Of a stretch of DNA of 64,000 nt, positions 1-64,000 are shown piece by piece (position 1 is the stretch's first letter; each line of letters opens with the position of its first letter). The translations under genes and the position numbers were made by a program. The DNA comes from Pseudomonas chlororaphis subsp. aurantiaca. GTDB lineage: Bacteria > Pseudomonadota > Gammaproteobacteria > Pseudomonadales > Pseudomonadaceae. The stretch lies in NCBI RefSeq assembly GCF_013466605.1, contig NZ_CP059162.1:6138001-6202000 (forward strand). The letters run 5' to 3'. Below the pieces are notes generated by a model that was given only the letters and a program-made list of their open reading frames with translations, did no database searches and was not told the DNA's origin.

Positions 1-866
1 AGGACACGCCGTACATTTTCGACGCCAGCACCGCCGACTTCGACCAGTCGGTGATCGAGAACTCGTTCCACAAGCCGGTACTGGTGGATTTCTGGGCCGA
101 ATGGTGCGCGCCCTGCAAGGCGCTGATGCCGATGCTGCAACAGATCGCCGAGAGCTATCAGGGCGAGTTGCTGCTGGCCAAGGTCAACTGCGATATCGAG
201 CAGGACATCGTCGCCCGCTTCGGCATTCGCAGCCTGCCGACCGTGGTGCTGTTCAAGGACGGCCAGCCGGTGGACGGCTTTGCCGGGGCGCAACCGGAGT
301 CCGCGGTGCGCACCATGCTCGAACCCCATGTGCAGATACCGCCGCCCAAGGCCGCCGACCCGCTGGAACAGGCTGAAACGCTGTTCGCCGAAGGCCGCAT
401 CGCCGAGGCCGAGGCCACGCTGAAAGTGCTGTTGGGCGAAGACAACAGCAACGCCAAGGCGCTGATCCTCTACGCCCGCTGCCTGGCCGAACGCGGTGAA
501 CTGGGCGAAGCCCAGACCGTGCTCGACGCGGTCACCGGTGATGAGCACAAGGCCGCGCTGGCCGGAGCCAAGGCGCAGATCACCTTCCTCAAGCAGGCCG
601 CCGACCTGCCGGACAGCGCCGACCTGAAAAGCCGCCTGGCGCAGAACCCGCAGGATGACGAGGCGGTGTATCAGTTGGCCATCCAGCAACTGGCGCGCCA
701 GCAGTACGACGCGGCGCTGGATGCGCTGCTCAAGCTGTTCATCCGCAACCGCGGCTACAACGAAGGCCTGCCGCACAAGACCTTGCTGCAAGTGTTCGAG
801 CTGCTGGGCAACGATCACCCGCTGGTGACCACCTACCGCCGCAAGCTGTTCGCCGCGCTGTACTGA
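1..866 (+). CDS. cnoX: Thioredoxin/TPR co-chaperone CnoX (YbbN), 5' end cut by window
   Basis: The reading frame is already open at base 3, and the residues before the first in-window start codon (DTPYIFDASTADFDQSV, then IENSF) belong to the family, so the true start lies just upstream of the window. The N-terminal ~105 residues are a thioredoxin domain with an intact WCAPC active site and the cis-Pro motif RSLPTVV. The rest is a TPR-type helical domain (EQAETLFAEGRIAEAEATL and later repeats). CnoX proteins hold unfolded clients under oxidative stress and hand them to GroEL or DnaK. The E. coli protein lacks the CXXC pair; this one keeps it, so redox activity is plausible. It is followed convergently by a small minus-strand gene. 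Confidence 0.93.
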   Translation, partial: DTPYIFDASTADFDQSVIENSFHKPVLVDFWAEWCAPCKALMPMLQQIAESYQGELLLAKVNCDIEQDIVARFGIRSLPTVVLFKDGQPVDGFAGAQPESAVRTMLEPHVQIPPPKAADPLEQAETLFAEGRIAEAEATLKVLLGEDNSNAKALILYARCLAERGELGEAQTVLDAVTGDEHKAALAGAKAQITFLKQAADLPDSADLKSRLAQNPQDDEAVYQLAIQQLARQQYDAALDALLKLFIRNRGYNEGLPHKTLLQVFELLGNDHPLVTTYRRKLFAALY

Positions 867-916
867 TTCATAGCTGATAGCCGCGCCGGTTTATCGCAAG
901 CCGGCGCAGCCTTCGC

Positions 917-1270
917 CTACTCGATCCAGCTGTAGAGCGGCGTATCACCGCCGCTCACCACCTTGACCTGTGTGCTATGACGCAGACGCACCAGCAGGCG
1001 CTTGCCCGCCGCGGCGCTGCCGGTCAGGCCTTCCAATTGCTCCAGCAGGTCCGGGCCACTCAATTGCCCGGCCTTGCGCAGCAAGTCCCTGGCGGTCTGC
1101 CACAACGCATCGTCCTGGCTCACAGGCTTGGCCACAGGCATGCCACCTTCGGTTTTGGCCGCCTGCAACGGCGCCCCCAACCGGGCACTCAACTGATCCC
1201 AGTCGGCCTCGTCCAGTTCCAGGGTCAAATCCACCGGCCATTCGCCGATGCTTCCACGAATCCGCACCAT
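917..1270 (-). CDS. Conserved hypothetical protein, 117 aa
   Basis: I do not recognise a named domain. The start is set at the ATG giving MVRIRGSIGEWPVDLTLEL, because GGGAG lies seven bases upstream; a longer frame adds 13 residues without a ribosome site. The protein is soluble, with no signal peptide or membrane segment. It has an N-terminal beta-like stretch, a helical middle (DALWQTARDLLRKAGQLSG) and a C-terminal beta stretch ending in YSWIE. A small hypothetical gene occupies the same place between the thioredoxin and the DUF2796 gene in P. aeruginosa (PA4062), which supports it as real. Its function is unknown. Confidence 0.75.
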   Translation of the reverse strand: MVRIRGSIGEWPVDLTLELDEADWDQLSARLGAPLQAAKTEGGMPVAKPVSQDDALWQTARDLLRKAGQLSGPDLLEQLEGLTGSAAAGKRLLVRLRHSTQVKVVSGGDTPLYSWIE

Positions 1271-1354
1271 CGCTCTGCTCCCGATCTTTTCTGACGAGCA
1301 TGCTCCCATGCGTCTTGCGCAACGCCAAGCAGGCGGTCAAACTCTCGCCACCAT

Positions 1355-1374
1355 TGTTATAAGATTACATAACA
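1355..1374. promoter_or_regulatory. Zur-like operator upstream of the zinc-responsive ABC operon
   Basis: The sequence TGTTATAAGATTACATAACA has perfect TGTTAT and ATAACA ends, and its first 13 bases resemble the Zur core GTTATANTATAAC (about 11 of 13 match). It lies about 30 bp before the His-rich protein gene, where it would cover a promoter. The family context (zinc-regulated DUF2796 plus ABC genes) makes Zur the natural candidate. Binding itself is inference. Confidence 0.6.
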
Positions 1375-1404
1375 TTTTTTTCATGTTCGCTCCGGAGACT
1401 TGCC

Positions 1405-2001
1405 ATGCGTCGTCTGCTACTCGCCCTGCCGTTCGCCCTGTTGCCATTGGCCATCGCTCACGCGGCCGAAAAACACGATCACGACCATGAGCACGGCAGC
1501 CTCGGCGCTCACGAGCATGGCGTGGCCCGCCTGAACGCCGCGCTGGACGGCCAGACCCTGGAGCTTGAACTGGAAAGCCCGGCGATGAACCTGGTGGGTT
1601 TCGAACACGCCGCCAGCACCGACGCGGACAAGGCCAAGATCGCCGCCGTACGGGCCCAGCTGGAAAAACCGCTGGCGCTGTTCAGCCTGCCGCCCGCCGC
1701 CGGTTGCGTAGTTGCGCAACAGGAACTGGAAAGCCCGCTGTTCGGCGACAAGCCCGAGGATCACGACGAGGACCATGACGAAGCGAAGGACGCCAACGGT
1801 CACGAGCATCACCACGAACACAGCGAGATCCATGCGCACTACCAGTTCACCTGTGCCACGCCGGGCGCGCTGAAGAGCCTGGACCTGGCCGGCGTATTCA
1901 AGACCTTCCCCGCCACCCAGAAAATTCAGGTACAACTCATCTCGCCAAGTGGCCAGCAAGGCGTGGAAGCGACCTCCAAGGCCGCCAGCCTGAAGTTCTG
2001 A
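1405..2001 (+). CDS. Histidine-rich periplasmic zinc-binding protein, DUF2796/ZrgA family
   Basis: This is a 198-residue exported protein. The signal peptide covers residues 1-20 (MRRLLLALPFALLPLAIAHA). A His/Asp/Glu cluster follows directly (KHDHDHEHGSLGAHEHG), and a second acidic His-rich loop occurs near residues 115-148, typical of ZrgA-type zinc-binding periplasmic proteins. GGAG sits seven bases before the ATG. It is the first gene of an operon with an ABC ATPase, a permease and a DUF3299 protein. The equivalent P. aeruginosa operon (PA4063-PA4066) is reported to be induced by zinc limitation. Likely role: capturing zinc in the periplasm for the ABC complex downstream. Metal specificity is inferred from composition and context. 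Confidence 0.85.
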   Translation: MRRLLLALPFALLPLAIAHAAEKHDHDHEHGSLGAHEHGVARLNAALDGQTLELELESPAMNLVGFEHAASTDADKAKIAAVRAQLEKPLALFSLPPAAGCVVAQQELESPLFGDKPEDHDEDHDEAKDANGHEHHHEHSEIHAHYQFTCATPGALKSLDLAGVFKTFPATQKIQVQLISPSGQQGVEATSKAASLKF

Positions 2002-2009
2002 CCGCGACC

Positions 2010-2100
2010 CCTGTAGCCGGCTGCCACAGGCTGTGATCGATTGCTCTTGAGGTCCTCGGAAGGTCCTGCGGACCTTATCGCAGCCTTCGGCAGCGGCTAC
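2010..2100. repeat. REP pair (BIME-like) between the first two operon genes
   Basis: Two inverted copies of the Pseudomonas REP core occur here: CTGTAGCCGGCTGCCACAGG on the left and GCAGCCTTCGGCAGCGGCTAC on the right. They are separated by a third small dyad (GGTCCT..AGGACC-like). Such REPs are transcribed and can fold, and may lower expression of the downstream ABC genes relative to the His-rich protein. Confidence 0.8.
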
Positions 2101-2126
2101 AAAACTCACACCATGATCGGCCCAAC

Positions 2127-2837
2127 ATGACCCAAGCACTTATCGAATTGTCCGACCTGGGCTTCAGCTGGCCCGGCCATCCGCAGTTGCTGGATATCCC
2201 GGCATTTCGCCTGGAAGCGGGTGAAACGCTGTTCCTCAAGGGCCCCAGCGGCAGCGGCAAGACCACCCTGCTCGGCCTGCTCGGCGGCGTGCAGAAACCC
2301 GGTCGCGGCAGCATCCGCTTGCTGGGCCAGGAGCTGACCGAACTTTCCGCCGGCGCCCGCGACCGCTTCCGGGTCGATCACACCGGCTACATCTTCCAGC
2401 AGTTCAACCTGCTGCCGTTTCTCTCGGTGCGCGAGAACGTCGAGCTGCCCTGCCACTTCTCCAGATTGCGCGCCGGCCGCGCCGTGCAGCGCCACGGCAG
2501 TGTCGACCAGGCGGCGGCCACCCTGCTCGCCCACCTAGGGTTGAAAGACCCCGACCTGCTCGGTCGCCGCGCCGACTCGCTGTCCATCGGCCAGCAACAA
2601 CGGGTCGCCGCCGCCCGCGCACTGATCGGCCAGCCGGAACTGGTGATCGCCGACGAGCCCACCTCGGCGCTGGACTACGACGCCCGCGAAGCCTTTATCC
2701 GCCTGTTGTTCGCCGAATGCCGCGAGGCCGGGGCCAGCCTGCTGTTCGTCAGCCACGATCAGAGCCTGGCGCCGCTGTTCGATCGCAACCTGTCTCTGGC
2801 CGAACTCAATCGCGCCGCCACGCCCGCAGAGGTCTGA
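2127..2837 (+). CDS. ABC transporter ATP-binding protein, LolD/MacB-like
   Basis: The 236-residue nucleotide-binding domain has all motifs in order: Walker A GPSGSGKT (39-46), Q-loop IFQQFN (about 89-94), signature LSIGQQ (152-157), Walker B LVIADE (172-177), D-loop SALD and H-loop FVSHD near 210. The closest overall type is the LolD/MacB/FtsE group, which works with FtsX-fold permeases, and such a permease is the next gene, one base after this stop codon. With the His-rich protein upstream it probably forms a zinc-responsive ABC system. MacB-like systems are mechanotransmitters rather than classical importers, so the direction of transport is open. Confidence 0.9.
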   Translation: MTQALIELSDLGFSWPGHPQLLDIPAFRLEAGETLFLKGPSGSGKTTLLGLLGGVQKPGRGSIRLLGQELTELSAGARDRFRVDHTGYIFQQFNLLPFLSVRENVELPCHFSRLRAGRAVQRHGSVDQAAATLLAHLGLKDPDLLGRRADSLSIGQQQRVAAARALIGQPELVIADEPTSALDYDAREAFIRLLFAECREAGASLLFVSHDQSLAPLFDRNLSLAELNRAATPAEV

Positions 2838-2838
2838 G

Positions 2839-4104
2839 ATGTATCTGTTCCGTCTAGCCATGGCCAGCCTGGCTAACCGTCGCTTCACCGCGATCCTCAC
2901 CGCCTTCGCCATCGCCCTGTCGGTCTGCCTGCTGCTGGCGGTCGAACGGGTGCGCACCGAAGCCCGCGCCAGTTTCGCCAGCACCATCAGCGGCACCGAC
3001 CTGATCGTCGGTGCCCGCTCCGGTTCGGTGAACCTGCTGCTGTATTCGGTGTTCCGCATCGGCAACGCCACCAACAACATCCGCTGGGACAGCTTCGAGC
3101 ACTTCGCGAGTAGCCCGAAGGTGAAATGGGCGATCCCGATTTCCCTCGGCGACTCCCATCGTGGCTACCGGGTGATGGGCACCACCGTGGCCTACTTCGA
3201 GCACTACCAATACGGCCACCAGCAGAACCTGCAACTGGCCAGCGGCCGCGAGTTCGCCAGCGATCCGTTCGAAGTGGTGCTCGGCGCCGAAGTCGCCGAG
3301 GCCCTGCATTACAAGCTCGGTGACAAGCTGGTGCTGGCCCACGGCGTGGCGGCCATCAGCCTGGTCAAGCACGACGACAAACCCTTCACCGTGGTCGGCA
3401 TCCTCAAGCGCACCGGCACCCCGGTGGACCGCACGCTGCACATCAGCCTCGGCGGCATGGAGGCGATCCACATCGACTGGCACAACGGCGTGCCGGCCCA
3501 GGGCAACGGCCGCATCAGCGCCGACCAGGCGCGCAACATGGACCTGACGCCGCAAGCGATCACCGCCTTCATGCTCGGCCTGAACAGCAAGATCGCCACC
3601 TTCGCCGTGCAGCGCGAGATCAACGAATACCGCGGCGAACCGATGCTGGCGATCCTGCCCGGGGTCGCTCTGCAGGAGCTGTGGAGCCTGATGGGCACCG
3701 CGGAAAAGGCCTTGTTCGTGGTGTCGTTGTTCGTGGTGTTGACCGGCCTGATCGGCATGCTCACGGCGATCCTCACCAGCCTCAACGAGCGCCGCCGGGA
3801 GATGGCGATCCTGCGTTCGGTCGGCGCTCGCCCCTGGCATATCGCGACCTTGCTGGTGCTGGAAGCCTTCGCCCTGGCGCTGTTCGGCGTGCTCGCCGGG
3901 CTGGGCCTGCTGTACCTGGGCATCGCCCTGGCCCAGGGTTATGTGCAATCGACCTACGGTCTGTACCTGCCGCTGGCCTGGCCGAGCGAGTATGAGTGGA
4001 CGCTGCTCGGCGGTATCCTGATCGCCGCCCTGCTGATGGGCAGCGTGCCGGCCTGGCGCGCCTACCGACAATCGCTGGCCGATGGCCTGTCCATCCGTTT
4101 ATGA
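2839..4104 (+). CDS. ABC transporter permease, FtsX/MacB type
   Basis: The 421-residue membrane protein has the MacB/LolC layout. One N-terminal transmembrane helix (about residues 14-34, FTAILTAFAIALSVCLLLAV) is followed by a large periplasmic domain to about residue 285. Three C-terminal helices follow, near 290-315, 340-370 and 388-405. The cytoplasmic loop NERRREMAILRSVGARPWHI is the conserved FtsX coupling helix that contacts the ATPase encoded just upstream. It pairs with that ATPase and with the His-rich periplasmic protein. Substrate is unknown; the zinc-linked operon context suggests metal acquisition or envelope adaptation to zinc shortage. Confidence 0.9.
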   Translation: MYLFRLAMASLANRRFTAILTAFAIALSVCLLLAVERVRTEARASFASTISGTDLIVGARSGSVNLLLYSVFRIGNATNNIRWDSFEHFASSPKVKWAIPISLGDSHRGYRVMGTTVAYFEHYQYGHQQNLQLASGREFASDPFEVVLGAEVAEALHYKLGDKLVLAHGVAAISLVKHDDKPFTVVGILKRTGTPVDRTLHISLGGMEAIHIDWHNGVPAQGNGRISADQARNMDLTPQAITAFMLGLNSKIATFAVQREINEYRGEPMLAILPGVALQELWSLMGTAEKALFVVSLFVVLTGLIGMLTAILTSLNERRREMAILRSVGARPWHIATLLVLEAFALALFGVLAGLGLLYLGIALAQGYVQSTYGLYLPLAWPSEYEWTLLGGILIAALLMGSVPAWRAYRQSLADGLSIRL

Positions 4105-4130
4105 GGTCTCTAGTCATGAGGAGCTCCGGT

Positions 4131-4649
4131 ATGCCCCGCGCCCTGCTTGCACTGTTGATGCTGGTCGCCCTGCCACTGTGGGCCACCGAACCCCGGGACC
4201 TGGCCTGGTCGGAAATGATCCCGCCGGACGCGCCGGCGGAAGTACCGAACATGAAACCGCTGCACGACTTGTCGCAGATGAGCGACGCCCTGGCCGCCGA
4301 GTCCGCCCCGGCGGCCAAGCAGGAGATGCCCAATGCCCCGGTGGTGCAGAGCCTGGACGGCCTGTCGGTGCGCCTGCCCGGCTACATAGTGCCGCTGGAA
4401 GTCAGTGAGGAAGGCCGCACCACGGAATTTCTGCTGGTGCCGTATTTCGGCGCCTGCATCCACGTACCGCCACCGCCGTCGAACCAGATCGTGCACGTAA
4501 AAAGCGCAGTCGGCGTGAAGCTCGACGAGTTGTATCAGCCGTACTGGATCGAAGGGCCGATGCAGGTCAAGGCGTCCACCAGCGAAATCGCCGACGCGGG
4601 TTACCAGATGGAGGCGCAGAAGATCTACGTGTACGAGTTGCAGGAGTGA
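4131..4649 (+). CDS. DUF3299 family periplasmic protein
   Basis: The start was chosen at the ATG with AGGAG eight bases upstream, giving MPRALLALLMLVALPLWATE. Two earlier in-frame ATGs (one overlapping the permease stop) have poorer ribosome sites. The protein is 172 residues with a cleavable signal peptide ending near residue 18. The DUF3299 core is recognisable by VRLPGYIVPLE, VPYFGACIHVPPPPSNQIVH and the C-terminal YVYELQE. Members often accompany FtsX-type ABC genes and DUF2796 proteins. It is the last gene of the operon; a partner or accessory role in the periplasm is inferred, and no catalytic activity is known to me. Confidence 0.82.
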   Translation: MPRALLALLMLVALPLWATEPRDLAWSEMIPPDAPAEVPNMKPLHDLSQMSDALAAESAPAAKQEMPNAPVVQSLDGLSVRLPGYIVPLEVSEEGRTTEFLLVPYFGACIHVPPPPSNQIVHVKSAVGVKLDELYQPYWIEGPMQVKASTSEIADAGYQMEAQKIYVYELQE

Positions 4650-4680
4650 AACCGCGTTTTCCGCAGTGCCATTCATGACC

Positions 4681-4746
4681 TTATCGCAAGCAAGCCTGCG
4701 CCCACAAAACAGCACAGTTCCCTGTCGCCGCAAGCTTGCTCGCGAT
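4681..4746. repeat. REP-like inverted pair downstream of the DUF3299 gene
   Basis: The segment TTATCGCAAGCAAGCCTGCG is mirrored by CGCAAGCTTGCTCGCGATCA across a short spacer, the fluorescens-group REP type. It separates the zinc-responsive operon from oprG and may fold as a transcript-end structure. Confidence 0.65.
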
Positions 4747-4806
4747 CAGTTTCGCAGCGTACACAGCACCCGCGGTTCCCCTGCTTCGACGCTGATCCGG
4801 TTTTCA

Positions 4807-4847
4807 TTGAGCTGAGTCAAAGCCTGTTCCTTGACGATCCTTACCAT
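4807..4847 (+). promoter_or_regulatory. Anr/FNR-type box and -10 region for oprG
   Basis: TTGAGCTGAGTCAA at 4807-4820 matches the TTGA-N6-TCAA core of the Anr/FNR site (full consensus TTGAT-N4-ATCAA). A weak -10 candidate TACCAT lies at 4842-4847. A start near 4854 would place the box centre about 40 bases upstream, the class II activator position. Anaerobic, Anr-dependent control of oprG is known in P. aeruginosa. The assignment here is inference from pattern and position. Confidence 0.6.
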
Positions 4848-4884
4848 TGGACCTAGCCAACTCGAATCGTCCTTTGGAGCTCCC

Positions 4885-5583
4885 ATGCACAAGTCCCTGC
4901 TCAGCGCCTCCCTGTTCGCGCTCGCGCTCGCCGCCCCGCTCGCCCACGCCCACGAAGCGGGCGACATCATCGTTCGCGCCGGTGCCATCACCGTCAATCC
5001 GAAAGCCGACAGCGGCGACGTCAAGGTCGACCGCGGTCCGTTGGCCGGTGCCAACCTCGGTGGCAAGGCGACCATGAGCAGCGACACCCAGCTGGGCCTG
5101 AACTTCGCCTACATGCTGACCAACAACGTCGGTATCGAACTGCTCGCGGCCACCCCGTTCGAGCATGACGTGAAGCTCAAGGGCACCGCACTGGACGCCG
5201 CCAACGGCAAGCTCGGTACCCTCAAGCACCTGCCGCCGACCCTGAGCGTCGTGTACTACCCGCTGGACCACAAGGCCGCTTTCCAGCCTTACGTCGGTGC
5301 CGGTATCAACTACACCTGGATCTATGACGAGCACGTCGGCAGCCGCGCCAGCGCCGCCGGTTTCGACAATTTCCGGGCGAAGAACTCCTGGGGCCTGGCC
5401 TGGCAGGTCGGTGCCGATTACATGCTGACCGACAACGTGATGATCAACGCCCAGGTGCGTTACGTGGACATCGACACCACCGCCTACGTGAACAACAACG
5501 CGGTCGCCGGCGGCACCCGAGCCAAGGTCGACGTGGACGTCGATCCATGGGTCTACATGGTCGGTCTGGGCTACAAGTTCTAA
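4885..5583 (+). CDS. oprG: Outer-membrane protein OprG, OmpW family
   Basis: The 232-residue protein starts at the ATG preceded by GGAG (nine bases, start to start), giving MHKSLLSASLFALALAAPLAHA as the signal peptide; a longer frame adds 18 residues without a ribosome site. It is an OmpW-type eight-stranded beta barrel: N-terminal HEAGDIIVRAGAITVNP, the PPTLSVVYYPL and YVGAGINYTWIYDE strands, and a terminal aromatic strand ending in KF for BAM recognition. OprG allows diffusion of small hydrophobic or amino-acid-like molecules across the outer membrane. It is monocistronic, between an Anr-like promoter and a strong terminator. Synteny with PA4067 supports the name. Confidence 0.95.
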   Translation: MHKSLLSASLFALALAAPLAHAHEAGDIIVRAGAITVNPKADSGDVKVDRGPLAGANLGGKATMSSDTQLGLNFAYMLTNNVGIELLAATPFEHDVKLKGTALDAANGKLGTLKHLPPTLSVVYYPLDHKAAFQPYVGAGINYTWIYDEHVGSRASAAGFDNFRAKNSWGLAWQVGADYMLTDNVMINAQVRYVDIDTTAYVNNNAVAGGTRAKVDVDVDPWVYMVGLGYKF

Positions 5584-5594
5584 ATCGACCAGAC

Positions 5595-5624
5595 AAAAAA
5601 GGCGCCTGCAAAGGCGCCTTTTTT
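5595..5624. terminator. Bidirectional intrinsic terminator between oprG and the epimerase gene
   Basis: Perfect arms AAAAAAGGCGCC and GGCGCCTTTTTT flank the loop TGCAAA. With T-runs on both strands it can end both the oprG transcript and the convergent epimerase transcript. Confidence 0.93.
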
Positions 5625-5640
5625 CATCGCTGGGGAAAGC

Positions 5641-6570
5641 TCAGAGGCCCAGCAAACGTGCCAGCCCGACGCTCATCGGGGTTGGCTCGGGGAACTTGAA
5701 GCGCTGCAACAGGCGCTGGTTGTTCGCCCGCGAATGGCGAATATCCCCCGAACGCGCCGGGCCGTAGCTGATCGGTGGCAACTGCCCCACCACCTCGCCC
5801 AGGGCCTCGAGCAATTGCTTGAGGGTGGTGGCCTGGTTCAGGCCGATATTCACCGCGCCGACTTCCAGCTGCGGCATCTCCAGGGACTGCACCAGCACGT
5901 CCACCAGGTCTTCGACATACATGAAATCGCGGGTCTGCTCGCCATCGCCGAACACGGTGATCGGCAGGCCTTTCTGCGCGCGCTCGCAAAAGATGCTGAT
6001 GACCCCGGAGTACGGCGAGGACGGATCCTGGCGCGGCCCGAAGATGTTGAAGAAGCGGAAGATCGCCGGCTCCAGGCCATGCTGGCGGCGATAGAAATCA
6101 AGGTAGTACTCGCTGGCCAGCTTGTCCGACGCATAGGGCGTCAACGGTGCCTTGGGCGTGTCTTCGTCGATCGATTCGCCCTCGCCGTTGTTGCCATAGA
6201 CCGCCGCGCTGGAAGCGAACAGCACGCGCTTGACGCCGGCCTGGCGCATGGCCTCACAGACGTTGAGGGTGCCGATGAAGTTGCTCTGGTGGGTACGCAC
6301 CGGATCGTCCACCGAGGCTTGCACCGAGGCGACCGCCGCCAGGTGCGCGACCGCACGGCAGCCACTCATCGCCCGCGCCACCAGGGCCGCATCGGCGACG
6401 TCGCCTTCGATCAGTTCGACCCGCGGGTTGTCCAGCGGCAGGTTGCTGGGTTTACCAGTGGACAGATCGTCGAGGATCCGCACCGAGTAGCCCTTGGCGA
6501 GCAAAGCGTCGGTCAGGTGCGAACCGATGAAACCGGCACCGCCGGTGATCAGAATTGGGCCATCAGCCAT
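5641..6570 (-). CDS. NAD-dependent epimerase/dehydratase, extended SDR (nucleotide-sugar type)
   Basis: The 309-residue start at MADGPILITGGAGFIG places the Rossmann GGAGFIG motif at residues 10-16, normal for the family; the longer frame upstream belongs to the neighbouring gene. Other marks are the LDDLSTGKPSNLP loop after beta-2, FASSAAVYG (active-site Ser/Thr strand), YASDK (catalytic Tyr/Lys) and RFFNIFGPRQDPSSPYSGV (sugar-nucleotide binding). It resembles UDP-glucose/GlcNAc 4-epimerases, but the substrate cannot be told from sequence. The upstream RmlD-like gene overlaps its start by eight bases, so the two are translationally coupled. The pair corresponds to PA4068-PA4069. Confidence 0.88.
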   Translation of the reverse strand: MADGPILITGGAGFIGSHLTDALLAKGYSVRILDDLSTGKPSNLPLDNPRVELIEGDVADAALVARAMSGCRAVAHLAAVASVQASVDDPVRTHQSNFIGTLNVCEAMRQAGVKRVLFASSAAVYGNNGEGESIDEDTPKAPLTPYASDKLASEYYLDFYRRQHGLEPAIFRFFNIFGPRQDPSSPYSGVISIFCERAQKGLPITVFGDGEQTRDFMYVEDLVDVLVQSLEMPQLEVGAVNIGLNQATTLKQLLEALGEVVGQLPPISYGPARSGDIRHSRANNQRLLQRFKFPEPTPMSVGLARLLGL

Positions 6571-7447
6571 GACGATAAAACCTATCCAGTAGAGCCGGGA
6601 GTGCCGCGCGCCAGGCGCGTGGCTTGATCCCGAAGGTGTGCAGGATTTTCTTGCAGGCCAGCACCGCGTGCTGCGGTTCTTCGGCGGCGTCCGGCCGGGC
6701 CGCGTGGGCCTGGGCGGTCGGCGCCTCGATGGCCAGCGGATGCAGGCTGCGGGCCTCGGTGAGGATCGCCTGGCCCAGCGCCAGCGGCGTGGTCGCCTCA
6801 TGGCCGGCGTAGTGGTAGGTGCCCCACAGCGGCGCGGCGCAATCGAGTTGCTTGAGCACGGAAATGATCACCCGGGCAGCATCGTCCACCGGCGTCGGGT
6901 TACCCCGGCGGTCGTCGGCCAACAACAGCTCTCCGGGATGCTCGGCACGCGCCAGGAAACGCCCCAGGGTGCCTTCGGCGCTATCGTCCAGCAGCCAGCC
7001 GAAACGCAGCAGCACATGCTGCGGGCAGGTGGCGCGCACATTCTGCTCGATCCGCCACAAGGCCTGGCCACGCAGGCCCAGCGGTACCGGTTCGTCCTTT
7101 TCGCTGTAGGCAGTGGCCCGCGAACCGTCGAACACGCGGTAGCTGGAAGGCTGCAGAAGAATGATGTTGTGATGCTGGCACAGCTCGGAAAGCCGCTCGA
7201 CCGCCCGTTCCTGGCTGGCCAGGCGTGCCTCGGGGACACTCTCCGCCTGGAACCAGTCGAAGTAGTACGCAAGGTTGATCAAGGCATCCGGACGGGTGTC
7301 GTCGAGCAGTTGCGTCAGGCTCGCGGCATCCCAGCCGTCTTGCGGCGGGCGGGGGGCGAGGAAACCGATGTCTTCCTCTGCCCCGAGGCGAATCAGCGCC
7401 TGCCCAAGGGCATTTCCGCCACCCAGTAACATAAGGCGCATTCGCAT
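6563..7447 (-). CDS. NAD(P)-binding sugar-nucleotide reductase-like protein, RmlD/SDR
   Basis: The 294-residue protein is best started at MRMRLMLLGGGNALGQALI; a 22-residue longer ATG start is possible, and neither has a strong ribosome site. The N-terminal GGGNALGQAL is a Rossmann nucleotide loop. DALINLAYYFDW, LQPSSYRVFDG and the RIEQNVR helix follow RmlD-type dTDP-4-dehydrorhamnose reductases. The usual YxxxK pair is not obvious, so catalysis may differ or be lost. The C-terminus (ACKKILHTFGIKPRAWRAAL) overlaps the epimerase start. A role in surface-polysaccharide sugar synthesis, together with the epimerase, is inferred. Confidence 0.75.
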   Translation of the reverse strand: MRMRLMLLGGGNALGQALIRLGAEEDIGFLAPRPPQDGWDAASLTQLLDDTRPDALINLAYYFDWFQAESVPEARLASQERAVERLSELCQHHNIILLQPSSYRVFDGSRATAYSEKDEPVPLGLRGQALWRIEQNVRATCPQHVLLRFGWLLDDSAEGTLGRFLARAEHPGELLLADDRRGNPTPVDDAARVIISVLKQLDCAAPLWGTYHYAGHEATTPLALGQAILTEARSLHPLAIEAPTAQAHAARPDAAEEPQHAVLACKKILHTFGIKPRAWRAALPALLDRFYRHG

Positions 7448-7600
7448 AGAGTCAGCAGGCCCAATCTGTTCGGAACGATGGTTTGAATCGGCCAGACCCG
7501 CGGGTTTGGCCATGAATATTGCTCAGAATCGTTGCATTTTGCGGGTTTCCGGCGCAACCGTCACTGAGAAAGTGCAGCGCCGTCGCTCATACCGTCCCCC

Positions 7601-7731
7601 TGTAGCCCCGCGAGGCTGCGATCGGCAACACAGTTGCCGCAAACCCTGAGTCCGCGATCTGTCTGGAAAATCGCATTGGCTGGTTTTACGACCGCTACGC
7701 GGTCGATCGCAGCCTGCGGCAGCGGCTACAG
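7601..7731. repeat. REP pair in the gap before lhr
   Basis: The left part TGTAGCCCCGCGAGGCTGCG and right part GCAGCCTGCGGCAGCGGCTA are opposing REP cores about 100 bp apart. They fill most of the roughly 350-bp gap between the divergent RmlD-like gene and lhr; nothing else in that gap is recognisable. Confidence 0.8.
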
Positions 7732-7804
7732 AGTACGTGGTGTCCGTGTAGCCACTGACGAGACAGCCTTGCAACTTCGCCCCGGCGGTCGCATAACGTT
7801 GTGC

Positions 7805-12121
<4,317 letters not shown>

Positions 12122-12156
12122 CATTGGGCCGCGGGCTGCCTGGGGCATCGCGCCGG

Positions 12157-12186
12157 CCTTATCGCGAGCAAGCTTCTCGCCTACAG
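12157..12186. repeat. REP-like half element after lhr
   Basis: TTATCGCGAGCAAGCTTCTC followed by GCCTACAG is a single degenerate copy of the same REP type found after the DUF3299 gene. Confidence 0.5.
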
Positions 12187-12202
12187 AAGCCTGCCGTCAT
12201 TC

Positions 12203-12227
12203 GATATTTGCCCACTGGTCAAATATC
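12203..12227. promoter_or_regulatory. Inverted repeat, candidate operator of the MFS gene
   Basis: GATATTTG and CAAATATC are perfect 8-bp arms separated by nine bases (CCCACTGGT), about 80 bp before the MFS start codon. Its 17-bp centre spacing suits a dimeric TetR-, MarR- or LysR-type repressor. No regulator gene is adjacent. Confidence 0.5.
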
Positions 12228-12307
12228 AAATACCGAAACCGCTATTTTTCCGCACGAGTCGAATCCGGACACTGCGCTCCATTATCGAATCCACCGGAGT
12301 TGCAGCC

Positions 12308-13519
12308 ATGCCCATTGCCTTGCTCGCGCTGACCCTGAGCGCCTTCGCCATCGGGACGACTGAGTTCGTCATCGTTGGTCTGTTACCCACCATCGGCGCC
12401 GACCTCGGCGTCAGCCTGCCGTCCGCCGGGCTGCTGGTCAGCCTGTACGCCCTGGGTGTCGCCGTCGGCGCGCCGGTGCTCACCGCGCTGACCGGCAAGG
12501 TCCCGCGCAAACTGTTGCTGCTGTCGCTGATGGTGCTGTTCACCCTCGGCAACCTGCTGGCCTGGCAAGCGCCCGGCTATGAATCCCTGGTCCTGGCGCG
12601 AATCGTCACCGGCCTGGCCCATGGCGTGTTCTTCTCCATCGGCTCGACCATCGCCACCAGCCTGGTGCCCAAGGAGAAAGCCGCCAGCGCGATTGCCATC
12701 ATGTTCACCGGCCTGACCGTGGCCCTGGTCACCGGCGTGCCGCTGGGGACCTTTATCGGCCAGCATTTCGGCTGGCGCGAAACCTTCCTCGTCGTGTCCG
12801 CGCTGGGGGTGTTCGCCTTTATCGGCAGCTTGATCTACGTGCCGAAAAACATCGCCCACAGCAAACCGGCGTCCTTGCTGCAACAACTGCAAGTGCTGAA
12901 ACAACCACGCCTGCTGCTGGTGTACGCCATGACCGCGGTGGGCTACGGCGGCTCGTTCATCGCCTTCACCTTCCTCGCGCCGATTCTCCAGGACATTTCC
13001 GGCTTCAGCGCCAGCACCGTCAGCCTGGTGCTGCTGGTCTACGGCATCTCGGTCGCCGTGGGCAACATCTGGGGCGGCAAGCTGGCGGACAAGCGCGGCC
13101 CGATCAGCGCCCTGAAGATCATCTTCGCCCTGCTGGCCGGCGTGCTGTTCCTGCTCACCTTCACCGCTGGCAACCCTTGGCTGGCACTGGCCACCGTGCT
13201 GGTGTGGGGCGCCGTGGCCTTCGGCAACGTACCGGGCCTGCAGGTCTACGTGGTGCGCCAGGCCGAACACCACACCCCGCAGGCGGTGGACGTGGCCTCG
13301 GGCCTGAACATCGCCGCCTTCAACCTCGGCATCGCCGGCGGCGCCTGGGGTGGCGGCCTGATCGTCGCCCACCTGGGGCTGATCCACACCGCCTGGATCG
13401 GTGGCCTGGTGGTGCTGGGCGCCCTGGCCCTGACCGCCTGGAGCGGACGCCTGGATCGCCTTGGCCCGGTATACGCCGCGCCGGCCGAGGGTTCGAGCCG
13501 GGTGGTGGTCGGGCACTGA
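12308..13519 (+). CDS. MFS transporter, DHA1 drug/sugar efflux type
   Basis: The 403-residue, 12-helix protein begins with the DHA1 signature ALTLSAFAIGTTEFVIVGLL. It carries GLLVSLYALGVAVGAPVLTAL and the motif-A-like loop ALTGKVPRKLLL, then LVLARIVTGLAHGVFFSIG and the antiporter motif C region LVTGVPLGTFIGQHFGWR. It resembles AraJ/YdhP-type exporters. GGAGTTGCAGCC precedes the ATG. It is a single-gene unit: an inverted repeat lies upstream and a strong terminator downstream. Substrate unknown; proton-driven efflux of a small molecule is inferred from the family. Confidence 0.88.
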   Translation: MPIALLALTLSAFAIGTTEFVIVGLLPTIGADLGVSLPSAGLLVSLYALGVAVGAPVLTALTGKVPRKLLLLSLMVLFTLGNLLAWQAPGYESLVLARIVTGLAHGVFFSIGSTIATSLVPKEKAASAIAIMFTGLTVALVTGVPLGTFIGQHFGWRETFLVVSALGVFAFIGSLIYVPKNIAHSKPASLLQQLQVLKQPRLLLVYAMTAVGYGGSFIAFTFLAPILQDISGFSASTVSLVLLVYGISVAVGNIWGGKLADKRGPISALKIIFALLAGVLFLLTFTAGNPWLALATVLVWGAVAFGNVPGLQVYVVRQAEHHTPQAVDVASGLNIAAFNLGIAGGAWGGGLIVAHLGLIHTAWIGGLVVLGALALTAWSGRLDRLGPVYAAPAEGSSRVVVGH

Positions 13520-13547
13520 GCCCGCCAGCAGGCCCCAAGCAGAAAAA

Positions 13548-13573
13548 CGCAGCCCTGACCGGCTGCGTTTTTT
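13548..13573 (+). terminator. Intrinsic terminator after the MFS gene
   Basis: CGCAGCC and GGCTGCG form a perfect 7-bp stem with a CTGACC loop, followed by six T; an A-run precedes it. The following ~215 bp up to the DUF72 gene hold nothing I recognise. Confidence 0.92.
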
Positions 13574-13789
13574 ATGCCCGATCGTAAAGGGTGGCGCCTA
13601 GCGGGGCTGGCGTTGGCGGCTGATCGACGCCCGGCGCAGGGTTTTACACAAGCGTCAGGCGGCCCATCGCCCACCAGCCCGCCGCTGCGGGCTGGAAAAC
13701 GCCGTCCGTAGGAAGGTCGAAACTTTCCCGCCAGCCGGGCAGTCATCAAAAGACAGAGACGGTTCGGAGACCATCGGACGGGAGCGGAC

Positions 13790-14716
13790 ATGGCGGCAAT
13801 TCATATCGGTATTTCCGGCTGGCGCTACAAGCCCTGGCGTGGAGATTTCTACCCCGAGGGGCTGACGCAGAAGCGCGAGCTGCAATTCGCCTCGCGCGCA
13901 GTCAACAGCATCGAAATCAACGGTTCGTTCTACGCGCTGCAGACCCCCGAGCGTTATGCCGACTGGTATGCCGATACCCCCAAGGACTTCGTGTTCAGTG
14001 TCAAGGCACCGCGCTACATCACCCATATCCTGCGGCTGCGGGATATGCACAAGCCGATCGCCAACTTCTTCGCCTCGGGCGTGCTGGAGCTCAAGGACAA
14101 GCTCGGGCCGATCCTCTGGCAGTTTCCGCCGAGTTTTCAGTTCGACGCCGAGCTGTTCGGCGCCTTTCTTCAGCAACTGCCCGCCGATACCGAACAGGCC
14201 GCCGCCCTCGCCCGCCAGCACGAACCACGCCTGAACGGCCACGCCAGCACCAAGGCCTACGGCAAAAAAGCCATGCGCCATGCCGTGGAAATCCGCCATG
14301 CAAGCTTTGCCGTGCCCGAATTCACCCACCTGCTGCGCCAGCACGGTGTGGCGCTGGTGGTGGCCGACACCGCCGGCAAGTGGCCCTATTGCGAGGACCT
14401 GACCGGCGATTTCGTCTACCTGCGGCTGCATGGCGACAAGGAACTGTATGCCAGCGGCTATACGCCCCAGGCCCTGAAGCGCTGGGGCGACCGGATCGAG
14501 GCCTGGCACAACGGCAAACAACCCGCCGATGCCCGGCTGATCGACGCCCGGCACCCCCCCAGGGCGCGCAAGAGCCGGGAGGTGTTTTGTTATTTCGACA
14601 ATGACCTTAAGGTCCGCGCGCCCTTCGATGCCCGTCGGCTGCTGCAGCGCTTCGGGCTCGACAAGGCGCTGGCGACGGCGCCCGGCGAGCCCGCCCCGCC
14701 GGGGGTGCTGCCATGA
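13790..14716 (+). CDS. DUF72 (YecE-like) protein
   Basis: The 308-residue protein has the DUF72 TIM-barrel marks: N-terminal IHIGISGWRYKPWRGDFYPEG, the NSIEINGSFYALQ strand, FVFSVKAPRYITH, LGPILWQFPPSF, VEIRHASF and the late YLRLHGDKELYASGY. The family's activity is not settled; it is often noted near nucleic-acid genes. GGGAGC lies about six bases upstream of the ATG. The stop codon overlaps the next start (ATGA), placing it first in a four-gene chain with an EEP-family hydrolase, ClsB and a YbhN-like protein. Confidence 0.85.
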   Translation: MAAIHIGISGWRYKPWRGDFYPEGLTQKRELQFASRAVNSIEINGSFYALQTPERYADWYADTPKDFVFSVKAPRYITHILRLRDMHKPIANFFASGVLELKDKLGPILWQFPPSFQFDAELFGAFLQQLPADTEQAAALARQHEPRLNGHASTKAYGKKAMRHAVEIRHASFAVPEFTHLLRQHGVALVVADTAGKWPYCEDLTGDFVYLRLHGDKELYASGYTPQALKRWGDRIEAWHNGKQPADARLIDARHPPRARKSREVFCYFDNDLKVRAPFDARRLLQRFGLDKALATAPGEPAPPGVLP

Positions 14717-15510
14717 GCCATGACGAGTCGGCCAACAGCCCGATACAACCCGCGATCGGGCTTGCCGCCGCGCGCCGCTTCACGGTGCTGACGGTGAACA
14801 CCCACAAGGGCTTCACCGCCCTGAACCGGCGCTTCATCCTGCCCGAGCTGCGCGAGGCGGTGCGCAGCGTGGCCGCCGATGTGGTGTTCCTGCAAGAGGT
14901 GCACGGCGCCCACGACCAGCATCCGCAGCGCTACAACAACTGGCCGAGCATGCCGCAATACGAGTTCCTCGCCGACAGCATCTGGCCGCAGTTCGCCTAT
15001 GGGCGCAATGCGGTGTACCCGGCAGGCGACCACGGCAATGCGCTGCTGTCGAAGTTCCAGATCATTCGCTACGACAACCTCGACATCTCCCTGTCCGGAC
15101 ACGAGAGCCGCGGCCTGCTGCATTGCGTGCTGCGCCTGCCCGGCGACGCCCTGGAAGTGCATGCCATCTGCGTGCACCTGGGATTGCGCGAAAGCCACCG
15201 CCAGCAACAGCTGGACCTGCTGCTGCAACTGATCGCCGAGCTGCCCGTCGATGCGCCCTTGATCGTCGCCGGCGACTTCAACGACTGGCGGCTGCGCGCC
15301 GACGCGCAGCTCGCTCCCAGTGGCTTGCAGGAGGCCTTTGTCAGCCTGCACGGCAAGCCGGCGCGCAGCTTCCCCGCGCGCCTGCCGCTGCTGCGGCTGG
15401 ACCGGATCTACGTGCGTCACCTGAAGGTCCACCGGCCCCAGGTACTGGACACCCATCCCTGGTCCCATCTCTCCGATCACGCGCCGCTGTCGGTCGAGGT
15501 CGAACTATGA
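14713..15510 (+). CDS. Endonuclease/exonuclease/phosphatase family protein (YbhP-like)
   Basis: The 265-residue protein has the metal-dependent EEP fold: VLTVNTHKGF, the catalytic Glu strand VVFLQEVHG, GRNAVYPAGDHGNALLSKF, the VAGDFNDWR Asp/Asn motif and the terminal SDHAPLSVE His motif. In E. coli the equivalent gene (ybhP) sits beside clsB and ybhN, as here, which suggests a lipid headgroup or phosphodiester substrate rather than DNA. It overlaps the DUF72 gene by four bases and the clsB gene by four bases, so translation of the chain is coupled. No signal peptide. Confidence 0.88.
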   Translation: MSHDESANSPIQPAIGLAAARRFTVLTVNTHKGFTALNRRFILPELREAVRSVAADVVFLQEVHGAHDQHPQRYNNWPSMPQYEFLADSIWPQFAYGRNAVYPAGDHGNALLSKFQIIRYDNLDISLSGHESRGLLHCVLRLPGDALEVHAICVHLGLRESHRQQQLDLLLQLIAELPVDAPLIVAGDFNDWRLRADAQLAPSGLQEAFVSLHGKPARSFPARLPLLRLDRIYVRHLKVHRPQVLDTHPWSHLSDHAPLSVEVEL

Positions 15511-16808
15511 ACGACATGCCTCTGGAAAAAACCACGGTGGACCGCCTGCCCGACGCCGGGCTGGCCCACGAGCCGCCACGGATGGACCTCGAATATGGCT
15601 GGCACAGCAACAACCGGGTGGTGCTGCTGGAAAATGGCGAAGCCTATTTCCCCCGAGTGTTCGAAGTGCTGCGCCAGGCGCAGCACGAGATCCTGCTGGA
15701 GACCTTCATCCTTTTCGAGGACAAGGTCGGCCAGGAGCTGCACGGTATCCTGATCGAGGCCGCACAGCGTGGTGTACGGGTCACCGTCAGCCTGGACGGC
15801 TTCGGTTGCGGCGAATTGAGCTCCGAATTCCTTGCCGCCATGAGCAACGCCGGGGTGCGCTTGCAGATATTCGACCCGGCGCAGCCGATTCTCGGGGTAC
15901 GCACCAACTGGTTCCGCCGCCTGCATCGCAAGATAGTGGTGGTCGACGGCAGCATCGCCTTTGTCGGCGGGATCAACTTCTCCGCCGATCACCTGGCCGA
16001 TTTCGGTCCCCAGGCCAAGCAGGACTACTCGGTAGAGATCCAGGGGCCGGCGGTGGTGGATATCCATCATTTCGCCCTGAGCCAGGGCGACGGCCCGGCC
16101 CGCGCCCGCTACTGGTGGCAACGCCGCCGGCAGCGCCGCGCGCAGCTGGCCCTGACCGACCATGACGGCCAGGTGCGCCTGGTCTATCGCGACAACCGCC
16201 TGCACCGCAGCGATATCGAAGAGGTCTACCGCCAGGTGCTGCGTGGAGCCCGGCAACGGGTGGTGATCGCCAATGCCTATTTCTTCCCCGGCTATCGGCT
16301 GCTGCGCGAGATCCGCAACGCCGCGCGCCGTGGCGTCGAGGTGCGGCTGATCCTGCAGGGCGAGCCGGACATGCTGGTGGCCAGGCTGGCGGCACGCACG
16401 CTCTATGACTACCTGCTCAAGGATGGCGTGACCATCTACGAATATTGCGAACGGCCGCTGCACGGCAAGGTGGCGCTGGTGGACGACGACTGGAGCACCG
16501 TGGGCTCGAGCAATCTCGACCCGCTGAGCCTGTCGCTGAACCTGGAAGCCAATGTGCTGATCCGCGACCGGGCCTTCAATCACGACCTGTTCGAGCGCCT
16601 CGACCGGCTCAGCCGCGACCACTGCCAGGCCATGCCGGCCAAGGGTTCCGGTCGCGGCCGCCTGTGGCGACTGACCGTGGGCTTCCTGGTGTTTCACATC
16701 CTGCGTCACTTTCCGGCCTGGGCCGGCTGGCTGCCCGCCCACAAGCCGCAGTTGAAGCCCTTCGGCCAGGCCGCCACCCAGCGGGAGTCGCCCCATGAGC
16801 CGCACTGA
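15507..16808 (+). CDS. clsB: Cardiolipin synthase ClsB, phospholipase D superfamily
   Basis: The 433-residue frame starts at the ATG overlapping the previous stop (ATGA); the much longer in-frame extension upstream is a shadow of the EEP gene. Two HKD motifs mark the bipartite PLD active site: HRKIVVVDGSIAFVGGINFS near residue 140 and HGKVALVDDDWSTVGSSNLD near residue 318. There is no N-terminal membrane pair, which is the ClsB rather than the ClsA form. It joins phosphatidyl groups to make cardiolipin. Its C-terminus overlaps the start of the membrane-protein gene by 14 bases, keeping the ybhP-clsB-ybhN order of E. coli. Confidence 0.93.
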   Translation: MNDMPLEKTTVDRLPDAGLAHEPPRMDLEYGWHSNNRVVLLENGEAYFPRVFEVLRQAQHEILLETFILFEDKVGQELHGILIEAAQRGVRVTVSLDGFGCGELSSEFLAAMSNAGVRLQIFDPAQPILGVRTNWFRRLHRKIVVVDGSIAFVGGINFSADHLADFGPQAKQDYSVEIQGPAVVDIHHFALSQGDGPARARYWWQRRRQRRAQLALTDHDGQVRLVYRDNRLHRSDIEEVYRQVLRGARQRVVIANAYFFPGYRLLREIRNAARRGVEVRLILQGEPDMLVARLAARTLYDYLLKDGVTIYEYCERPLHGKVALVDDDWSTVGSSNLDPLSLSLNLEANVLIRDRAFNHDLFERLDRLSRDHCQAMPAKGSGRGRLWRLTVGFLVFHILRHFPAWAGWLPAHKPQLKPFGQAATQRESPHEPH

Positions 16809-17790
16809 TGCCCATGGCTCGACACCCGCCGCGTCGCATGCCCGGTCGCGCTGGCAACGCCTGAAGAAACCGCTGACCATCGCCTTCTTCCTGCTGTTGA
16901 TCGTGCTGTTCACCCTGCTGGCCCGGCGCATCGACTGGGGCGAGGTGCTTGGCACCCTGGCCGACTTCAAGGTGCGCACCCTGGTCATCGCCGCGAGCCT
17001 GACCCTGGCCAGCTTCCTGGTCTATGCCTGCTTCGACCTGATCGGGCGCACCTACATCCGGCAGAACCTCGGCTGGCGGCAGATCCTGCCGGTGGGGTTC
17101 ATCAGCTATGCCTTCAACCTCAACCTCAGCGCCTGGGTCGGCGGGATCGCCATGCGCTACCGACTGTACTCCAGGCTCGGGGTGAGCACCGGCAACATCG
17201 CCAAGATCCTCGGCCTGAGCCTGGCCACCAACTGGTTCGGCTACATGGCCGTGGCCGGCACGGTGTTCGCCAGTGGCCTGATGAAGCTGCCGCCCGGCTG
17301 GCAGCTCAGCAACGGCGCGTTGCAGGGGGTGGGCGTCCTGCTGCTGGTGCTGGGCGTGGGTTACCTGGCGGCCTGTCGATTTTCCCGACGGCGCGAGTGG
17401 TCGATACGCGGGGTCGAGATCAACCTGCCCTCGTTGCACATGGCCCTGCTGCAACTGGCCCTGGGCGCGCTCAACTGGTCGCTGATGGCAGCGGTGATCT
17501 TTACCCTGCTGCCCAGCAAGCTCGATTACCCGGTGGTGCTCGGAGTGCTGCTAATCAGCAGCATCGCCGGGGTCATCACCCATATCCCGGCGGGGCTCGG
17601 GGTGTTGGAGGCGGTGTTCATCGCCCTGCTGCAACATGAGGTGTCCCGCGGCAGCCTGCTGGCCGGGTTGATCGCCTACCGGGCGATCTACTTCATCCTG
17701 CCGCTGCTGATCGCGCTGCTGATGTACCTGGCGCTGGAAGCCAAAGCCAAGGCGTTGCGCGTGGAGAAAAAGCCGCGCAAAGGCAACTGA
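16795..17790 (+). CDS. YbhN-like integral membrane protein (LPG synthase/UPF0104 transmembrane domain)
   Basis: The 331-residue protein has about eight hydrophobic helices, beginning at LTIAFFLLLIVLFTLLARRI after a basic cytoplasmic tail. It contains family marks such as FISYAFNLNLSAWVGGIAMRY, LGLSLATNWFGYM and ITHIPAGLGVLEAVFIALL. This is the flippase-like membrane half of lysyl-phosphatidylglycerol synthases without the synthase half. The E. coli homologue ybhN is linked to phospholipid homeostasis, consistent with clsB upstream. The C-terminus is short and strongly basic. It is the last gene of the chain; a GC-rich hairpin follows. Confidence 0.88.
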   Translation: MSRTDAHGSTPAASHARSRWQRLKKPLTIAFFLLLIVLFTLLARRIDWGEVLGTLADFKVRTLVIAASLTLASFLVYACFDLIGRTYIRQNLGWRQILPVGFISYAFNLNLSAWVGGIAMRYRLYSRLGVSTGNIAKILGLSLATNWFGYMAVAGTVFASGLMKLPPGWQLSNGALQGVGVLLLVLGVGYLAACRFSRRREWSIRGVEINLPSLHMALLQLALGALNWSLMAAVIFTLLPSKLDYPVVLGVLLISSIAGVITHIPAGLGVLEAVFIALLQHEVSRGSLLAGLIAYRAIYFILPLLIALLMYLALEAKAKALRVEKKPRKGN

Positions 17791-17823
17791 CGCTGTCGCG
17801 ACAACCACGCGCGTTCCTCTCCG

Positions 17824-17843
17824 GGGAGCGAGCTTGCGCTCCC
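17824..17843. repeat. GC-rich hairpin between convergent genes
   Basis: GGGAGCG and CGCTCCC are perfect 7-bp arms around AGCTTG. It resembles the single-copy REP core of fluorescens-group pseudomonads. There is no T-run, so a standard terminator is unlikely. Confidence 0.55.
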
Positions 17844-17862
17844 ATTCAACCAGCGCTTTCGA

Positions 17863-18618
17863 CTATCGCGACTGAATGATGCTCAACCGTTCTCCCACCA
17901 CCATTTCCGTGATCCAGTCCACCAGGATCGAGGTGTAGGCCTGCTGCGACACGGGATCGCTCAGGGCATGGTCGGCGCCGTCGATGATCCGGTGGGTCAT
18001 GGAATGGGTCTGCTGGCAGGCCGCGCGGTAACTCATGATGGTGGCGTGCGGCACATGCTCGTCAGTCTCCGACTCCACCAGCAGCACATCCCCGGTGAAC
18101 GCCGCGCAGGCATGCAGCGCCCGGTTGCTGTCCATGCGCACCAGGCTGCTGCGGTAATCCAGCAGGTCGGCCTTGTCCAGGTCGCGCTTGGGGCTGTTCC
18201 AGGCTTCGTCGCGGTACAGCGCCGGTACCCGCAGCGCCAGCCAGCGCACCGGCCGCAGAGAGGTCAGGATGCTTGCCAGGTAGCCACCGTAACTGGTGCC
18301 CACCACGGCGATTGCCGAGGTGTCGAGGGCCGGGTGGGCCAGCAGGCGGTCATAGGCCGCCAACAGGTCGCGCAGGTTGTCTTCGCGGGTCACGCGGTTC
18401 AGCGGGATACCGCTACCGGCGTGGCCCCGCAGGTCGAAGGTCAGGCACACGCAACCCAGCCCGGCGATGCCCCGGGCGCGCTCCAGGTCGCGTTCCTGGC
18501 TCCCACCCCAACCGTGGACAAACAGTACGCCGGGGACTTTCGACCTGGGACTGAGGAAGGTCCCGCTCATCTGCTCGTCATCGATGTCGATTTGAATGCT
18601 TTCGCTTCTAGCCGTCAT
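17863..18618 (-). CDS. Alpha/beta hydrolase (dienelactone hydrolase/S9-like)
   Basis: The 251-residue soluble enzyme shows the alpha/beta hydrolase elements: VLFVHGWGGSQ oxyanion region, CLTFDLRGHAGSG, nucleophile elbow GTSYGG with Ser109, an acid in VESETDEHVPH and the His in DGADHALSD. Substrate unknown; an ester or acyl-peptide is likely. Its start overlaps the end of the DUF3182 gene by 11 bases on the same strand, so the two are an operon and probably act together. Confidence 0.88.
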   Translation of the reverse strand: MTARSESIQIDIDDEQMSGTFLSPRSKVPGVLFVHGWGGSQERDLERARGIAGLGCVCLTFDLRGHAGSGIPLNRVTREDNLRDLLAAYDRLLAHPALDTSAIAVVGTSYGGYLASILTSLRPVRWLALRVPALYRDEAWNSPKRDLDKADLLDYRSSLVRMDSNRALHACAAFTGDVLLVESETDEHVPHATIMSYRAACQQTHSMTHRIIDGADHALSDPVSQQAYTSILVDWITEMVVGERLSIIQSR

Positions 18619-19717
18619 AGGATTTGACCGTTACATATTTGAGAAGAAAGTCACTGTGCTCCGCGGGCCCGCGATAGACCTCGATGGCATCGACCGGCAA
18701 GGGCCGGTCGACATAGGTTTCCACCGCGGACACACGAATCGCGCGCATGCCCGGATGGTTGATAAAGGCCTGCAAAGCCGCCACTTCGGCGCTGCTGGCA
18801 CCGCCCATGCGCCACGATTGCTCGAGTACGCCGCTGCGTTGCCGGCCCTCGGCGTCCAGGCCCTGGGCGATATCGTAATTGCGCCGGGAGGCGAAAAAGC
18901 GCGGATAGGCCTCATCGGCGGCGGCGTCGAAAACCTGGGCCTGCTGCACCGCCTGGCGCACGTCCGGCGGCAGTTGCAGCGCCAGCAACTCAGGGTAGCC
19001 CCCCTGCACCACCAACAGCTCGGAGCCACCGTAGACCTGCTCGCCGTCGGCGTCCTCGGTCAGGTACTGCTGGCCGCAGTAGCTGAGGACATGGCCGGCG
19101 ATAAAGGACTGGCCGGCGCTGTAGGTGACCACCTGTTGCAGATCCTGCTCCAGGACCACGCCTTCATTGAACTGCCGGGCGACGTCCGGTTGCGTCAGCA
19201 GCTCGTCGAAGTGCTCCAGGCTCTCGATCACCTGCTGGCCACGACCGGCGCAGGCATGGATCGGCTTCATGCGGATCGGCCCGCTGTAAAGCAAATGGCT
19301 GGCCGCTGGCCGGGCGTCGTTCAGGGTGAACACGCTCAGGCCGTCCAGCACCACATTGCGCACCCGCAGGGAGAACAGCGGCGCCCAGCCCGGCGGGGCC
19401 ACGGCGTTCTTGTTCAACAAACCATGGGTGATGGCCTTGGTGCAGATAAAGTCATGCTCGACATACCCGCCCCACAGGTCGCCCGGCCCCTTGACCCGCA
19501 ATTGCCGGGCCGCGGCAGGGCCGACGATGGTCTGCGTCGGCAGCAGGTACAGCTCGCCCTGGCCATGCACGAACGGGTCGTAGTCACCGGCGAACTCCAG
19601 CCCGAGTATCTGCGCCAGCCATCGGGCCAGCGCGCGATTGGTCTCCACTACATGCTGAGAGGCCCCCGGATGGACCGAGTGGGCGACCACTCGTTTCTTG
19701 CGTTGCGTCGGGGTCAT
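18608..19717 (-). CDS. DUF3182 family protein
   Basis: The 369-residue start at MTPTQRKKRVVAHS has AGGGGGAC just upstream; a 12-residue longer frame lacks this. Recognisable DUF3182 segments are ELYLLPTQTIVG, GGYVEHDFICTKAITHGL, IRMKPIHACAGRGQQVIES and GVVLEQDLQQVVTYSAGQ. The arrangement of the KAITHGL, IRMKP...GRGQ and VLEQDL strands looks like an ATP-grasp lid and core, so a carboxylate-amine ligase activity is possible, but this is inference. It is followed by the overlapping hydrolase gene. Direct 12-bp repeats lie in the upstream gap and may regulate it. Confidence 0.8.
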   Translation of the reverse strand: MTPTQRKKRVVAHSVHPGASQHVVETNRALARWLAQILGLEFAGDYDPFVHGQGELYLLPTQTIVGPAAARQLRVKGPGDLWGGYVEHDFICTKAITHGLLNKNAVAPPGWAPLFSLRVRNVVLDGLSVFTLNDARPAASHLLYSGPIRMKPIHACAGRGQQVIESLEHFDELLTQPDVARQFNEGVVLEQDLQQVVTYSAGQSFIAGHVLSYCGQQYLTEDADGEQVYGGSELLVVQGGYPELLALQLPPDVRQAVQQAQVFDAAADEAYPRFFASRRNYDIAQGLDAEGRQRSGVLEQSWRMGGASSAEVAALQAFINHPGMRAIRVSAVETYVDRPLPVDAIEVYRGPAEHSDFLLKYVTVKSYDG

Positions 19718-19775
19718 GCGTCCCCCTTTGTCATCGGCGTGATGAATGTACAAGGAAGGGTGCAGGGATCACGCC

Positions 19776-19842
19776 AAGGCCCGGGGGGAGTCGAATCCCC
19801 CCTGGATAAGCGCTCTACGCCATCGTTGCTGGCATTGGGCCT
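19776..19842 (-). other. tRNA-like folded element (possible tRNA remnant)
   Basis: On the minus strand AGGCCC at one end pairs with GGGCCT at the other, as an acceptor-like stem. Just inside the 3' end GGGGGG and CCCCCC enclose ATTCGACT, similar to a T-arm, and GTAGAGCGC resembles a D-arm. At 67 bases it is too short, has no clear anticodon arm and mismatches the conserved G53-C61 pair, so it is not called a functional tRNA. Confidence 0.25.
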
Positions 19843-19846
19843 GTCT

Positions 19847-19888
19847 TATTTTGCACGATCGACCGGCGCCGCCCGGTATTTTGCACGA
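19847..19888. promoter_or_regulatory. Direct repeats TATTTTGCACGA x2, candidate activator site
   Basis: TATTTTGCACGA occurs at 19847-19858 and again at 19877-19888, exactly 30 bp apart (about three helical turns, same face). AraC/GlxA-family regulators such as Pseudomonas ArgR bind direct repeats. The pair lies between the GlxA-type regulator gene and the DUF3182 gene, upstream of the latter. Confidence 0.45.
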
Positions 19889-19898
19889 CTCGCGAAGG

Positions 19899-20906
19899 TC
19901 AGCCCTGCCCGGCCCGCGCCAGCGGTGTCGGCGGTGTCACGCCGAAACGCGCGCGATATTCGCTGGGCGCCAGCCCGGTGATCTTCTTGAAGGTGGCGCG
20001 GAACGCCCCCGGGTCCTGGTAACCGACCGTCCAGGCGATATGGTCGATGGTGCCGTTGGTGAACTCGAGCATTTCCCGGGCCTTGCCCACCCGCAAGTGC
20101 TGGCAATATTCGGTGGGCTTGAGCCCGGTGGCGGCCCGAAAGCGCCGCAGGAAGGTGCACTCCTCCAGCCCGGCCTGCTGCGCCATGATGGCGAGGGAAA
20201 CGTCCACCGCGCCATTGGCCTGCAGCCAGTGCTGCACCTTGAGGATCGCCGCGTCGCCGTGGCCGAGGATCGGCGCAAAGTTACTGCCGCACTGGCTGGC
20301 ACTGTCGCTGTGCTCGATCACCAGAAAACGCGCGGTGCCACTGGCAATGCTCGGGCCCAGCAGGCGATCGACCATGCGCAGCCCGAGCTCGGACCAGGCC
20401 ATCAGGCCGGCAGTGGTGATCAGGTCGCCATCGTCGACGATCGGCTTGTCGGCGTTCAGGCGGATGTTCGGGTAGCGCTCGGCGAACTGCTTCGCCGAAG
20501 TCCAGTGAGTGGTGGCACTGCGACCGTCGAGCAGGCCACTTTCGGCCAGCAGGATCGACCCGACACAGACCCCGCCCAGGGTCGCACCATTGGCATGCTG
20601 CTGGCGTAGCCATTGGGTCAGCGCCTGCGGTGCCTGTGCCTGGGAGAAACCGGCCACCGAGGGTGGGATCAGCACCGCCAGCAATGGACCGTCGACATCA
20701 GGGTGACTGTCGTATACCCGTATAGGCGCCTGCTCGGCCTGCGCCTGCCAGTGGCTGATGCGCAACAGCGGCAACTGCGTACTGCGTTGTTCGGCGGCGA
20801 TACGGTTGGCGACCCCGAACAGGTCGGTCAAGCCATGCACCGCGGCCATCTGTGCCCCGGGATAGATCAGCACGCCCAGCTCGGCGACTGCGCTTTCCAT
20901 ACCCAT
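19899..20906 (-). CDS. GlxA-family transcriptional regulator (DJ-1/PfpI + AraC HTH)
   Basis: The 335-residue start at MGMESAVAELGVLIYPGAQ has GGGGGA about nine bases upstream; the longer frame would reach into the divergent promoter. Residues 1-190 are a DJ-1/PfpI-type sensing domain with the Cys motif GGVCVGSILLAESGLLDG. Residues from about 225 are the AraC DNA-binding domain, with two helix-turn-helix units (VSLAIMAQQAGLEECTFLRR and HIAWTVGYQDPGAFRATFKK). The family includes ArgR, GbdR and CdhR, which sense nitrogenous metabolites. It is divergent from the isochorismatase-like hydrolase, which it probably controls across the 103-bp shared promoter region. Confidence 0.9.
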   Translation of the reverse strand: MGMESAVAELGVLIYPGAQMAAVHGLTDLFGVANRIAAEQRSTQLPLLRISHWQAQAEQAPIRVYDSHPDVDGPLLAVLIPPSVAGFSQAQAPQALTQWLRQQHANGATLGGVCVGSILLAESGLLDGRSATTHWTSAKQFAERYPNIRLNADKPIVDDGDLITTAGLMAWSELGLRMVDRLLGPSIASGTARFLVIEHSDSASQCGSNFAPILGHGDAAILKVQHWLQANGAVDVSLAIMAQQAGLEECTFLRRFRAATGLKPTEYCQHLRVGKAREMLEFTNGTIDHIAWTVGYQDPGAFRATFKKITGLAPSEYRARFGVTPPTPLARAGQG

Positions 20907-21009
20907 TGTCAGTTTTCCCCCTTCTATTGTCGGTGCAGCCAATCCTCGACCGGCCCGCCGGAGCCAATACTGGACTCCACAGCCAGCCACCACTCCAGAG
21001 GACACACCC

Positions 21010-21564
21010 ATGGCCGAGCAAGCACTCATCGTAGTCGATATCCAGAACGACTACTTCCCCGACGGCAAGTGGCCCCTGGTGGGCGTCGAAGCCGCCGCCG
21101 ACAACGCCGCGCGGCTGATCCAGGCCTTCCGTGACAGAGGCCAGCAGGTGGTGCACATCCGCCACGAATTCACTTCCGACAGCGCGCCGTTCTTCACCCC
21201 CGGCTCCAGCGGAGCACAACTGCACCCCAAGGTCACCAACCGCGCCGACGAACCGGTGGTGCTCAAGCACTTCGTCAATTCGTTCCGCGAAACCGAGCTC
21301 GAAGCCATCCTCGACCAGCACGACATTGAGCAACTGGTGGTGGTCGGCAGCATGAGCCACATGTGCATCGACGGCGTCACCCGCGCTGCCGCCGACCTGG
21401 GCTATGGCGTCACAGTGATCCATGACGCCTGCGCCACCCGCGACCTCGAATTCAATGGTGTGGTGGTGCCGGCGGCCCAGGTGCATGCCGCCTTCATGTC
21501 GTCCCTGGGGTTCGCCTACGCCAGTGTGGTGTCCACCGATGAGTTTCTGGCGGGCAGCCGGTGA
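21010..21564 (+). CDS. Isochorismatase-family cysteine hydrolase
   Basis: The 184-residue protein has the full catalytic triad of the family: Asp10 in VVDIQNDYF, Lys86 in VVLKHFVNSF and Cys119 in SMSHMCIDGVTRAA, after the conserved cis-peptide strand VVVGSM. Members hydrolyse amides such as nicotinamide, N-carbamoyl compounds or isochorismate. The Asn-Ser-Phe-Arg-Glu-Thr stretch fits an amidohydrolase more than a true isochorismatase. It is divergent from the GlxA-type regulator, a common pairing in nitrogen-compound catabolism. GAGG lies just upstream of the ATG. Homopolymer tracts and a strong terminator follow. Confidence 0.9.
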   Translation: MAEQALIVVDIQNDYFPDGKWPLVGVEAAADNAARLIQAFRDRGQQVVHIRHEFTSDSAPFFTPGSSGAQLHPKVTNRADEPVVLKHFVNSFRETELEAILDQHDIEQLVVVGSMSHMCIDGVTRAAADLGYGVTVIHDACATRDLEFNGVVVPAAQVHAAFMSSLGFAYASVVSTDEFLAGSR

Positions 21565-21615
21565 TTCTGTCGCTCCGTCCGCGCCAGAGGTGGCAACGTC
21601 AGGCTTAACGACCTG

Positions 21616-21642
21616 CCCCCCCCCCCCCCCCAAAAAAAAAAA
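21616..21642. repeat. Homopolymer C16-A11 tract before a terminator
   Basis: By count, 16 consecutive C are followed by 11 consecutive A, directly abutting the terminator stem. It lies between genes, so slippage would not shift a frame. The exact lengths may be uncertain in the assembly. Confidence 0.9.
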
Positions 21643-21676
21643 GCCGCGCAGCGTTCAATCGCTGCGCGGCCTTTTT
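21643..21676. terminator. Strong intrinsic terminator at the left edge of the biosynthetic island
   Basis: GCCGCGCAGCG and CGCTGCGCGGC are perfect 11-bp arms with a TTCAAT loop, followed by CTTTTT; the A11 tract on the other side makes it usable from both strands. It isolates the hydrolase gene from the operon to the right. Confidence 0.93.
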
Positions 21677-21985
21677 GGGTTGTCTTCCAGCAAGCTCGTT
21701 CTCTGGCGATTATCACCGTTGACGTAACAATCCCCCGGGACTGGATTGCCTTTCACCTCAGGCACGGAAAATGCCTGCCAACATGCAATAAAAAAAGACG
21801 GCAAAAACACCCCTCGGCACAGGTGATCCGACGAAATACCTGTGGCTGGTGACACGCGAAAAAAAGTGCCTCATGTGTCGCCAAGTTAATGATTACAGTC
21901 ATCAAATTTGCCTACCGTCGAAACGGTGGAATCATCTTAATATCAATTCAGATCATTCCTACCCGACCTATGGATCCAATTCTTC

Positions 21986-22018
21986 TTGACACCCTAAATA
22001 GTCGAAGCTATTCATAAT
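21986..22018 (+). promoter_or_regulatory. Candidate promoter of the biosynthetic operon
   Basis: TTGACA at 21986-21991 is a perfect -35. TATTCA lies 17 bp downstream and overlaps CATAAT at 22013-22018, so the -10 is either weak at ideal spacing or better at long spacing. The dyad AATAGTCGAAGCTATT sits between the two elements, where a repressor would act. Confidence 0.5.
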
Positions 22019-22077
22019 CCCTACATCATGGAAATGATAGATAACTATTCTTTACACTAATAAGAAAGGATTCACCG

Positions 22078-22095
22078 ATGAGCGTTAACCCCTGA
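22078..22095 (+). CDS. Mini-ORF MSVNP (5 codons), candidate leader or micro-precursor peptide
   Basis: ATG AGC GTT AAC CCC TGA encodes MSVNP. AAAGGA lies seven bases before the ATG, the best ribosome site in the leader region. The ThiF-type enzyme of the cluster resembles MccB, whose substrate is a seven-residue peptide encoded first in the microcin C operon, so a gene this short could be functional. It may equally be a regulatory leader or chance. The C-terminal residue is Pro, not the Asn used by MccB. Confidence 0.3.
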   Translation: MSVNP

Positions 22096-22126
22096 ACTGC
22101 CTTATCTACTTTCGCTGCCCCTGAGA

Positions 22127-22151
22127 GGATTATTTATTCATTAAATAATCC
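22127..22151. repeat. AT-rich inverted repeat in the operon leader
   Basis: GGATTATTTA and TAAATAATCC are perfect 10-bp arms around TTCAT. There is no T-run after it, so it is more likely an operator or an mRNA hairpin than a terminator. It lies between the MSVNP mini-ORF and the first enzyme gene. Confidence 0.6.
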
Positions 22152-22155
22152 CGCC

Positions 22156-22236
22156 ATGGTCATGACGCGATTCTTTGGCAATATATCCAACAGCGATAAA
22201 CAGCACGACTCATGCCCTTCTGAAATCGGCATATAG
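22156..22236 (+). CDS. Small ORF, 26 codons, doubtful
   Basis: The frame encodes MVMTRFFGNISNSDKQHDSC followed by PSEIGI. It begins five bases after the inverted repeat and ends 64 bases before the first enzyme start. No good ribosome site is visible. It is listed because an RRE-like domain in the cluster makes short upstream ORFs possible precursor peptides. Confidence 0.2.
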   Translation: MVMTRFFGNISNSDKQHDSCPSEIGI

Positions 22237-22300
22237 TGTTTTATCCGGTGTGGTGGGTTTACTCATCCCTGAAACTATTACTTCTACAAGGAGTTCGATA

Positions 22301-23494
22301 GTGAAATTGGAAAGTGCCGTACCCCGTGAACTCACAACCGATATTATTGAGGACCTTACTGGCGGATCCATATGGGATACATGGCTGGATAGCGACTCGC
22401 TGAATCAGTTGGTCAACCATCCGCTGCTCTTGGCCATGCAAGAGGGGAGTATCTCTTTAAAAGGCATGCGCTTTTTCTTGGTACAACATCATCACTACTC
22501 TCGCAACTTCACCCGTTTTCTCTGCGCCATAATCAACCGGCTCGAGAGCCTGGATGACATCAAGCACCTGATGAAAAACATGCAGGAGGAAATGGGAATC
22601 GACGACGTAGGCAAGGTGACTCATGCCGAGCTGTTCCAAAGAACCCTGCGCGCCACCGGAACCCATGCCATGGCCGAAAAGGCCTTGCCGCAGACCCTCG
22701 ACTTCACTCAGGCCGTCATGGAGTTCTGTCGCCGCGAAAACGCCATCGAGGGCCTCGCGGCCCTGTGCATGGGAGCCGAGGCGATCGTGCCGCTGATCTA
22801 TAGGCCCGTCCTGCAGGCCCTGGAGCGCCTGAATGTCAGCGAAGAAGGCCTGGAGTTCTTCCGTGTGCACATCGAAGAGGATGAGGACCACGCGATCACG
22901 ATGCTGGGCATCCTCGAACAGCTAGCCCAGTGCTCACCTGGAGCAAGACTCCTGGCCAAGGACGTCGGACGTCGGATCATTCTCAAGCGCTGCGCAATGT
23001 TCGATGCCATCTGGCAGAAGGTCGGCCAGGAGCCCGCGCAAGCTCATGATGAGCAGCGCGCGCAGCCGGACAAGCTCACCTGGTTGAATGCCGTGACCAC
23101 TGTTCCTATCCAGCTGCCGCGCCGCTTGTTGCATGTCGCCGTCGAGGGCGAGCGTGGTGCGCCACGGACCACGCCAACATCGAGCCAGAAAAGCAGTGTC
23201 GTGGATTTACCGGTGCAAACAATGCGCGTGAGCCTGGAACAACTCGCTCCCAACACACAAACCCGCCTGCACAGACATAACTACGAAACCGTCATTTATG
23301 TTCTAAGCGGAAGTGGCGCAACTTACATTGAAGAGAAAGTTCTTCACTGGGAAGCCGGCGACGCTATCTATGTTCCCGCCTGGGCCGGGCACTACCATGT
23401 CAGCGACCACCAGCAAACAGTCTCATATATTGCCTGCGAGAACTCTCCGCTATTGGCCAGCCAGGGGAAGATTGTCATTCGCGAAGAACTCTGA
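22301..23494 (+). CDS. Heme-oxygenase-like diiron oxidase (HDO) fused to a cupin
   Basis: The GTG start was chosen because AAGGAG lies seven bases before it; an ATG 42 codons earlier has no ribosome site. The protein is 397 residues. Residues ~20-245 are an all-helical HDO/TenA-PqqC-type domain with metal ligands E97, H108 (KVTHAEL), E160 (MGAEAIVP), H190, D194 and H197 (RVHIEEDEDH). The E-to-H gap of 30, then H-x3-D-x2-H, matches SznF. The first-helix ligand is unclear (QHHHY, 63-67). Residues ~300-397 are a cupin with LHRHNYE and VPAWAGHYH. HDOs such as SznF and RohS N-oxygenate amines; BesC and UndA cleave C-C bonds. N-oxygenation or N-N bond formation is the favoured inference. First gene of the operon. 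Confidence 0.8.
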   Translation: MKLESAVPRELTTDIIEDLTGGSIWDTWLDSDSLNQLVNHPLLLAMQEGSISLKGMRFFLVQHHHYSRNFTRFLCAIINRLESLDDIKHLMKNMQEEMGIDDVGKVTHAELFQRTLRATGTHAMAEKALPQTLDFTQAVMEFCRRENAIEGLAALCMGAEAIVPLIYRPVLQALERLNVSEEGLEFFRVHIEEDEDHAITMLGILEQLAQCSPGARLLAKDVGRRIILKRCAMFDAIWQKVGQEPAQAHDEQRAQPDKLTWLNAVTTVPIQLPRRLLHVAVEGERGAPRTTPTSSQKSSVVDLPVQTMRVSLEQLAPNTQTRLHRHNYETVIYVLSGSGATYIEEKVLHWEAGDAIYVPAWAGHYHVSDHQQTVSYIACENSPLLASQGKIVIREEL

Positions 23495-23582
23495 AACCGG
23501 CATCTGTATGCCGTAGCTCATCCCCTATTCAGTCTCACCATCTGGATTTAATTGCAATTAATTCCATTGGAAGGATATTGAC

Positions 23583-24881
23583 ATGAATAACTTTATTACT
23601 GAAGCGGTATCACTGATCAGTGAAGACCCTGCCGATACATTTTTCAATCACGAATCCGCGGTCAGAAGTTACTGTCGAAAGTTTCCCGCCATTTTCGCCA
23701 TCGCGCGCAATTCGATATTGACCGATATCAATGGCACCTCATACATCGACTTTCTGTCCGGGGCGGGCTCATTGAACTATGGACATAACAACCCAATGAT
23801 CAAGGAGGCATTACTGGAGTACTTGCGAAGCGACGGTATTACCCATTCCCTGGACTTGCACACCAGCGCCAAGAAGACCTTCATCGAGGAATTCAACCGG
23901 ATCATCCTAGGCCCCAGAGCACTGAACTACCGCCTGCAGTTCACCGGCCCGACCGGCACCAATGCTGTCGAAGCAGCGATGAAACTCGCCCGTAAAGTCA
24001 CCGGCAGAACCAACATAGTCGCCTTCAGCAATGCATTTCACGGCATGTCCCTGGGAGCCCTCGCTGCGTCGGCCCGAAGCGCCAAGCGTGCCGCGGCCGG
24101 TGTTTCGTTGCCGGACATCACACGGATGCCCTACGAAGGATTTCTCGGCCAGCAGGTGGACACCCTGAGCGTGCTGGAACACATGTTGACCATGCCCGGA
24201 TCGGGGATCGACCTGCCGGCCGCGTTCATCGTCGAACCGGTGCAAGCCGAAGGAGGCGTAAACGTTGCCAGCCCCCAATGGCTGCGAGGTCTCGCCCAAC
24301 TGGCCAGCCGCCACGGCATTCTGCTGATCGTCGATGACATTCAGGCCGGATGCGGAAGAACCGGGACTTTCTTTAGCTTCGAGAGGGCGGGTATCCAGCC
24401 CGACCTCGTCTGCCTGGCCAAGTCCATTTCCGGCTATGGCTTGCCCATGTCCCTGGTATTGATCAAGCCCGAGCTGGACCTTTGGCAGCCTGGAGAACAC
24501 AACGGTACCTTCCGCGGCAACAACCTGGCGTTCATCGCCGCCGCCCAGGCCCTGCGCTACTGGCAGGACTGCGACTTCATGGACGCCCTGAGCCAGCGTT
24601 CGAAACGGATCGCCGACACCATTGCACACTGGCAAGAGAGCTGGCCCCAACTGATCAAAGCCGTCCGCGGACTGGGAATGATCTGGGGAATCGAGCTGCC
24701 CGATGCGCTCACCACCCAGCAGGTCAGTGCCCAGGCCTATGCCGGCGGCCTGATCGTCGAAACCTGCGGCGCGCAGGACAACATCATCAAACTGCTCCCT
24801 CCGCTCACCATCGACCCACAGTCCCTCGACAAAGGGCTCGCCCAGCTGGGCCGCGCCCTGAGTAGCGCTGCAAAAAAATGA
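23583..24881 (+). CDS. Diaminobutyrate-2-oxoglutarate aminotransferase (EctB-like, class III)
   Basis: The 432-residue PLP enzyme has the EctB pattern: ESAVRSYCRKFPAIF near the N-terminus, DFLSGAGSLNYGHNNP, the phosphate loop GPTGTNAVEAAMKLARK (122-138), Asp251 in IVDDIQAGCGRTG and PLP lysine 280 in LAKSISGYGLPMSL. It makes L-2,4-diaminobutyrate from aspartate semialdehyde and glutamate. GGAAGG sits nine bases before the ATG. No EctA or EctC neighbour is present, so ectoine is not the product; the diamine presumably feeds the ligases of this operon. Confidence 0.88.
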   Translation: MNNFITEAVSLISEDPADTFFNHESAVRSYCRKFPAIFAIARNSILTDINGTSYIDFLSGAGSLNYGHNNPMIKEALLEYLRSDGITHSLDLHTSAKKTFIEEFNRIILGPRALNYRLQFTGPTGTNAVEAAMKLARKVTGRTNIVAFSNAFHGMSLGALAASARSAKRAAAGVSLPDITRMPYEGFLGQQVDTLSVLEHMLTMPGSGIDLPAAFIVEPVQAEGGVNVASPQWLRGLAQLASRHGILLIVDDIQAGCGRTGTFFSFERAGIQPDLVCLAKSISGYGLPMSLVLIKPELDLWQPGEHNGTFRGNNLAFIAAAQALRYWQDCDFMDALSQRSKRIADTIAHWQESWPQLIKAVRGLGMIWGIELPDALTTQQVSAQAYAGGLIVETCGAQDNIIKLLPPLTIDPQSLDKGLAQLGRALSSAAKK

Positions 24882-24905
24882 CCGTCCAAGCCCGAGGAAA
24901 TCGAT

Positions 24906-26318
24906 ATGAACAATAACGCCTTAGCCTGCACGCCCAACACCAGTCTTTTCGAGGCGGATGATCGCCTCATCGAGCAATTCCTTGCCCACCTGACACCGGA
25001 TGCGCATAAACGACTGATCGCGGCGCAAAAACGTTTTTGCGATTCGCTGTCCAGCGAAGGGCTGAATTTTGAAGGTAAAAGCTACCCCGTCTCCATCCGT
25101 CCCCTGATCCTGTCGAACGAGACGGTCGCGCAATTGCAGACCCTCGGCGAGGGCTTCGCCCGGGTGTTCGATCACGCCGCGAGAATCTACGTCGAGAACG
25201 AACAAGTACGCACGCTGTTTCCTGCCTACAAGAACAGCGAACACCTGACCTTCAACCTGCCGGGGCATTCACCGCTGGTACGTATTTTCAGACTCGACGG
25301 GCTATTCGACAGCGAGGGCGTCTATCGGATTCTGGAGACCAATACCGACTGCCCCGGCGGTGTGATCCAGAACGGACTGGCCGGCCGCCTCTGGGCCGAG
25401 ATCGACAACCCCCTGCTGACGGGCATCGACCACAGCGTCGATTTCCAACCGTTCGTGAGCGATCCGGATCTGTTCCTCAAGGAGCTCCTGAGCGCCCACT
25501 TTCAGCGCACGGGACAACCGGCCCGGCGAGCCGCCATCGTGACGTTCAAAGGGCGCTTCAAAAACGAAGTGGCCCAGATGGTTGCCGGGTTGAACCGCCT
25601 CGGCGTGCCCACCGAGGAAATCGATGCGGCCGACCTCAAGCGGCGCGACGGTCACCTCGTCGACCCCCAAGGCCGCGTCATCGACATGGCCTACAACAAA
25701 CTCGACCTGCGCGATCTTATCGACGAACCACTGGTCAGTGAGTATCTCGATGCGGCGTCGAACGCAGAGGTGACGTTCCTCAATCCGTTGATCAGCCAGT
25801 GGCCCCTTGCGGACAAGGCCATCATGGCCCTGTTGAGCGATCCCAAGATGTTGGCGCTGTTGCCCGAGGAGGATCGAGAGCTGTGCCGCACGCATATTCC
25901 CTGGACCCGTCTGCTGGCTGCCGGCCAGAGCAGCAATCCCCAGGGCCAGCCGATCGACCTGATCAGCTATGTCAGGCGGCATCGCCCACATCTGGTGTTG
26001 AAGCCCTCAAACGCGACCCGTGGTGAAGGTTTGCTGGTAGGGCCTTTCGCGACACAGGAGCAATGGGAGCAAGGGATTTGCAGTGCACTGGAGGGGCCCC
26101 ACAGTTTCGTGGTTCAGCAGTACATCCAGGGCCGGACGCTTTCTGCCGTTCATCCGGACCTCGGCGTGACCGAGTCGATGTGGTCAGGGGTGGATACCTA
26201 CGTATACGGCGGACGCTTCGCGGGTTTCCAGGCACGCGCCAGTTTCGACCCGGTCATGAATGTAGGCCGCAAAGGCATCCTGCTGCCCGTCATTACCCTC
26301 AAGGAGCTCGCTCGATGA
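24906..26318 (+). CDS. ATP-grasp ligase with pre-ATP-grasp domain (first of three)
   Basis: The 470-residue protein ends in an ATP-grasp-like half: Lys366 in LVLKPSNATRGEGLLVGP, hinge FVVQQYIQGRTL (401-412), and ARASFDPVMNVGRKG (443-457). The N-terminal half contains RLDGLFDS and RILETNTDCPGG (141-152), as in circularly permuted or glutathionylspermidine-synthase-like ATP-grasp proteins. Such enzymes activate a carboxylate as acyl phosphate and join it to an amine. No membrane segments. It overlaps the E1-like gene by four bases (ATGA). Substrates are not deducible; diaminobutyrate or an amino acid is plausible. Exact subfamily uncertain. Confidence 0.75.
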   Translation: MNNNALACTPNTSLFEADDRLIEQFLAHLTPDAHKRLIAAQKRFCDSLSSEGLNFEGKSYPVSIRPLILSNETVAQLQTLGEGFARVFDHAARIYVENEQVRTLFPAYKNSEHLTFNLPGHSPLVRIFRLDGLFDSEGVYRILETNTDCPGGVIQNGLAGRLWAEIDNPLLTGIDHSVDFQPFVSDPDLFLKELLSAHFQRTGQPARRAAIVTFKGRFKNEVAQMVAGLNRLGVPTEEIDAADLKRRDGHLVDPQGRVIDMAYNKLDLRDLIDEPLVSEYLDAASNAEVTFLNPLISQWPLADKAIMALLSDPKMLALLPEEDRELCRTHIPWTRLLAAGQSSNPQGQPIDLISYVRRHRPHLVLKPSNATRGEGLLVGPFATQEQWEQGICSALEGPHSFVVQQYIQGRTLSAVHPDLGVTESMWSGVDTYVYGGRFAGFQARASFDPVMNVGRKGILLPVITLKELAR

Positions 26319-27415
26319 ACCTGCCACAACTGCAAGCGACCGTAGTGGCCGTCCCTATTCATGCCCATCGCGTGGCCATTCATCGAGGAACCCGGCAGGG
26401 TGACGCGAGCCTGATCCTCGACGATCCGAATGGCTGGAAGTACATCGCCCTTCACTTGATGAACGGCCAGAACGACCTGTCCTGGATTGCCCAACAACTG
26501 GATACCCAGGGCCACCCGGCCCAGTACGATGAGCTCTTGGCCCTGGTCGAGGAACTGCGGGCGCAGAATCTGCTCCAGGACCGTTCGTTCTTCGAACCCC
26601 AGCACCTGCGGCCCGACCAGACCGATCGCTACTCTCGCAATCTCAATGGCTTTGCTGCATTGGCCCGGGACGGCCGGACGCCGGCCGAGCTACAGACCCG
26701 CCTGCTCGAGGGTCATGTTCTGATGCTAGGCTGCGGAGGGTTAGGCAGTTGCACGGCGACTGCCCTGACAATGGCCGGCTGCGGGACCATCACCCTGGTG
26801 GATTTCGACGAAATCGAATTGGGGAACCTCAACCGGCAACTGTTCACGGTCCAGGATATCGGCCTGAAAAAAGTCGATGGGCTCAAGATCCGACTGAACG
26901 CCATCAACCCGGACGTCAGGGTAAATACCGTCTTCGAGCGCCTGACCGGTACCGAGGCCGTCACTCGGCTGATCGACGAGTTCAAGCCCGACATTATCGT
27001 CGCCGCAATCGATCGCCCGGTGATCGCCGCTGATCGCTGGATCAGCGACGCCTGCTTTGCCAGAGGCGTACCGGCGGTCTTCAACAGCGTCTCGGCCGGC
27101 ATGGGCATGCTCTGGACCAAATTTCCCGGGCAGTCAGGCTGTTTTCGCTGTGACGAAAAATGGTCCCAGGAACACAACCCCGATCACCATGCCACCCGTC
27201 AGTATCGCGAACAGCATGACCTGATTCCGGCGACCTCGGCCTTCAGCCATTGCGCCATGACCGTGGGCGGCATGATGTCGGCGGACATCGTGCGCCATCT
27301 GGTCGGATGGCCCATGAGCTCGGCGGGAAAACTGGTCACCATCGATTTCGCGACCCTGCAAACGACAATCATCGACAAACCGCAACATCCCGCCTGCACG
27401 GCCTGCAGCGCCTGA
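26315..27415 (+). CDS. ThiF/MccB-like E1 adenylating enzyme with PqqD/RRE-like N-terminus
   Basis: The start is the ATG overlapping the ATP-grasp stop, giving 366 residues, close to MccB length. Residues ~15-95 resemble a PqqD/RRE winged helix (GDASLILDDPNGWKYIALHL, then NGQNDLSWIAQQL and ELLALVEELRAQNLL). Residues from 125 form the E1 domain: LMLGCGGLGS (137-145), the Asp-rich strand LVDFDEIELGNLNRQ (161-175) with Arg174, and the zinc pairs CFRC (276-279) and CTAC (361-364). It adenylates a C-terminal carboxylate, of a peptide in MccB and of a carrier protein in ThiF. No carrier protein gene is nearby, so a small peptide or amino-acid conjugate is the likely client. Confidence 0.82.
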   Translation: MNLPQLQATVVAVPIHAHRVAIHRGTRQGDASLILDDPNGWKYIALHLMNGQNDLSWIAQQLDTQGHPAQYDELLALVEELRAQNLLQDRSFFEPQHLRPDQTDRYSRNLNGFAALARDGRTPAELQTRLLEGHVLMLGCGGLGSCTATALTMAGCGTITLVDFDEIELGNLNRQLFTVQDIGLKKVDGLKIRLNAINPDVRVNTVFERLTGTEAVTRLIDEFKPDIIVAAIDRPVIAADRWISDACFARGVPAVFNSVSAGMGMLWTKFPGQSGCFRCDEKWSQEHNPDHHATRQYREQHDLIPATSAFSHCAMTVGGMMSADIVRHLVGWPMSSAGKLVTIDFATLQTTIIDKPQHPACTACSA

Positions 27416-27425
27416 GGAATCCCCG

Positions 27426-28481
27426 ATGAACATCGAACACAACAGGTCTTCGCCCGTCGCGGTCGACGACCCCGCCGTCTGGACCGCGGCCACGCTCAAG
27501 TCCAAGGCTGATGTCCTGCTGAACCTGGGTGAGCCCGAGCTGCAATGCATCGAGCAACTGTTGGCCAATAGCGCCCACAAGCCGATGCATGACCTGACTC
27601 GGGAGGACTTCGCAGCCCCCGCCATTCAGGAACTGCTGGGCAAATTGCACAAGGCGCTTCAGGACGGTCCCGGAGTCGCGGTGCTGCAGGGCATCGACAT
27701 TACTCGCTTCACCGGCGAGGCCCTTGAACGTCTGTTCTGGGGGCTGGCCCTGCACCTGGGCCGCCCCGTGGTACAGAGCACTCGTGGCGATCGTATCGGC
27801 CATGTCCGCCACGAGCCGTCCAATCCCAAGAATCGCGGCTACCAGTCCAACAGAGAGCTGGGGTTCCACTCGGACGCCTTCGAGATCATCGGACTGCTGT
27901 GCCTCAGCGGGGCCGCCAGCGGCGGAACCACGGAAATTGTCAGTGGCCTGGCGGTACACAATCAGTTGGTGACCGAGAATCCGCAGTTGCTGCCGGCGCT
28001 GTATGAAGGTTATCCCTATGCCACAGCGGAACGCTCCCAGTCCCACACTCCGGTAACGGACTACCGGATTCCAGTGTTTTCCCGGGTCGGCAGTACGCTG
28101 AGTTCGATGTGCGTGGGCAATTACATGCGGGCCGCCGCCCAGACGCTAGGGCAGGCATTTCCAGAAAGGCTGGACGCCGCCCTGAAAGCCTTTTACGACA
28201 TCTGCAATCGAAAATCCTTTCAGCTCACGTTCTTGCTGGAGCCAGGGGAAATCCTGTTCCTGAACAACTACACCACTCTGCATTCCCGTACCGAATTCCA
28301 GGACTCGGACACCCACAAGCGGCACTTGCTGCGGTTGTGGCTGGACGTTCCGAACGGACGACCTGTCGTTCCCGTACTCAAAGCCCGGGGTACCGACTAC
28401 GAGCTTCTGTACCTTGAAACGGACCAGGACAAGCAGGGTAACGAGCGCCACATGGCCAGTCGGACCGGGACAACGCGATGA
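27426..28481 (+). CDS. Fe(II)/2-oxoglutarate-dependent dioxygenase, TauD/TfdA family
   Basis: The 351-residue enzyme has the facial triad His148-x-Asp150 (LGFHSDAFEII) and His286 (TTLHSRTEF), with 2-oxoglutarate-binding Arg303 in HLLRLWLDVP. An N-terminal helical extension of ~75 residues precedes the double-stranded beta helix, as in clavaminate-synthase-like members. LHLGRPVVQSTRGDRIGHVR and the GGTTEIVSGLAVHN strand are typical. It would hydroxylate, desaturate or epoxidise an amino-acid-like substrate. Its stop codon overlaps the start of a 15-codon mini-ORF (ATGA). Spacing of ten bases from the E1-like gene supports one transcript. Confidence 0.88.
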   Translation: MNIEHNRSSPVAVDDPAVWTAATLKSKADVLLNLGEPELQCIEQLLANSAHKPMHDLTREDFAAPAIQELLGKLHKALQDGPGVAVLQGIDITRFTGEALERLFWGLALHLGRPVVQSTRGDRIGHVRHEPSNPKNRGYQSNRELGFHSDAFEIIGLLCLSGAASGGTTEIVSGLAVHNQLVTENPQLLPALYEGYPYATAERSQSHTPVTDYRIPVFSRVGSTLSSMCVGNYMRAAAQTLGQAFPERLDAALKAFYDICNRKSFQLTFLLEPGEILFLNNYTTLHSRTEFQDSDTHKRHLLRLWLDVPNGRPVVPVLKARGTDYELLYLETDQDKQGNERHMASRTGTTR

Positions 28482-28525
28482 ACCGGCGCCCCCTTTATCT
28501 CTTGCACGTTGGACTTTCGAAATGA
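28478..28525 (+). CDS. Mini-ORF, 15 codons, coupled on both sides
   Basis: The frame encodes MNRRPLYLLHVGLSK. Its ATG overlaps the dioxygenase stop (ATGA) and its TGA overlaps the acetyltransferase start (ATGA), so it bridges the two genes exactly. GGGA lies about eight bases before the ATG, while the acetyltransferase has only a weak site of its own. It may be a coupling ORF that delivers ribosomes, or a small precursor peptide for the RRE-bearing E1 enzyme. No Cys, Thr or acidic residues are present. Confidence 0.35.
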   Translation: MNRRPLYLLHVGLSK

Positions 28526-28986
28526 CAGAAGTGAAAAACCCGGATCGCCAGCACGACTTTGTCGTCACGGTTCATGAGAGTGCCCCGGCAGCCGGTCGTG
28601 GCCGGATCAACGAGTTGCTGGATCAATACAATGTGTCGCAAACCGGAATCTGCGACAACGAGCCCCTGGATCTCACAGTCACGGACCCTCTCAGCGGCGA
28701 GGTGGTAGGCGGTCTGGTCGGCAGGACATCCCTGGGGGTGTTCTTCATCAACTACTTCTATCTGCCCGACACCCTGCGCGGCAAAGGCTACGGCTCTCAG
28801 ATCCTGCGCCAGGCCGAACGCCTGGCCGCCCTTCGCGGATGCCGGACCGCCCTGCTGTTCACCATGGAAATCCAGGCACCGGCGTTCTACGAAAAAAACG
28901 GCTATGAGGTATTCGGCCGCGTCGAGTGCAGTCCCAGGGGCAATGCACGGCTGTTCATGCGCAAACCGATCCAGCCACTGGACTGA
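28522..28986 (+). CDS. GNAT-family N-acetyltransferase
   Basis: The 154-residue start at MTEVKNPDRQHDF was chosen since the longer in-frame stretch lies inside the dioxygenase gene. Motif A is LRGKGYGSQILRQAERLAA (85-103) with acetyl-CoA P-loop RGKGYG. Motif B is the AFYEKNGYEVFGRV region (121-134). The INYFYLPDTLRG strand precedes the loop as usual. It probably N-acylates a free amine of the pathway intermediate, either as a biosynthetic step or for self-protection. It is not an EctA-type diaminobutyrate acetyltransferase by overall sequence. Translation is likely coupled to the mini-ORF. Confidence 0.85.
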   Translation: MTEVKNPDRQHDFVVTVHESAPAAGRGRINELLDQYNVSQTGICDNEPLDLTVTDPLSGEVVGGLVGRTSLGVFFINYFYLPDTLRGKGYGSQILRQAERLAALRGCRTALLFTMEIQAPAFYEKNGYEVFGRVECSPRGNARLFMRKPIQPLD

Positions 28987-29013
28987 AACACCGGCCAATG
29001 ACAGGGAGATGAC

Positions 29014-30213
29014 ATGGCTATCTTGTGTTTAGGCAGAAGCATCAAAATCGATTTCGCCCAATGGCTGGCCGAGCGGGACCAGGACCTGTACCTGATCAGC
29101 TCGACCCCCTTCCCATCCCAGCACAAGTACCGTCTGGTCAAGCGCCTGGAGGATCTGGACGCCGATTCGCAGGCCGAAATCACCGCGCTGGACTTCGCGG
29201 CAGGCACCCGGTTTTCCCGAATCCTGCCACACTCGGAATTCGACTTGATCCGTGCCGCCCGCTTGCGCGAACACCTCGGCGTACCGGGCCAGAGCCTGGA
29301 AAGCGCCATCGCCTACCGCGATAAAGTGGTCATGAAGGAACATATGAACAGGGCCGATATCCCCGTCGCCCACTTCAAGCGCCTGCGATCGCCGCTGGAT
29401 GTCATTGAATTCATCAAGCGTCATGGCTACCCCAGCATCATCAAGCCGGTCGATGGTTGCAGCTCAAAAGACATCCAGGTCATCAAAAGCCGCTCGGACC
29501 TGGCTGCGTTGTTCCACAAGCCAACGCTCGACGGCTACATGATCGAGTCATTCGTCGAAGGCCGGATGTTCCATGTCAATGGGGTTTTGACGGCAGAGGG
29601 CAGGACGTTTTTTGCGCCGTGCGCCTACATCAACGGCTCATTGGATTTCCAGCGGGCCGGCACGTTTGGCAGTCGCACCCTGGAGCCCGACACCCCGATC
29701 GCACGACGCCTGGTCGAGTTCACCCGCAAGGTGATTGCCGCGCTACCCGAAACATCCCCCCTGGGCTTCCATGCGGAAATCTTCCAGACCCCGGACGATC
29801 GGCTGGTGCTGTGCGAGATCGCCGCACGAACGGCAGGTTCCCTGACCGGCGAACTGATCGAACTGAGTTATGGCATCAACATTCACAAGGCCTGGATTAG
29901 GGCCTGCGCCGGCATCGAAGACGAGTTGCCCATCGGACGCTCGCCTACCTGTGTCGCGGCATCGATCCGCGTTCCAGTACGTGACGACCGGCTTGTGAAG
30001 ATCCCCGCATCCCTACCCTTCGACTGGGTCAGCACCCTATGTATCACCGGCATCGAAGGATTGGCCTACCAGCCTGCCCAAACCTACACCGACGATGTGC
30101 TTAGCGCGATTCTGGTCGGCGACAGCGATGAGCAACTGCTGGAGCGCATCGACACCTTCCACGACTGGCTGAACGGTTCGGTCCTGTGGGAGTCCGCGAA
30201 ACTGACGAGTTGA
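29014..30213 (+). CDS. ATP-grasp ligase (second of three)
   Basis: The 399-residue protein has the classical three-part ATP-grasp layout. The N-domain (1-95) is followed by SAIAYRDKVVMKEHMNRADI with Lys104, ATP-binding Lys144 in SIIKPVDGCSSKDIQVI, hinge YMIESFVEGRMFHVNG (175-190), and the metal site FHAEIFQ to LVLCEIAARTAGS (252-276, Glu268). Similar enzymes (BacD-, carnosine-synthase- and RizA-like) make dipeptides from unprotected amino acids. AGGGAG lies eight bases before the ATG. The C-terminal ~100 residues are unlike the other two ATP-grasp proteins of the operon. A peptide bond to diaminobutyrate is one possible reaction. Confidence 0.82.
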   Translation: MAILCLGRSIKIDFAQWLAERDQDLYLISSTPFPSQHKYRLVKRLEDLDADSQAEITALDFAAGTRFSRILPHSEFDLIRAARLREHLGVPGQSLESAIAYRDKVVMKEHMNRADIPVAHFKRLRSPLDVIEFIKRHGYPSIIKPVDGCSSKDIQVIKSRSDLAALFHKPTLDGYMIESFVEGRMFHVNGVLTAEGRTFFAPCAYINGSLDFQRAGTFGSRTLEPDTPIARRLVEFTRKVIAALPETSPLGFHAEIFQTPDDRLVLCEIAARTAGSLTGELIELSYGINIHKAWIRACAGIEDELPIGRSPTCVAASIRVPVRDDRLVKIPASLPFDWVSTLCITGIEGLAYQPAQTYTDDVLSAILVGDSDEQLLERIDTFHDWLNGSVLWESAKLTS

Positions 30214-30243
30214 TTGTCCTCTTCCATACACAGGGAGCGTTAT

Positions 30244-31494
30244 ATGAAAGTGCTAATCGTAGGTTGCAGCTCGGGTGCACATGCACTGGCATGGAAGCTG
30301 ATCCAGTCCGATCAGGTCGAGAAAGTGTATGTAGCCCCCGGCAGCCCGGGTACGGCGGACGAACCGAAAGTCGAGAATCTGGAGGTGGAGACCACCGACA
30401 TACCTGGCCTGGCGAACGCCGCGGCCCAGTACGACGTGGACTACACCTTGATTACCCCGACCCAGGCACTGGCCGCGGGTATCGTGGACTATTTTCAAGA
30501 GCGTGGCCTGAAGGTGCTGGCGCCTACCCGAGAAGCATCAAGACTTGAGTGGTCAAAGGAGTATTCCAAACGGTTCATGCAGCGACACAAGATCCCTACG
30601 CCTGGTTTCAAAGTGTTCGCAGACGCCCCCAGCGCCCGACAATATGCCCACACGCGCTTCCTGCCCCTCGTCCTGAAGGTCGATGGCATGGCCAACGGTG
30701 GCCTGGGCGTGGTGATCGCTCATGAATGGCAGGCCGTCGACGAGACGATCGAACACATGTTCACCACCTATGGAGGGCCAATCATCGTTGAAGACTTCCT
30801 GGTGGGCGAGGAAGTCAGTTTTACCGTCCTGTTCGATGGCACCCACTACGTCCCCATGGTCGAAAGCCGCGACTACAAAAGACTGCACGATAACGACAAG
30901 GGTCCCAATACCGGGGGAATGGGGGCGTATTCGCCGGTCATTTCCCAGGCGCTGTCCCAGAAGATCATCGACCGCCTCGTCGAGCCGACGATCAGGGCCA
31001 TCAAGGAAGATGCAATCGACTACCTGGGCTTCCTGTACTTCGGCGTGATGATCGACCCGGAGCAGGAAGTCCATCTGCTGGAAATCAACTGCCGCCTCGG
31101 CAACCCGGAATTGTTCACGATGCTCGAACGCATGGACAGTGAACTGGGCCCGTTGCTCGAACTGGCATTGGCAAGACGACTGCACCAGGCAGAGGTCCGC
31201 TGGAACGACAAATGCGCGGTAGCACTGCAAATCAGCTCCGCCGGGTATCCAGGCGTAAAACGCACCGGCGACGTCATCTCGCTTCCTTCGGGAGAGCAGG
31301 AGGCAAAGATCTTTCATGCCGCCGTATCAAGTGCGCAAGGCCAACTGGTGACCAAGGGTGGACGAATCATCTCGCTGAGCGCCTCGGCAGATACGCTTGA
31401 AGCGGCCCGAGAACGTATTTACGCGGTGGCACGCAAGATTCACTTCGATGGCATGCATTACCGAAAAGATATCGCGACACTCGGCGCACGCTGA
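30244..31494 (+). CDS. PurD-like (GAR synthetase) ATP-grasp paralogue (third of three)
   Basis: Starting at MKVLIVGCSSGAHALAWKL (ribosome site GGGAG), it is 416 residues, the normal PurD length. It keeps PurD features: VAPGSPGTADEP, PLVLKVDGMANGGLGVVIA (141-159), IVEDFLVGEEVSFTVLFDG, GPNTGGMGAYSPV (220-232), and LEINCRLGNPE. The N-domain loop, which in true PurD reads G-x-G-G-R-E-H and contacts phosphoribosylamine, reads GCSSGAHA here, and the GPE motif is replaced by TPT. It therefore looks repurposed: glycine-type ligation chemistry with a different amine partner. The primary-metabolism purD should be elsewhere in the genome. Confidence 0.85.
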   Translation: MKVLIVGCSSGAHALAWKLIQSDQVEKVYVAPGSPGTADEPKVENLEVETTDIPGLANAAAQYDVDYTLITPTQALAAGIVDYFQERGLKVLAPTREASRLEWSKEYSKRFMQRHKIPTPGFKVFADAPSARQYAHTRFLPLVLKVDGMANGGLGVVIAHEWQAVDETIEHMFTTYGGPIIVEDFLVGEEVSFTVLFDGTHYVPMVESRDYKRLHDNDKGPNTGGMGAYSPVISQALSQKIIDRLVEPTIRAIKEDAIDYLGFLYFGVMIDPEQEVHLLEINCRLGNPELFTMLERMDSELGPLLELALARRLHQAEVRWNDKCAVALQISSAGYPGVKRTGDVISLPSGEQEAKIFHAAVSSAQGQLVTKGGRIISLSASADTLEAARERIYAVARKIHFDGMHYRKDIATLGAR

Positions 31495-31543
31495 TCCTTC
31501 CTGGCGCCAGTCCCTGGCGCCGGTAACCCAACGACATCGAGCC

Positions 31544-32938
31544 ATGATGAATACCGACAAGAACCAGCGTCTCGTGCTACTGGCGGCCAATATCAGCTAC
31601 ATATTGGTCCTTCTCGACTCTTCTATTGTCAATGTCGCCCTGCCAGCGATCAGAAACGGACTGGCCATCGGCACCGATACGCTGCAATGGATGGTTAACG
31701 TCTACCTGGTAATTTTTGCCAGCCTGCTGCTGTCAGGGGGCGCCCTGTGCGACCGCCTCAGCGCAAAAACCGTCTATATGGCCGGCCTGCTGCTGTTTGT
31801 CGCCGCCTCACTACTATGCGGTCTGAGCGCCAGCGCGGCGCAGTTGCTGGCTGGACGGACCTGCCAGGGGATTGGTGCGGCGTTGCTGGTGCCCAGCTCG
31901 CTGGCGCTGATCACGCATACCTATACAGAGAGTTCCGCACGGGCAAAAGCCATTGCCAGCTGGGCCAGTTGGGGGGGGATTGCGCTGGTAATGGGACCGT
32001 TGATAGGCGGACTCCTGACTCAATACCTGTCATGGCGCTCGATATTTCTGGTCAACATTCCCGTCGGCCTGCTGGGTGTCTGGCTGACCTCTCGAATCGA
32101 GCCCCCGATAGCGCCCTATAAGGAAAAACACCTCGATCTGAAAGGACAGTTCACTGTCACGGTGATGCTGCTGAGCCTCATCGCAATACTGATCGAATAT
32201 CCCCGGTTAAACACGGACTCCATTTATCTGCTGCTGGGCGTACTGACCTGTGCGGCGTCGCTGATCGCCTTTGTCCTGATCGAGGTCCATGGCTCTCATC
32301 CAATGCTGCCCCTGACGCTGTTCAGGAATACCAATTTCAGCACCATCGCTTACATTTTTTTTGCCGGAGCCTTTTCGTTCTTCGGCACACTGTTCATCCT
32401 CACGTTCTACTTTCAGGACTACCTGCACTACAGCGCCATCGAAACCGGGCTTGCCCTGCTGCCCCTGTCCCTCTGTGTGATCATCGGCAACAAGGTATCC
32501 GGACGCTGGGTGGACCGATTCCCGCCGCGCCAGTTGATGATCGCTGGAGCCTTCATCCGTCTGGTCGGATTTTGTGGATTACTGTTGCCTCAATACTCCA
32601 CGCATTACCCCTGGTTGCTCATCCCCCTGATATTGATCGGATTCGGAGGAGGACTTGGGGCGCCCATGTCCACCTCAGTGTTCATGCAAAGCACGCCGAA
32701 GATATACACCGGCATCGCTGCGGGCTTTTCCAGAGCGACTGGACAAATAGGTTCCGCATTTGGAGTCGCGGTGTTCGGGCACTTCGTCAACGACACCGAG
32801 TTTTTTCTGAGGCATATGAAACTGGCCGTTCTGACGATCGTCATCGCGACGCTGTCGATCCTGGTCATGTCGATCGTGTTTGTCAGCGATGAGCGCAACG
32901 ATTATGCCGAGCTACCTGACCCGGAGAAGGCGGAGTGA
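31544..32938 (+). CDS. MFS exporter, DHA2 (EmrB/QacA) family
   Basis: The 464-residue start at MMNTDKNQRLVLLAAN was chosen since the upstream in-frame codons lie inside the PurD-like gene. It has about 14 hydrophobic helices. It shows the DHA2 signatures LLDSSIVNVALPAI (helix 1), GGALCDRLSAKT (motif A) and GRTCQGIGAALLVPSSLALI, plus motif C GGIALVMGPLIGGLLTQYLSWR. The family exports drugs and metabolites by proton antiport. In this operon it is the likely exporter and self-resistance factor for the product. Its stop overlaps the amidase start (GTGA), so synthesis is coupled. Confidence 0.9.
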   Translation: MMNTDKNQRLVLLAANISYILVLLDSSIVNVALPAIRNGLAIGTDTLQWMVNVYLVIFASLLLSGGALCDRLSAKTVYMAGLLLFVAASLLCGLSASAAQLLAGRTCQGIGAALLVPSSLALITHTYTESSARAKAIASWASWGGIALVMGPLIGGLLTQYLSWRSIFLVNIPVGLLGVWLTSRIEPPIAPYKEKHLDLKGQFTVTVMLLSLIAILIEYPRLNTDSIYLLLGVLTCAASLIAFVLIEVHGSHPMLPLTLFRNTNFSTIAYIFFAGAFSFFGTLFILTFYFQDYLHYSAIETGLALLPLSLCVIIGNKVSGRWVDRFPPRQLMIAGAFIRLVGFCGLLLPQYSTHYPWLLIPLILIGFGGGLGAPMSTSVFMQSTPKIYTGIAAGFSRATGQIGSAFGVAVFGHFVNDTEFFLRHMKLAVLTIVIATLSILVMSIVFVSDERNDYAELPDPEKAE

Positions 32939-34326
32939 CGACCCCGATTACCCAACTGACCGCCGTTGAACTCATGACGCTGATCCAGGCCCGGGATCTG
33001 TCGCCGGTCGAAGTTACCGAGGCGTTCCTGGAACGTATCCTCGACACTCGAACCTCATCGAACGCCTTTGTCGATATCTATGAATGCCAGGCCCGCGCAG
33101 CGGCACACAGGGCGTGCAAGGCCATAAGCAGTGGACAGGCATCAAGTTCGCTGCACGGCATGCCCATTGCCCTGAAAGACTTGTTCCATGTGAAAGGCGA
33201 GCTTACGGCGGCGGGCTCCTTGTGCTGGAAGCACCATCGAGCACAAGCGACTTCGACGGTTGTAGAGCGGCTGTTGAGCAAAGGCATGGTCATCCTGGGC
33301 AAGACCCATACCGTCGAATTTGGCCTTGGCGCCTTTGGCGTCAACGAGCATTTCGCGACTCCGCGCAATCCGTGGAGCCGCCAGACAGAGTTGGCACCCG
33401 GCGGATCCAGCAGTGGATCGGCGGTAGCCGTAGCCACCGGGCTGACCCCCTGGGCCTTGGGGACCGATACTGGCGGTTCAGTGCGTATTCCCGCCTCCTG
33501 GTGCGGCGTTGTCGGCCTCAAGCCCAGCCACGGCCAGATCGAAATGAACGATGTCGTTCCTCTGAGCCAGACGCTCGACTCGGTGGGCGTCCTTGCCAGA
33601 TCTGTCGAAGATGCATCGCTGCTCTATGCTCATCTGCTCGACGAGCCCACACGCCAATGCCTTGCAGACAATGCCGAACGCTTCGGACAGGTGGCGCTCA
33701 GCCGATATCGCGTGGCCACTTTGCCGTTGCACGAGCGCTCATGGGTCTCTGCCGACGTCCTGGCCTGCTACGACACGGCCATTGCAGTGCTGCGAGCCAC
33801 CGGCATCCGACCCCGGGCCGGCATATTCCCCATGCCCCTGGAGGAGTGCCTGAAGAAAAATTCCCTGATCACTTTCTATGAGGCCTTGGCCAACTACAGA
33901 ACGCTTCATGCCGACGCTAAAAGTGACCTAGGCGAATCGGTTCGGGCGCGACTGTCACGTGGCGCCGGGATCTCCCAGGCCGAGTACCTTAATGCCCTGC
34001 AGGAAATGGCCACGCTGCGTACCCTGTTCGAGCGCATCTATGATCAGGTCGAAGCCATAGTCCTACCCACGACACAAATGCCCGCCTGCGCCGTGGACGA
34101 CATCAAGCACCTTGCGCCCCCCAATCACTTCACTCGCTTCGTCAACTTTCTGGGCCTGTGCGCAATTGCCGTCCCTGCGGGTTTTACAGCAGACAACCGT
34201 CCTTGCTCGCTGCAATTCGTCTGCAAGCGAAACCAGGAACACATCGCCCTCGACCTTGCTCGCGTCTATGAGGCCCAGACGCCCTGGCACTCAATACACC
34301 CGCCAGCGTTCCTGCTTCCCGGCTGA
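32935..34326 (+). CDS. Amidase signature (AS) family hydrolase
   Basis: The GTG start overlaps the MFS stop codon and gives 463 residues. The Ser-cisSer-Lys triad is intact: Lys81 in IALKDLFHVKG, Ser158 in PGGSSSGSAVA and nucleophile Ser182 in TDTGGSVRIP, within the standard signature ending VVGLKPSHG. No signal peptide is seen, so it acts in the cytoplasm. AS enzymes hydrolyse or transfer amides. Here it could unmask the product (removing an acetyl or glutamyl group), detoxify it, or finish the biosynthesis. It is the last gene of the operon; a strong terminator follows 14 bases later. Confidence 0.9.
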   Translation: MTTPITQLTAVELMTLIQARDLSPVEVTEAFLERILDTRTSSNAFVDIYECQARAAAHRACKAISSGQASSSLHGMPIALKDLFHVKGELTAAGSLCWKHHRAQATSTVVERLLSKGMVILGKTHTVEFGLGAFGVNEHFATPRNPWSRQTELAPGGSSSGSAVAVATGLTPWALGTDTGGSVRIPASWCGVVGLKPSHGQIEMNDVVPLSQTLDSVGVLARSVEDASLLYAHLLDEPTRQCLADNAERFGQVALSRYRVATLPLHERSWVSADVLACYDTAIAVLRATGIRPRAGIFPMPLEECLKKNSLITFYEALANYRTLHADAKSDLGESVRARLSRGAGISQAEYLNALQEMATLRTLFERIYDQVEAIVLPTTQMPACAVDDIKHLAPPNHFTRFVNFLGLCAIAVPAGFTADNRPCSLQFVCKRNQEHIALDLARVYEAQTPWHSIHPPAFLLPG

Positions 34327-34340
34327 AATAGGGCAACAAA

Positions 34341-34372
34341 AAAGCCTTTGGTGCATGCACACCAAAGGCTTT
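34341..34372. terminator. Bidirectional terminator at the right edge of the biosynthetic operon
   Basis: AAAGCCTTTGGTG and CACCAAAGGCTTT are perfect 13-bp arms around CATGCA, with an A-run on the left and TTTATT on the right. It serves both the amidase transcript and the convergent ssb transcript. Confidence 0.93.
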
Positions 34373-34397
34373 ATTCGAACCGCGATCAAGGCTGGCC

Positions 34398-34910
34398 TTA
34401 GAACGGGATATCGTCATCAAAGCTGTCGTCGAAGTTCTGCGCCGGCTGCGGCGAGGACTGCTGAGGCGCTGGACGCGATTCGCGTTGTGGCGCCTGCGAA
34501 GGCTGCGGACGCGACTGCTGCGGACGTGGCGCGGAGTTGCCCATGCCCTGGCCCTGGTCGCCCTGTGGACGGCCGCCCAGCAGCTGCATGGTGCCCTGCA
34601 TGTCGACGATGATTTCAGTGGTGTAACGCTTGATGCCGTCTTTTTCCCACTCGCGGGTCTGCAGCTTGCCTTCGATGTAGACCTGCGAACCTTTGCGCAG
34701 GTATTCGCCGGCGATTTCCGCGACCTTGCCGAACATCGACACACGGTGCCACTCGGTCTTCTCGACCTTCTGACCGGTTTGCTTGTCGGTCCATTGTTCG
34801 CTGGTGGCCAGACTCAGGTTGGTCACGGCATTACCGTTAGGCAGGTAGCGAACTTCAGGATCCTGGCCGCAAGTGCCGACCAATATGACTTTGTTAACCC
34901 CACGGGCCAT
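34398..34910 (-). CDS. ssb: Single-stranded DNA-binding protein
   Basis: The 170-residue protein has an OB-fold N-terminal domain ([20 protein letters not shown] to about residue 112, including [18 protein letters not shown]). A Gln/Pro/Arg-rich linker follows, and then the acidic partner-binding tip FDDDIPF. It coats single-stranded DNA in replication and recruits repair proteins through the tip. It lies nine bases after the MFS gene on the same strand and shares its transcript. uvrA is divergent from that unit, the usual Pseudomonas arrangement. Confidence 0.97.
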
Positions 34911-34919
34911 AACGTTCTC

Positions 34920-36314
34920 CTAGGCTTCGCACGCCGATCGGGCTGGGTTGACCAGCTGCTCGAGGGTCGCGCGATCCAATAATTCGGTGTCCAATTTGAT
35001 GTAAATGGCGGCTTCTTCGGCCACCATCACTGCATCCGTTACCCCAACAACGGCCTTCAGGCGCTCGACCAGACCGGCTTCGCGGATCGCTTCGGGCGAT
35101 AACGGCAAGCGCAGGCTCGTCACGTAAGGAGGTTCGCGCATGGTAACAGCAAAGGCCAACCACAGGGCAGCAAGTCCTGCACACCCCAGGAACACAACCG
35201 ACAAACCGCCATGCTGGAACAACCAGCCGCCGAGAATGCCGCCCAGTGCCGAGCCGAGGAACTGGCTGGTGGAATAGACCCCCATGGCCGTACCCTTGCC
35301 GCCGGCCGGTGAAACCTTGCTGATCAGCGACGGCAGCGAAGCTTCCAGCAGATTGAACGCGGTGAAGAACACCACCGTGCCGATCACCAGTGCCTGCAGG
35401 CTGTCGCCGAACTCCCAGAAGAATAGCTCGGTGAGCAGCAGCGTACTGACCGCGCCCAGCAGAACTCGTTTCATTTTGCGTTTTTTCTCGCCGTAGATGA
35501 TGAACGGGATCATGGCGAAGAAGGAGATCAACAGCGCGGTGAGGTAGACCCACCAGTGCTGTTCCTTGGGCAGGCCGGCTTTTTCCACCAGGGCCAGCGG
35601 CAAGGCCACGAAGCTCGACATCAGCATCGCGTGCAACACGAAGATACCAAGATCCAGGCGCAACAGGTCCGGATGCTTGAGCGTCGGCAACAGCGCCTGG
35701 CGCGCGACCCCGGACTCACGGTGCTGCAATGGGCCGGTCGAGCGCGGCACCATGAAGGCGACGATGAAGATGCCCAGCAGCGCCATGCCACCGGTGGCGA
35801 AAAACAACCCGGACAAACCGAAACCGCGGGTCAGCAGCGGGCCGACCACCATGGCCACGGCAAAGGACAGGCCGATGGTCATGCCGATCATGGCCATGGC
35901 CTTGGTGCGGTGCTGCTCGCGGGTCAGGTCCGACAACAGCGCCATGACCGCCGCGGAAATCGCCCCGGCGCCCTGCAGGATGCGCCCGGCGATCACGCCC
36001 CAGATCGAATCGGCGTTGGCCGCCAGCACGCTGCCCAGGGCAAAGACGATCAACCCCAGGTAAATCACCGGACGACGGCCGATACGGTCGGAAATGACCC
36101 CGAACGGGATCTGGAAAATCGCCTGGGTCAGGCCGTAAGCGCCGATCGCCAACCCGATCAGGGCCGGGGTCGCTCCTGCCAGATCCATCCCATAGGTCGC
36201 CAGGACCGGCAACACCATGAACATGCCAAGCATACGGAAGGCGAACACCAGGGCCAGACCGCTTGCCGCGCGGGTCTCGGCGCCACTCATGCGTTCGCTG
36301 TGGGGATCATGCAT
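34920..36314 (-). CDS. MFS transporter, YajR-like with C-terminal YAM domain
   Basis: The 464-residue protein has 12 helices starting at [20 protein letters not shown] and motif [16 protein letters not shown], typical of the drug-proton antiporter branch. After the last helix, the final ~65 residues ([20 protein letters not shown] onward) form a small ferredoxin-like YAM domain, seen in E. coli YajR. Substrate unknown. Synteny (PA4233) supports orthology across pseudomonads. It is divergent from uvrA across a 180-bp gap in which I see no convincing LexA box, only a TATACT -10 candidate toward uvrA at 36455-36460. Confidence 0.88.
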
Positions 36315-36494
36315 GGAAAAACCTCGTGTGAACCGGCGGCGATTCTACCAGTCCGATCGATTGACCGGGTATATGGCGACGCTTTGCCGCGCAGGTTTCA
36401 TCTACGACTGCACAGACCTCATTTGATAGTGTGCATCCATCCAGTATTTGCCCTTATACTCCTACGTTTTCGACGCCCGCCGAGCGAGGCCACT

Positions 36495-39329
<2,835 letters not shown>

Positions 39330-39342
39330 GCCCCATGAAAAA

Positions 39343-39376
39343 GCCCCTGCCATTGGGAAATGGCAGGGGCTTTTTT
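39343..39376. terminator. Terminator after uvrA
   Basis: GCCCCTGCCAT and ATGGCAGGGGC are perfect 11-bp arms with a TGGGAA loop, followed by six T; the A-run on the left makes it bidirectional, also serving bfrA. Confidence 0.95.
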
Positions 39377-39419
39377 GTGCTCTCAGTCCTGCATTTGCCT
39401 GCAGGTGCTGGCTAGCGCA

Positions 39420-39884
39420 TCAGAACTGCGACTGCAGGTAGTTTTCCAGACCGATCGACTTGATCAGGCCCAGCTGCTTTTCCAGCCAGTAGGTATGGTC
39501 TTCTTCGGTATCGGCCAACTGCACACGCAGGATGTCGCGACTGACATAGTCCTTGTGCTTCTCGCACAGCTCGATGCCCTTGCACAGTGCTGCGCGGACC
39601 TTGTACTCCAGGCGCAAGTCGGCGGCGAACATATCCGGCACGGTGGTGCCGATATCCAGATCGTCAGGGCGCATGCGTGGCGTGCCTTCGAGCATCAGGA
39701 TGCGGCGCATCAATGCATCGGCGTGTTGAGTCTCTTCTTCCATCTCGTGATTGATGCGCTCGTAGAGCTTGCTGAAGCCCCAGTCCTCGTACATACGCGA
39801 ATGGATGAAATATTGGTCACGTGCTGCCAGCTCGCCCGTCAGCAACGTGTTGAGGTAATCGATTACGTCCGGGTGACCTTGCAT
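39420..39884 (-). CDS. bfrA: Ferritin-like iron-storage protein BfrA (FtnA)
   Basis: The 154-residue start at [19 protein letters not shown] is the usual bacterioferritin N-terminus, with GGGAG upstream; a 14-residue longer frame has none. Ferroxidase ligands are visible: Glu18, Glu51, His54, and the late TEEDHTYW Glu/His pair. Position 52, the heme-ligating Met of true bacterioferritins, is Thr here, though a Met is present at 48. In P. aeruginosa the bfrA product behaves as a ferritin (FtnA). It stores iron as ferric mineral in a 24-mer. It sits between uvrA and katA, as in other pseudomonads, linking iron storage to peroxide defence. Confidence 0.93.
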
Positions 39885-40000
39885 CGCCCTACATCTCCCT
39901 GCTTGAAAGTCTGTATTTTGAACCAAGCTGACTTGCAGGTCACTGTAAAAACGCTAAAAAAGTGAAGAATCCCAGAGAAAAGTAGCCGAAAAAACGCAAA

Positions 40001-40022
40001 AACCGCCCAAACGAGGGCGGTT
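40001..40022 (-). terminator. Terminator after katA
   Basis: AACCGCCC and GGGCGGTT are perfect 8-bp arms around AAACGA; on the minus strand the stem is followed by TTTTTGCGTTTTTT. Confidence 0.88.
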
Positions 40023-40039
40023 CTGCTTCTCGTTTAGAC

Positions 40040-41488
40040 TTAGTTAAGCTGTACGCCCAACGCCTTTGCCACGCCCTCTCCATAAGCTGGGTCAGCCTTG
40101 AAGAAATGCTGCAGCTGACGCTGGACCACATCCGAGCTGACACCCGCCATCGCACCGGCGATGTTGTCGATCAACAGGGCTTGCTGCTGATCGTTCATCA
40201 GGCGGAACAGAGCGCCTGCATGGCTGTAGTAGTCGGTGTCTTCGCGGTGATCGTAACGATCGGCCGCACCGCTGAGGGCCAGGGCCGGTTCCGCGTAGCG
40301 AGGAGCCTGTTTCGGTGCGTCGGCGTAGCTGTTCGGCTCGTAGTTCGGGGCCGCGCCACCGTTACTGCCAAAGGCCATGGCGCCATCACGCTGGTAGCTG
40401 TTCACTGGGCTGCGCGGGGCGTTGACCGGCAGTTGCTGGTGGTTGGTGCCGACACGATAGCGATGAGCGTCGGCGTAAGCGAATACGCGGCCTTGCAGCA
40501 TGCGATCCGGCGACAGGCCGACACCTGGAACCATGTTGCTAGGACCAAAGGCAGCCTGCTCGACTTCTGCAAAGTAATTCAGCGGGTTGCGGTTTAACTC
40601 CAGCTCACCGACTTCGATCAGCGGGAACTCCTTCTGCGACCAGGTCTTGGTCACGTCGAATGGGTTCTCGTAATGAGCGGCCGCCTCGGCTTCGGTCATG
40701 ATCTGAATGCACACGCTCCATTTCGGGAAGTCGCCGCGCTCGATCGCGTTGAACAGGTCACGCTGGGCGTAATCCGGGTCGGTACCCGCCAGGCGGGCAG
40801 CCTCGGCCGGTGCCAGGTTCTTGATGCCCTGCTTGGTCTTGTAGTGCCATTTCACCCAGTGACGCTCGCCCTTGGCGTTGATCAGGCTGTAGGTGTGGCT
40901 GCCAAAGCCGTGCATATGGCGATAGCCGTCCGGAATCCCGCGATCCGAGAACAGGATGGTGACCTGGTGCAGCGCCTCGGGAGAGTGTGACCAGAAGTCC
41001 CACATTGCCTGGCCGCTCTTCAGGTTGCTCTGCGGCAGACGTTTCTGGGTGTGGATAAAGTCGGGAAACTTCAGCGGGTCGCGAATAAAGAACACAGGTG
41101 TGTTGTTGCCAACGATGTCCCAGTTACCTTCTTCGGTATAGAACTTCAGGGCAAAGCCGCGTGGGTCACGCTCGGTATCAGCCGAGCCACGTTCACCGCC
41201 CACAGTCGAGAAACGCAGGAACGTAGGGGTTTGCTTACCCACGGACTCGAAAAGCTTGGCACTGGTGTATTCGGTGATGTCGCGGGTCACGGTGAAAGTA
41301 CCGTAGGCACCCGAACCCTTGGCGTGCACGCGACGCTCAGGAATGTTTTCACGGTTGAAGTGGGCAAGCTTCTCGATCAGATGAAAATCATCGAGCAGCA
41401 GCGGGCCGCGAGGGCCAGCAGAACGGGAATTCTGGTTATCGGCGACTGAAGCGCCACTTGCGGTGGTAAGCGTTTTGTTTTGGCTCAT
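40040..41488 (-). CDS. katA: Monofunctional heme catalase
   Basis: The 482-residue start at [15 protein letters not shown] has AGGAAG about eight bases upstream; a TTG two codons earlier is less likely. Catalytic marks are the distal His in [13 protein letters not shown], Asn in [14 protein letters not shown] and the proximal heme Tyr region [14 protein letters not shown]. The size class and lack of a signal peptide fit a small-subunit (clade 3) cytoplasmic catalase. It disproportionates hydrogen peroxide. Its neighbour bfrA may supply iron for heme. A 14-bp palindrome lies about 100 bp upstream of the start. Confidence 0.96.
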
Positions 41489-41583
41489 GCTCAATCTTCC
41501 TCTGTCAGTCTTGGAACTGCCGGCTAATCGGCTGACGAGGAGTATCGACCATCAAGATGACAGCATCAAATGCATTAAATGAT

Positions 41584-41597
41584 TACTATCGATAGTA
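41584..41597. promoter_or_regulatory. Palindrome upstream of katA
   Basis: TACTATCGATAGTA is a perfect 14-bp palindrome about 95 bp before the katA start. It contains CTAT and ATAG, the OxyR half-site tetramers, but with two rather than seven bases between them, so OxyR is only one possibility. Confidence 0.4.
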
Positions 41598-41622
41598 TTT
41601 TTCTAATACAACAGACACAAAA

Positions 41623-41643
41623 AACCGGGCACTAGGCCCGGTT
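41623..41643 (-). terminator. Terminator of the alpha operon, after rplQ
   Basis: AACCGGGC and GCCCGGTT are perfect 8-bp arms; on the minus strand a T-run follows, 17 bases after the rplQ stop. Confidence 0.93.
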
Positions 41644-41659
41644 CTTTGTATTTGACGTC

Positions 41660-42046
41660 TTACTCAGCGGATACAGCTTCACCGCCGACAGCACGATCAA
41701 CCAACTCGACGTACGCCATAGGCGCGTTGTCGCCAGCGCGGAAACCGCACTTGAGGATGCGCAGGTAGCCACCCTCACGGGTAGCGTAACGCTTGCCCAG
41801 GTCGTTGAAGAGCTTACCAACGATAGCTTTCGAACGAGTACGGTCGAAAGCCAGACGGCGGTTAGCCAGGCTGTCTGTCTTGGCCAAAGTGATCAGCGGC
41901 TCAGCAACGCGGCGCAGTTCTTTGGCTTTCGGCAGTGTAGTTTTGATCAGCTCGTGCTCGAACAGCGACACCGCCATGTTTTGGAACATGGCCTTGCGGT
42001 GCGAGCTGGTGCGGCTCAGGTGACGACCACTTTTACGATGACGCAT
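41660..42046 (-). CDS. rplQ: 50S ribosomal protein L17
   Basis: The 128-residue protein begins [20 protein letters not shown], the L17 N-terminus, and includes [21 protein letters not shown]17 lies at the exit-tunnel side of the 50S subunit. It is the last gene of the alpha operon, 42 bases after rpoA, with an intrinsic terminator immediately downstream. Confidence 0.98.
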
Positions 42047-42088
42047 GGTTCATTCCTTACCAAACACAACGTTCGGTGATTACGACGA

Positions 42089-43090
42089 TCAGGCAGTCGC
42101 CTTGTCGTCCTTCTTAAGACTTGCAGGCGGCCAGTTGTCGAGGCGCATGCCGAGGGACAGACCGCGGGAGGCCAGAACGTCCTTGATTTCGGTCAAGGAT
42201 TTCTTGCCAAGGTTCGGAGTCTTCAACAGTTCTACTTCGGTACGCTGAATCAGGTCGCCGATGTAGTAAATGTTTTCCGCCTTAAGGCAGTTAGCCGAAC
42301 GTACAGTCAGTTCCAGATCGTCAACCGGGCGAAGCAGGATCGGATCGATCTCGTCTTCCTGCTCGATTACCACTGGCTCACTGTCACCCTTGAGGTCGAC
42401 GAACGCAGCCAACTGCTGTTGCAGGATGGTTGCAGCACGGCGGATAGCCTCTTCAGGATCCAGGGTACCGTTGGTTTCCAGATCAATAACCAGCTTGTCC
42501 AAGTTGGTACGCTGCTCGACACGGGCGTTTTCCACCACGTATGCGATACGGCGAACCGGGCTGAACGAAGAGTCAAGCTGCAAGCGACCGATGCTGCGGC
42601 TTTCGTCTTCATCGCTCTGACGCGAGTCTGCCGGTTCATAACCACGACCACGAGCTACTACGAGCTTCATGTTCAGGGCGCCGTTAGACGCCAGGTTAGC
42701 GATTACGTGATCGGGGTTAACGATCTCGACATCATGATCCAGCTGAATATCGGCAGCGGTAACCACCCCCGAACCCTTCTTCGACAAGGTCAGCGTAACT
42801 TCGTCACGGCCGTGCAGCTTGATAGCCAGACCTTTAAGGTTCAACAGGATTTCAATTACGTCTTCCTGTACACCTTCGATGGCGCTGTACTCGTGGAGCA
42901 CACCGTCAATCTCGGCCTCGACTACTGCACAGCCGGGCATTGAGGACAACAGGATGCGGCGCAGCGCGTTGCCCAGGGTGTGGCCAAAACCACGCTCGAG
43001 AGGCTCGAGGGTGATCTTGGCGCGGGTTGGACTGACAACCTGCACATCAATATGGCGGGGTGTCAGGAACTCATTTACCGAAATCTGCAT
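42089..43090 (-). CDS. rpoA: RNA polymerase alpha subunit
   Basis: The 333-residue protein has both domains. The N-terminal dimerisation domain ([20 protein letters not shown] onward, with [20 protein letters not shown]) assembles beta and beta'. The C-terminal domain, after a linker at about 235-250, includes [20 protein letters not shown] with the conserved Arg that contacts UP elements and activators. It follows rpsD by 22 bases in the alpha operon, the standard gammaproteobacterial order. Confidence 0.98.
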
Positions 43091-43112
43091 GGATGCACCT
43101 ATTTTCTAGCCC

Positions 43113-43733
43113 TTACTTGGAGTAGAGCTCGACAATCAGGCTTTCGTTGATGTCGGCGGACAGATCACTGCGAGCTGGAACGTTCTTGAAAACGCCCGAC
43201 TTCTTCTCAGTGTCTACTTCTACCCATTCTACGCGGCCACGTTGGGCACACAGATCGAGAGCTTGGACAATGCGAAGTTGGTTTTTTGCTTTCTCGCGAA
43301 CAGCAACCACGTCACCAGCACGAACCTGGTAGGACGGAACGTTAACGGTCTGACCGTTTACGCTGATCGACTTGTGCGATACCAGCTGACGGGATTCGGC
43401 ACGAGTCGAACCGAAGCCCATACGGTATACAACGTTGTCCAGACGGCATTCGAGCAGTTGCAGCAGGTTTTCACCGGTTGCACCTTTCTTGCCAGCAGCT
43501 TCTTTGTAGTAGCCGCTGAATTGACGCTCGAGAACGCCGTAGATACGACGGACCTTCTGCTTTTCACGCAGTTGGGTGCCGTAGTCGGACTGGCGACCGC
43601 GGCGCTGGCCGTGGATACCAGGTGCTGCTTCGATGTTGCACTTGGATTCGATAGCGCGCACGCCGCTCTTCAGGAAGAGATCGGTGCCTTCGCGACGAGC
43701 CAGTTTGCATTTTGGACCAATGTAACGAGCCAT
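43113..43733 (-). CDS. rpsD: 30S ribosomal protein S4
   Basis: The 206-residue protein starts [20 protein letters not shown] and carries the S4 RNA-binding domain ([40 protein letters not shown]). S4 nucleates 30S assembly on 16S rRNA and in E. coli also represses the alpha operon by binding its leader. A corresponding leader, with its own promoter, lies upstream of rpsM here. Confidence 0.98.
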
Positions 43734-43751
43734 TCTTTACAATCTCCTGGA

Positions 43752-44141
43752 TTACACGCGGCGCTTCTTCGGCGGACGGCACCCGTTATGCGGGATTGGC
43801 GTCACGTCGGTGATGCTGGCGATCTTGTAGCCACAGCCGTTCAAAGCACGGACTGCGGATTCACGACCTGGACCTGGGCCCTTGACGTTAACGTCGAGGT
43901 TTTTCAGGCCATATTCCAGCGCAGCTTGACCAGCACGTTCAGCAGCTACTTGAGCAGCGAACGGGGTGGACTTGCGGGAACCGCGGAAACCCGAACCACC
44001 GGAGGTTGCCCAGGAAAGAGCGTTACCTTGACGGTCGGTGATGGTCACGATGGTGTTGTTGAAAGACGCGTGGATGTGGGCGATGCCATCAACCACTGTC
44101 TTTTTAATCTTTTTACGAGGACGAGCAGCAGGTTTTGCCAT
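43752..44141 (-). CDS. rpsK: 30S ribosomal protein S11
   Basis: The 129-residue protein has the S11 core [20 protein letters not shown] and the C-terminal [15 protein letters not shown] with the conserved HNG-CRPPK end (Asn is deamidated to isoaspartate in E. coli). It forms the platform of the 30S subunit near the mRNA exit. It lies 18 bases before rpsD and 30 bases after rpsM in the alpha operon. Confidence 0.98.
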
Positions 44142-44171
44142 GACTAAATTCCTGTCGATTCGCTGGTGCGA

Positions 44172-44528
44172 TTACTTGCGGATCGGCTTACGCGGACCTT
44201 TGCGAGTACGCGCGTTGGTCTTGGTACGCTGACCGCGTACTGGCAGACCACGACGATGGCGCAGACCGCGGTAGCAGCCCAGATCCATCAAGCGTTTGAT
44301 TTTCATGTTGATTTCGCGACGCAGGTCACCTTCAGTGGTGAACTTCGCCACTTCGCCACGCAGCTGTTCAATTTGCTCGTCGCTCAGATCCTTGATCTTT
44401 GCGGCTGGGTTGACCCCAGTCTCTGCACAGATTTTCTGTGCAGTCGTGCGACCAACACCATAGATGTAGGTCAGCGAGATAACAGTATGCTTGTTATCTG
44501 GAATGTTAACGCCTGCAATACGGGCCAT
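44172..44528 (-). CDS. rpsM: 30S ribosomal protein S13
   Basis: The 118-residue protein begins [20 protein letters not shown] and ends in the basic tail [20 protein letters not shown] that reaches the P-site tRNA. It is the first gene of the alpha operon proper: a consensus promoter lies about 60-90 bases upstream, after rpmJ, so it can be made both from this promoter and by read-through from the spc operon. Confidence 0.98.
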
Positions 44529-44587
44529 TCAGTGGGACTCCAATTGACAGCTACCTACGCCCCGGAAGCCAAGAAATAGGGCGCGAG

Positions 44588-44616
44588 ATAATATCGCTGT
44601 AATAACAAATAATCAA
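44588..44616 (-). promoter_or_regulatory. Promoter of the alpha operon (before rpsM)
   Basis: Read on the minus strand, TTGATT and TATTAT are separated by exactly 17 bp. The predicted start leaves a leader of about 50 bases before rpsM, where S4-dependent control would act by analogy with E. coli. Confidence 0.7.
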
Positions 44617-44640
44617 CCCAGCAGCGCACTAGCTGCTGGG
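44617..44640 (-). other. Hairpin between rpmJ and rpsM
   Basis: CCCAGCAGC and GCTGCTGGG are perfect 9-bp arms around GCACTA. The minus-strand sequence after it (TTGATTATTTGTTATT) has no clean T-run, so it may be a partial terminator or RNA-processing site at the end of the spc operon. Confidence 0.55.
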
Positions 44641-44658
44641 CTTGAAGCACAATCACAC

Positions 44659-44775
44659 TCAGCCTTGGCGCTGTTTGTGACGCGGTTCCGCGCTGCAAAT
44701 TACTCGAACAACACCTTCGCGGCGAATAATCTTGCAGTTACGGCACAGCTTTTTCACCGATGCACGAACTTTCAT
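44659..44775 (-). CDS. rpmJ: 50S ribosomal protein L36 (zinc-ribbon form)
   Basis: The 38-residue protein begins [14 protein letters not shown] and ends PRHKQRQG. Cys11, Cys14, Cys27 and His33 form the zinc ribbon, so this is the zinc-requiring (C+) form; a Zur-regulated zinc-free copy may exist elsewhere. It lies 24 bases after secY, the normal end of the spc operon. It is short enough to be missed by length-limited gene finding. Confidence 0.96.
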
Positions 44776-44799
44776 CACCAACTCCTCGAACCTTATGGG

Positions 44800-46128
44800 T
44801 CAGCGCAGCATGCCGCTGCCGTAACCCTTCAGGTTGGCTTTCTTCATCAGGGATTCGTACTGGTGCGAAACGAGGTGCGATTGTACTTGCGACATAAAGT
44901 CCATAACAACCACGACCACGATCAGCAACGAGGTCCCGCCAAGGTAGAACGGAACGTTTGCTGCAACCACCAGGAACTGGGGCAACAGGCAGACGGCCGT
45001 CATATATAGAGCACCGAACATGGTCAAGCGGGTCAGAACGCCATCAATGTAGCGCGCCGACTGCTCACCTGGACGGATGCCCGGAATAAAGGCACCGGAC
45101 TTCTTCAGGTTTTCCGCTACGTCTTTCGGATTGAACATCAACGCCGTATAGAAGAAGCAGAAGAAAATAATCCCTGCACTAAACAGCAGAATATTCAACG
45201 GCTGACCAGGAGCGATCGACTGCGAGATGTCCTGCAACCAGCCCATACCTTCAGACTGACCGAACCAGGCACCCAACGAAGCCGGGAACAGCAAAATGCT
45301 GCTCGCGAAAATAGCAGGAATAACGCCTGCCATATTCACTTTCAGCGGCAAGTGGCTAGTCTGCGCAGCAAACACCTTGCGGCCCTGCTGACGCTTGGCA
45401 TAGTGAACAGCAATACGACGCTGACCACGCTCAATGAACACCACAAAACCGATAATCGCTACTGCCAGCAAACCGATGGCAACCAGGGCAAAAATATTGA
45501 TATCACCCTGACGCGCAGACTCGAAAGACTGCCCGATCGCTCTCGGAAGACCGGCGACGATACCTGCGAAAATCAACATCGAGATACCGTTGCCAACACC
45601 ACGCTCAGTAATCTGCTCACCCAGCCACATCATGAACATCGCACCAGCCACAAAAGTGGATACCGCGACGAAATGGAAGCCAAAGTCACCAGTGAACGCA
45701 ACGCCCTGCCCTGCCAGACCAACGGACATGCCGATGGCCTGAACAAGAGCTAGGACGACAGTGCCGTAGCGGGTGTACTGGCTGATCTTGCGACGGCCAG
45801 CTTCACCTTCCTTCTTCAACTGCTCCAGCTGCGGGCTGACGGCGGTCATCAGTTGCATGATGATCGATGCCGAGATGTACGGCATGATCCCTAGTGCAAA
45901 GATGCTCATCCGCTCCAACGCGCCGCCGGAAAACATGTTGAACAAGCTAAGAATGGTCCCCTCATTCTGTCGAAACAGGTCTGCGAGTCGGTCAGGGTTG
46001 ATACCTGGAACCGGGATGTGTGCGCCTATTCGGTAGACGATAATCGCCAAGAACAGAAAACGCAGACGAGCCCAGAGTTCAGACATACCGCCTTTGCCGA
46101 GCGCAGAGAGAGCACCTTGCTTAGCCAT
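44800..46128 (-). CDS. secY: Preprotein translocase subunit SecY
   Basis: The 442-residue membrane protein has the ten helices of Sec[20 protein letters not shown] is helix 1, [20 protein letters not shown] the plug region, and the loops [20 protein letters not shown] and [19 protein letters not shown] bind SecA and the ribosome. It forms the protein-conducting channel of the inner membrane with SecE and SecG. It directly abuts rplO within the spc operon, the standard arrangement. Confidence 0.98.
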
Positions 46129-46563
46129 TTATTCCTCGAACTTGCCGCCAGCTGCTTCGATAGCCGCACGCGCACCTTTGGTGGCTGCGATGCCCTTGAT
46201 AGTCACAGCGCGAGTAACTTCGCCGGACAGCATGATTTTCACACGCTGTACGTTTTGGTTAATCACGTTGGCATCTTTCAGGGACTGCACGGTGACGATG
46301 TCGCCTTCCACTTTAGCCAGTTCGGACAGACGCACTTCTGCGCGATCCATGGCTTTCAGGGATACGAAACCGAACTTCGGCAGGCGACGATGCAGCGGCT
46401 GTTGACCGCCTTCAAAGCCTGGAGCAATGGTGCCACCGGAGCGGGAAGTCTGACCTTTGTGACCACGGCCACCAGTCTTACCCAAACCACTACCGATACC
46501 ACGGCCCGGACGATGCTTTTCGCGACGGGAACCCGGCGCTGGACTCAGATCATTGAGTTTCAT
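46129..46563 (-). CDS. rplO: 50S ribosomal protein L15
   Basis: The 144-residue protein begins [20 protein letters not shown], followed by the glycine-rich [20 protein letters not shown] typical of L15, and ends in a globular domain ([20 protein letters not shown]). L15 is a late-assembling 50S protein. Its stop is immediately followed by the secY start and it comes three bases after rpmD. Confidence 0.98.
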
Positions 46564-46566
46564 CGA

Positions 46567-46743
46567 TTAACCCTCGACACGCAGCATGTAGTAAGCCTTG
46601 TTGATCATCCCGCGGTTCTCGGGAGTATCCTGGACTTCTACAGTGTGACCGATGCGACGCAGGCCCAGACCCTTAACGCACAGTTTGTGGTTAGGGATAC
46701 GGCCGGTCATGCTTTTGATCAGCGTTACTTTAACGGTAGCCAT
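46567..46743 (-). CDS. rpmD: 50S ribosomal protein L30
   Basis: The 58-residue frame encodes [20 protein letters not shown] and ends [14 protein letters not shown], the complete L30 fold ([18 protein letters not shown] in the middle). It sits between rpsE and rplO with gaps of two and three bases. Short genes like this are easily missed, but the match to L30 and the operon position are unambiguous. Confidence 0.97.
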
Positions 46744-46745
46744 GA

Positions 46746-47246
46746 TCAGATGATCTCCTGGACGCTTTTGCCACGCTTGGCGGCAATGGATTCAGGGGAC
46801 TGCATTGCTTTCAAACCCTTGAAAGTGGCATGAACCACGTTTACTGGGTTAGTCGAGCCGTAGCACTTGGCCAGAACGTTCTGAACGCCAGCAACTTCGA
46901 GGACAGCACGCATAGCGCCGCCAGCGATGATACCGGTACCTTCAGAAGCAGGCTGCATGTACACCTTCGAAGCGCCGTGAGCGGACTTCATTGCGTACTG
47001 CAGAGTGGTGCCGTTCAGATCAACCTGGATCATGTTGCGGCGAGCAGCTTCCATTGCCTTCTGGATCGCAGCAGGCACTTCACGCGACTTGCCACGGCCG
47101 AAGCCAACGCGCCCCTTACCATCACCAACCACGGTCAACGCGGTGAAAGTGAAGATACGGCCGCCTTTTACGGTTTTGGCTACGCGGTTAACTTGAACCA
47201 GCTTCTCGATGTAGCCTTCGTCGCGCTTTTGGTCGTTATTTGACAT
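46746..47246 (-). CDS. rpsE: 30S ribosomal protein S5
   Basis: The 166-residue protein has the N-terminal double-stranded RNA-binding domain ([40 protein letters not shown]) and the C-terminal domain with [21 protein letters not shown]5 helps set decoding accuracy and mRNA unwinding. The conserved Gly-rich loop where spectinomycin-resistance changes occur (around VAKTVKGG) looks wild type. Three bases separate it from rplR. Confidence 0.98.
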
Positions 47247-47249
47247 AAC

Positions 47250-47600
47250 TTAGAACTCCAGCCCAGCTTCACGAGCAGCATCAGCCAGCGCCTTGACGCG
47301 GCCGTGGTACTTGAAGCCAGAGCGGTCGAAAGCCACCTGCGAGACGCCAGCGGCTTTTGCACGCGTAGCGACCAGCTGGCCAACCTTAGTGGCCGCGTCG
47401 ATGTTGCCAGTGGCGCCATCACGCAGTTCTTTATCCAAAGTCGAGGCGCTTGCCAGGACTTTGTTGCCGTCGGCCGAAATGACCTGGGCGTAGATGTGCT
47501 GCGAAGAGCGGAACACGCAGAGACGCACGACTTCGAGTTCGTGCATTTTCAGGCGTGCTTTGCGAGCGCGACGCAGTCGAGTAACTTTTTTGTCGGTCAT
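47250..47600 (-). CDS. rplR: 50S ribosomal protein L18
   Basis: The 116-residue protein has a basic N-terminus ([20 protein letters not shown]) that anchors 5S rRNA, and the L18 fold with [15 protein letters not shown] and [20 protein letters not shown]. It delivers 5S rRNA to the central protuberance with L5. It lies ten bases after rplF. Confidence 0.98.
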
Positions 47601-47610
47601 TTGCTATGCC

Positions 47611-48144
47611 CTACTTCTTCTTGGCTTCTTTACGACGGACGACTTCGTCCGCGTAGCGCACACCTTTACCTTTGTAAGGTTCTGGTGGACGGAAGTCGCG
47701 GATCTCAGCGGCCACTTGACCTACCAGCTGCTTATCGATGCCCTTGATCAGGATATCGGTCTGGCTAGGAGTCTCAGCGGTGATGCCTTCCGGCAGCTCG
47801 TAGTCCACTGGATGCGAGAAGCCAAGGGCCAGGTTCAGCACTGTGCCTTTTGCTTGCGCTTTGTAACCAACACCGACCAGCTGGAGCTTGCGCTCGAAGC
47901 CTTGGCTTACGCCTTGGACCATGTTGTTTACCAACGCACGAGTGGTACCGGCCATTGCGCGAGTTTGTTGGTCGCCATTGCGAGCAGCGAAACGCAGCTC
48001 ACCAGCTTCCTGAACAATTTCAACGGACGAGTGTACGTTCAGTTCGAGAGTGCCCTTGGCACCCTTCACCGAAAGCTGTTGGCCGGCGAATTTAACTTCA
48101 ACACCAGCTGGCAGCTTAACGGGGTTCTTAGCGACGCGAGACAT
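47611..48144 (-). CDS. rplF: 50S ribosomal protein L6
   Basis: The 177-residue protein begins [20 protein letters not shown], has the duplicated L6 fold, and ends with the conserved [21 protein letters not shown]6 lies near the sarcin-ricin loop where elongation factors dock. It follows rpsH by 12 bases in the spc operon. Confidence 0.98.
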
Positions 48145-48156
48145 GCTTATCCCCCC

Positions 48157-48549
48157 TTAGAACACAGTGCAAAGAACTTCGCCGCCGACACCGGCAGCGC
48201 GCGCAGCACGATCAGTCATCACACCTTTGTTGGTGGAGACGATAGACACGCCGAGACCGCCACGAACTTTCGGCAGATCTTCAACGGACTTGTACTGACG
48301 CAGGCCTGGACGGCTAACGCGCTTCACTTCCTCGATGACCGGACGGCCTTCGAAGTATTTCAGCTCGATGGACAGCAGTGGCTTGGTTTCGCTGCTGATC
48401 TGATAACCCGCGATGTAACCTTCGTCCTTCAGGACTTTTGCTACAGCCACCTTCAGCGTGGAAGACGGCATGCTTACGACGGACTTTTCAGCCATCTGGG
48501 CATTACGGATTCGAGTTAGCATGTCCGCTAACGGGTCCTGCATACTCAT
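48157..48549 (-). CDS. rpsH: 30S ribosomal protein S8
   Basis: The 130-residue protein begins [20 protein letters not shown] and ends [20 protein letters not shown] followed by [12 protein letters not shown]8 organises the central 16S rRNA domain and in E. coli represses the spc operon by binding near rplE. Unusually, a 208-bp spacer with two hairpins separates it from rpsN upstream. Confidence 0.98.
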
Positions 48550-48618
48550 GGGCTAGACGCTCCTGATACAAAAAAAATGAGCCTTGCGGCTACAGCTTGT
48601 CGCCGAGAAATTCCGGGC

Positions 48619-48697
48619 AAAAAACACGGGCTCAGGCGAGCCGGTCATTCTAGACACACCCCAGAAATGAATCAAGCCCCAAAAGGGGCTTGATTCA
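48619..48697 (-). other. Two hairpins in the rpsN-rpsH spacer
   Basis: TGAATCAAGCCCC and GGGGCTTGATTCA are perfect 13-bp arms around AAAA (48668-48697), without a T-run. Downstream on the minus strand GGCTC-GCCT-GAGCC (48629-48642) is followed four bases later by TTTTTT. The second resembles a weak terminator inside the spc operon, so attenuation or RNA processing is possible here. Confidence 0.7.
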
Positions 48698-48757
48698 CGT
48701 TCAAGGCCACCGGCGGTCAGGATCTTGCGACCCCGAACACCGCGACTTTGATAGCTA

Positions 48758-49063
48758 TTACCAGCTGGCTTTAACCAGACCTGGTACGTCACCACGCATT
48801 GCAGCTTCACGCAGCTTGTTACGGCCGAGGCCGAACTTGCGGTAAACGCCGTGCGGACGACCAGTCAGGCGGCAGCGGTTACGCATGCGCGAGGCGCTGG
48901 CGTCACGTGGCTGCTTCTGCAGAGCTACGGTAGCTTCCCAACGCGCCTCTGGACTTGCGTTCAGATCGACGATGATAGCTTTCAGCGCTGCACGCTTGGT
49001 GGCGTACTTGGCAACGGTGAGCTGACGCTTCAGCTCACGGTTTTTCATGCTCTTCTTGGCCAT
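48758..49063 (-). CDS. rpsN: 30S ribosomal protein S14 (zinc-free form)
   Basis: The 101-residue start [20 protein letters not shown] is the normal S14 N-terminus; the longer frame runs back into rplE. The C-terminal [20 protein letters not shown] lacks the CxxC...CxxC zinc ribbon, so it is the long zinc-independent type. S14 assembles late in the 30S head. It is 13 bases after rplE and is followed by the long hairpin spacer before rpsH. Confidence 0.98.
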
Positions 49064-49076
49064 TTTCCTACTCCAA

Positions 49077-49616
49077 TCAGTTGCGGAACGGGAATTTGAA
49101 AGCACGCAGCAGAGCGCGGCCTTCATCATCGTTCTTGGCAGTGGTGGTCAGGGTAATGTCCAGACCGCGGAGAGCATCGATCTTGTCGTAGTCGATTTCC
49201 GGGAAGATGATCTGCTCTTTCACGCCCATGCTGTAGTTGCCACGACCATCGAAGGACTTGGCATTCAGGCCGCGGAAGTCGCGAACCCGAGGCAGGGAGA
49301 TCGACAGCAGACGATCCAGGAACTCGTACATACGCTCACGGCGCAGGGTCACTTTGACGCCGATCGGCCAACCCTCACGGACTTTGAAGCCAGCGATGGA
49401 TTTCCGAGCGTAGGTCACAACGACTTTCTGGCCGGTGATCTTTTCCAGGTCAGCAACAGCGTGCTCGATGACTTTTTTGTCGCCGATCGCTTCGCCCAGA
49501 CCCATGTTCAGGGTGATTTTGGTAACGCGCGGAACTTCCATCACGTTCGAAAGCTTAAGTTCATCCTTAAGTTTCGGAGCGATTTCCTTCCGGTAAATCT
49601 CTTGTAGTCGTGCCAT
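49077..49616 (-). CDS. rplE: 50S ribosomal protein L5
   Basis: The 179-residue protein begins [20 protein letters not shown] and includes [20 protein letters not shown] and [20 protein letters not shown], the L5 core. L5 binds 5S rRNA and contacts the P-site tRNA through its loop. In E. coli the S8 repressor site overlaps this gene's start. It is 20 bases after rplX. Confidence 0.98.
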
Positions 49617-49636
49617 GGTCTTCTACCTAGCAGTGT

Positions 49637-49951
49637 TCAAGCATCAACCGCTTTTTGGGTCGACTTGAAGACACGAATTTTTTTGCCGTCTTCTACTTTG
49701 AAACCAACGCGGTCAGCCTTGTTGGTTTCGCCGTTGAAAATGGCGACGTTGGAAGCGTGCAGTGGCGCTTCTTTCTCGACGATACCGCCCTGTACGCCCG
49801 ACATCGGGTTAGGCTTGGTATGACGCTTAACCAGGTTCAGACCACCAACAACCAGACGGTTGTCAGCGAGAACCTTAAGCACCTTACCGCGCTTACCCTT
49901 GTCTTTGCCGGCGATCACGATGATCTCGTCGTCACGACGAATCTTTTGCAT
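49637..49951 (-). CDS. rplX: 50S ribosomal protein L24
   Basis: The 104-residue protein begins [20 protein letters not shown] with the KOW motif at residues ~8-30, and has the conserved [20 protein letters not shown] loop. L24 initiates 50S assembly at the 5' end of 23S rRNA. It is 11 bases after rplN. Confidence 0.98.
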
Positions 49952-49962
49952 GTCGGATCTCC

Positions 49963-50331
49963 TTACAGCACTTCTGGGGCGAGCGAGACGATCTTCATGA
50001 ACTTCTCAGTACGAAGTTCACGGGTCACTGGCCCAAAGATACGGGTGCCGATCGGCTCTTGCTTGTTGTTCAACAGAACAGCAGCGTTGCCATCAAAGCG
50101 GATGATGGAGCCGTCAGCACGACGGACGCCATGGCGAGTGCGGACCACAACAGCAGTCATCACTTGACCCTTCTTCACCTTACCGCGAGGAATTGCTTCC
50201 TTAACGGTAACTTTGATGATGTCACCGATACCAGCGTAACGACGATGGGAGCCACCCAGCACCTTGATGCACATAACACGGCGAGCGCCGCTGTTATCGG
50301 CCACATCGAGCATGGATTGAGTCTGAATCAT
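49963..50331 (-). CDS. rplN: 50S ribosomal protein L14
   Basis: The 122-residue protein begins [20 protein letters not shown] and carries the family core [21 protein letters not shown]14 forms an intersubunit bridge with 16S rRNA helix 14 and is the landing site of the silencing factor RsfS. Some annotations start the spc operon here; the 23-bp gap to rpsQ shows no obvious terminator. Confidence 0.98.
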
Positions 50332-50354
50332 ATAATTTCTCCGACCCTTAGCCC

Positions 50355-50621
50355 TTAGACTTCCACAGCGCGTTCGAGAACATCAACCAGAGCCCAAGAC
50401 TTGGTCTTGGCCATCGGACGAGTTTCACGAATAGTGACTTTGTCGCCGATGTGGCACTGGTTGGTTTCGTCGTGCGCGTGCAGCTTAGTCGAACGCTTAA
50501 CGTATTTACCGTAGATAGGGTGCTTAACGCGACGCTCGATCAGAACGGTGATGGTCTTGTCCATCTTGTCGCTGACAACACGGCCAGTCAGCGTACGGAC
50601 AGTTTTTTCGGCTTCAGCCAT
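50355..50621 (-). CDS. rpsQ: 30S ribosomal protein S17
   Basis: The 88-residue protein shows the S17 OB-fold marks [20 protein letters not shown] and [20 protein letters not shown]. It is an early-binding protein of the 30S body. The gene is two bases after rpmC, the last part of the S10 operon. Confidence 0.98.
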
Positions 50622-50623
50622 GA

Positions 50624-50815
50624 TTACTTACCTGCCTGCTGGTTGAGCACAGTCTTCACGCGAGCGATGTCACGCTTAACTTGCGAGAGCAGATGAGACT
50701 GCCCCAACTGGCCAGTTGCCTTCTGCATACGCAGATTGAACTGGTCGCGCAGCAGGCCGAGCAGTTGCTCGTTCAGCTGCTGTGCGGATTTTCCACGAAG
50801 TTCATTCGCTTTCAT
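50624..50815 (-). CDS. rpmC: 50S ribosomal protein L29
   Basis: The 63-residue start [20 protein letters not shown] is preferred over a GTG one codon earlier. The two-helix protein ends with [19 protein letters not shown] and lies at the tunnel exit, where SRP and trigger factor dock with L23. Its ATG overlaps the rplP stop by one base, so translation is coupled. Confidence 0.97.
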
Positions 50816-51228
50816 CACATCACCGTCCGTTTAACAAAGGAGGTGGCGAGCGGCAGCTTTGCAGCAGCCAGGGCGAAAGCCTCACGCGCCAGCTCTTCAG
50901 AAACACCCTCGATTTCATACAGGACTTTGCCTGGCTGAATCTGGGCAACCCAGTATTCGACGTTACCCTTACCTTTACCCATCCGAACTTCGAGTGGCTT
51001 CTTGGAAATAGGCTTGTCCGGGAATACACGGATCCAGATCTTGCCGCCACGTTTTACGTGACGGGTCAGAGCACGACGCGCTGACTCGATCTGACGAGCG
51101 GTGAGACGACCACGAGCAACAGACTTCAGCGCGAACTCGCCGAAGCTGACTTTGCTACCGCGCAACGCCAGACCACGGTTGTGGCCGGTCATTTGCTTGC
51201 GGAACTTCGTACGCTTTGGTTGCAACAT
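50815..51228 (-). CDS. rplP: 50S ribosomal protein L16
   Basis: The 137-residue protein begins [20 protein letters not shown] and includes [20 protein letters not shown] and [20 protein letters not shown], the L16 core near the A-site tRNA elbow. The conserved Arg in the RMGKGKG loop is the site hydroxylated by YcfD/RoxA-type oxygenases in other bacteria. It overlaps rpmC by one base and follows rpsC by 12. Confidence 0.98.
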
Positions 51229-51240
51229 TTGGCGTACCCC

Positions 51241-51927
51241 TTACTTAGCAGCTTTTTTACGAGGCGCTGGTGCTTGTGGCTTCAGCTCTTCTTGGCGACC
51301 ACCAATTACTTCGCCTTTAAAGATCCAAACCTTCACACCGATCACACCGTAAGTGGTGTGAGCTTCGTAGGTGGCATAGTCGATATCGGCACGCAGGGTG
51401 TGCAGTGGCACACGACCTTCGCGATACCATTCAGTACGTGCGATTTCAGCACCGCCGAGACGACCGCTCACTTGGATTTTGATGCCTTTGGCACCAATGC
51501 GCATGGCGTTCTGTACTGCGCGTTTCATAGCGCGACGGAACATTACACGGCGCTCCAGCTGCTGAGCTACGCTCTGGGCAACCAGCATACCGTCGAGCTC
51601 CGGCTTGCGGATCTCTTCGATATTGATGTGCACAGGCACACCCATTTGCTTGGTCAGGTCCTGACGCAGTTTCTCAACATCTTCACCTTTCTTGCCGATC
51701 ACGATGCCGGGACGAGCGGTGTGGATGGTGATGCGTGCAGTTTGAGCCGGACGATGGATATCGATACGGCTTACGGACGCGCTTTTTAGTTTGTCTTGGA
51801 GATACTCACGCACATTCAGATCTGCGAGCAAATAGTCCGCATAAGTCCGACCGTCTGCGTACCAGACGGAGGTGTGCTCCTTGACGATTCCCAGGCGAAT
51901 GCCAATGGGATGTACTTTCTGACCCAT
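51241..51927 (-). CDS. rpsC: 30S ribosomal protein S3
   Basis: The 228-residue start [20 protein letters not shown] is the family N-terminus; the longer frame overlaps rplV. The KH domain carries the RNA-binding loop [15 protein letters not shown], and the C-terminal domain [20 protein letters not shown] lines the mRNA entry channel. It follows rplV by 13 bases in the S10 operon. Confidence 0.98.
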
Positions 51928-51940
51928 CTCTTCGACTCCG

Positions 51941-52273
51941 TTACTTGTCAGCAACCTTGACAGTGATATGGCAAGACCGCTTGACGATGCGATCAGCACG
52001 GCCTTTGGCACGTGGCATGATGCGCTTCAGCGAACGCCCTTCGTTGACGAAAACGGTGGAGACCTTCAGGTCATCAACGTCTGCGCCTTCGTTATGCTCG
52101 GCGTTGGCTACGGCCGACTCCAGCACTTTCTTCATGATCTCGGCGGCTTTCTTACTGCTGAAAGCCAACAGGTTGAGCGCTTCGCCCACCTTCTTCCCGC
52201 GGATCTGGTCGGCGACCAAGCGGGCTTTCTGGGCGGAGATTCGAGCGCCCGACAACTTAGCGGCTACTTCCAT
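51941..52273 (-). CDS. rplV: 50S ribosomal protein L22
   Basis: The 110-residue protein has the globular part ([20 protein letters not shown]) and the beta-hairpin that narrows the exit tunnel ([20 protein letters not shown]), the site of macrolide-resistance changes, apparently wild type here. It sits 13 bases after rpsS. Confidence 0.98.
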
Positions 52274-52286
52274 CGTTCCTTACCCC

Positions 52287-52562
52287 TTAACGCTTGGCTT
52301 TCTTGTCAGCCACGTGCCCGCGATATGTACGGGTACCGGCGAACTCGCCCAGTTTGTGGCCGACCATGTCTTCGTTCACGAGAACTGGAACATGCTGACG
52401 ACCGTTATGCACAGCAATGGTCAGACCGACCATTTGTGGCAGGATCATGGAACGGCGCGACCAGGTCTTAACTGGTTTGCGATCGTTCTTTTCCGCCGCC
52501 ACTTCGATCTTCTTCAGTAGGTGAAGATCAATAAAAGGACCTTTTTTCAGAGAACGTGGCAC
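52287..52562 (-). CDS. rpsS: 30S ribosomal protein S19
   Basis: The 91-residue protein begins [20 protein letters not shown] and contains [20 protein letters not shown] and the terminal [21 protein letters not shown]19 binds S13 in the 30S head and contacts the 50S subunit. It follows rplB by 16 bases. Confidence 0.98.
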
Positions 52563-52578
52563 TGTCGTATCCCTCTAT

Positions 52579-53403
52579 TTACTTGCGACGACGGACGATC
52601 ATTTTGTCGGTACGCTTATTACCACGAGTCTTCGCGCCCTTAGTCGGGAAGCCCCATGGCGATACCGGATGACGACCACCAGAGGTACGACCTTCACCAC
52701 CACCATGTGGGTGGTCAACCGGGTTCATGGCAACACCACGAACGGTTGGGCGAACGCCACGCCAGCGTTTGGCACCAGCTTTACCCAGCGAACGCAGGCT
52801 GTGCTCGGAGTTCGAGACTTCGCCCAGGGTCGCACGGCATTCAGCCAGGACTTTACGCATCTCACCAGAACGCAGACGCAGGGTCACGTAGACACCTTCA
52901 CGAGCGATCAGCTGAGCCGAAGCACCAGCGGAACGAGCGATTTGCGCGCCTTTACCTGGCTTCAGTTCGATGCCGTGTACGGTGCTACCAACTGGAATGT
53001 TACGCAGTTGCAGAGCGTTGCCCGGCTTGATCGGCGCCAGGGCGCCTGCGATCAGCTGGTCGCCAGCGCTCACGCCTTTAGGGGCAATGATGTAGCGACG
53101 CTCGCCGTCTGCGTACAGCAGCAAAGCGATGTGAGCAGTACGGTTTGGATCGTATTCGATACGCTCGACAGTGGCAGCGATGCCATCTTTGTCGTTGCGA
53201 CGGAAGTCGACCAGACGGTAGTGCTGCTTATGACCACCACCAACGTGACGAGTGGTAATGCGGCCATTGTTGTTACGACCACCAGACTTCGATTTCTTCT
53301 CGAGCAGCGGTGCGTGAGGAGCGCCTTTATGCAGCTCCTGGTTGACCACCTTGACCACAAAACGGCGGCCAGGGGAAGTCGGTTTGCATTTAACGATTGC
53401 CAT
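52579..53403 (-). CDS. rplB: 50S ribosomal protein L2
   Basis: The 274-residue protein has the OB and SH3-like domains and the near-terminal [20 protein letters not shown], including the catalytic-centre-proximal His region. L2 is needed for subunit joining and peptidyl-transferase activity. It follows rplW by 14 bases. Confidence 0.98.
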
Positions 53404-53417
53404 GATGCACCCCTTCC

Positions 53418-53717
53418 TTACTCAGCACTGCTGCTGAAATCGAGATCTTGGCCTGGCTGAAGGGAGATAACTGCCTTCTTCCAGTCATTACGCTTGCCCA
53501 GACCGCGAGCGGTACGCTTGCTCTTACCCAGAACATTCAGGGTAGTAACGCGTTCCACTTTCACGCTGAACAGGCTTTCGACGGCCTTCTTGATTTCCAG
53601 CTTGGTTGCATCAGTAGCAACCTTGAAAACGAACTGGCCTTTCTTGTCTGCCAGAACCGTAGCCTTCTCGGAAACGTGCGGGCCAAGCAGAACTTTAAAT
53701 ACGCGTTCCTGGTTCAT
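53418..53717 (-). CDS. rplW: 50S ribosomal protein L23
   Basis: The 99-residue protein begins [20 protein letters not shown] and shows [20 protein letters not shown], the L23 core at the tunnel exit where trigger factor and SRP bind. Its ATG overlaps the rplD stop by four bases, coupling the two. Confidence 0.98.
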
Positions 53718-54316
53718 CCCAGCAGCTCCTCGAATTTCTTCACGGCCGACACAGTGATCAACACTTTGTCGTATGCGATCAGACTAACTGGATCGGAACC
53801 TTGCACGTCACGTACATCAACGTGTGGCAGGTTACGAGCAGCCAGGTACAGGTTCTGATCAACAGCGTCAGACACGATCAGAACGTCGGTCAGACTCATG
53901 TTGTTCAGTTTGCCCAGCAGATCTTTGGTTTTCGGAGTTTCAACAGCGAAATCCTGAACCACGACCAGACGATCAGTACGCACCAGCTCAGCAAGGATGG
54001 AACGCATTGCTGCGCGATACATCTTCTTGTTCAGCTTCTGGGAGTGATCCTGTGGACGAGCTGCGAAAGTGGTACCGCCGCCACGCCAGATTGGGCTACG
54101 GATAGTACCGGCACGAGCGCGGCCAGTACCTTTCTGACGCCATGGGCGCTTGCCGCCACCGGAAACGTCGGAACGGGTCTTTTGCTGCTTGCTACCTTGA
54201 CGGCCGCCGGCCATGTAGGCCACGACTGCTTGGTGAACCAGCGTCTCGTTGAATTCGCCGCCAAATGTCAGTTCGGAAACTTCGATCGCTTGAGCGTCAT
54301 TTACATTTAATTGCAT
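53714..54316 (-). CDS. rplD: 50S ribosomal protein L4
   Basis: The 200-residue protein includes the extended tunnel loop ([25 protein letters not shown] region, about 58-82) and the globular [20 protein letters not shown] part. In E. coli L4 also represses the S10 operon through its leader. It overlaps rplW by four bases and follows rplC by 12. Confidence 0.98.
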
Positions 54317-54328
54317 GTCAGCTTCCCC

Positions 54329-54964
54329 TTAACCGCGAGCCTTGGCCGCCGGACGTACAACCAGGTTGCCGCCAGTAGCGCCAGGAACAGCACCCTTGAC
54401 CAACAACAGATTGCGTTCAGCGTCGACGCGCACTACTTCCAGGGACTGCACGGTCACGCGCTCAGCGCCCATATGACCGGACATTTTTTTGCCCTTGAAT
54501 ACACGACCAGGAGTCTGGCACTGGCCAATAGAGCCCGGGACGCGGTGGGAAACGGAGTTACCGTGGGTGTTATCTTGACCGCGGAAATTCCAACGCTTGA
54601 TGGTACCGGCGAAGCCTTTACCTTTCGACTGACCGGTAACGTCTACCAGTTGGCCAGCTGCGAAGATTTCTGCATTGATCAGATCGCCAGCTTGGTACTC
54701 GCCTTCTTCAAGACGGAATTCCCAAACACCACGACCGGCAGCAACGTTCGCTTTAGCGAAGTGACCTGCTTGAGCAGCAGTCACGCGCGAAGCACGACGC
54801 ACACCTACAGTGACTTGCACTGCACGATAGCCATCGGTTTCTTCAGTTTTGAACTGGGTGACGCGATTCGGCTCGATCTCAATGACCGTGACCGGAATGG
54901 AGACACCTTCTTCGGTGAAAATACGGGTCATACCGCATTTACGACCGACTACACCAATAGTCAT
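54329..54964 (-). CDS. rplC: 50S ribosomal protein L3
   Basis: The 211-residue start [20 protein letters not shown] was chosen over an 11-residue longer frame because it is the conserved L3 N-terminus. [20 protein letters not shown] and [20 protein letters not shown] form the loop reaching the peptidyl-transferase centre, with the Gln modified by PrmB in E. coli. It follows rpsJ by 80 bases. Confidence 0.98.
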
Positions 54965-55044
54965 GTTGTAAACCTCATGAGTGTACGGGGCTTTCACCCG
55001 CTATGGCCGCCCATTTCAGAGCGTTACACGACTAAGACCGAGTC

Positions 55045-55356
55045 TTAGCCGAGGCTGATCTGCACTTCCACACCTGCCGCAAGATCAAGCTTCATAAGTG
55101 CATCAACGGTTTTATCCGTTGGCTGGACGATGTCCAGTACGCGCTTATGAGTACGGATCTCGTACTGGTCACGCGCGTCTTTGTTGACGTGCGGGGAGAC
55201 CAGAACGGTGAACCGCTCTTTACGGGTAGGCAGTGGAATAGGACCACGCACTTGAGCACCAGTACGTTTCGCGGTTTCCACGATTTCCTGGGTGGATTGG
55301 TCGATCAGGCGATGGTCGAAAGCCTTCAACCTGATACGGATTTGCTGATTTTGCAT
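55045..55356 (-). CDS. rpsJ: 30S ribosomal protein S10
   Basis: The 103-residue protein begins [20 protein letters not shown] and has [21 protein letters not shown]10 also acts as NusE in antitermination. It is the first gene of the S10 operon, with its own promoter 65-90 bases upstream. The intervening leader contains a small hairpin CGGGCG-CAATA-CGCCCG (55388-55404), much shorter than the E. coli L4-responsive leader. Confidence 0.98.
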
Positions 55357-55419
55357 TGGATTTCAGACTCCAGGCTGCTATTCCCACCGGGCGCAATACG
55401 CCCGTTAAAAGGAGGCGCA

Positions 55420-55448
55420 ATTCTATAGACGGTCCCACAGAGTGTCAA
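55420..55448 (-). promoter_or_regulatory. Promoter of the S10 operon
   Basis: On the minus strand TTGACA and TAGAAT are separated by 17 bp, directly downstream of the tuf terminator and upstream of rpsJ. This is a near-consensus sigma-70 promoter. Confidence 0.85.
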
Positions 55449-55455
55449 CCCAATA

Positions 55456-55483
55456 AAAAAGCCCCCGCAAGCGGGGGCTTTTT
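55456..55483. terminator. Terminator after tuf
   Basis: GCCCCCGC and GCGGGGGC are perfect 8-bp arms with an AA loop; A6 and T5 runs on either side make it effective on both strands. It separates the str operon from the S10 operon. Confidence 0.94.
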
Positions 55484-55496
55484 CATGAGTCGTCGA

Positions 55497-56690
55497 TTAC
55501 TCGATGACTTTGGCCACGACGCCAGCGCCGACGGTACGACCGCCTTCACGGATAGCGAAACGCAGACCATCTTCCATCGCGATGGTTTTGATCAGAGTGA
55601 CAGTCATCTGGATGTTGTCACCTGGCATTACCATTTCAACGCCTTCTGGCAGCTCGCAGTTACCAGTCACGTCAGTAGTACGGAAGTAGAACTGTGGACG
55701 GTAGCCCTTGAAGAACGGAGTATGACGGCCACCTTCTTCTTTGCTCAGAACGTACACCTCAGCGGTGAACTTGGTGTGCGGCTTAACGGTACCTGGCTTA
55801 ACCAGAACCTGGCCACGCTCAACGTCGTCACGCTTGGTGCCACGCAGCAGAACGCCGCAGTTCTCGCCAGCACGACCTTCGTCGAGCAGTTTGCGGAACA
55901 TTTCAACGCCGGTGCAGGTGGTTTTCTGAGTTTCGCGCAGACCAACGATCTCAACTTCTTCCTGGATGCGAACGATACCACGCTCAACACGACCAGTTAC
56001 CACGGTGCCACGACCGGAGATCGAGAACACGTCTTCGATAGGCATCAGGAACGGCTTGTCGATAGCACGCTCTGGCTCTGGAATGTAGGTATCCAGAGTT
56101 TCTACCAGCTTCTTAACAGCGGTAGTGCCCATTTCGTTGTCGTCTTGGCCGTTCAGAGCCATCAGAGCCGAACCGATGATGATTGGAGTGTCATCACCTG
56201 GGAAGTCGTAAGTGCTCAGCAGATCGCGCACTTCCATCTCAACCAGCTCCAGCAGCTCAGCGTCGTCAACCATGTCAGCCTTGTTCAGGAAGACAACGAT
56301 GTACGGAACGCCCACCTGACGGGACAGCAAGATGTGCTCACGAGTTTGTGGCATCGGACCATCGGCAGCCGAGCAAACCAGGATCGCGCCGTCCATCTGG
56401 GCAGCACCAGTGATCATGTTTTTGACGTAGTCGGCGTGACCTGGGCAGTCAACGTGCGCATAGTGACGAATGTTCGAGTCGTACTCTACGTGCGCGGTGT
56501 TGATGGTGATACCACGAGCCTTTTCTTCCGGGGCGCTGTCGATCTTGTCGAAATCAACGCGAGCCGAACCGAAAACCTCGGAGCAAACACGAGTCAGAGC
56601 AGCGGTCAGAGTAGTTTTACCGTGGTCAACGTGACCGATGGTGCCAACGTTGACGTGCGGTTTGTTACGTTCAAATTTTTCTTTAGCCAC
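55497..56690 (-). CDS. tuf: Elongation factor Tu
   Basis: The 397-residue GTPase has G1 [10 protein letters not shown] (about 19-28), G3 DCPGHADY, G4 NKADMVD (Ala in place of the Cys of E. coli) and GSALMAL, followed by the two beta-barrel domains ending [14 protein letters not shown]. It brings aminoacyl-tRNA to the ribosome. It is the last gene of the str operon, 30 bases after fusA. Pseudomonads usually have a second tuf copy elsewhere, so tufA/tufB naming is left open. Confidence 0.98.
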
Positions 56691-56720
56691 GACAGTGAAC
56701 CTCTTGCCTAAAGGGCTGGA

Positions 56721-58847
56721 TTAGCCTTGTTTTTTAACGAGTGCTTCGACGATATTCGACGGAGCTTCGGCGTACTTGGAGAACTCCATGGAGTAGCTCG
56801 CGCGACCCTGGGACATGGAACGAACGTCGGTCGCATAACCGAACATTTCACCCAGCGGCACTTCAGCACGGATAACCTTGCCAGAGACCGAGTCTTCCAT
56901 ACCCTGGATCAGACCACGACGACGGTTCAGGTCACCCATCACGTCACCCATGTAGTCCTCAGGGGTTACTACTTCAACCTTCATGATCGGCTCAAGAACT
57001 ACGCCCTTGCCCTTCTCACGCAGCTGCTTGGTCGCCATGGAGGCCGCTACCTTAAACGCCATCTCGTTAGAGTCGACGTCGTGGTAGGAACCATCAAACA
57101 CGGTAGCCTTCAGGCCGATCAGCGGATAGCCGGCGACAACGCCGTTCTTCATCTGCTCTTCGATACCCTTCTGGATTGCCGGGATGTATTCCTTCGGAAC
57201 CACACCACCAACGACCTCGTTGGCAAACACCAGACCTTCAGTGATATTGCCTTTTTCGTCGACGTCTGCCGGAGCAAAACGGATCCAGCAATGACCGAAC
57301 TGGCCACGACCGCCGGATTGACGAACGAACTTACCTTCAACTTCACAGCCGACGGTGATCTTCTCGCGGTAGGAAACCTGCGGTTTACCGATGTTGGCTT
57401 CTACGTTGAATTCACGACGCATACGGTCAACAAGGATATCCAGGTGCAGCTCACCCATACCCGAAATGATGGTCTGACCGGTTTCTTCGTCAGTCTTGAC
57501 GCGGAACGACGGGTCTTCCTGAGCCAGCTTACCCAGAGCAATACCCATCTTCTCCTGGTCAGCCTTGGTTTTCGGCTCTACAGCAACCGAAATCACCGGC
57601 TCAGGGAAGTCCATACGCTCAAGGATGATCGGCTTGTCGATATCGCAAAGCGTGTCACCGGTAGTGACGTCTTTCATACCGATCAGAGCAGCGATGTCAC
57701 CTGCACGCACTTCTTTGATCTCTTCGCGCTGGTTCGCGTGCATTTGCACCATACGACCAACACGCTCCTTCTTGCCCTTGACCGAGTTGATCACGGAGTC
57801 GCCGGAGCTCAGGAAACCCGAGTAAACGCGAACGAAGGTCAGAGTACCCACGAACGGGTCGGTGGCAATCTTGAACGCCAGAGCCGAGAACGGCTCGTTG
57901 TCGTCAGCGTGACGCTCGTCAACAATTTCGTTGTCGTCGGTACTGTCCGGATGAACGCCCTTGATCGCAGGGATCTCGGTCGGAGCCGGCAGGAAGTCGA
58001 TGACAGCATCGAGAACCAGCGGAACGCCCTTGTTCTTGAACGAGGAACCGCAGACAGCCGGAACGATCTCGCTGGCCAGGGTGCGCGCACGCAGGCCTGC
58101 CTTGATCTCTTCGACGGTCAGCTCACCTTCTTCAAGGTACTTGTTCATCAGCTCTTCGTTGGCTTCAGCAGCAGCTTCAACCATGTTGGAGCGCCACTCG
58201 TTAGCCAGGTCCAGCATATCGGCAGGAATTTCTTCCTCGCGATAGGTAGTACCCTTGTCGTCGTCGTTCCAGTAGATAGCCTTCATCTTGATCAGATCGA
58301 TCTGACCTTCGAAGTTATCTTCCGCACCGATCGCCAGTTGAACTGGAACCGGGGTGTGACCCAGACGGTTTTTGATCTGGGAAACAACGCGCAGGAAGTT
58401 GGCACCAGCACGGTCCATCTTGTTCACGTAAACAACACGTGGAACGCCGTATTTGTTGGCTTGACGCCATACGGTTTCGGACTGAGGCTCAACACCGGAA
58501 GTACCGCAGAACACCACGACCGCGCCGTCGAGTACGCGCAGCGAACGCTCTACTTCAATGGTGAAGTCTACGTGGCCCGGGGTATCGATAACGTTTACAC
58601 GATAGTTATCGTATTGGCCGCGCGAACCTTTCCAGAAGGTAGTTACAGCAGCAGAGGTAATGGTGATACCACGTTCCTGCTCCTGCACCATCCAGTCGGT
58701 GGTAGCAGCGCCGTCATGCACCTCACCCATCTTGTGGCTGAGACCTGTGTAGAACAGGATCCGCTCGGTAGTGGTAGTCTTGCCCGCGTCAACGTGGGCA
58801 CAGATACCGATGTTACGGTAGCGGTTGATTGCTGTAGTACGAGCCAT
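56721..58847 (-). CDS. fusA: Elongation factor G
   Basis: The 708-residue GTPase begins with [20 protein letters not shown] and has the EF-G domains I-V, including [30 protein letters not shown] and the domain IV segment [20 protein letters not shown]. It moves tRNAs and mRNA during translocation and, with RRF, recycles ribosomes. It sits between rpsG and tuf in the str operon. A 712-codon open frame on the opposite strand is a codon-bias shadow. Confidence 0.98.
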
Positions 58848-58877
58848 AAAGCCCTCGCAAAATGAATGATGCCGATA

Positions 58878-59348
58878 TTAGAAGCGGTAGTGCGAGAAAG
58901 CCTTGTTGGCTTCAGCCATACGGTGTACGTCTTCACGCTTCTTAACTGCAGCACCTTTGCCTTCGGCAGCGTCCAGCAGTTCGCCAGCCAAGCGCAGAGC
59001 CATAGACTTCTCGCCGCGCTTACGGGCGAAGTCTACCAACCAGCGCATTGCCAGAGCGTTACGACGGGACGGACGAACTTCGACCGGAACCTGGTAAGTA
59101 GCACCGCCAACACGGCGCGACTTCACTTCGACCAGCGGAGCGATGGCGTCGAGAGCTTTCTCGAAGATTTCCAGGGGATCGCTGTTCTTGCGTTCTTTAA
59201 CTTTTTCCAGCGCGCCATAAACGATACGCTCGGCAACGGCTTTCTTGCCGCTTTCCATTACGTGGTTCATGAACTTGGCGAGGATCTGGCTTCCGTATTT
59301 CGGATCGTCCAGAATCTCACGTTTGGCTGCTACGCGACGTCTTGGCAT
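58878..59348 (-). CDS. rpsG: 30S ribosomal protein S7
   Basis: The 156-residue protein begins [20 protein letters not shown] and has [20 protein letters not shown] with the beta-hairpin that reaches the E-site. In E. coli S7 also represses the str operon by binding between rpsL and rpsG; here that gap is 110 bp, enough for such a structure. It precedes fusA by 30 bases. Confidence 0.98.
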
Positions 59349-59458
59349 GATAAGCCCTCAAACGGTCTTCAGGTTAGCTCGGGACAGTTGATCCAAAGGA
59401 CTCGTGCCCGACCTTACTCTTATCGACTCAATAAAATAATTAACTGCAAAACGGCCGA

Positions 59459-59830
59459 TTACTTCGGACGCTTGGTACCGTACTTCGAACGACCTTGGTT
59501 ACGACCTTTAACGCCGGAGGTATCCAGGGAGCCGCGAACGGTGTGATAACGAACACCTGGCAAGTCTTTTACACGACCGCCGCGGATCAGTACCACGCTG
59601 TGCTCTTGCAGGTTGTGGCCTTCACCACCGATGTACGAGGAAACCTCGAAACCGTTGGTCAGACGCACACGGCATACTTTACGCAGTGCCGAGTTAGGTT
59701 TTTTCGGCGTAGTGGTATACACGCGAGTGCACACGCCACGACGTTGCGGGCAGTTCTGCAGCGCAGGCACGTCGGATTTCTCGACGATACGCTTACGCGG
59801 CTGACGTACCAGCTGGTTGATAGTTGCCAT
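59459..59830 (-). CDS. rpsL: 30S ribosomal protein S12
   Basis: The 123-residue protein has [20 protein letters not shown] with Lys43 and [13 protein letters not shown] with Lys88, the two positions changed in streptomycin-resistant strains; both are wild type. S12 monitors codon-anticodon pairing at the A site. It is the first gene of the str operon, with a near-consensus promoter about 75-105 bases upstream. Confidence 0.98.
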
Positions 59831-59905
59831 CTACTAGCTCCACTGTTGTCTTTCGACATAAACAAAATGGCAGGGCGCAAGCCCCACCAAATTTAGGGGT
59901 ACAAG

Positions 59906-59934
59906 AGTCTAAAGAGGATCTTGCCCCCAGTCAA
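59906..59934 (-). promoter_or_regulatory. Promoter of the str operon (before rpsL)
   Basis: On the minus strand TTGACT and TAGACT are separated by exactly 17 bp, in the 200-bp gap between rpoC and rpsL. I see no clear rpoC terminator in the same gap, so read-through from rpoBC may also contribute. Confidence 0.85.
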
Positions 59935-60030
59935 GGCAAGGCCCCGGCCTCCCCGATCAGCGAACCCCGACAAAATCGTCTTGATTCGTGAGCGGAAAAG
60001 CCAGGGCCCTATCTCAATCTACTGCAGACC

Positions 60031-63000
60031 TCAGTTACCGCTGGAGTTCAGCGCTTCGGTCAGTGCAGCTTCAACTTCACTTGCGCTTACGCGCAGAGGC
60101 TTGTCGGCATCACGACGACGCTTACGCTCGCTGTGATACGCCAGGCCGGTACCAGCCGGGATCAGGCGACCCACGACCACGTTTTCTTTCAGGCCGCGCA
60201 GGTAATCGCGCTTGCCGGTTACCGCCGCCTCGGTCAGTACGCGAGTGGTCTCTTGGAAAGAGGCCGCCGAGATGAACGATTCGGTCGACAGCGACGCCTT
60301 GGTGATACCCAGCAGAACGCGGGTGAACTTGGCGACAAACTTGTCTTCGGTGTTCAGACGCTCGTTCTCTACCAGTACGTGAGTCAGTTCCATCTGGTCG
60401 CCCTTGATGAAGCTGGAATCGCCGGATTCAGCGATCTCAACCTTACGCAGCATCTGACGCAGGATGGTCTCGATGTGCTTGTCGTTGATCTTCACGCCTT
60501 GCAGACGGTAAACGTCCTGGATCTCGTTCACGATGTACTTGGCCAGCGCACTCACACCCAGCAGACGCAGGATGTCATGTGGATCGCTTGGACCGTCGGA
60601 GATAACTTCGCCGCGGTTTACCTGTTCGCCTTCGAAGACGTTCAGGTGGCGCCACTTCGGAATCAGCTCTTCGTACGGATCGCTACCGTCGTTCGGGGTA
60701 ATGACCAGACGGCGCTTGCCTTTGGTCTCTTTACCGAACGCGATGGTGCCGCTGACTTCAGCCAGGATCGAGGCCTCTTTCGGACGACGAGCTTCAAACA
60801 GGTCGGCAACACGCGGCAGACCACCGGTGATGTCACGAGTCTTCGAAGTTTCTTGCGGAATACGAGCGATAACGTCACCGATCGCGATCCGCGCACCGTC
60901 CGCAACACCGACCAGGGCGTTGGCTGGCAGGAAGTACTGAGCCGGTACGTCGGTACCTGGCAACAGCAGATCCTTACCATCGTCACCCACCATCTTCACT
61001 GCAGGACGGATGTCCTTACCTGCAGCCGGACGGTCTTTGGCATCGAGCACTTCAATGTTGGTCATACCGGTCAATTCGTCAGTCTGACGCTTGATCGTGA
61101 TGCCTTCTTCCATGCCCACATAGGTCACGGTACCTTTCATTTCGGTAACGATTGGGTGGGTGTGCGGATCCCACTTGGCCACGATAGAGCCAGCGTCGAC
61201 CTTGTCACCCTCTTTAACCGAAATCACAGCACCGTACGGCAGCTTGTAACGCTCGCGCTCACGACCGAAATCGTCAGCAATCGCCAGCTCACCGGAACGG
61301 GACACAGCAACCAGATGACCATCCACTCGCTCAACGTGCTTCAGGTTGTGCAGACGGACGGTACCGCCATTCTTCACCTGAACGCTGTCGGCCGCGGAGG
61401 TCCGACTTGCCGCACCACCGATGTGGAACGTACGCATCGTCAGCTGGGTACCCGGCTCACCGATGGACTGAGCAGCGATAACGCCGACAGCTTCACCGAT
61501 GTTCACCTGGTGACCACGAGCCAGGTCGCGACCGTAGCACTTGGCGCAAATACCGTAGCGGGTTTCGCAACTGATCGGCGAACGCACGATCACTTCGTCG
61601 ATGCTGTTCAGCTCGATGAACTCAACCCACTTCTCGTCGACCAGAGTGCCGGCAGGAACGATGACGTCCTCGGTACCTGGCTTGAATACGTCACGAGCAA
61701 TAACACGACCCAACACGCGCTCACCCAACGGCTCTACAACGTCGCCGCCTTCAATGTGCGGAGTCATTACCAGGCCGTGTTCGGTGCCACAGTCGATCTC
61801 GGTTACAACCAGATCCTGCGCCACGTCTACCAGACGACGAGTCAGGTAACCGGAGTTCGCAGTTTTCAACGCGGTATCCGCCAGACCTTTACGAGCACCG
61901 TGAGTCGAGATGAAGTACTGGAGTACGCTCAGACCTTCACGGAAGTTCGCAGTAATCGGCGTTTCGATGATGGAACCGTCCGGCTTGGCCATCAGGCCAC
62001 GCATACCGGCCAGCTGACGAATCTGTGCTGCGGAACCCCGCGCACCCGAGTCGGCCATCATGTACATCGAGTTGAAGGATTCTTGCTCGACTTCGTCGCC
62101 GTGACGGTCGATGACCTTCTCTTTCGAGAGGTTGGCCATCATCGCCTTGGAGACTTCGTCGTTCGCTTTCGACCAAAGGTCGATCACTTTGTTGTACTTC
62201 TCGCCCTGGGTTACCAGGCCGGAGGCGTACTGGCTCTCGATCTCTTTCACTTCGTCGGTGGCAGCACCGATGATGCGGGCTTTTTCATCCGGGATAACGA
62301 AGTCGTTAACACCGATGGAAACGCCGGAAATGGTCGAGTAGGCAAAACCGGTGTACATCAACTGGTCAGCGAAGATCACGGTCTCTTTCAGACCAACCAC
62401 GCGGTAGCACTGGTTGATCAGCTTGGAGATCGCCTTCTTCTTCATCGGCAGGTTGACGACGTCGTACGACAAACCTTTTGGCACAACCTGGAACAACAGC
62501 GCACGGCCGACAGTGGTGTCGACGATACGAGTGTTGGTCACGCTGCCGCCATCACGATCGTTGACGGTTTCGGTGATCCGCACCTTGACCTTGGCATGCA
62601 GTGCGGCTTCGCCGGCACGGAACACACGGTCAACTTCCTGCAGATCCGCGAACACGCGACCTTCGCCCTTGGCGTTGATCGCTTCACGCGTCATGTAGTA
62701 CAGACCCAATACAACGTCCTGCGACGGAACGATGATTGGCTCACCGTTGGCTGGCGACAGGATGTTGTTGGTCGACATCATCAACGCACGCGCTTCCAGC
62801 TGGGCTTCCAGTGTCAGCGGTACGTGCACGGCCATTTGGTCGCCGTCGAAGTCGGCGTTGTACGCGGCACAGACCAGAGGGTGCAGCTGGATAGCCTTAC
62901 CTTCGATCAGTACTGGTTCAAACGCCTGGATACCCAGACGGTGAAGGGTCGGTGCACGGTTGAGGAGCACTGGGTGTTCACGAATCACTTCGGCGAGAAC

Positions 63001-64000
63001 GTCCCAAACCTCTGGCAGCTCGCGCTCGACCATCTTCTTCGCGGCCTTGATGGTGGTGGCCAGGCCACGCATTTCCAACTTGCCGAAAATGAACGGCTTG
63101 AACAGCTCAAGAGCCATTTTCTTAGGCAGACCGCACTGGTGCAGACGCAGGGTCGGGCCTACGGTAATTACCGAACGGCCGGAGTAGTCAACACGCTTAC
63201 CGAGCAAGTTCTGACGGAAACGACCCTGTTTACCCTTGATCATGTCGGCCAGGGATTTCAGAGGACGCTTGTTGGAACCGGTGATAGCGCGACCACGACG
63301 ACCGTTGTCGAGCAGTGCGTCGACGGCTTCCTGCAACATACGCTTTTCGTTGCGCACGATGATGTCCGGAGCGGACAGATCCAGCAGGCGCTTCAAGCGG
63401 TTGTTACGGTTGATCACTCGACGATACAGATCGTTGAGGTCGGAAGTCGCGAAACGACCGCCGTCCAGCGGGACCAGTGGACGCAGATCTGGCGGCAGAA
63501 CCGGCAGAACGGTCAGCACCATCCACTCTGGCAGGTTGCCGGAACCCTGGAAGGCTTCCATCAATTTCAGACGCTTGGACAGCTTCTTGATCTTGGTTTC
63601 CGAGTTGGTTTGCGGAATCTCTTCGCGCAGACGGCCAATCTCGTGTTCCAGGTCGATAGCGTGCAACAGCTCGCGGACAGCCTCGGCACCCATGCGGGCG
63701 TCGAAGTCGTCACCGAACTCTTCCAGCGCTTCGAAGTACTGCTCGTCGTTGAGCAGCTGACCTTTTTCCAGAGTGGTCATGCCCGGGTCGATAACGACAT
63801 AGCTCTCGAAGTAGAGAACGCGCTCGATATCACGCAGGGTCATGTCCATCAGCAGGCCGATACGGGACGGCAGCGATTTCAGGAACCAGATGTGGGCAAC
63901 TGGCGAAGCCAGTTCGATGTGCGCCATGCGCTCACGACGAACCTTGGCCAGTGCAACTTCAACGCCGCACTTCTCGCAGATCACGCCACGATGCTTCAAG
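60031..64000 (-). CDS. rpoC: RNA polymerase beta' subunit, 5' end beyond the window
   Basis: The visible 1322 residues start inside the N-terminal zinc domain ([11 protein letters not shown], the last two Cys of the first zinc site), so about 75 residues are missing from a protein of about 1400. The catalytic Mg motif [12 protein letters not shown] is intact, as are the bridge/trigger region ([20 protein letters not shown]) and the second zinc site [16 protein letters not shown]. The C-terminus ends [11 protein letters not shown]. It is followed by the promoter of rpsL, the usual rpoBC-str order. Confidence 0.98.

What the first reader, a model, noticed from the sequence alone, without database searches (positions are those of the whole stretch)
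22301..34326. Ten-gene biosynthetic operon without NRPS or PKS, apparently undescribed
Seen: an HDO-cupin, EctB-like aminotransferase, ATP-grasp, RRE-like/ThiF E1, TauD dioxygenase, GNAT, second ATP-grasp, PurD-like ATP-grasp, DHA2 exporter and amidase lie on one strand, mostly with overlaps or short gaps, between two strong terminators. Known: each family occurs in small-molecule biosynthesis. Inference: the product is a small peptide-like compound built by ATP-grasp ligation around diaminobutyrate, oxidised on N and C, acylated, exported, and processed by an amidase. I know no characterised cluster with this set.
Basis: partly seen in the sequence, partly recalled or inferred. Interest (0 to 1): 0.92.

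Follow-up and report, generated by a model that had tools for sequence, protein, structure and literature searches.

The report
ATP-grasp peptide cluster, product unknown
Ten neighbouring genes in a Pseudomonas genome, found in the same order in Photorhabdus and on Pantoea plasmids, look like a mobile recipe for a small peptide-like compound with an oxidised diaminobutyrate unit; the product is unknown.

Summary
All ten genes at 22301-34326 are co-directional and in the named families. Their order is kept in P. fluorescens HKI0874, three Photorhabdus genomes and two P. agglomerans plasmids, so the adjacency is not chance. The block is an insertion: one relative has an isochorismatase gene about 0.12 kb from ssb where the window has 12.8 kb. 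dN/dS against HKI0874 is 0.07-0.20 for the eight genes where it could be measured.

Gene fusions in relatives (HDO-EctB, EctB-ATP-grasp, HDO-EctB-ATP-grasp) suggest that the diiron oxidase, the diaminobutyrate aminotransferase and the first ATP-grasp act in succession. EctB+HDO also recur in a second Pseudomonas operon. Best reading: diaminobutyrate is made, oxidised (perhaps at the gamma nitrogen), joined into a short peptide by up to three ATP-grasp ligases, tailored by an FrbJ-like oxygenase and a PaaA-like E1, and exported; GNAT and amidase may mask and unmask it. Every reaction is inferred.

No matching described cluster turned up, but MIBiG could not be searched. HDO+ATP-grasp clusters are a recognised kind, so this is a new variant with unproven product.

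The parts
21643..21670 (.). terminator-like hairpin at the left edge, listed on both strands
   Evidence: 11 pairs on +, 17 on -
21986..22014 (+). probable promoter TTGACA-17-TATTCA; P. fluorescens HKI0874 has TTGACA-17-TATTCC at the matching place
   Evidence: read by eye; not in the scan
22301..23494 (+). gene 1: heme-oxygenase-like diiron oxidase (HDO) with C-terminal cupin, 397 aa; E97, H108, E160, H190, D194, H197 invariant in 67 aligned proteins
23583..24881 (+). gene 2: EctB, diaminobutyrate--2-oxoglutarate transaminase
   Evidence: TIGR02407 above cut-off
24906..26318 (+). gene 3: circularly permuted ATP-grasp ligase (glutathionylspermidine-synthase-like)
26315..27415 (+). gene 4: E1-like adenylating enzyme closest to PaaA of pantocin A; GCGGLG, NLNRQ, CFRC and CTAC motifs present
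27426..28481 (+). gene 5: TauD-family Fe/2-oxoglutarate oxygenase closest to FrbJ; H148, D150, H286 invariant in 51 aligned proteins
28522..28986 (+). gene 6: GNAT acetyltransferase (mechanical ORF starts TTG 28414)
29014..30213 (+). gene 7: ATP-grasp ligase, closest to an L-amino acid ligase
   Evidence: PDB 4wd3, 3e-13
30244..31494 (+). gene 8: PurD paralogue with altered GGREH and RFGDPETQ motifs; the housekeeping PurD is elsewhere
31544..32938 (+). gene 9: MFS exporter, EmrB/DHA2-like (below the EmrB cut-off; mechanical ORF starts TTG 31397)
32935..34326 (+). gene 10: amidase-signature amidase with IALKD, GGSSSG and TGGSVR motifs
34341..34372 (-). terminator-like hairpin at the right edge, before ssb; listed on the - strand only
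   Evidence: 14 pairs

Best explanation
A mobile, NRPS-free operon for a short modified peptide. EctB makes L-2,4-diaminobutyrate (DABA) from aspartate semialdehyde. The HDO oxidises it, most likely at the gamma amine (hydroxylamine, oxime or nitro level). The circularly permuted ATP-grasp, in one relative fused to EctB and in another to HDO-EctB, couples this unit to an amino acid; the L-amino acid ligase and the PurD-like ligase (probably with glycine or another small amino acid) extend it. The TauD-family enzyme oxidises carbon near the N-oxidised group, by analogy with FrbJ. The PaaA-like E1 adenylates a carboxylate to close a ring, without a ribosomal precursor. GNAT masks the compound inside the cell, the MFS pump exports it and the amidase unmasks or trims it. 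Shown: gene families, conserved order, fusions, conserved motifs, an insertion at a site empty in a relative, purifying selection. Inferred: every reaction, the order of steps and the product.
For: Family assignments. Ten-gene order in seven places of three genera. Fusions HDO-EctB (Pantoea L004, Photorhabdus L009), HDO-EctB-gene 3 of 1159 aa (Photorhabdus L007) and EctB-gene 3 of 922 aa between stops (L006). EctB+HDO recur in 3 of 249 genus genomes beside ThiF, GNAT and MFS genes too distant for BLASTP to match the window's. HDO ligand candidates invariant in 67 proteins. TauD closest to FrbJ, 7e-57; E1 closest to PaaA, 8e-29; gene 7 closest to L-amino acid ligase 4wd3, 3e-13. The five cluster PurDs aligned lose motifs that the host's own PurD keeps. 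dN/dS 0.07-0.20 for eight genes, with synonymous change of 1.1-2.1 per site, so rough. No small ORF conserved upstream that could be a precursor.
Against: By sequence the HDO is nearer to CADD (3e-12) and BesC (6e-11) than to the amine N-oxygenase HrmI (0.011), in a profile without the distant row P0202. An earlier profile with that row gave stronger values (CADD-type 1e-41 to 1e-31, BesC 2e-17, HrmI 6e-6) and should not be relied on; a single-sequence search listed neither BesC nor HrmI at E up to 0.01. The cupin has no match in the Pantoea and Photorhabdus loci, while L004 and L007 have a CapA-family gene that the two Pseudomonas copies lack, so the products may differ. The Photorhabdus thracensis HDO (L009) lacks four residues in the metal motif. 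No dedicated reductase is in the operon. PurD-like specificity, GNAT target and amidase role are guesses. No structure could be predicted.
Confidence: 0.55

Rival explanations
1. A RiPP operon of the pantocin A / microcin C kind: the E1 modifies a short ribosomal peptide, and a tiny ORF upstream is the precursor.
For: E1 closest to PaaA, aligned from residue 31. Tiny ORFs with a ribosome-binding-site-like stretch lie at matching places in the two Pseudomonas copies (5 codons at 22079; 16 codons in L006).
Against: The tiny ORFs differ from each other and have no counterpart in the Photorhabdus or Pantoea upstream regions (gaps inside those operons were not searched). A dedicated EctB and three ATP-grasps are not needed to modify a ribosomal peptide.
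Confidence: 0.08
2. An ectoine-like compatible-solute pathway with EctB, a GNAT, a cupin and an Fe/2OG hydroxylase in the places of EctA, EctC and EctD.
For: EctB equivalog; GNAT, cupin and Fe/2OG genes in the same operon.
Against: GNAT and cupin match no EctA or EctC model in NCBIfam at E up to 0.001; the cupin has no match in the Photorhabdus and Pantoea loci; HDO, E1, ATP-grasps, exporter and amidase have no place in ectoine synthesis (recalled).
Confidence: 0.03
3. A SznF-like N-nitroso pathway: the HDO hydroxylates nitrogens and the cupin rearranges them.
For: HDO + cupin architecture of gene 1; PMC13108848 (passages) says that SznF, unlike other characterised HDOs, has a C-terminal cupin.
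Against: No chain named SznF among the PDB hits of the HDO profiles at E up to 5. The cupin has no match in the enterobacterial loci or in the L034 sister operon. The six invariant ligand candidates fit 3His/3carboxylate, but E96 is also conserved, so a fourth carboxylate is not excluded.
Confidence: 0.1
4. The HDO makes a C-C or C-H change (desaturation, alkyne, ring) on a DABA residue, perhaps in a peptide as MboA does on Leu-Ala-Arg, and no N-oxidation occurs.
For: MboA acts on an ATP-grasp tripeptide (PMC13185094, passages); the HDO profile matches BesC, a C-C-cleaving HDO, far better than HrmI (6e-11 against 0.011).
Against: No MboB-like reductase in the operon. The HDO is fused to EctB in relatives, which suggests action on free DABA, where BesC-type cleavage would make no obvious product (inference).
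Confidence: 0.26

Closest known systems
Mangotoxin cluster (mboABCDEF)
   Same: HDO plus two ATP-grasp amino acid ligases, no NRPS, tripeptide product (PMC13185094, passages)
   Different: No MboB-type reductase here; here EctB, E1, TauD, PurD-like, GNAT and amidase; no MboA chain among the PDB hits of the HDO profiles
Pantocin A cluster (paaPABC)
   Same: E1 closest to PaaA; an oxygenase and an MFS exporter in both (PaaB and PaaC recalled, not looked up)
   Different: No PaaP-like precursor found upstream; DABA and ATP-grasp genes added
Belactosin / hormaomycin nitrocyclopropyl module (BelK-BelL, HrmI-HrmJ)
   Same: HDO plus Fe/2OG enzyme; belactosin also uses ATP-grasp ligases (PMC10764440, passages)
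   Different: Lysine, not DABA, is the substrate there; HrmI matches the HDO profile only at E 0.011 and no BelL-type chain appears for the TauD profile
FR-900098 oxygenase FrbJ
   Same: Best PDB match of gene 5 and its relatives (7e-57)
   Different: No phosphonate gene among the ten families; FrbJ's pathway and substrate are recalled, not looked up
Ectoine operon
   Same: EctB above the equivalog cut-off
   Different: No EctA or EctC family match
Streptozotocin SznF
   Same: HDO + cupin in one protein
   Different: No SznF chain among PDB hits at E up to 5

Membership tests
NRPS-free ATP-grasp peptide cluster with HDO (the kind that includes mangotoxin) | an HDO next to at least one ATP-grasp amino acid ligase | tested here: met
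   genes 1, 3 and 7; order kept in seven places; ligase activity itself untested
Mangotoxin cluster proper | dedicated flavin/2Fe-2S reductase MboB beside the HDO | tested here: not met
   no such domain in the ten proteins
Mangotoxin cluster proper | Leu-Ala-Arg-derived product | not testable with these tools
   needs chemistry
Pantocin A cluster | PaaA-type E1 | tested here: met
   PaaA is the best PDB match, 7.8e-29, ahead of ThiF 6e-22 and MccB 2.5e-19
Pantocin A cluster | ribosomal precursor peptide PaaP | tested here: not met
   no small ORF conserved upstream among window, L006, L007-L009 and L004; gaps inside the window operon are at most 88 bases; gaps in the other operons not searched
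SznF family | HDO and cupin in one chain | tested here: met
   but no cupin match in the Pantoea and Photorhabdus loci
SznF family | sequence relation of the HDO to SznF | tested here: not met
   no SznF chain at E up to 5; that SznF is in this PDB copy was not verified
SznF family | 3His/4carboxylate metal site | tested here: inconclusive
   six invariant candidates are 3His/3carboxylate, but E96 is invariant in 22 of 22 rows of A5 too; no structure
BelK/HrmI - BelL/HrmJ nitrocyclopropane module | HDO related to HrmI | tested here: inconclusive
   HrmI at E 0.011, 5.7e-6 with a distant row in the profile; CADD and BesC rank above it both times
BelK/HrmI - BelL/HrmJ nitrocyclopropane module | Fe/2OG enzyme of the BelL/HrmJ family | tested here: not met
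   no BelL-type chain among 8 PDB hits at E up to 1e-3; FrbJ is best; that a BelL chain is in this PDB copy was not verified
Ectoine operon | EctB | tested here: met
   TIGR02407 610.2 bits, cut-off 552.2
Ectoine operon | EctA and EctC | tested here: not met
   no EctA or EctC model matched GNAT or cupin
PurD (phosphoribosylamine-glycine ligase) | overall family score | tested here: met
   TIGR00877 404.9 bits, cut-off 288
PurD (phosphoribosylamine-glycine ligase) | GGREH and RFGDPETQ motifs of the housekeeping enzyme | tested here: not met
   changed in 5 of 5 cluster PurDs aligned (window, L006, L007, L009, L004); kept in the host's own PurD at G000:C1:735418-736671

The most novel reading that the evidence does not exclude
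The operon makes the nitro analogue of the plant ethylene precursor ACC inside a peptide: EctB gives DABA, the HDO takes its gamma amine to a nitro group, the TauD enzyme closes a ring between the alpha and gamma carbons (1-amino-2-nitrocyclopropane-1-carboxylate), and the ATP-grasps, with PurD-like adding glycine, make the peptide. Ethylene-releasing nitrocyclopropane peptides were, as I recall, isolated in the 1980s from Enterobacter agglomerans, now Pantoea agglomerans, the species whose plasmids carry this cluster. No call confirmed that recollection: one search found no paper with both terms, and the 10 papers listed do not hold the word. It would then be the missing cluster of an old natural product and a bacterial route to disturb plant ethylene.
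Probability: 0.08. Interest if true: 0.85.

Novelty: new variant of a known kind. Interest (0 to 1): 0.55.

Why it matters
A horizontally moving, ten-gene, NRPS-free peptide pathway shared by Pseudomonas, Photorhabdus and Pantoea, whose product is unknown, joins three enzyme types not seen together in the clusters compared here: a DABA-linked diiron oxidase, a PaaA-like E1 with no precursor peptide found, and a repurposed PurD. The natural EctB-HDO and EctB-ATP-grasp fusions give ready constructs for assigning an HDO reaction, and the EctB+HDO module recurs in another operon. If the nitro-ACC reading were right it would link the operon to plant ethylene signalling.

Tried and rejected
Precursor peptide: upstream regions of six loci compared; nothing conserved. 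Known RNA in 21400-34500: none in Rfam at E up to 0.1. Identity with known Pantoea antibiotics: the survey PMC11350110 (passages) gives for pantocin B 13 ORFs, 17.3 kb, 35% GC, for PNP-3 8 genes, 8.5 kb, 49% GC, for PNP-2 6 genes, for dapdiamide 9 genes, and describes PNP-5 as holomycin-like; PNP-4 has 14 genes including an acyl carrier protein and a ketosynthase (PMC7744662, passages). The Pantoea copy here spans 12.4 kb at 38% GC from HDO-EctB to amidase, so none fits by these numbers, but gene lists of pantocin B and PNP-3 were in supplements I could not open; pantocin B in particular stays unexcluded. Other loci with gene 3 (L010-L022; 13 of the 17): no HDO, E1 or TauD match from the window in the DNA held, some of it short; among them L013 and L015 (L012 in part) have EctB with a WelO5-superfamily Fe/2OG enzyme, and L011, L014, L016 (also L024, L025) an L-amino acid ligase. 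That Fe/2OG enzyme has HDD, not HxG, so I dropped the idea that it is a halogenase. A first alignment with the host's PurD used the wrong strand and was redone. Paraburkholderia phymatum paper PMC8305402 (passages): not this cluster. DNA of the block has no near match in the plasmid and E. coli collections; gene 3 has none in the phage collection. A class-wide draw of 369 genomes found gene 3 in the host only, at E up to 1e-30.
Full report
WHAT IS THERE. The window lies in a 6.95 Mb one-contig genome (G000:C1:6138001-6202000) of the same genus as G055, whose contig of 357,995 bases is, by its length, that of P. fluorescens HKI0874. Ten genes at 22301-34326 run on the + strand with overlaps or gaps of at most 88 bases. 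Pfam and NCBIfam give: HDO + cupin, EctB, circularly permuted ATP-grasp, ThiF/E1, TauD, GNAT, ATP-grasp, PurD, MFS, amidase. Starts for GNAT, PurD-like and MFS are later than the mechanical ORFs. The edges carry the two longest hairpins of the terminator scan; the right one is listed on the - strand only, the side of ssb. A TTGACA-17-TATTC promoter with a leader of about 300 bases lies in front, and the HKI0874 copy has a similar arrangement (read by eye).

INSERTION. To the right lie ssb, a YajR-type MFS and, further on, a catalase gene (the ORFs between were not all identified), then rpoA, secY and ribosomal genes. To the left is an isochorismatase-family gene. In genome G010 (L051) the isochorismatase homologue (83% identity) ends about 0.12 kb from ssb; in the window 12.8 kb separate them. 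The isochorismatase was seen beside ssb in 1 of 24 non-own loci examined (L047-L070, flanks of at most 1.5 kb, one of them cut short by a contig end), so the site is variable; five loci from other genera (L071-L075) were left out. The HKI0874 loci (L005, L006) show none of the flanking genes tested, so the two Pseudomonas copies seem to sit at different places. GC is 0.589 against 0.657 for window 1-21600.

DISTRIBUTION. The E1 gene has a close match in 2 of 249 genus genomes, the host included; a third match, G191 at 31%, looks like a distant E1. Gene 3 has 96 protein relatives in a capped search; the nearest, at 95-97% identity for genes 1, 3 and 5, are from other Pseudomonas strains, so the window's copy is not unique. 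A scan of species genomes gave 17 loci. Of these, 4 carry the whole set in the same order: L006 (HKI0874; the same place as L005) and L007-L009 (Photorhabdus). Two same-size P. agglomerans plasmids carry it too. The other 13 loci (L010-L022), 12 of them rhizobial and one Amycolatopsis, show gene 3 without HDO, E1 or TauD in the DNA held. Protein hits that share a longest-contig length suggest further copies in Pendulispora, Burkholderia ubonensis and some metagenomes; this is inference, the contigs were not read.

FUSIONS. Stop-to-stop frames give HDO-EctB of 672 aa in Pantoea (L004) and 690 aa in L009, HDO-EctB-gene 3 of 1159 aa in L007, and EctB-gene 3 of 922 aa in L006 (L008 was not translated). 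Homologues of 666 aa with HDO and Aminotran_3 domains occur in Kosakonia and Pantoea stewartii. In the window the three are separate. HDO, EctB and gene 3 therefore most likely act on successive intermediates around DABA.

SISTER OPERON. Of 249 genus genomes 6 have an HDO match at E up to 1e-30: the host, G055, G031, and three (G056, G094, G195) with a different operon, hydrolase-ThiF-MFS-GNAT-EctB-HDO-cupin-LysR; G195 lacks the cupin. No ATP-grasp is among the L035 genes scanned. Its EctB is 55.5%, HDO 34% and cupin 47% identical to the window's; by BLASTP at E up to 0.01 its ThiF, GNAT and MFS find no match in the window set, although both ThiFs belong to the Pfam family. So EctB+HDO is a module used in two contexts. 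In G031 the HDO-cupin lies among chorismate-binding, AMP-ligase and flavin/2Fe-2S reductase genes, so the HDO-cupin family is not tied to DABA everywhere.

ENZYMES. HDO: E97, H108, E160, H190, D194, H197 are invariant in 67 proteins and in 22 HDO-only rows, where E96 is invariant as well; that these are the metal ligands is by analogy. L009, not in those alignments, lacks four residues there. The clean profile finds CADD (3e-12), 4-aminobenzoate synthases (3e-12, 1e-11), BesC (6e-11), HrmI (0.011) and UndA (0.029), no SznF; a first profile with a distant row gave inflated values. TauD: H148, D150, H286 invariant in 51 proteins; FrbJ (7e-57) and a 'predicted hydroxylase' 7n7v (2e-49) are the best structure matches. 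E1: PaaA is best; ATP-loop and two CxxC motifs present. Gene 7: L-amino acid ligase 4wd3, 3e-13. PurD-like: the chromosome has its own PurD, 42% identical to gene 8; the five cluster PurDs aligned lose the GGREH and RFGDPETQ motifs. Amidase: Lys, GGSS and GGS motifs present in the five copies examined. L004 and L007 have a CapA-family gene (PGA_cap for L007), related to the lasso-peptide epimerase MslH at 8e-19 and 1e-21, far below that model's cut-off (PDB hits of the L007 protein carry CapA-type names); L008 and L009 have a gap of the same size there. The cupin has no match in L004 and L007-L009. dN/dS against HKI0874: 0.07-0.20 for eight genes; synonymous sites saturated for genes 1 and 7 and high elsewhere.

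MECHANISM. See best explanation. The strongest inference is DABA supply followed by oxidation and ATP-grasp ligation. The weakest is the kind of oxidation. N-oxidation is favoured by the fusion to the enzyme that makes the amine, by an oxygenase nearest to FrbJ (which, as I recall, works on a hydroxamate), and by HrmI as a precedent for a terminal amine; it is opposed by the closer sequence match to CADD and BesC. A masked-precursor logic (GNAT on, amidase off) is an analogy recalled from bialaphos-type pathways, not tested.

KNOWN OR NEW. The literature searches on gene sets, chemistry and strains (one search was mostly off topic) gave listings, and I read passages of six papers; none of what I saw describes this gene set. 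PMC13185094 (passages) states that at least 25 unique clusters combine an HDO with an ATP-grasp ligase, so the kind is recognised. PMC11350110 (passages) lists 12 Pantoea antibiotic clusters, none fitting by size, GC and gene number as far as readable. MIBiG, antiSMASH and supplements were out of reach. I therefore call it a new variant of a known kind.

Noticed in passing
L035:3659-11331 (G094), L036:3873-11538 (G056), L034:3706-10873 (G195): A second DABA operon in other Pseudomonas: hydrolase, short ThiF lacking the CxxC pairs and N-terminal domain of the window's E1, MFS, GNAT, EctB, HDO, cupin, LysR; the cupin is missing in L034.
   Followed up: partly
L033:4250-12506 (G031): HDO-cupin beside anthranilate-synthase-like subunits, an AMP ligase, a thioesterase, a RidA-family protein, an MFS and a flavin/2Fe-2S reductase: a separate cluster I could not name.
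   Followed up: partly
L013:1093-3418; L015:7497-9612; L012 (partial): Mesorhizobium loci holding gene 3 pair EctB with an adjacent WelO5-superfamily Fe/2OG enzyme that has HDD rather than a halogenase HxG; other rhizobial loci pair gene 3 with an L-amino acid ligase, in S. fredii GR64 (L025) near nif genes.
   Followed up: partly
window 21565-34397: The insertion lies next to ssb; in P. aeruginosa the pyochelin genes lie beside ssb (recalled), so this may be a favoured site for biosynthetic islands.
   Followed up: partly
window 22079-22096 and the leader of L006: Tiny ORFs (5 and 16 codons) with a ribosome-binding-site-like stretch lie about 200 bases before gene 1 in both Pseudomonas copies; possible leader peptides, not seen in the other loci.
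   Followed up: partly
L009 HDO region, about 8025-8711: The Photorhabdus thracensis HDO lacks four residues within the conserved HIEEDEDH metal motif, so that copy may be inactive.
   Followed up: no
L004:6537-6974: The Pantoea plasmid has a second GNAT copy before the operon (40% to gene 6), perhaps a self-resistance gene.
   Followed up: no
   Followed up: no
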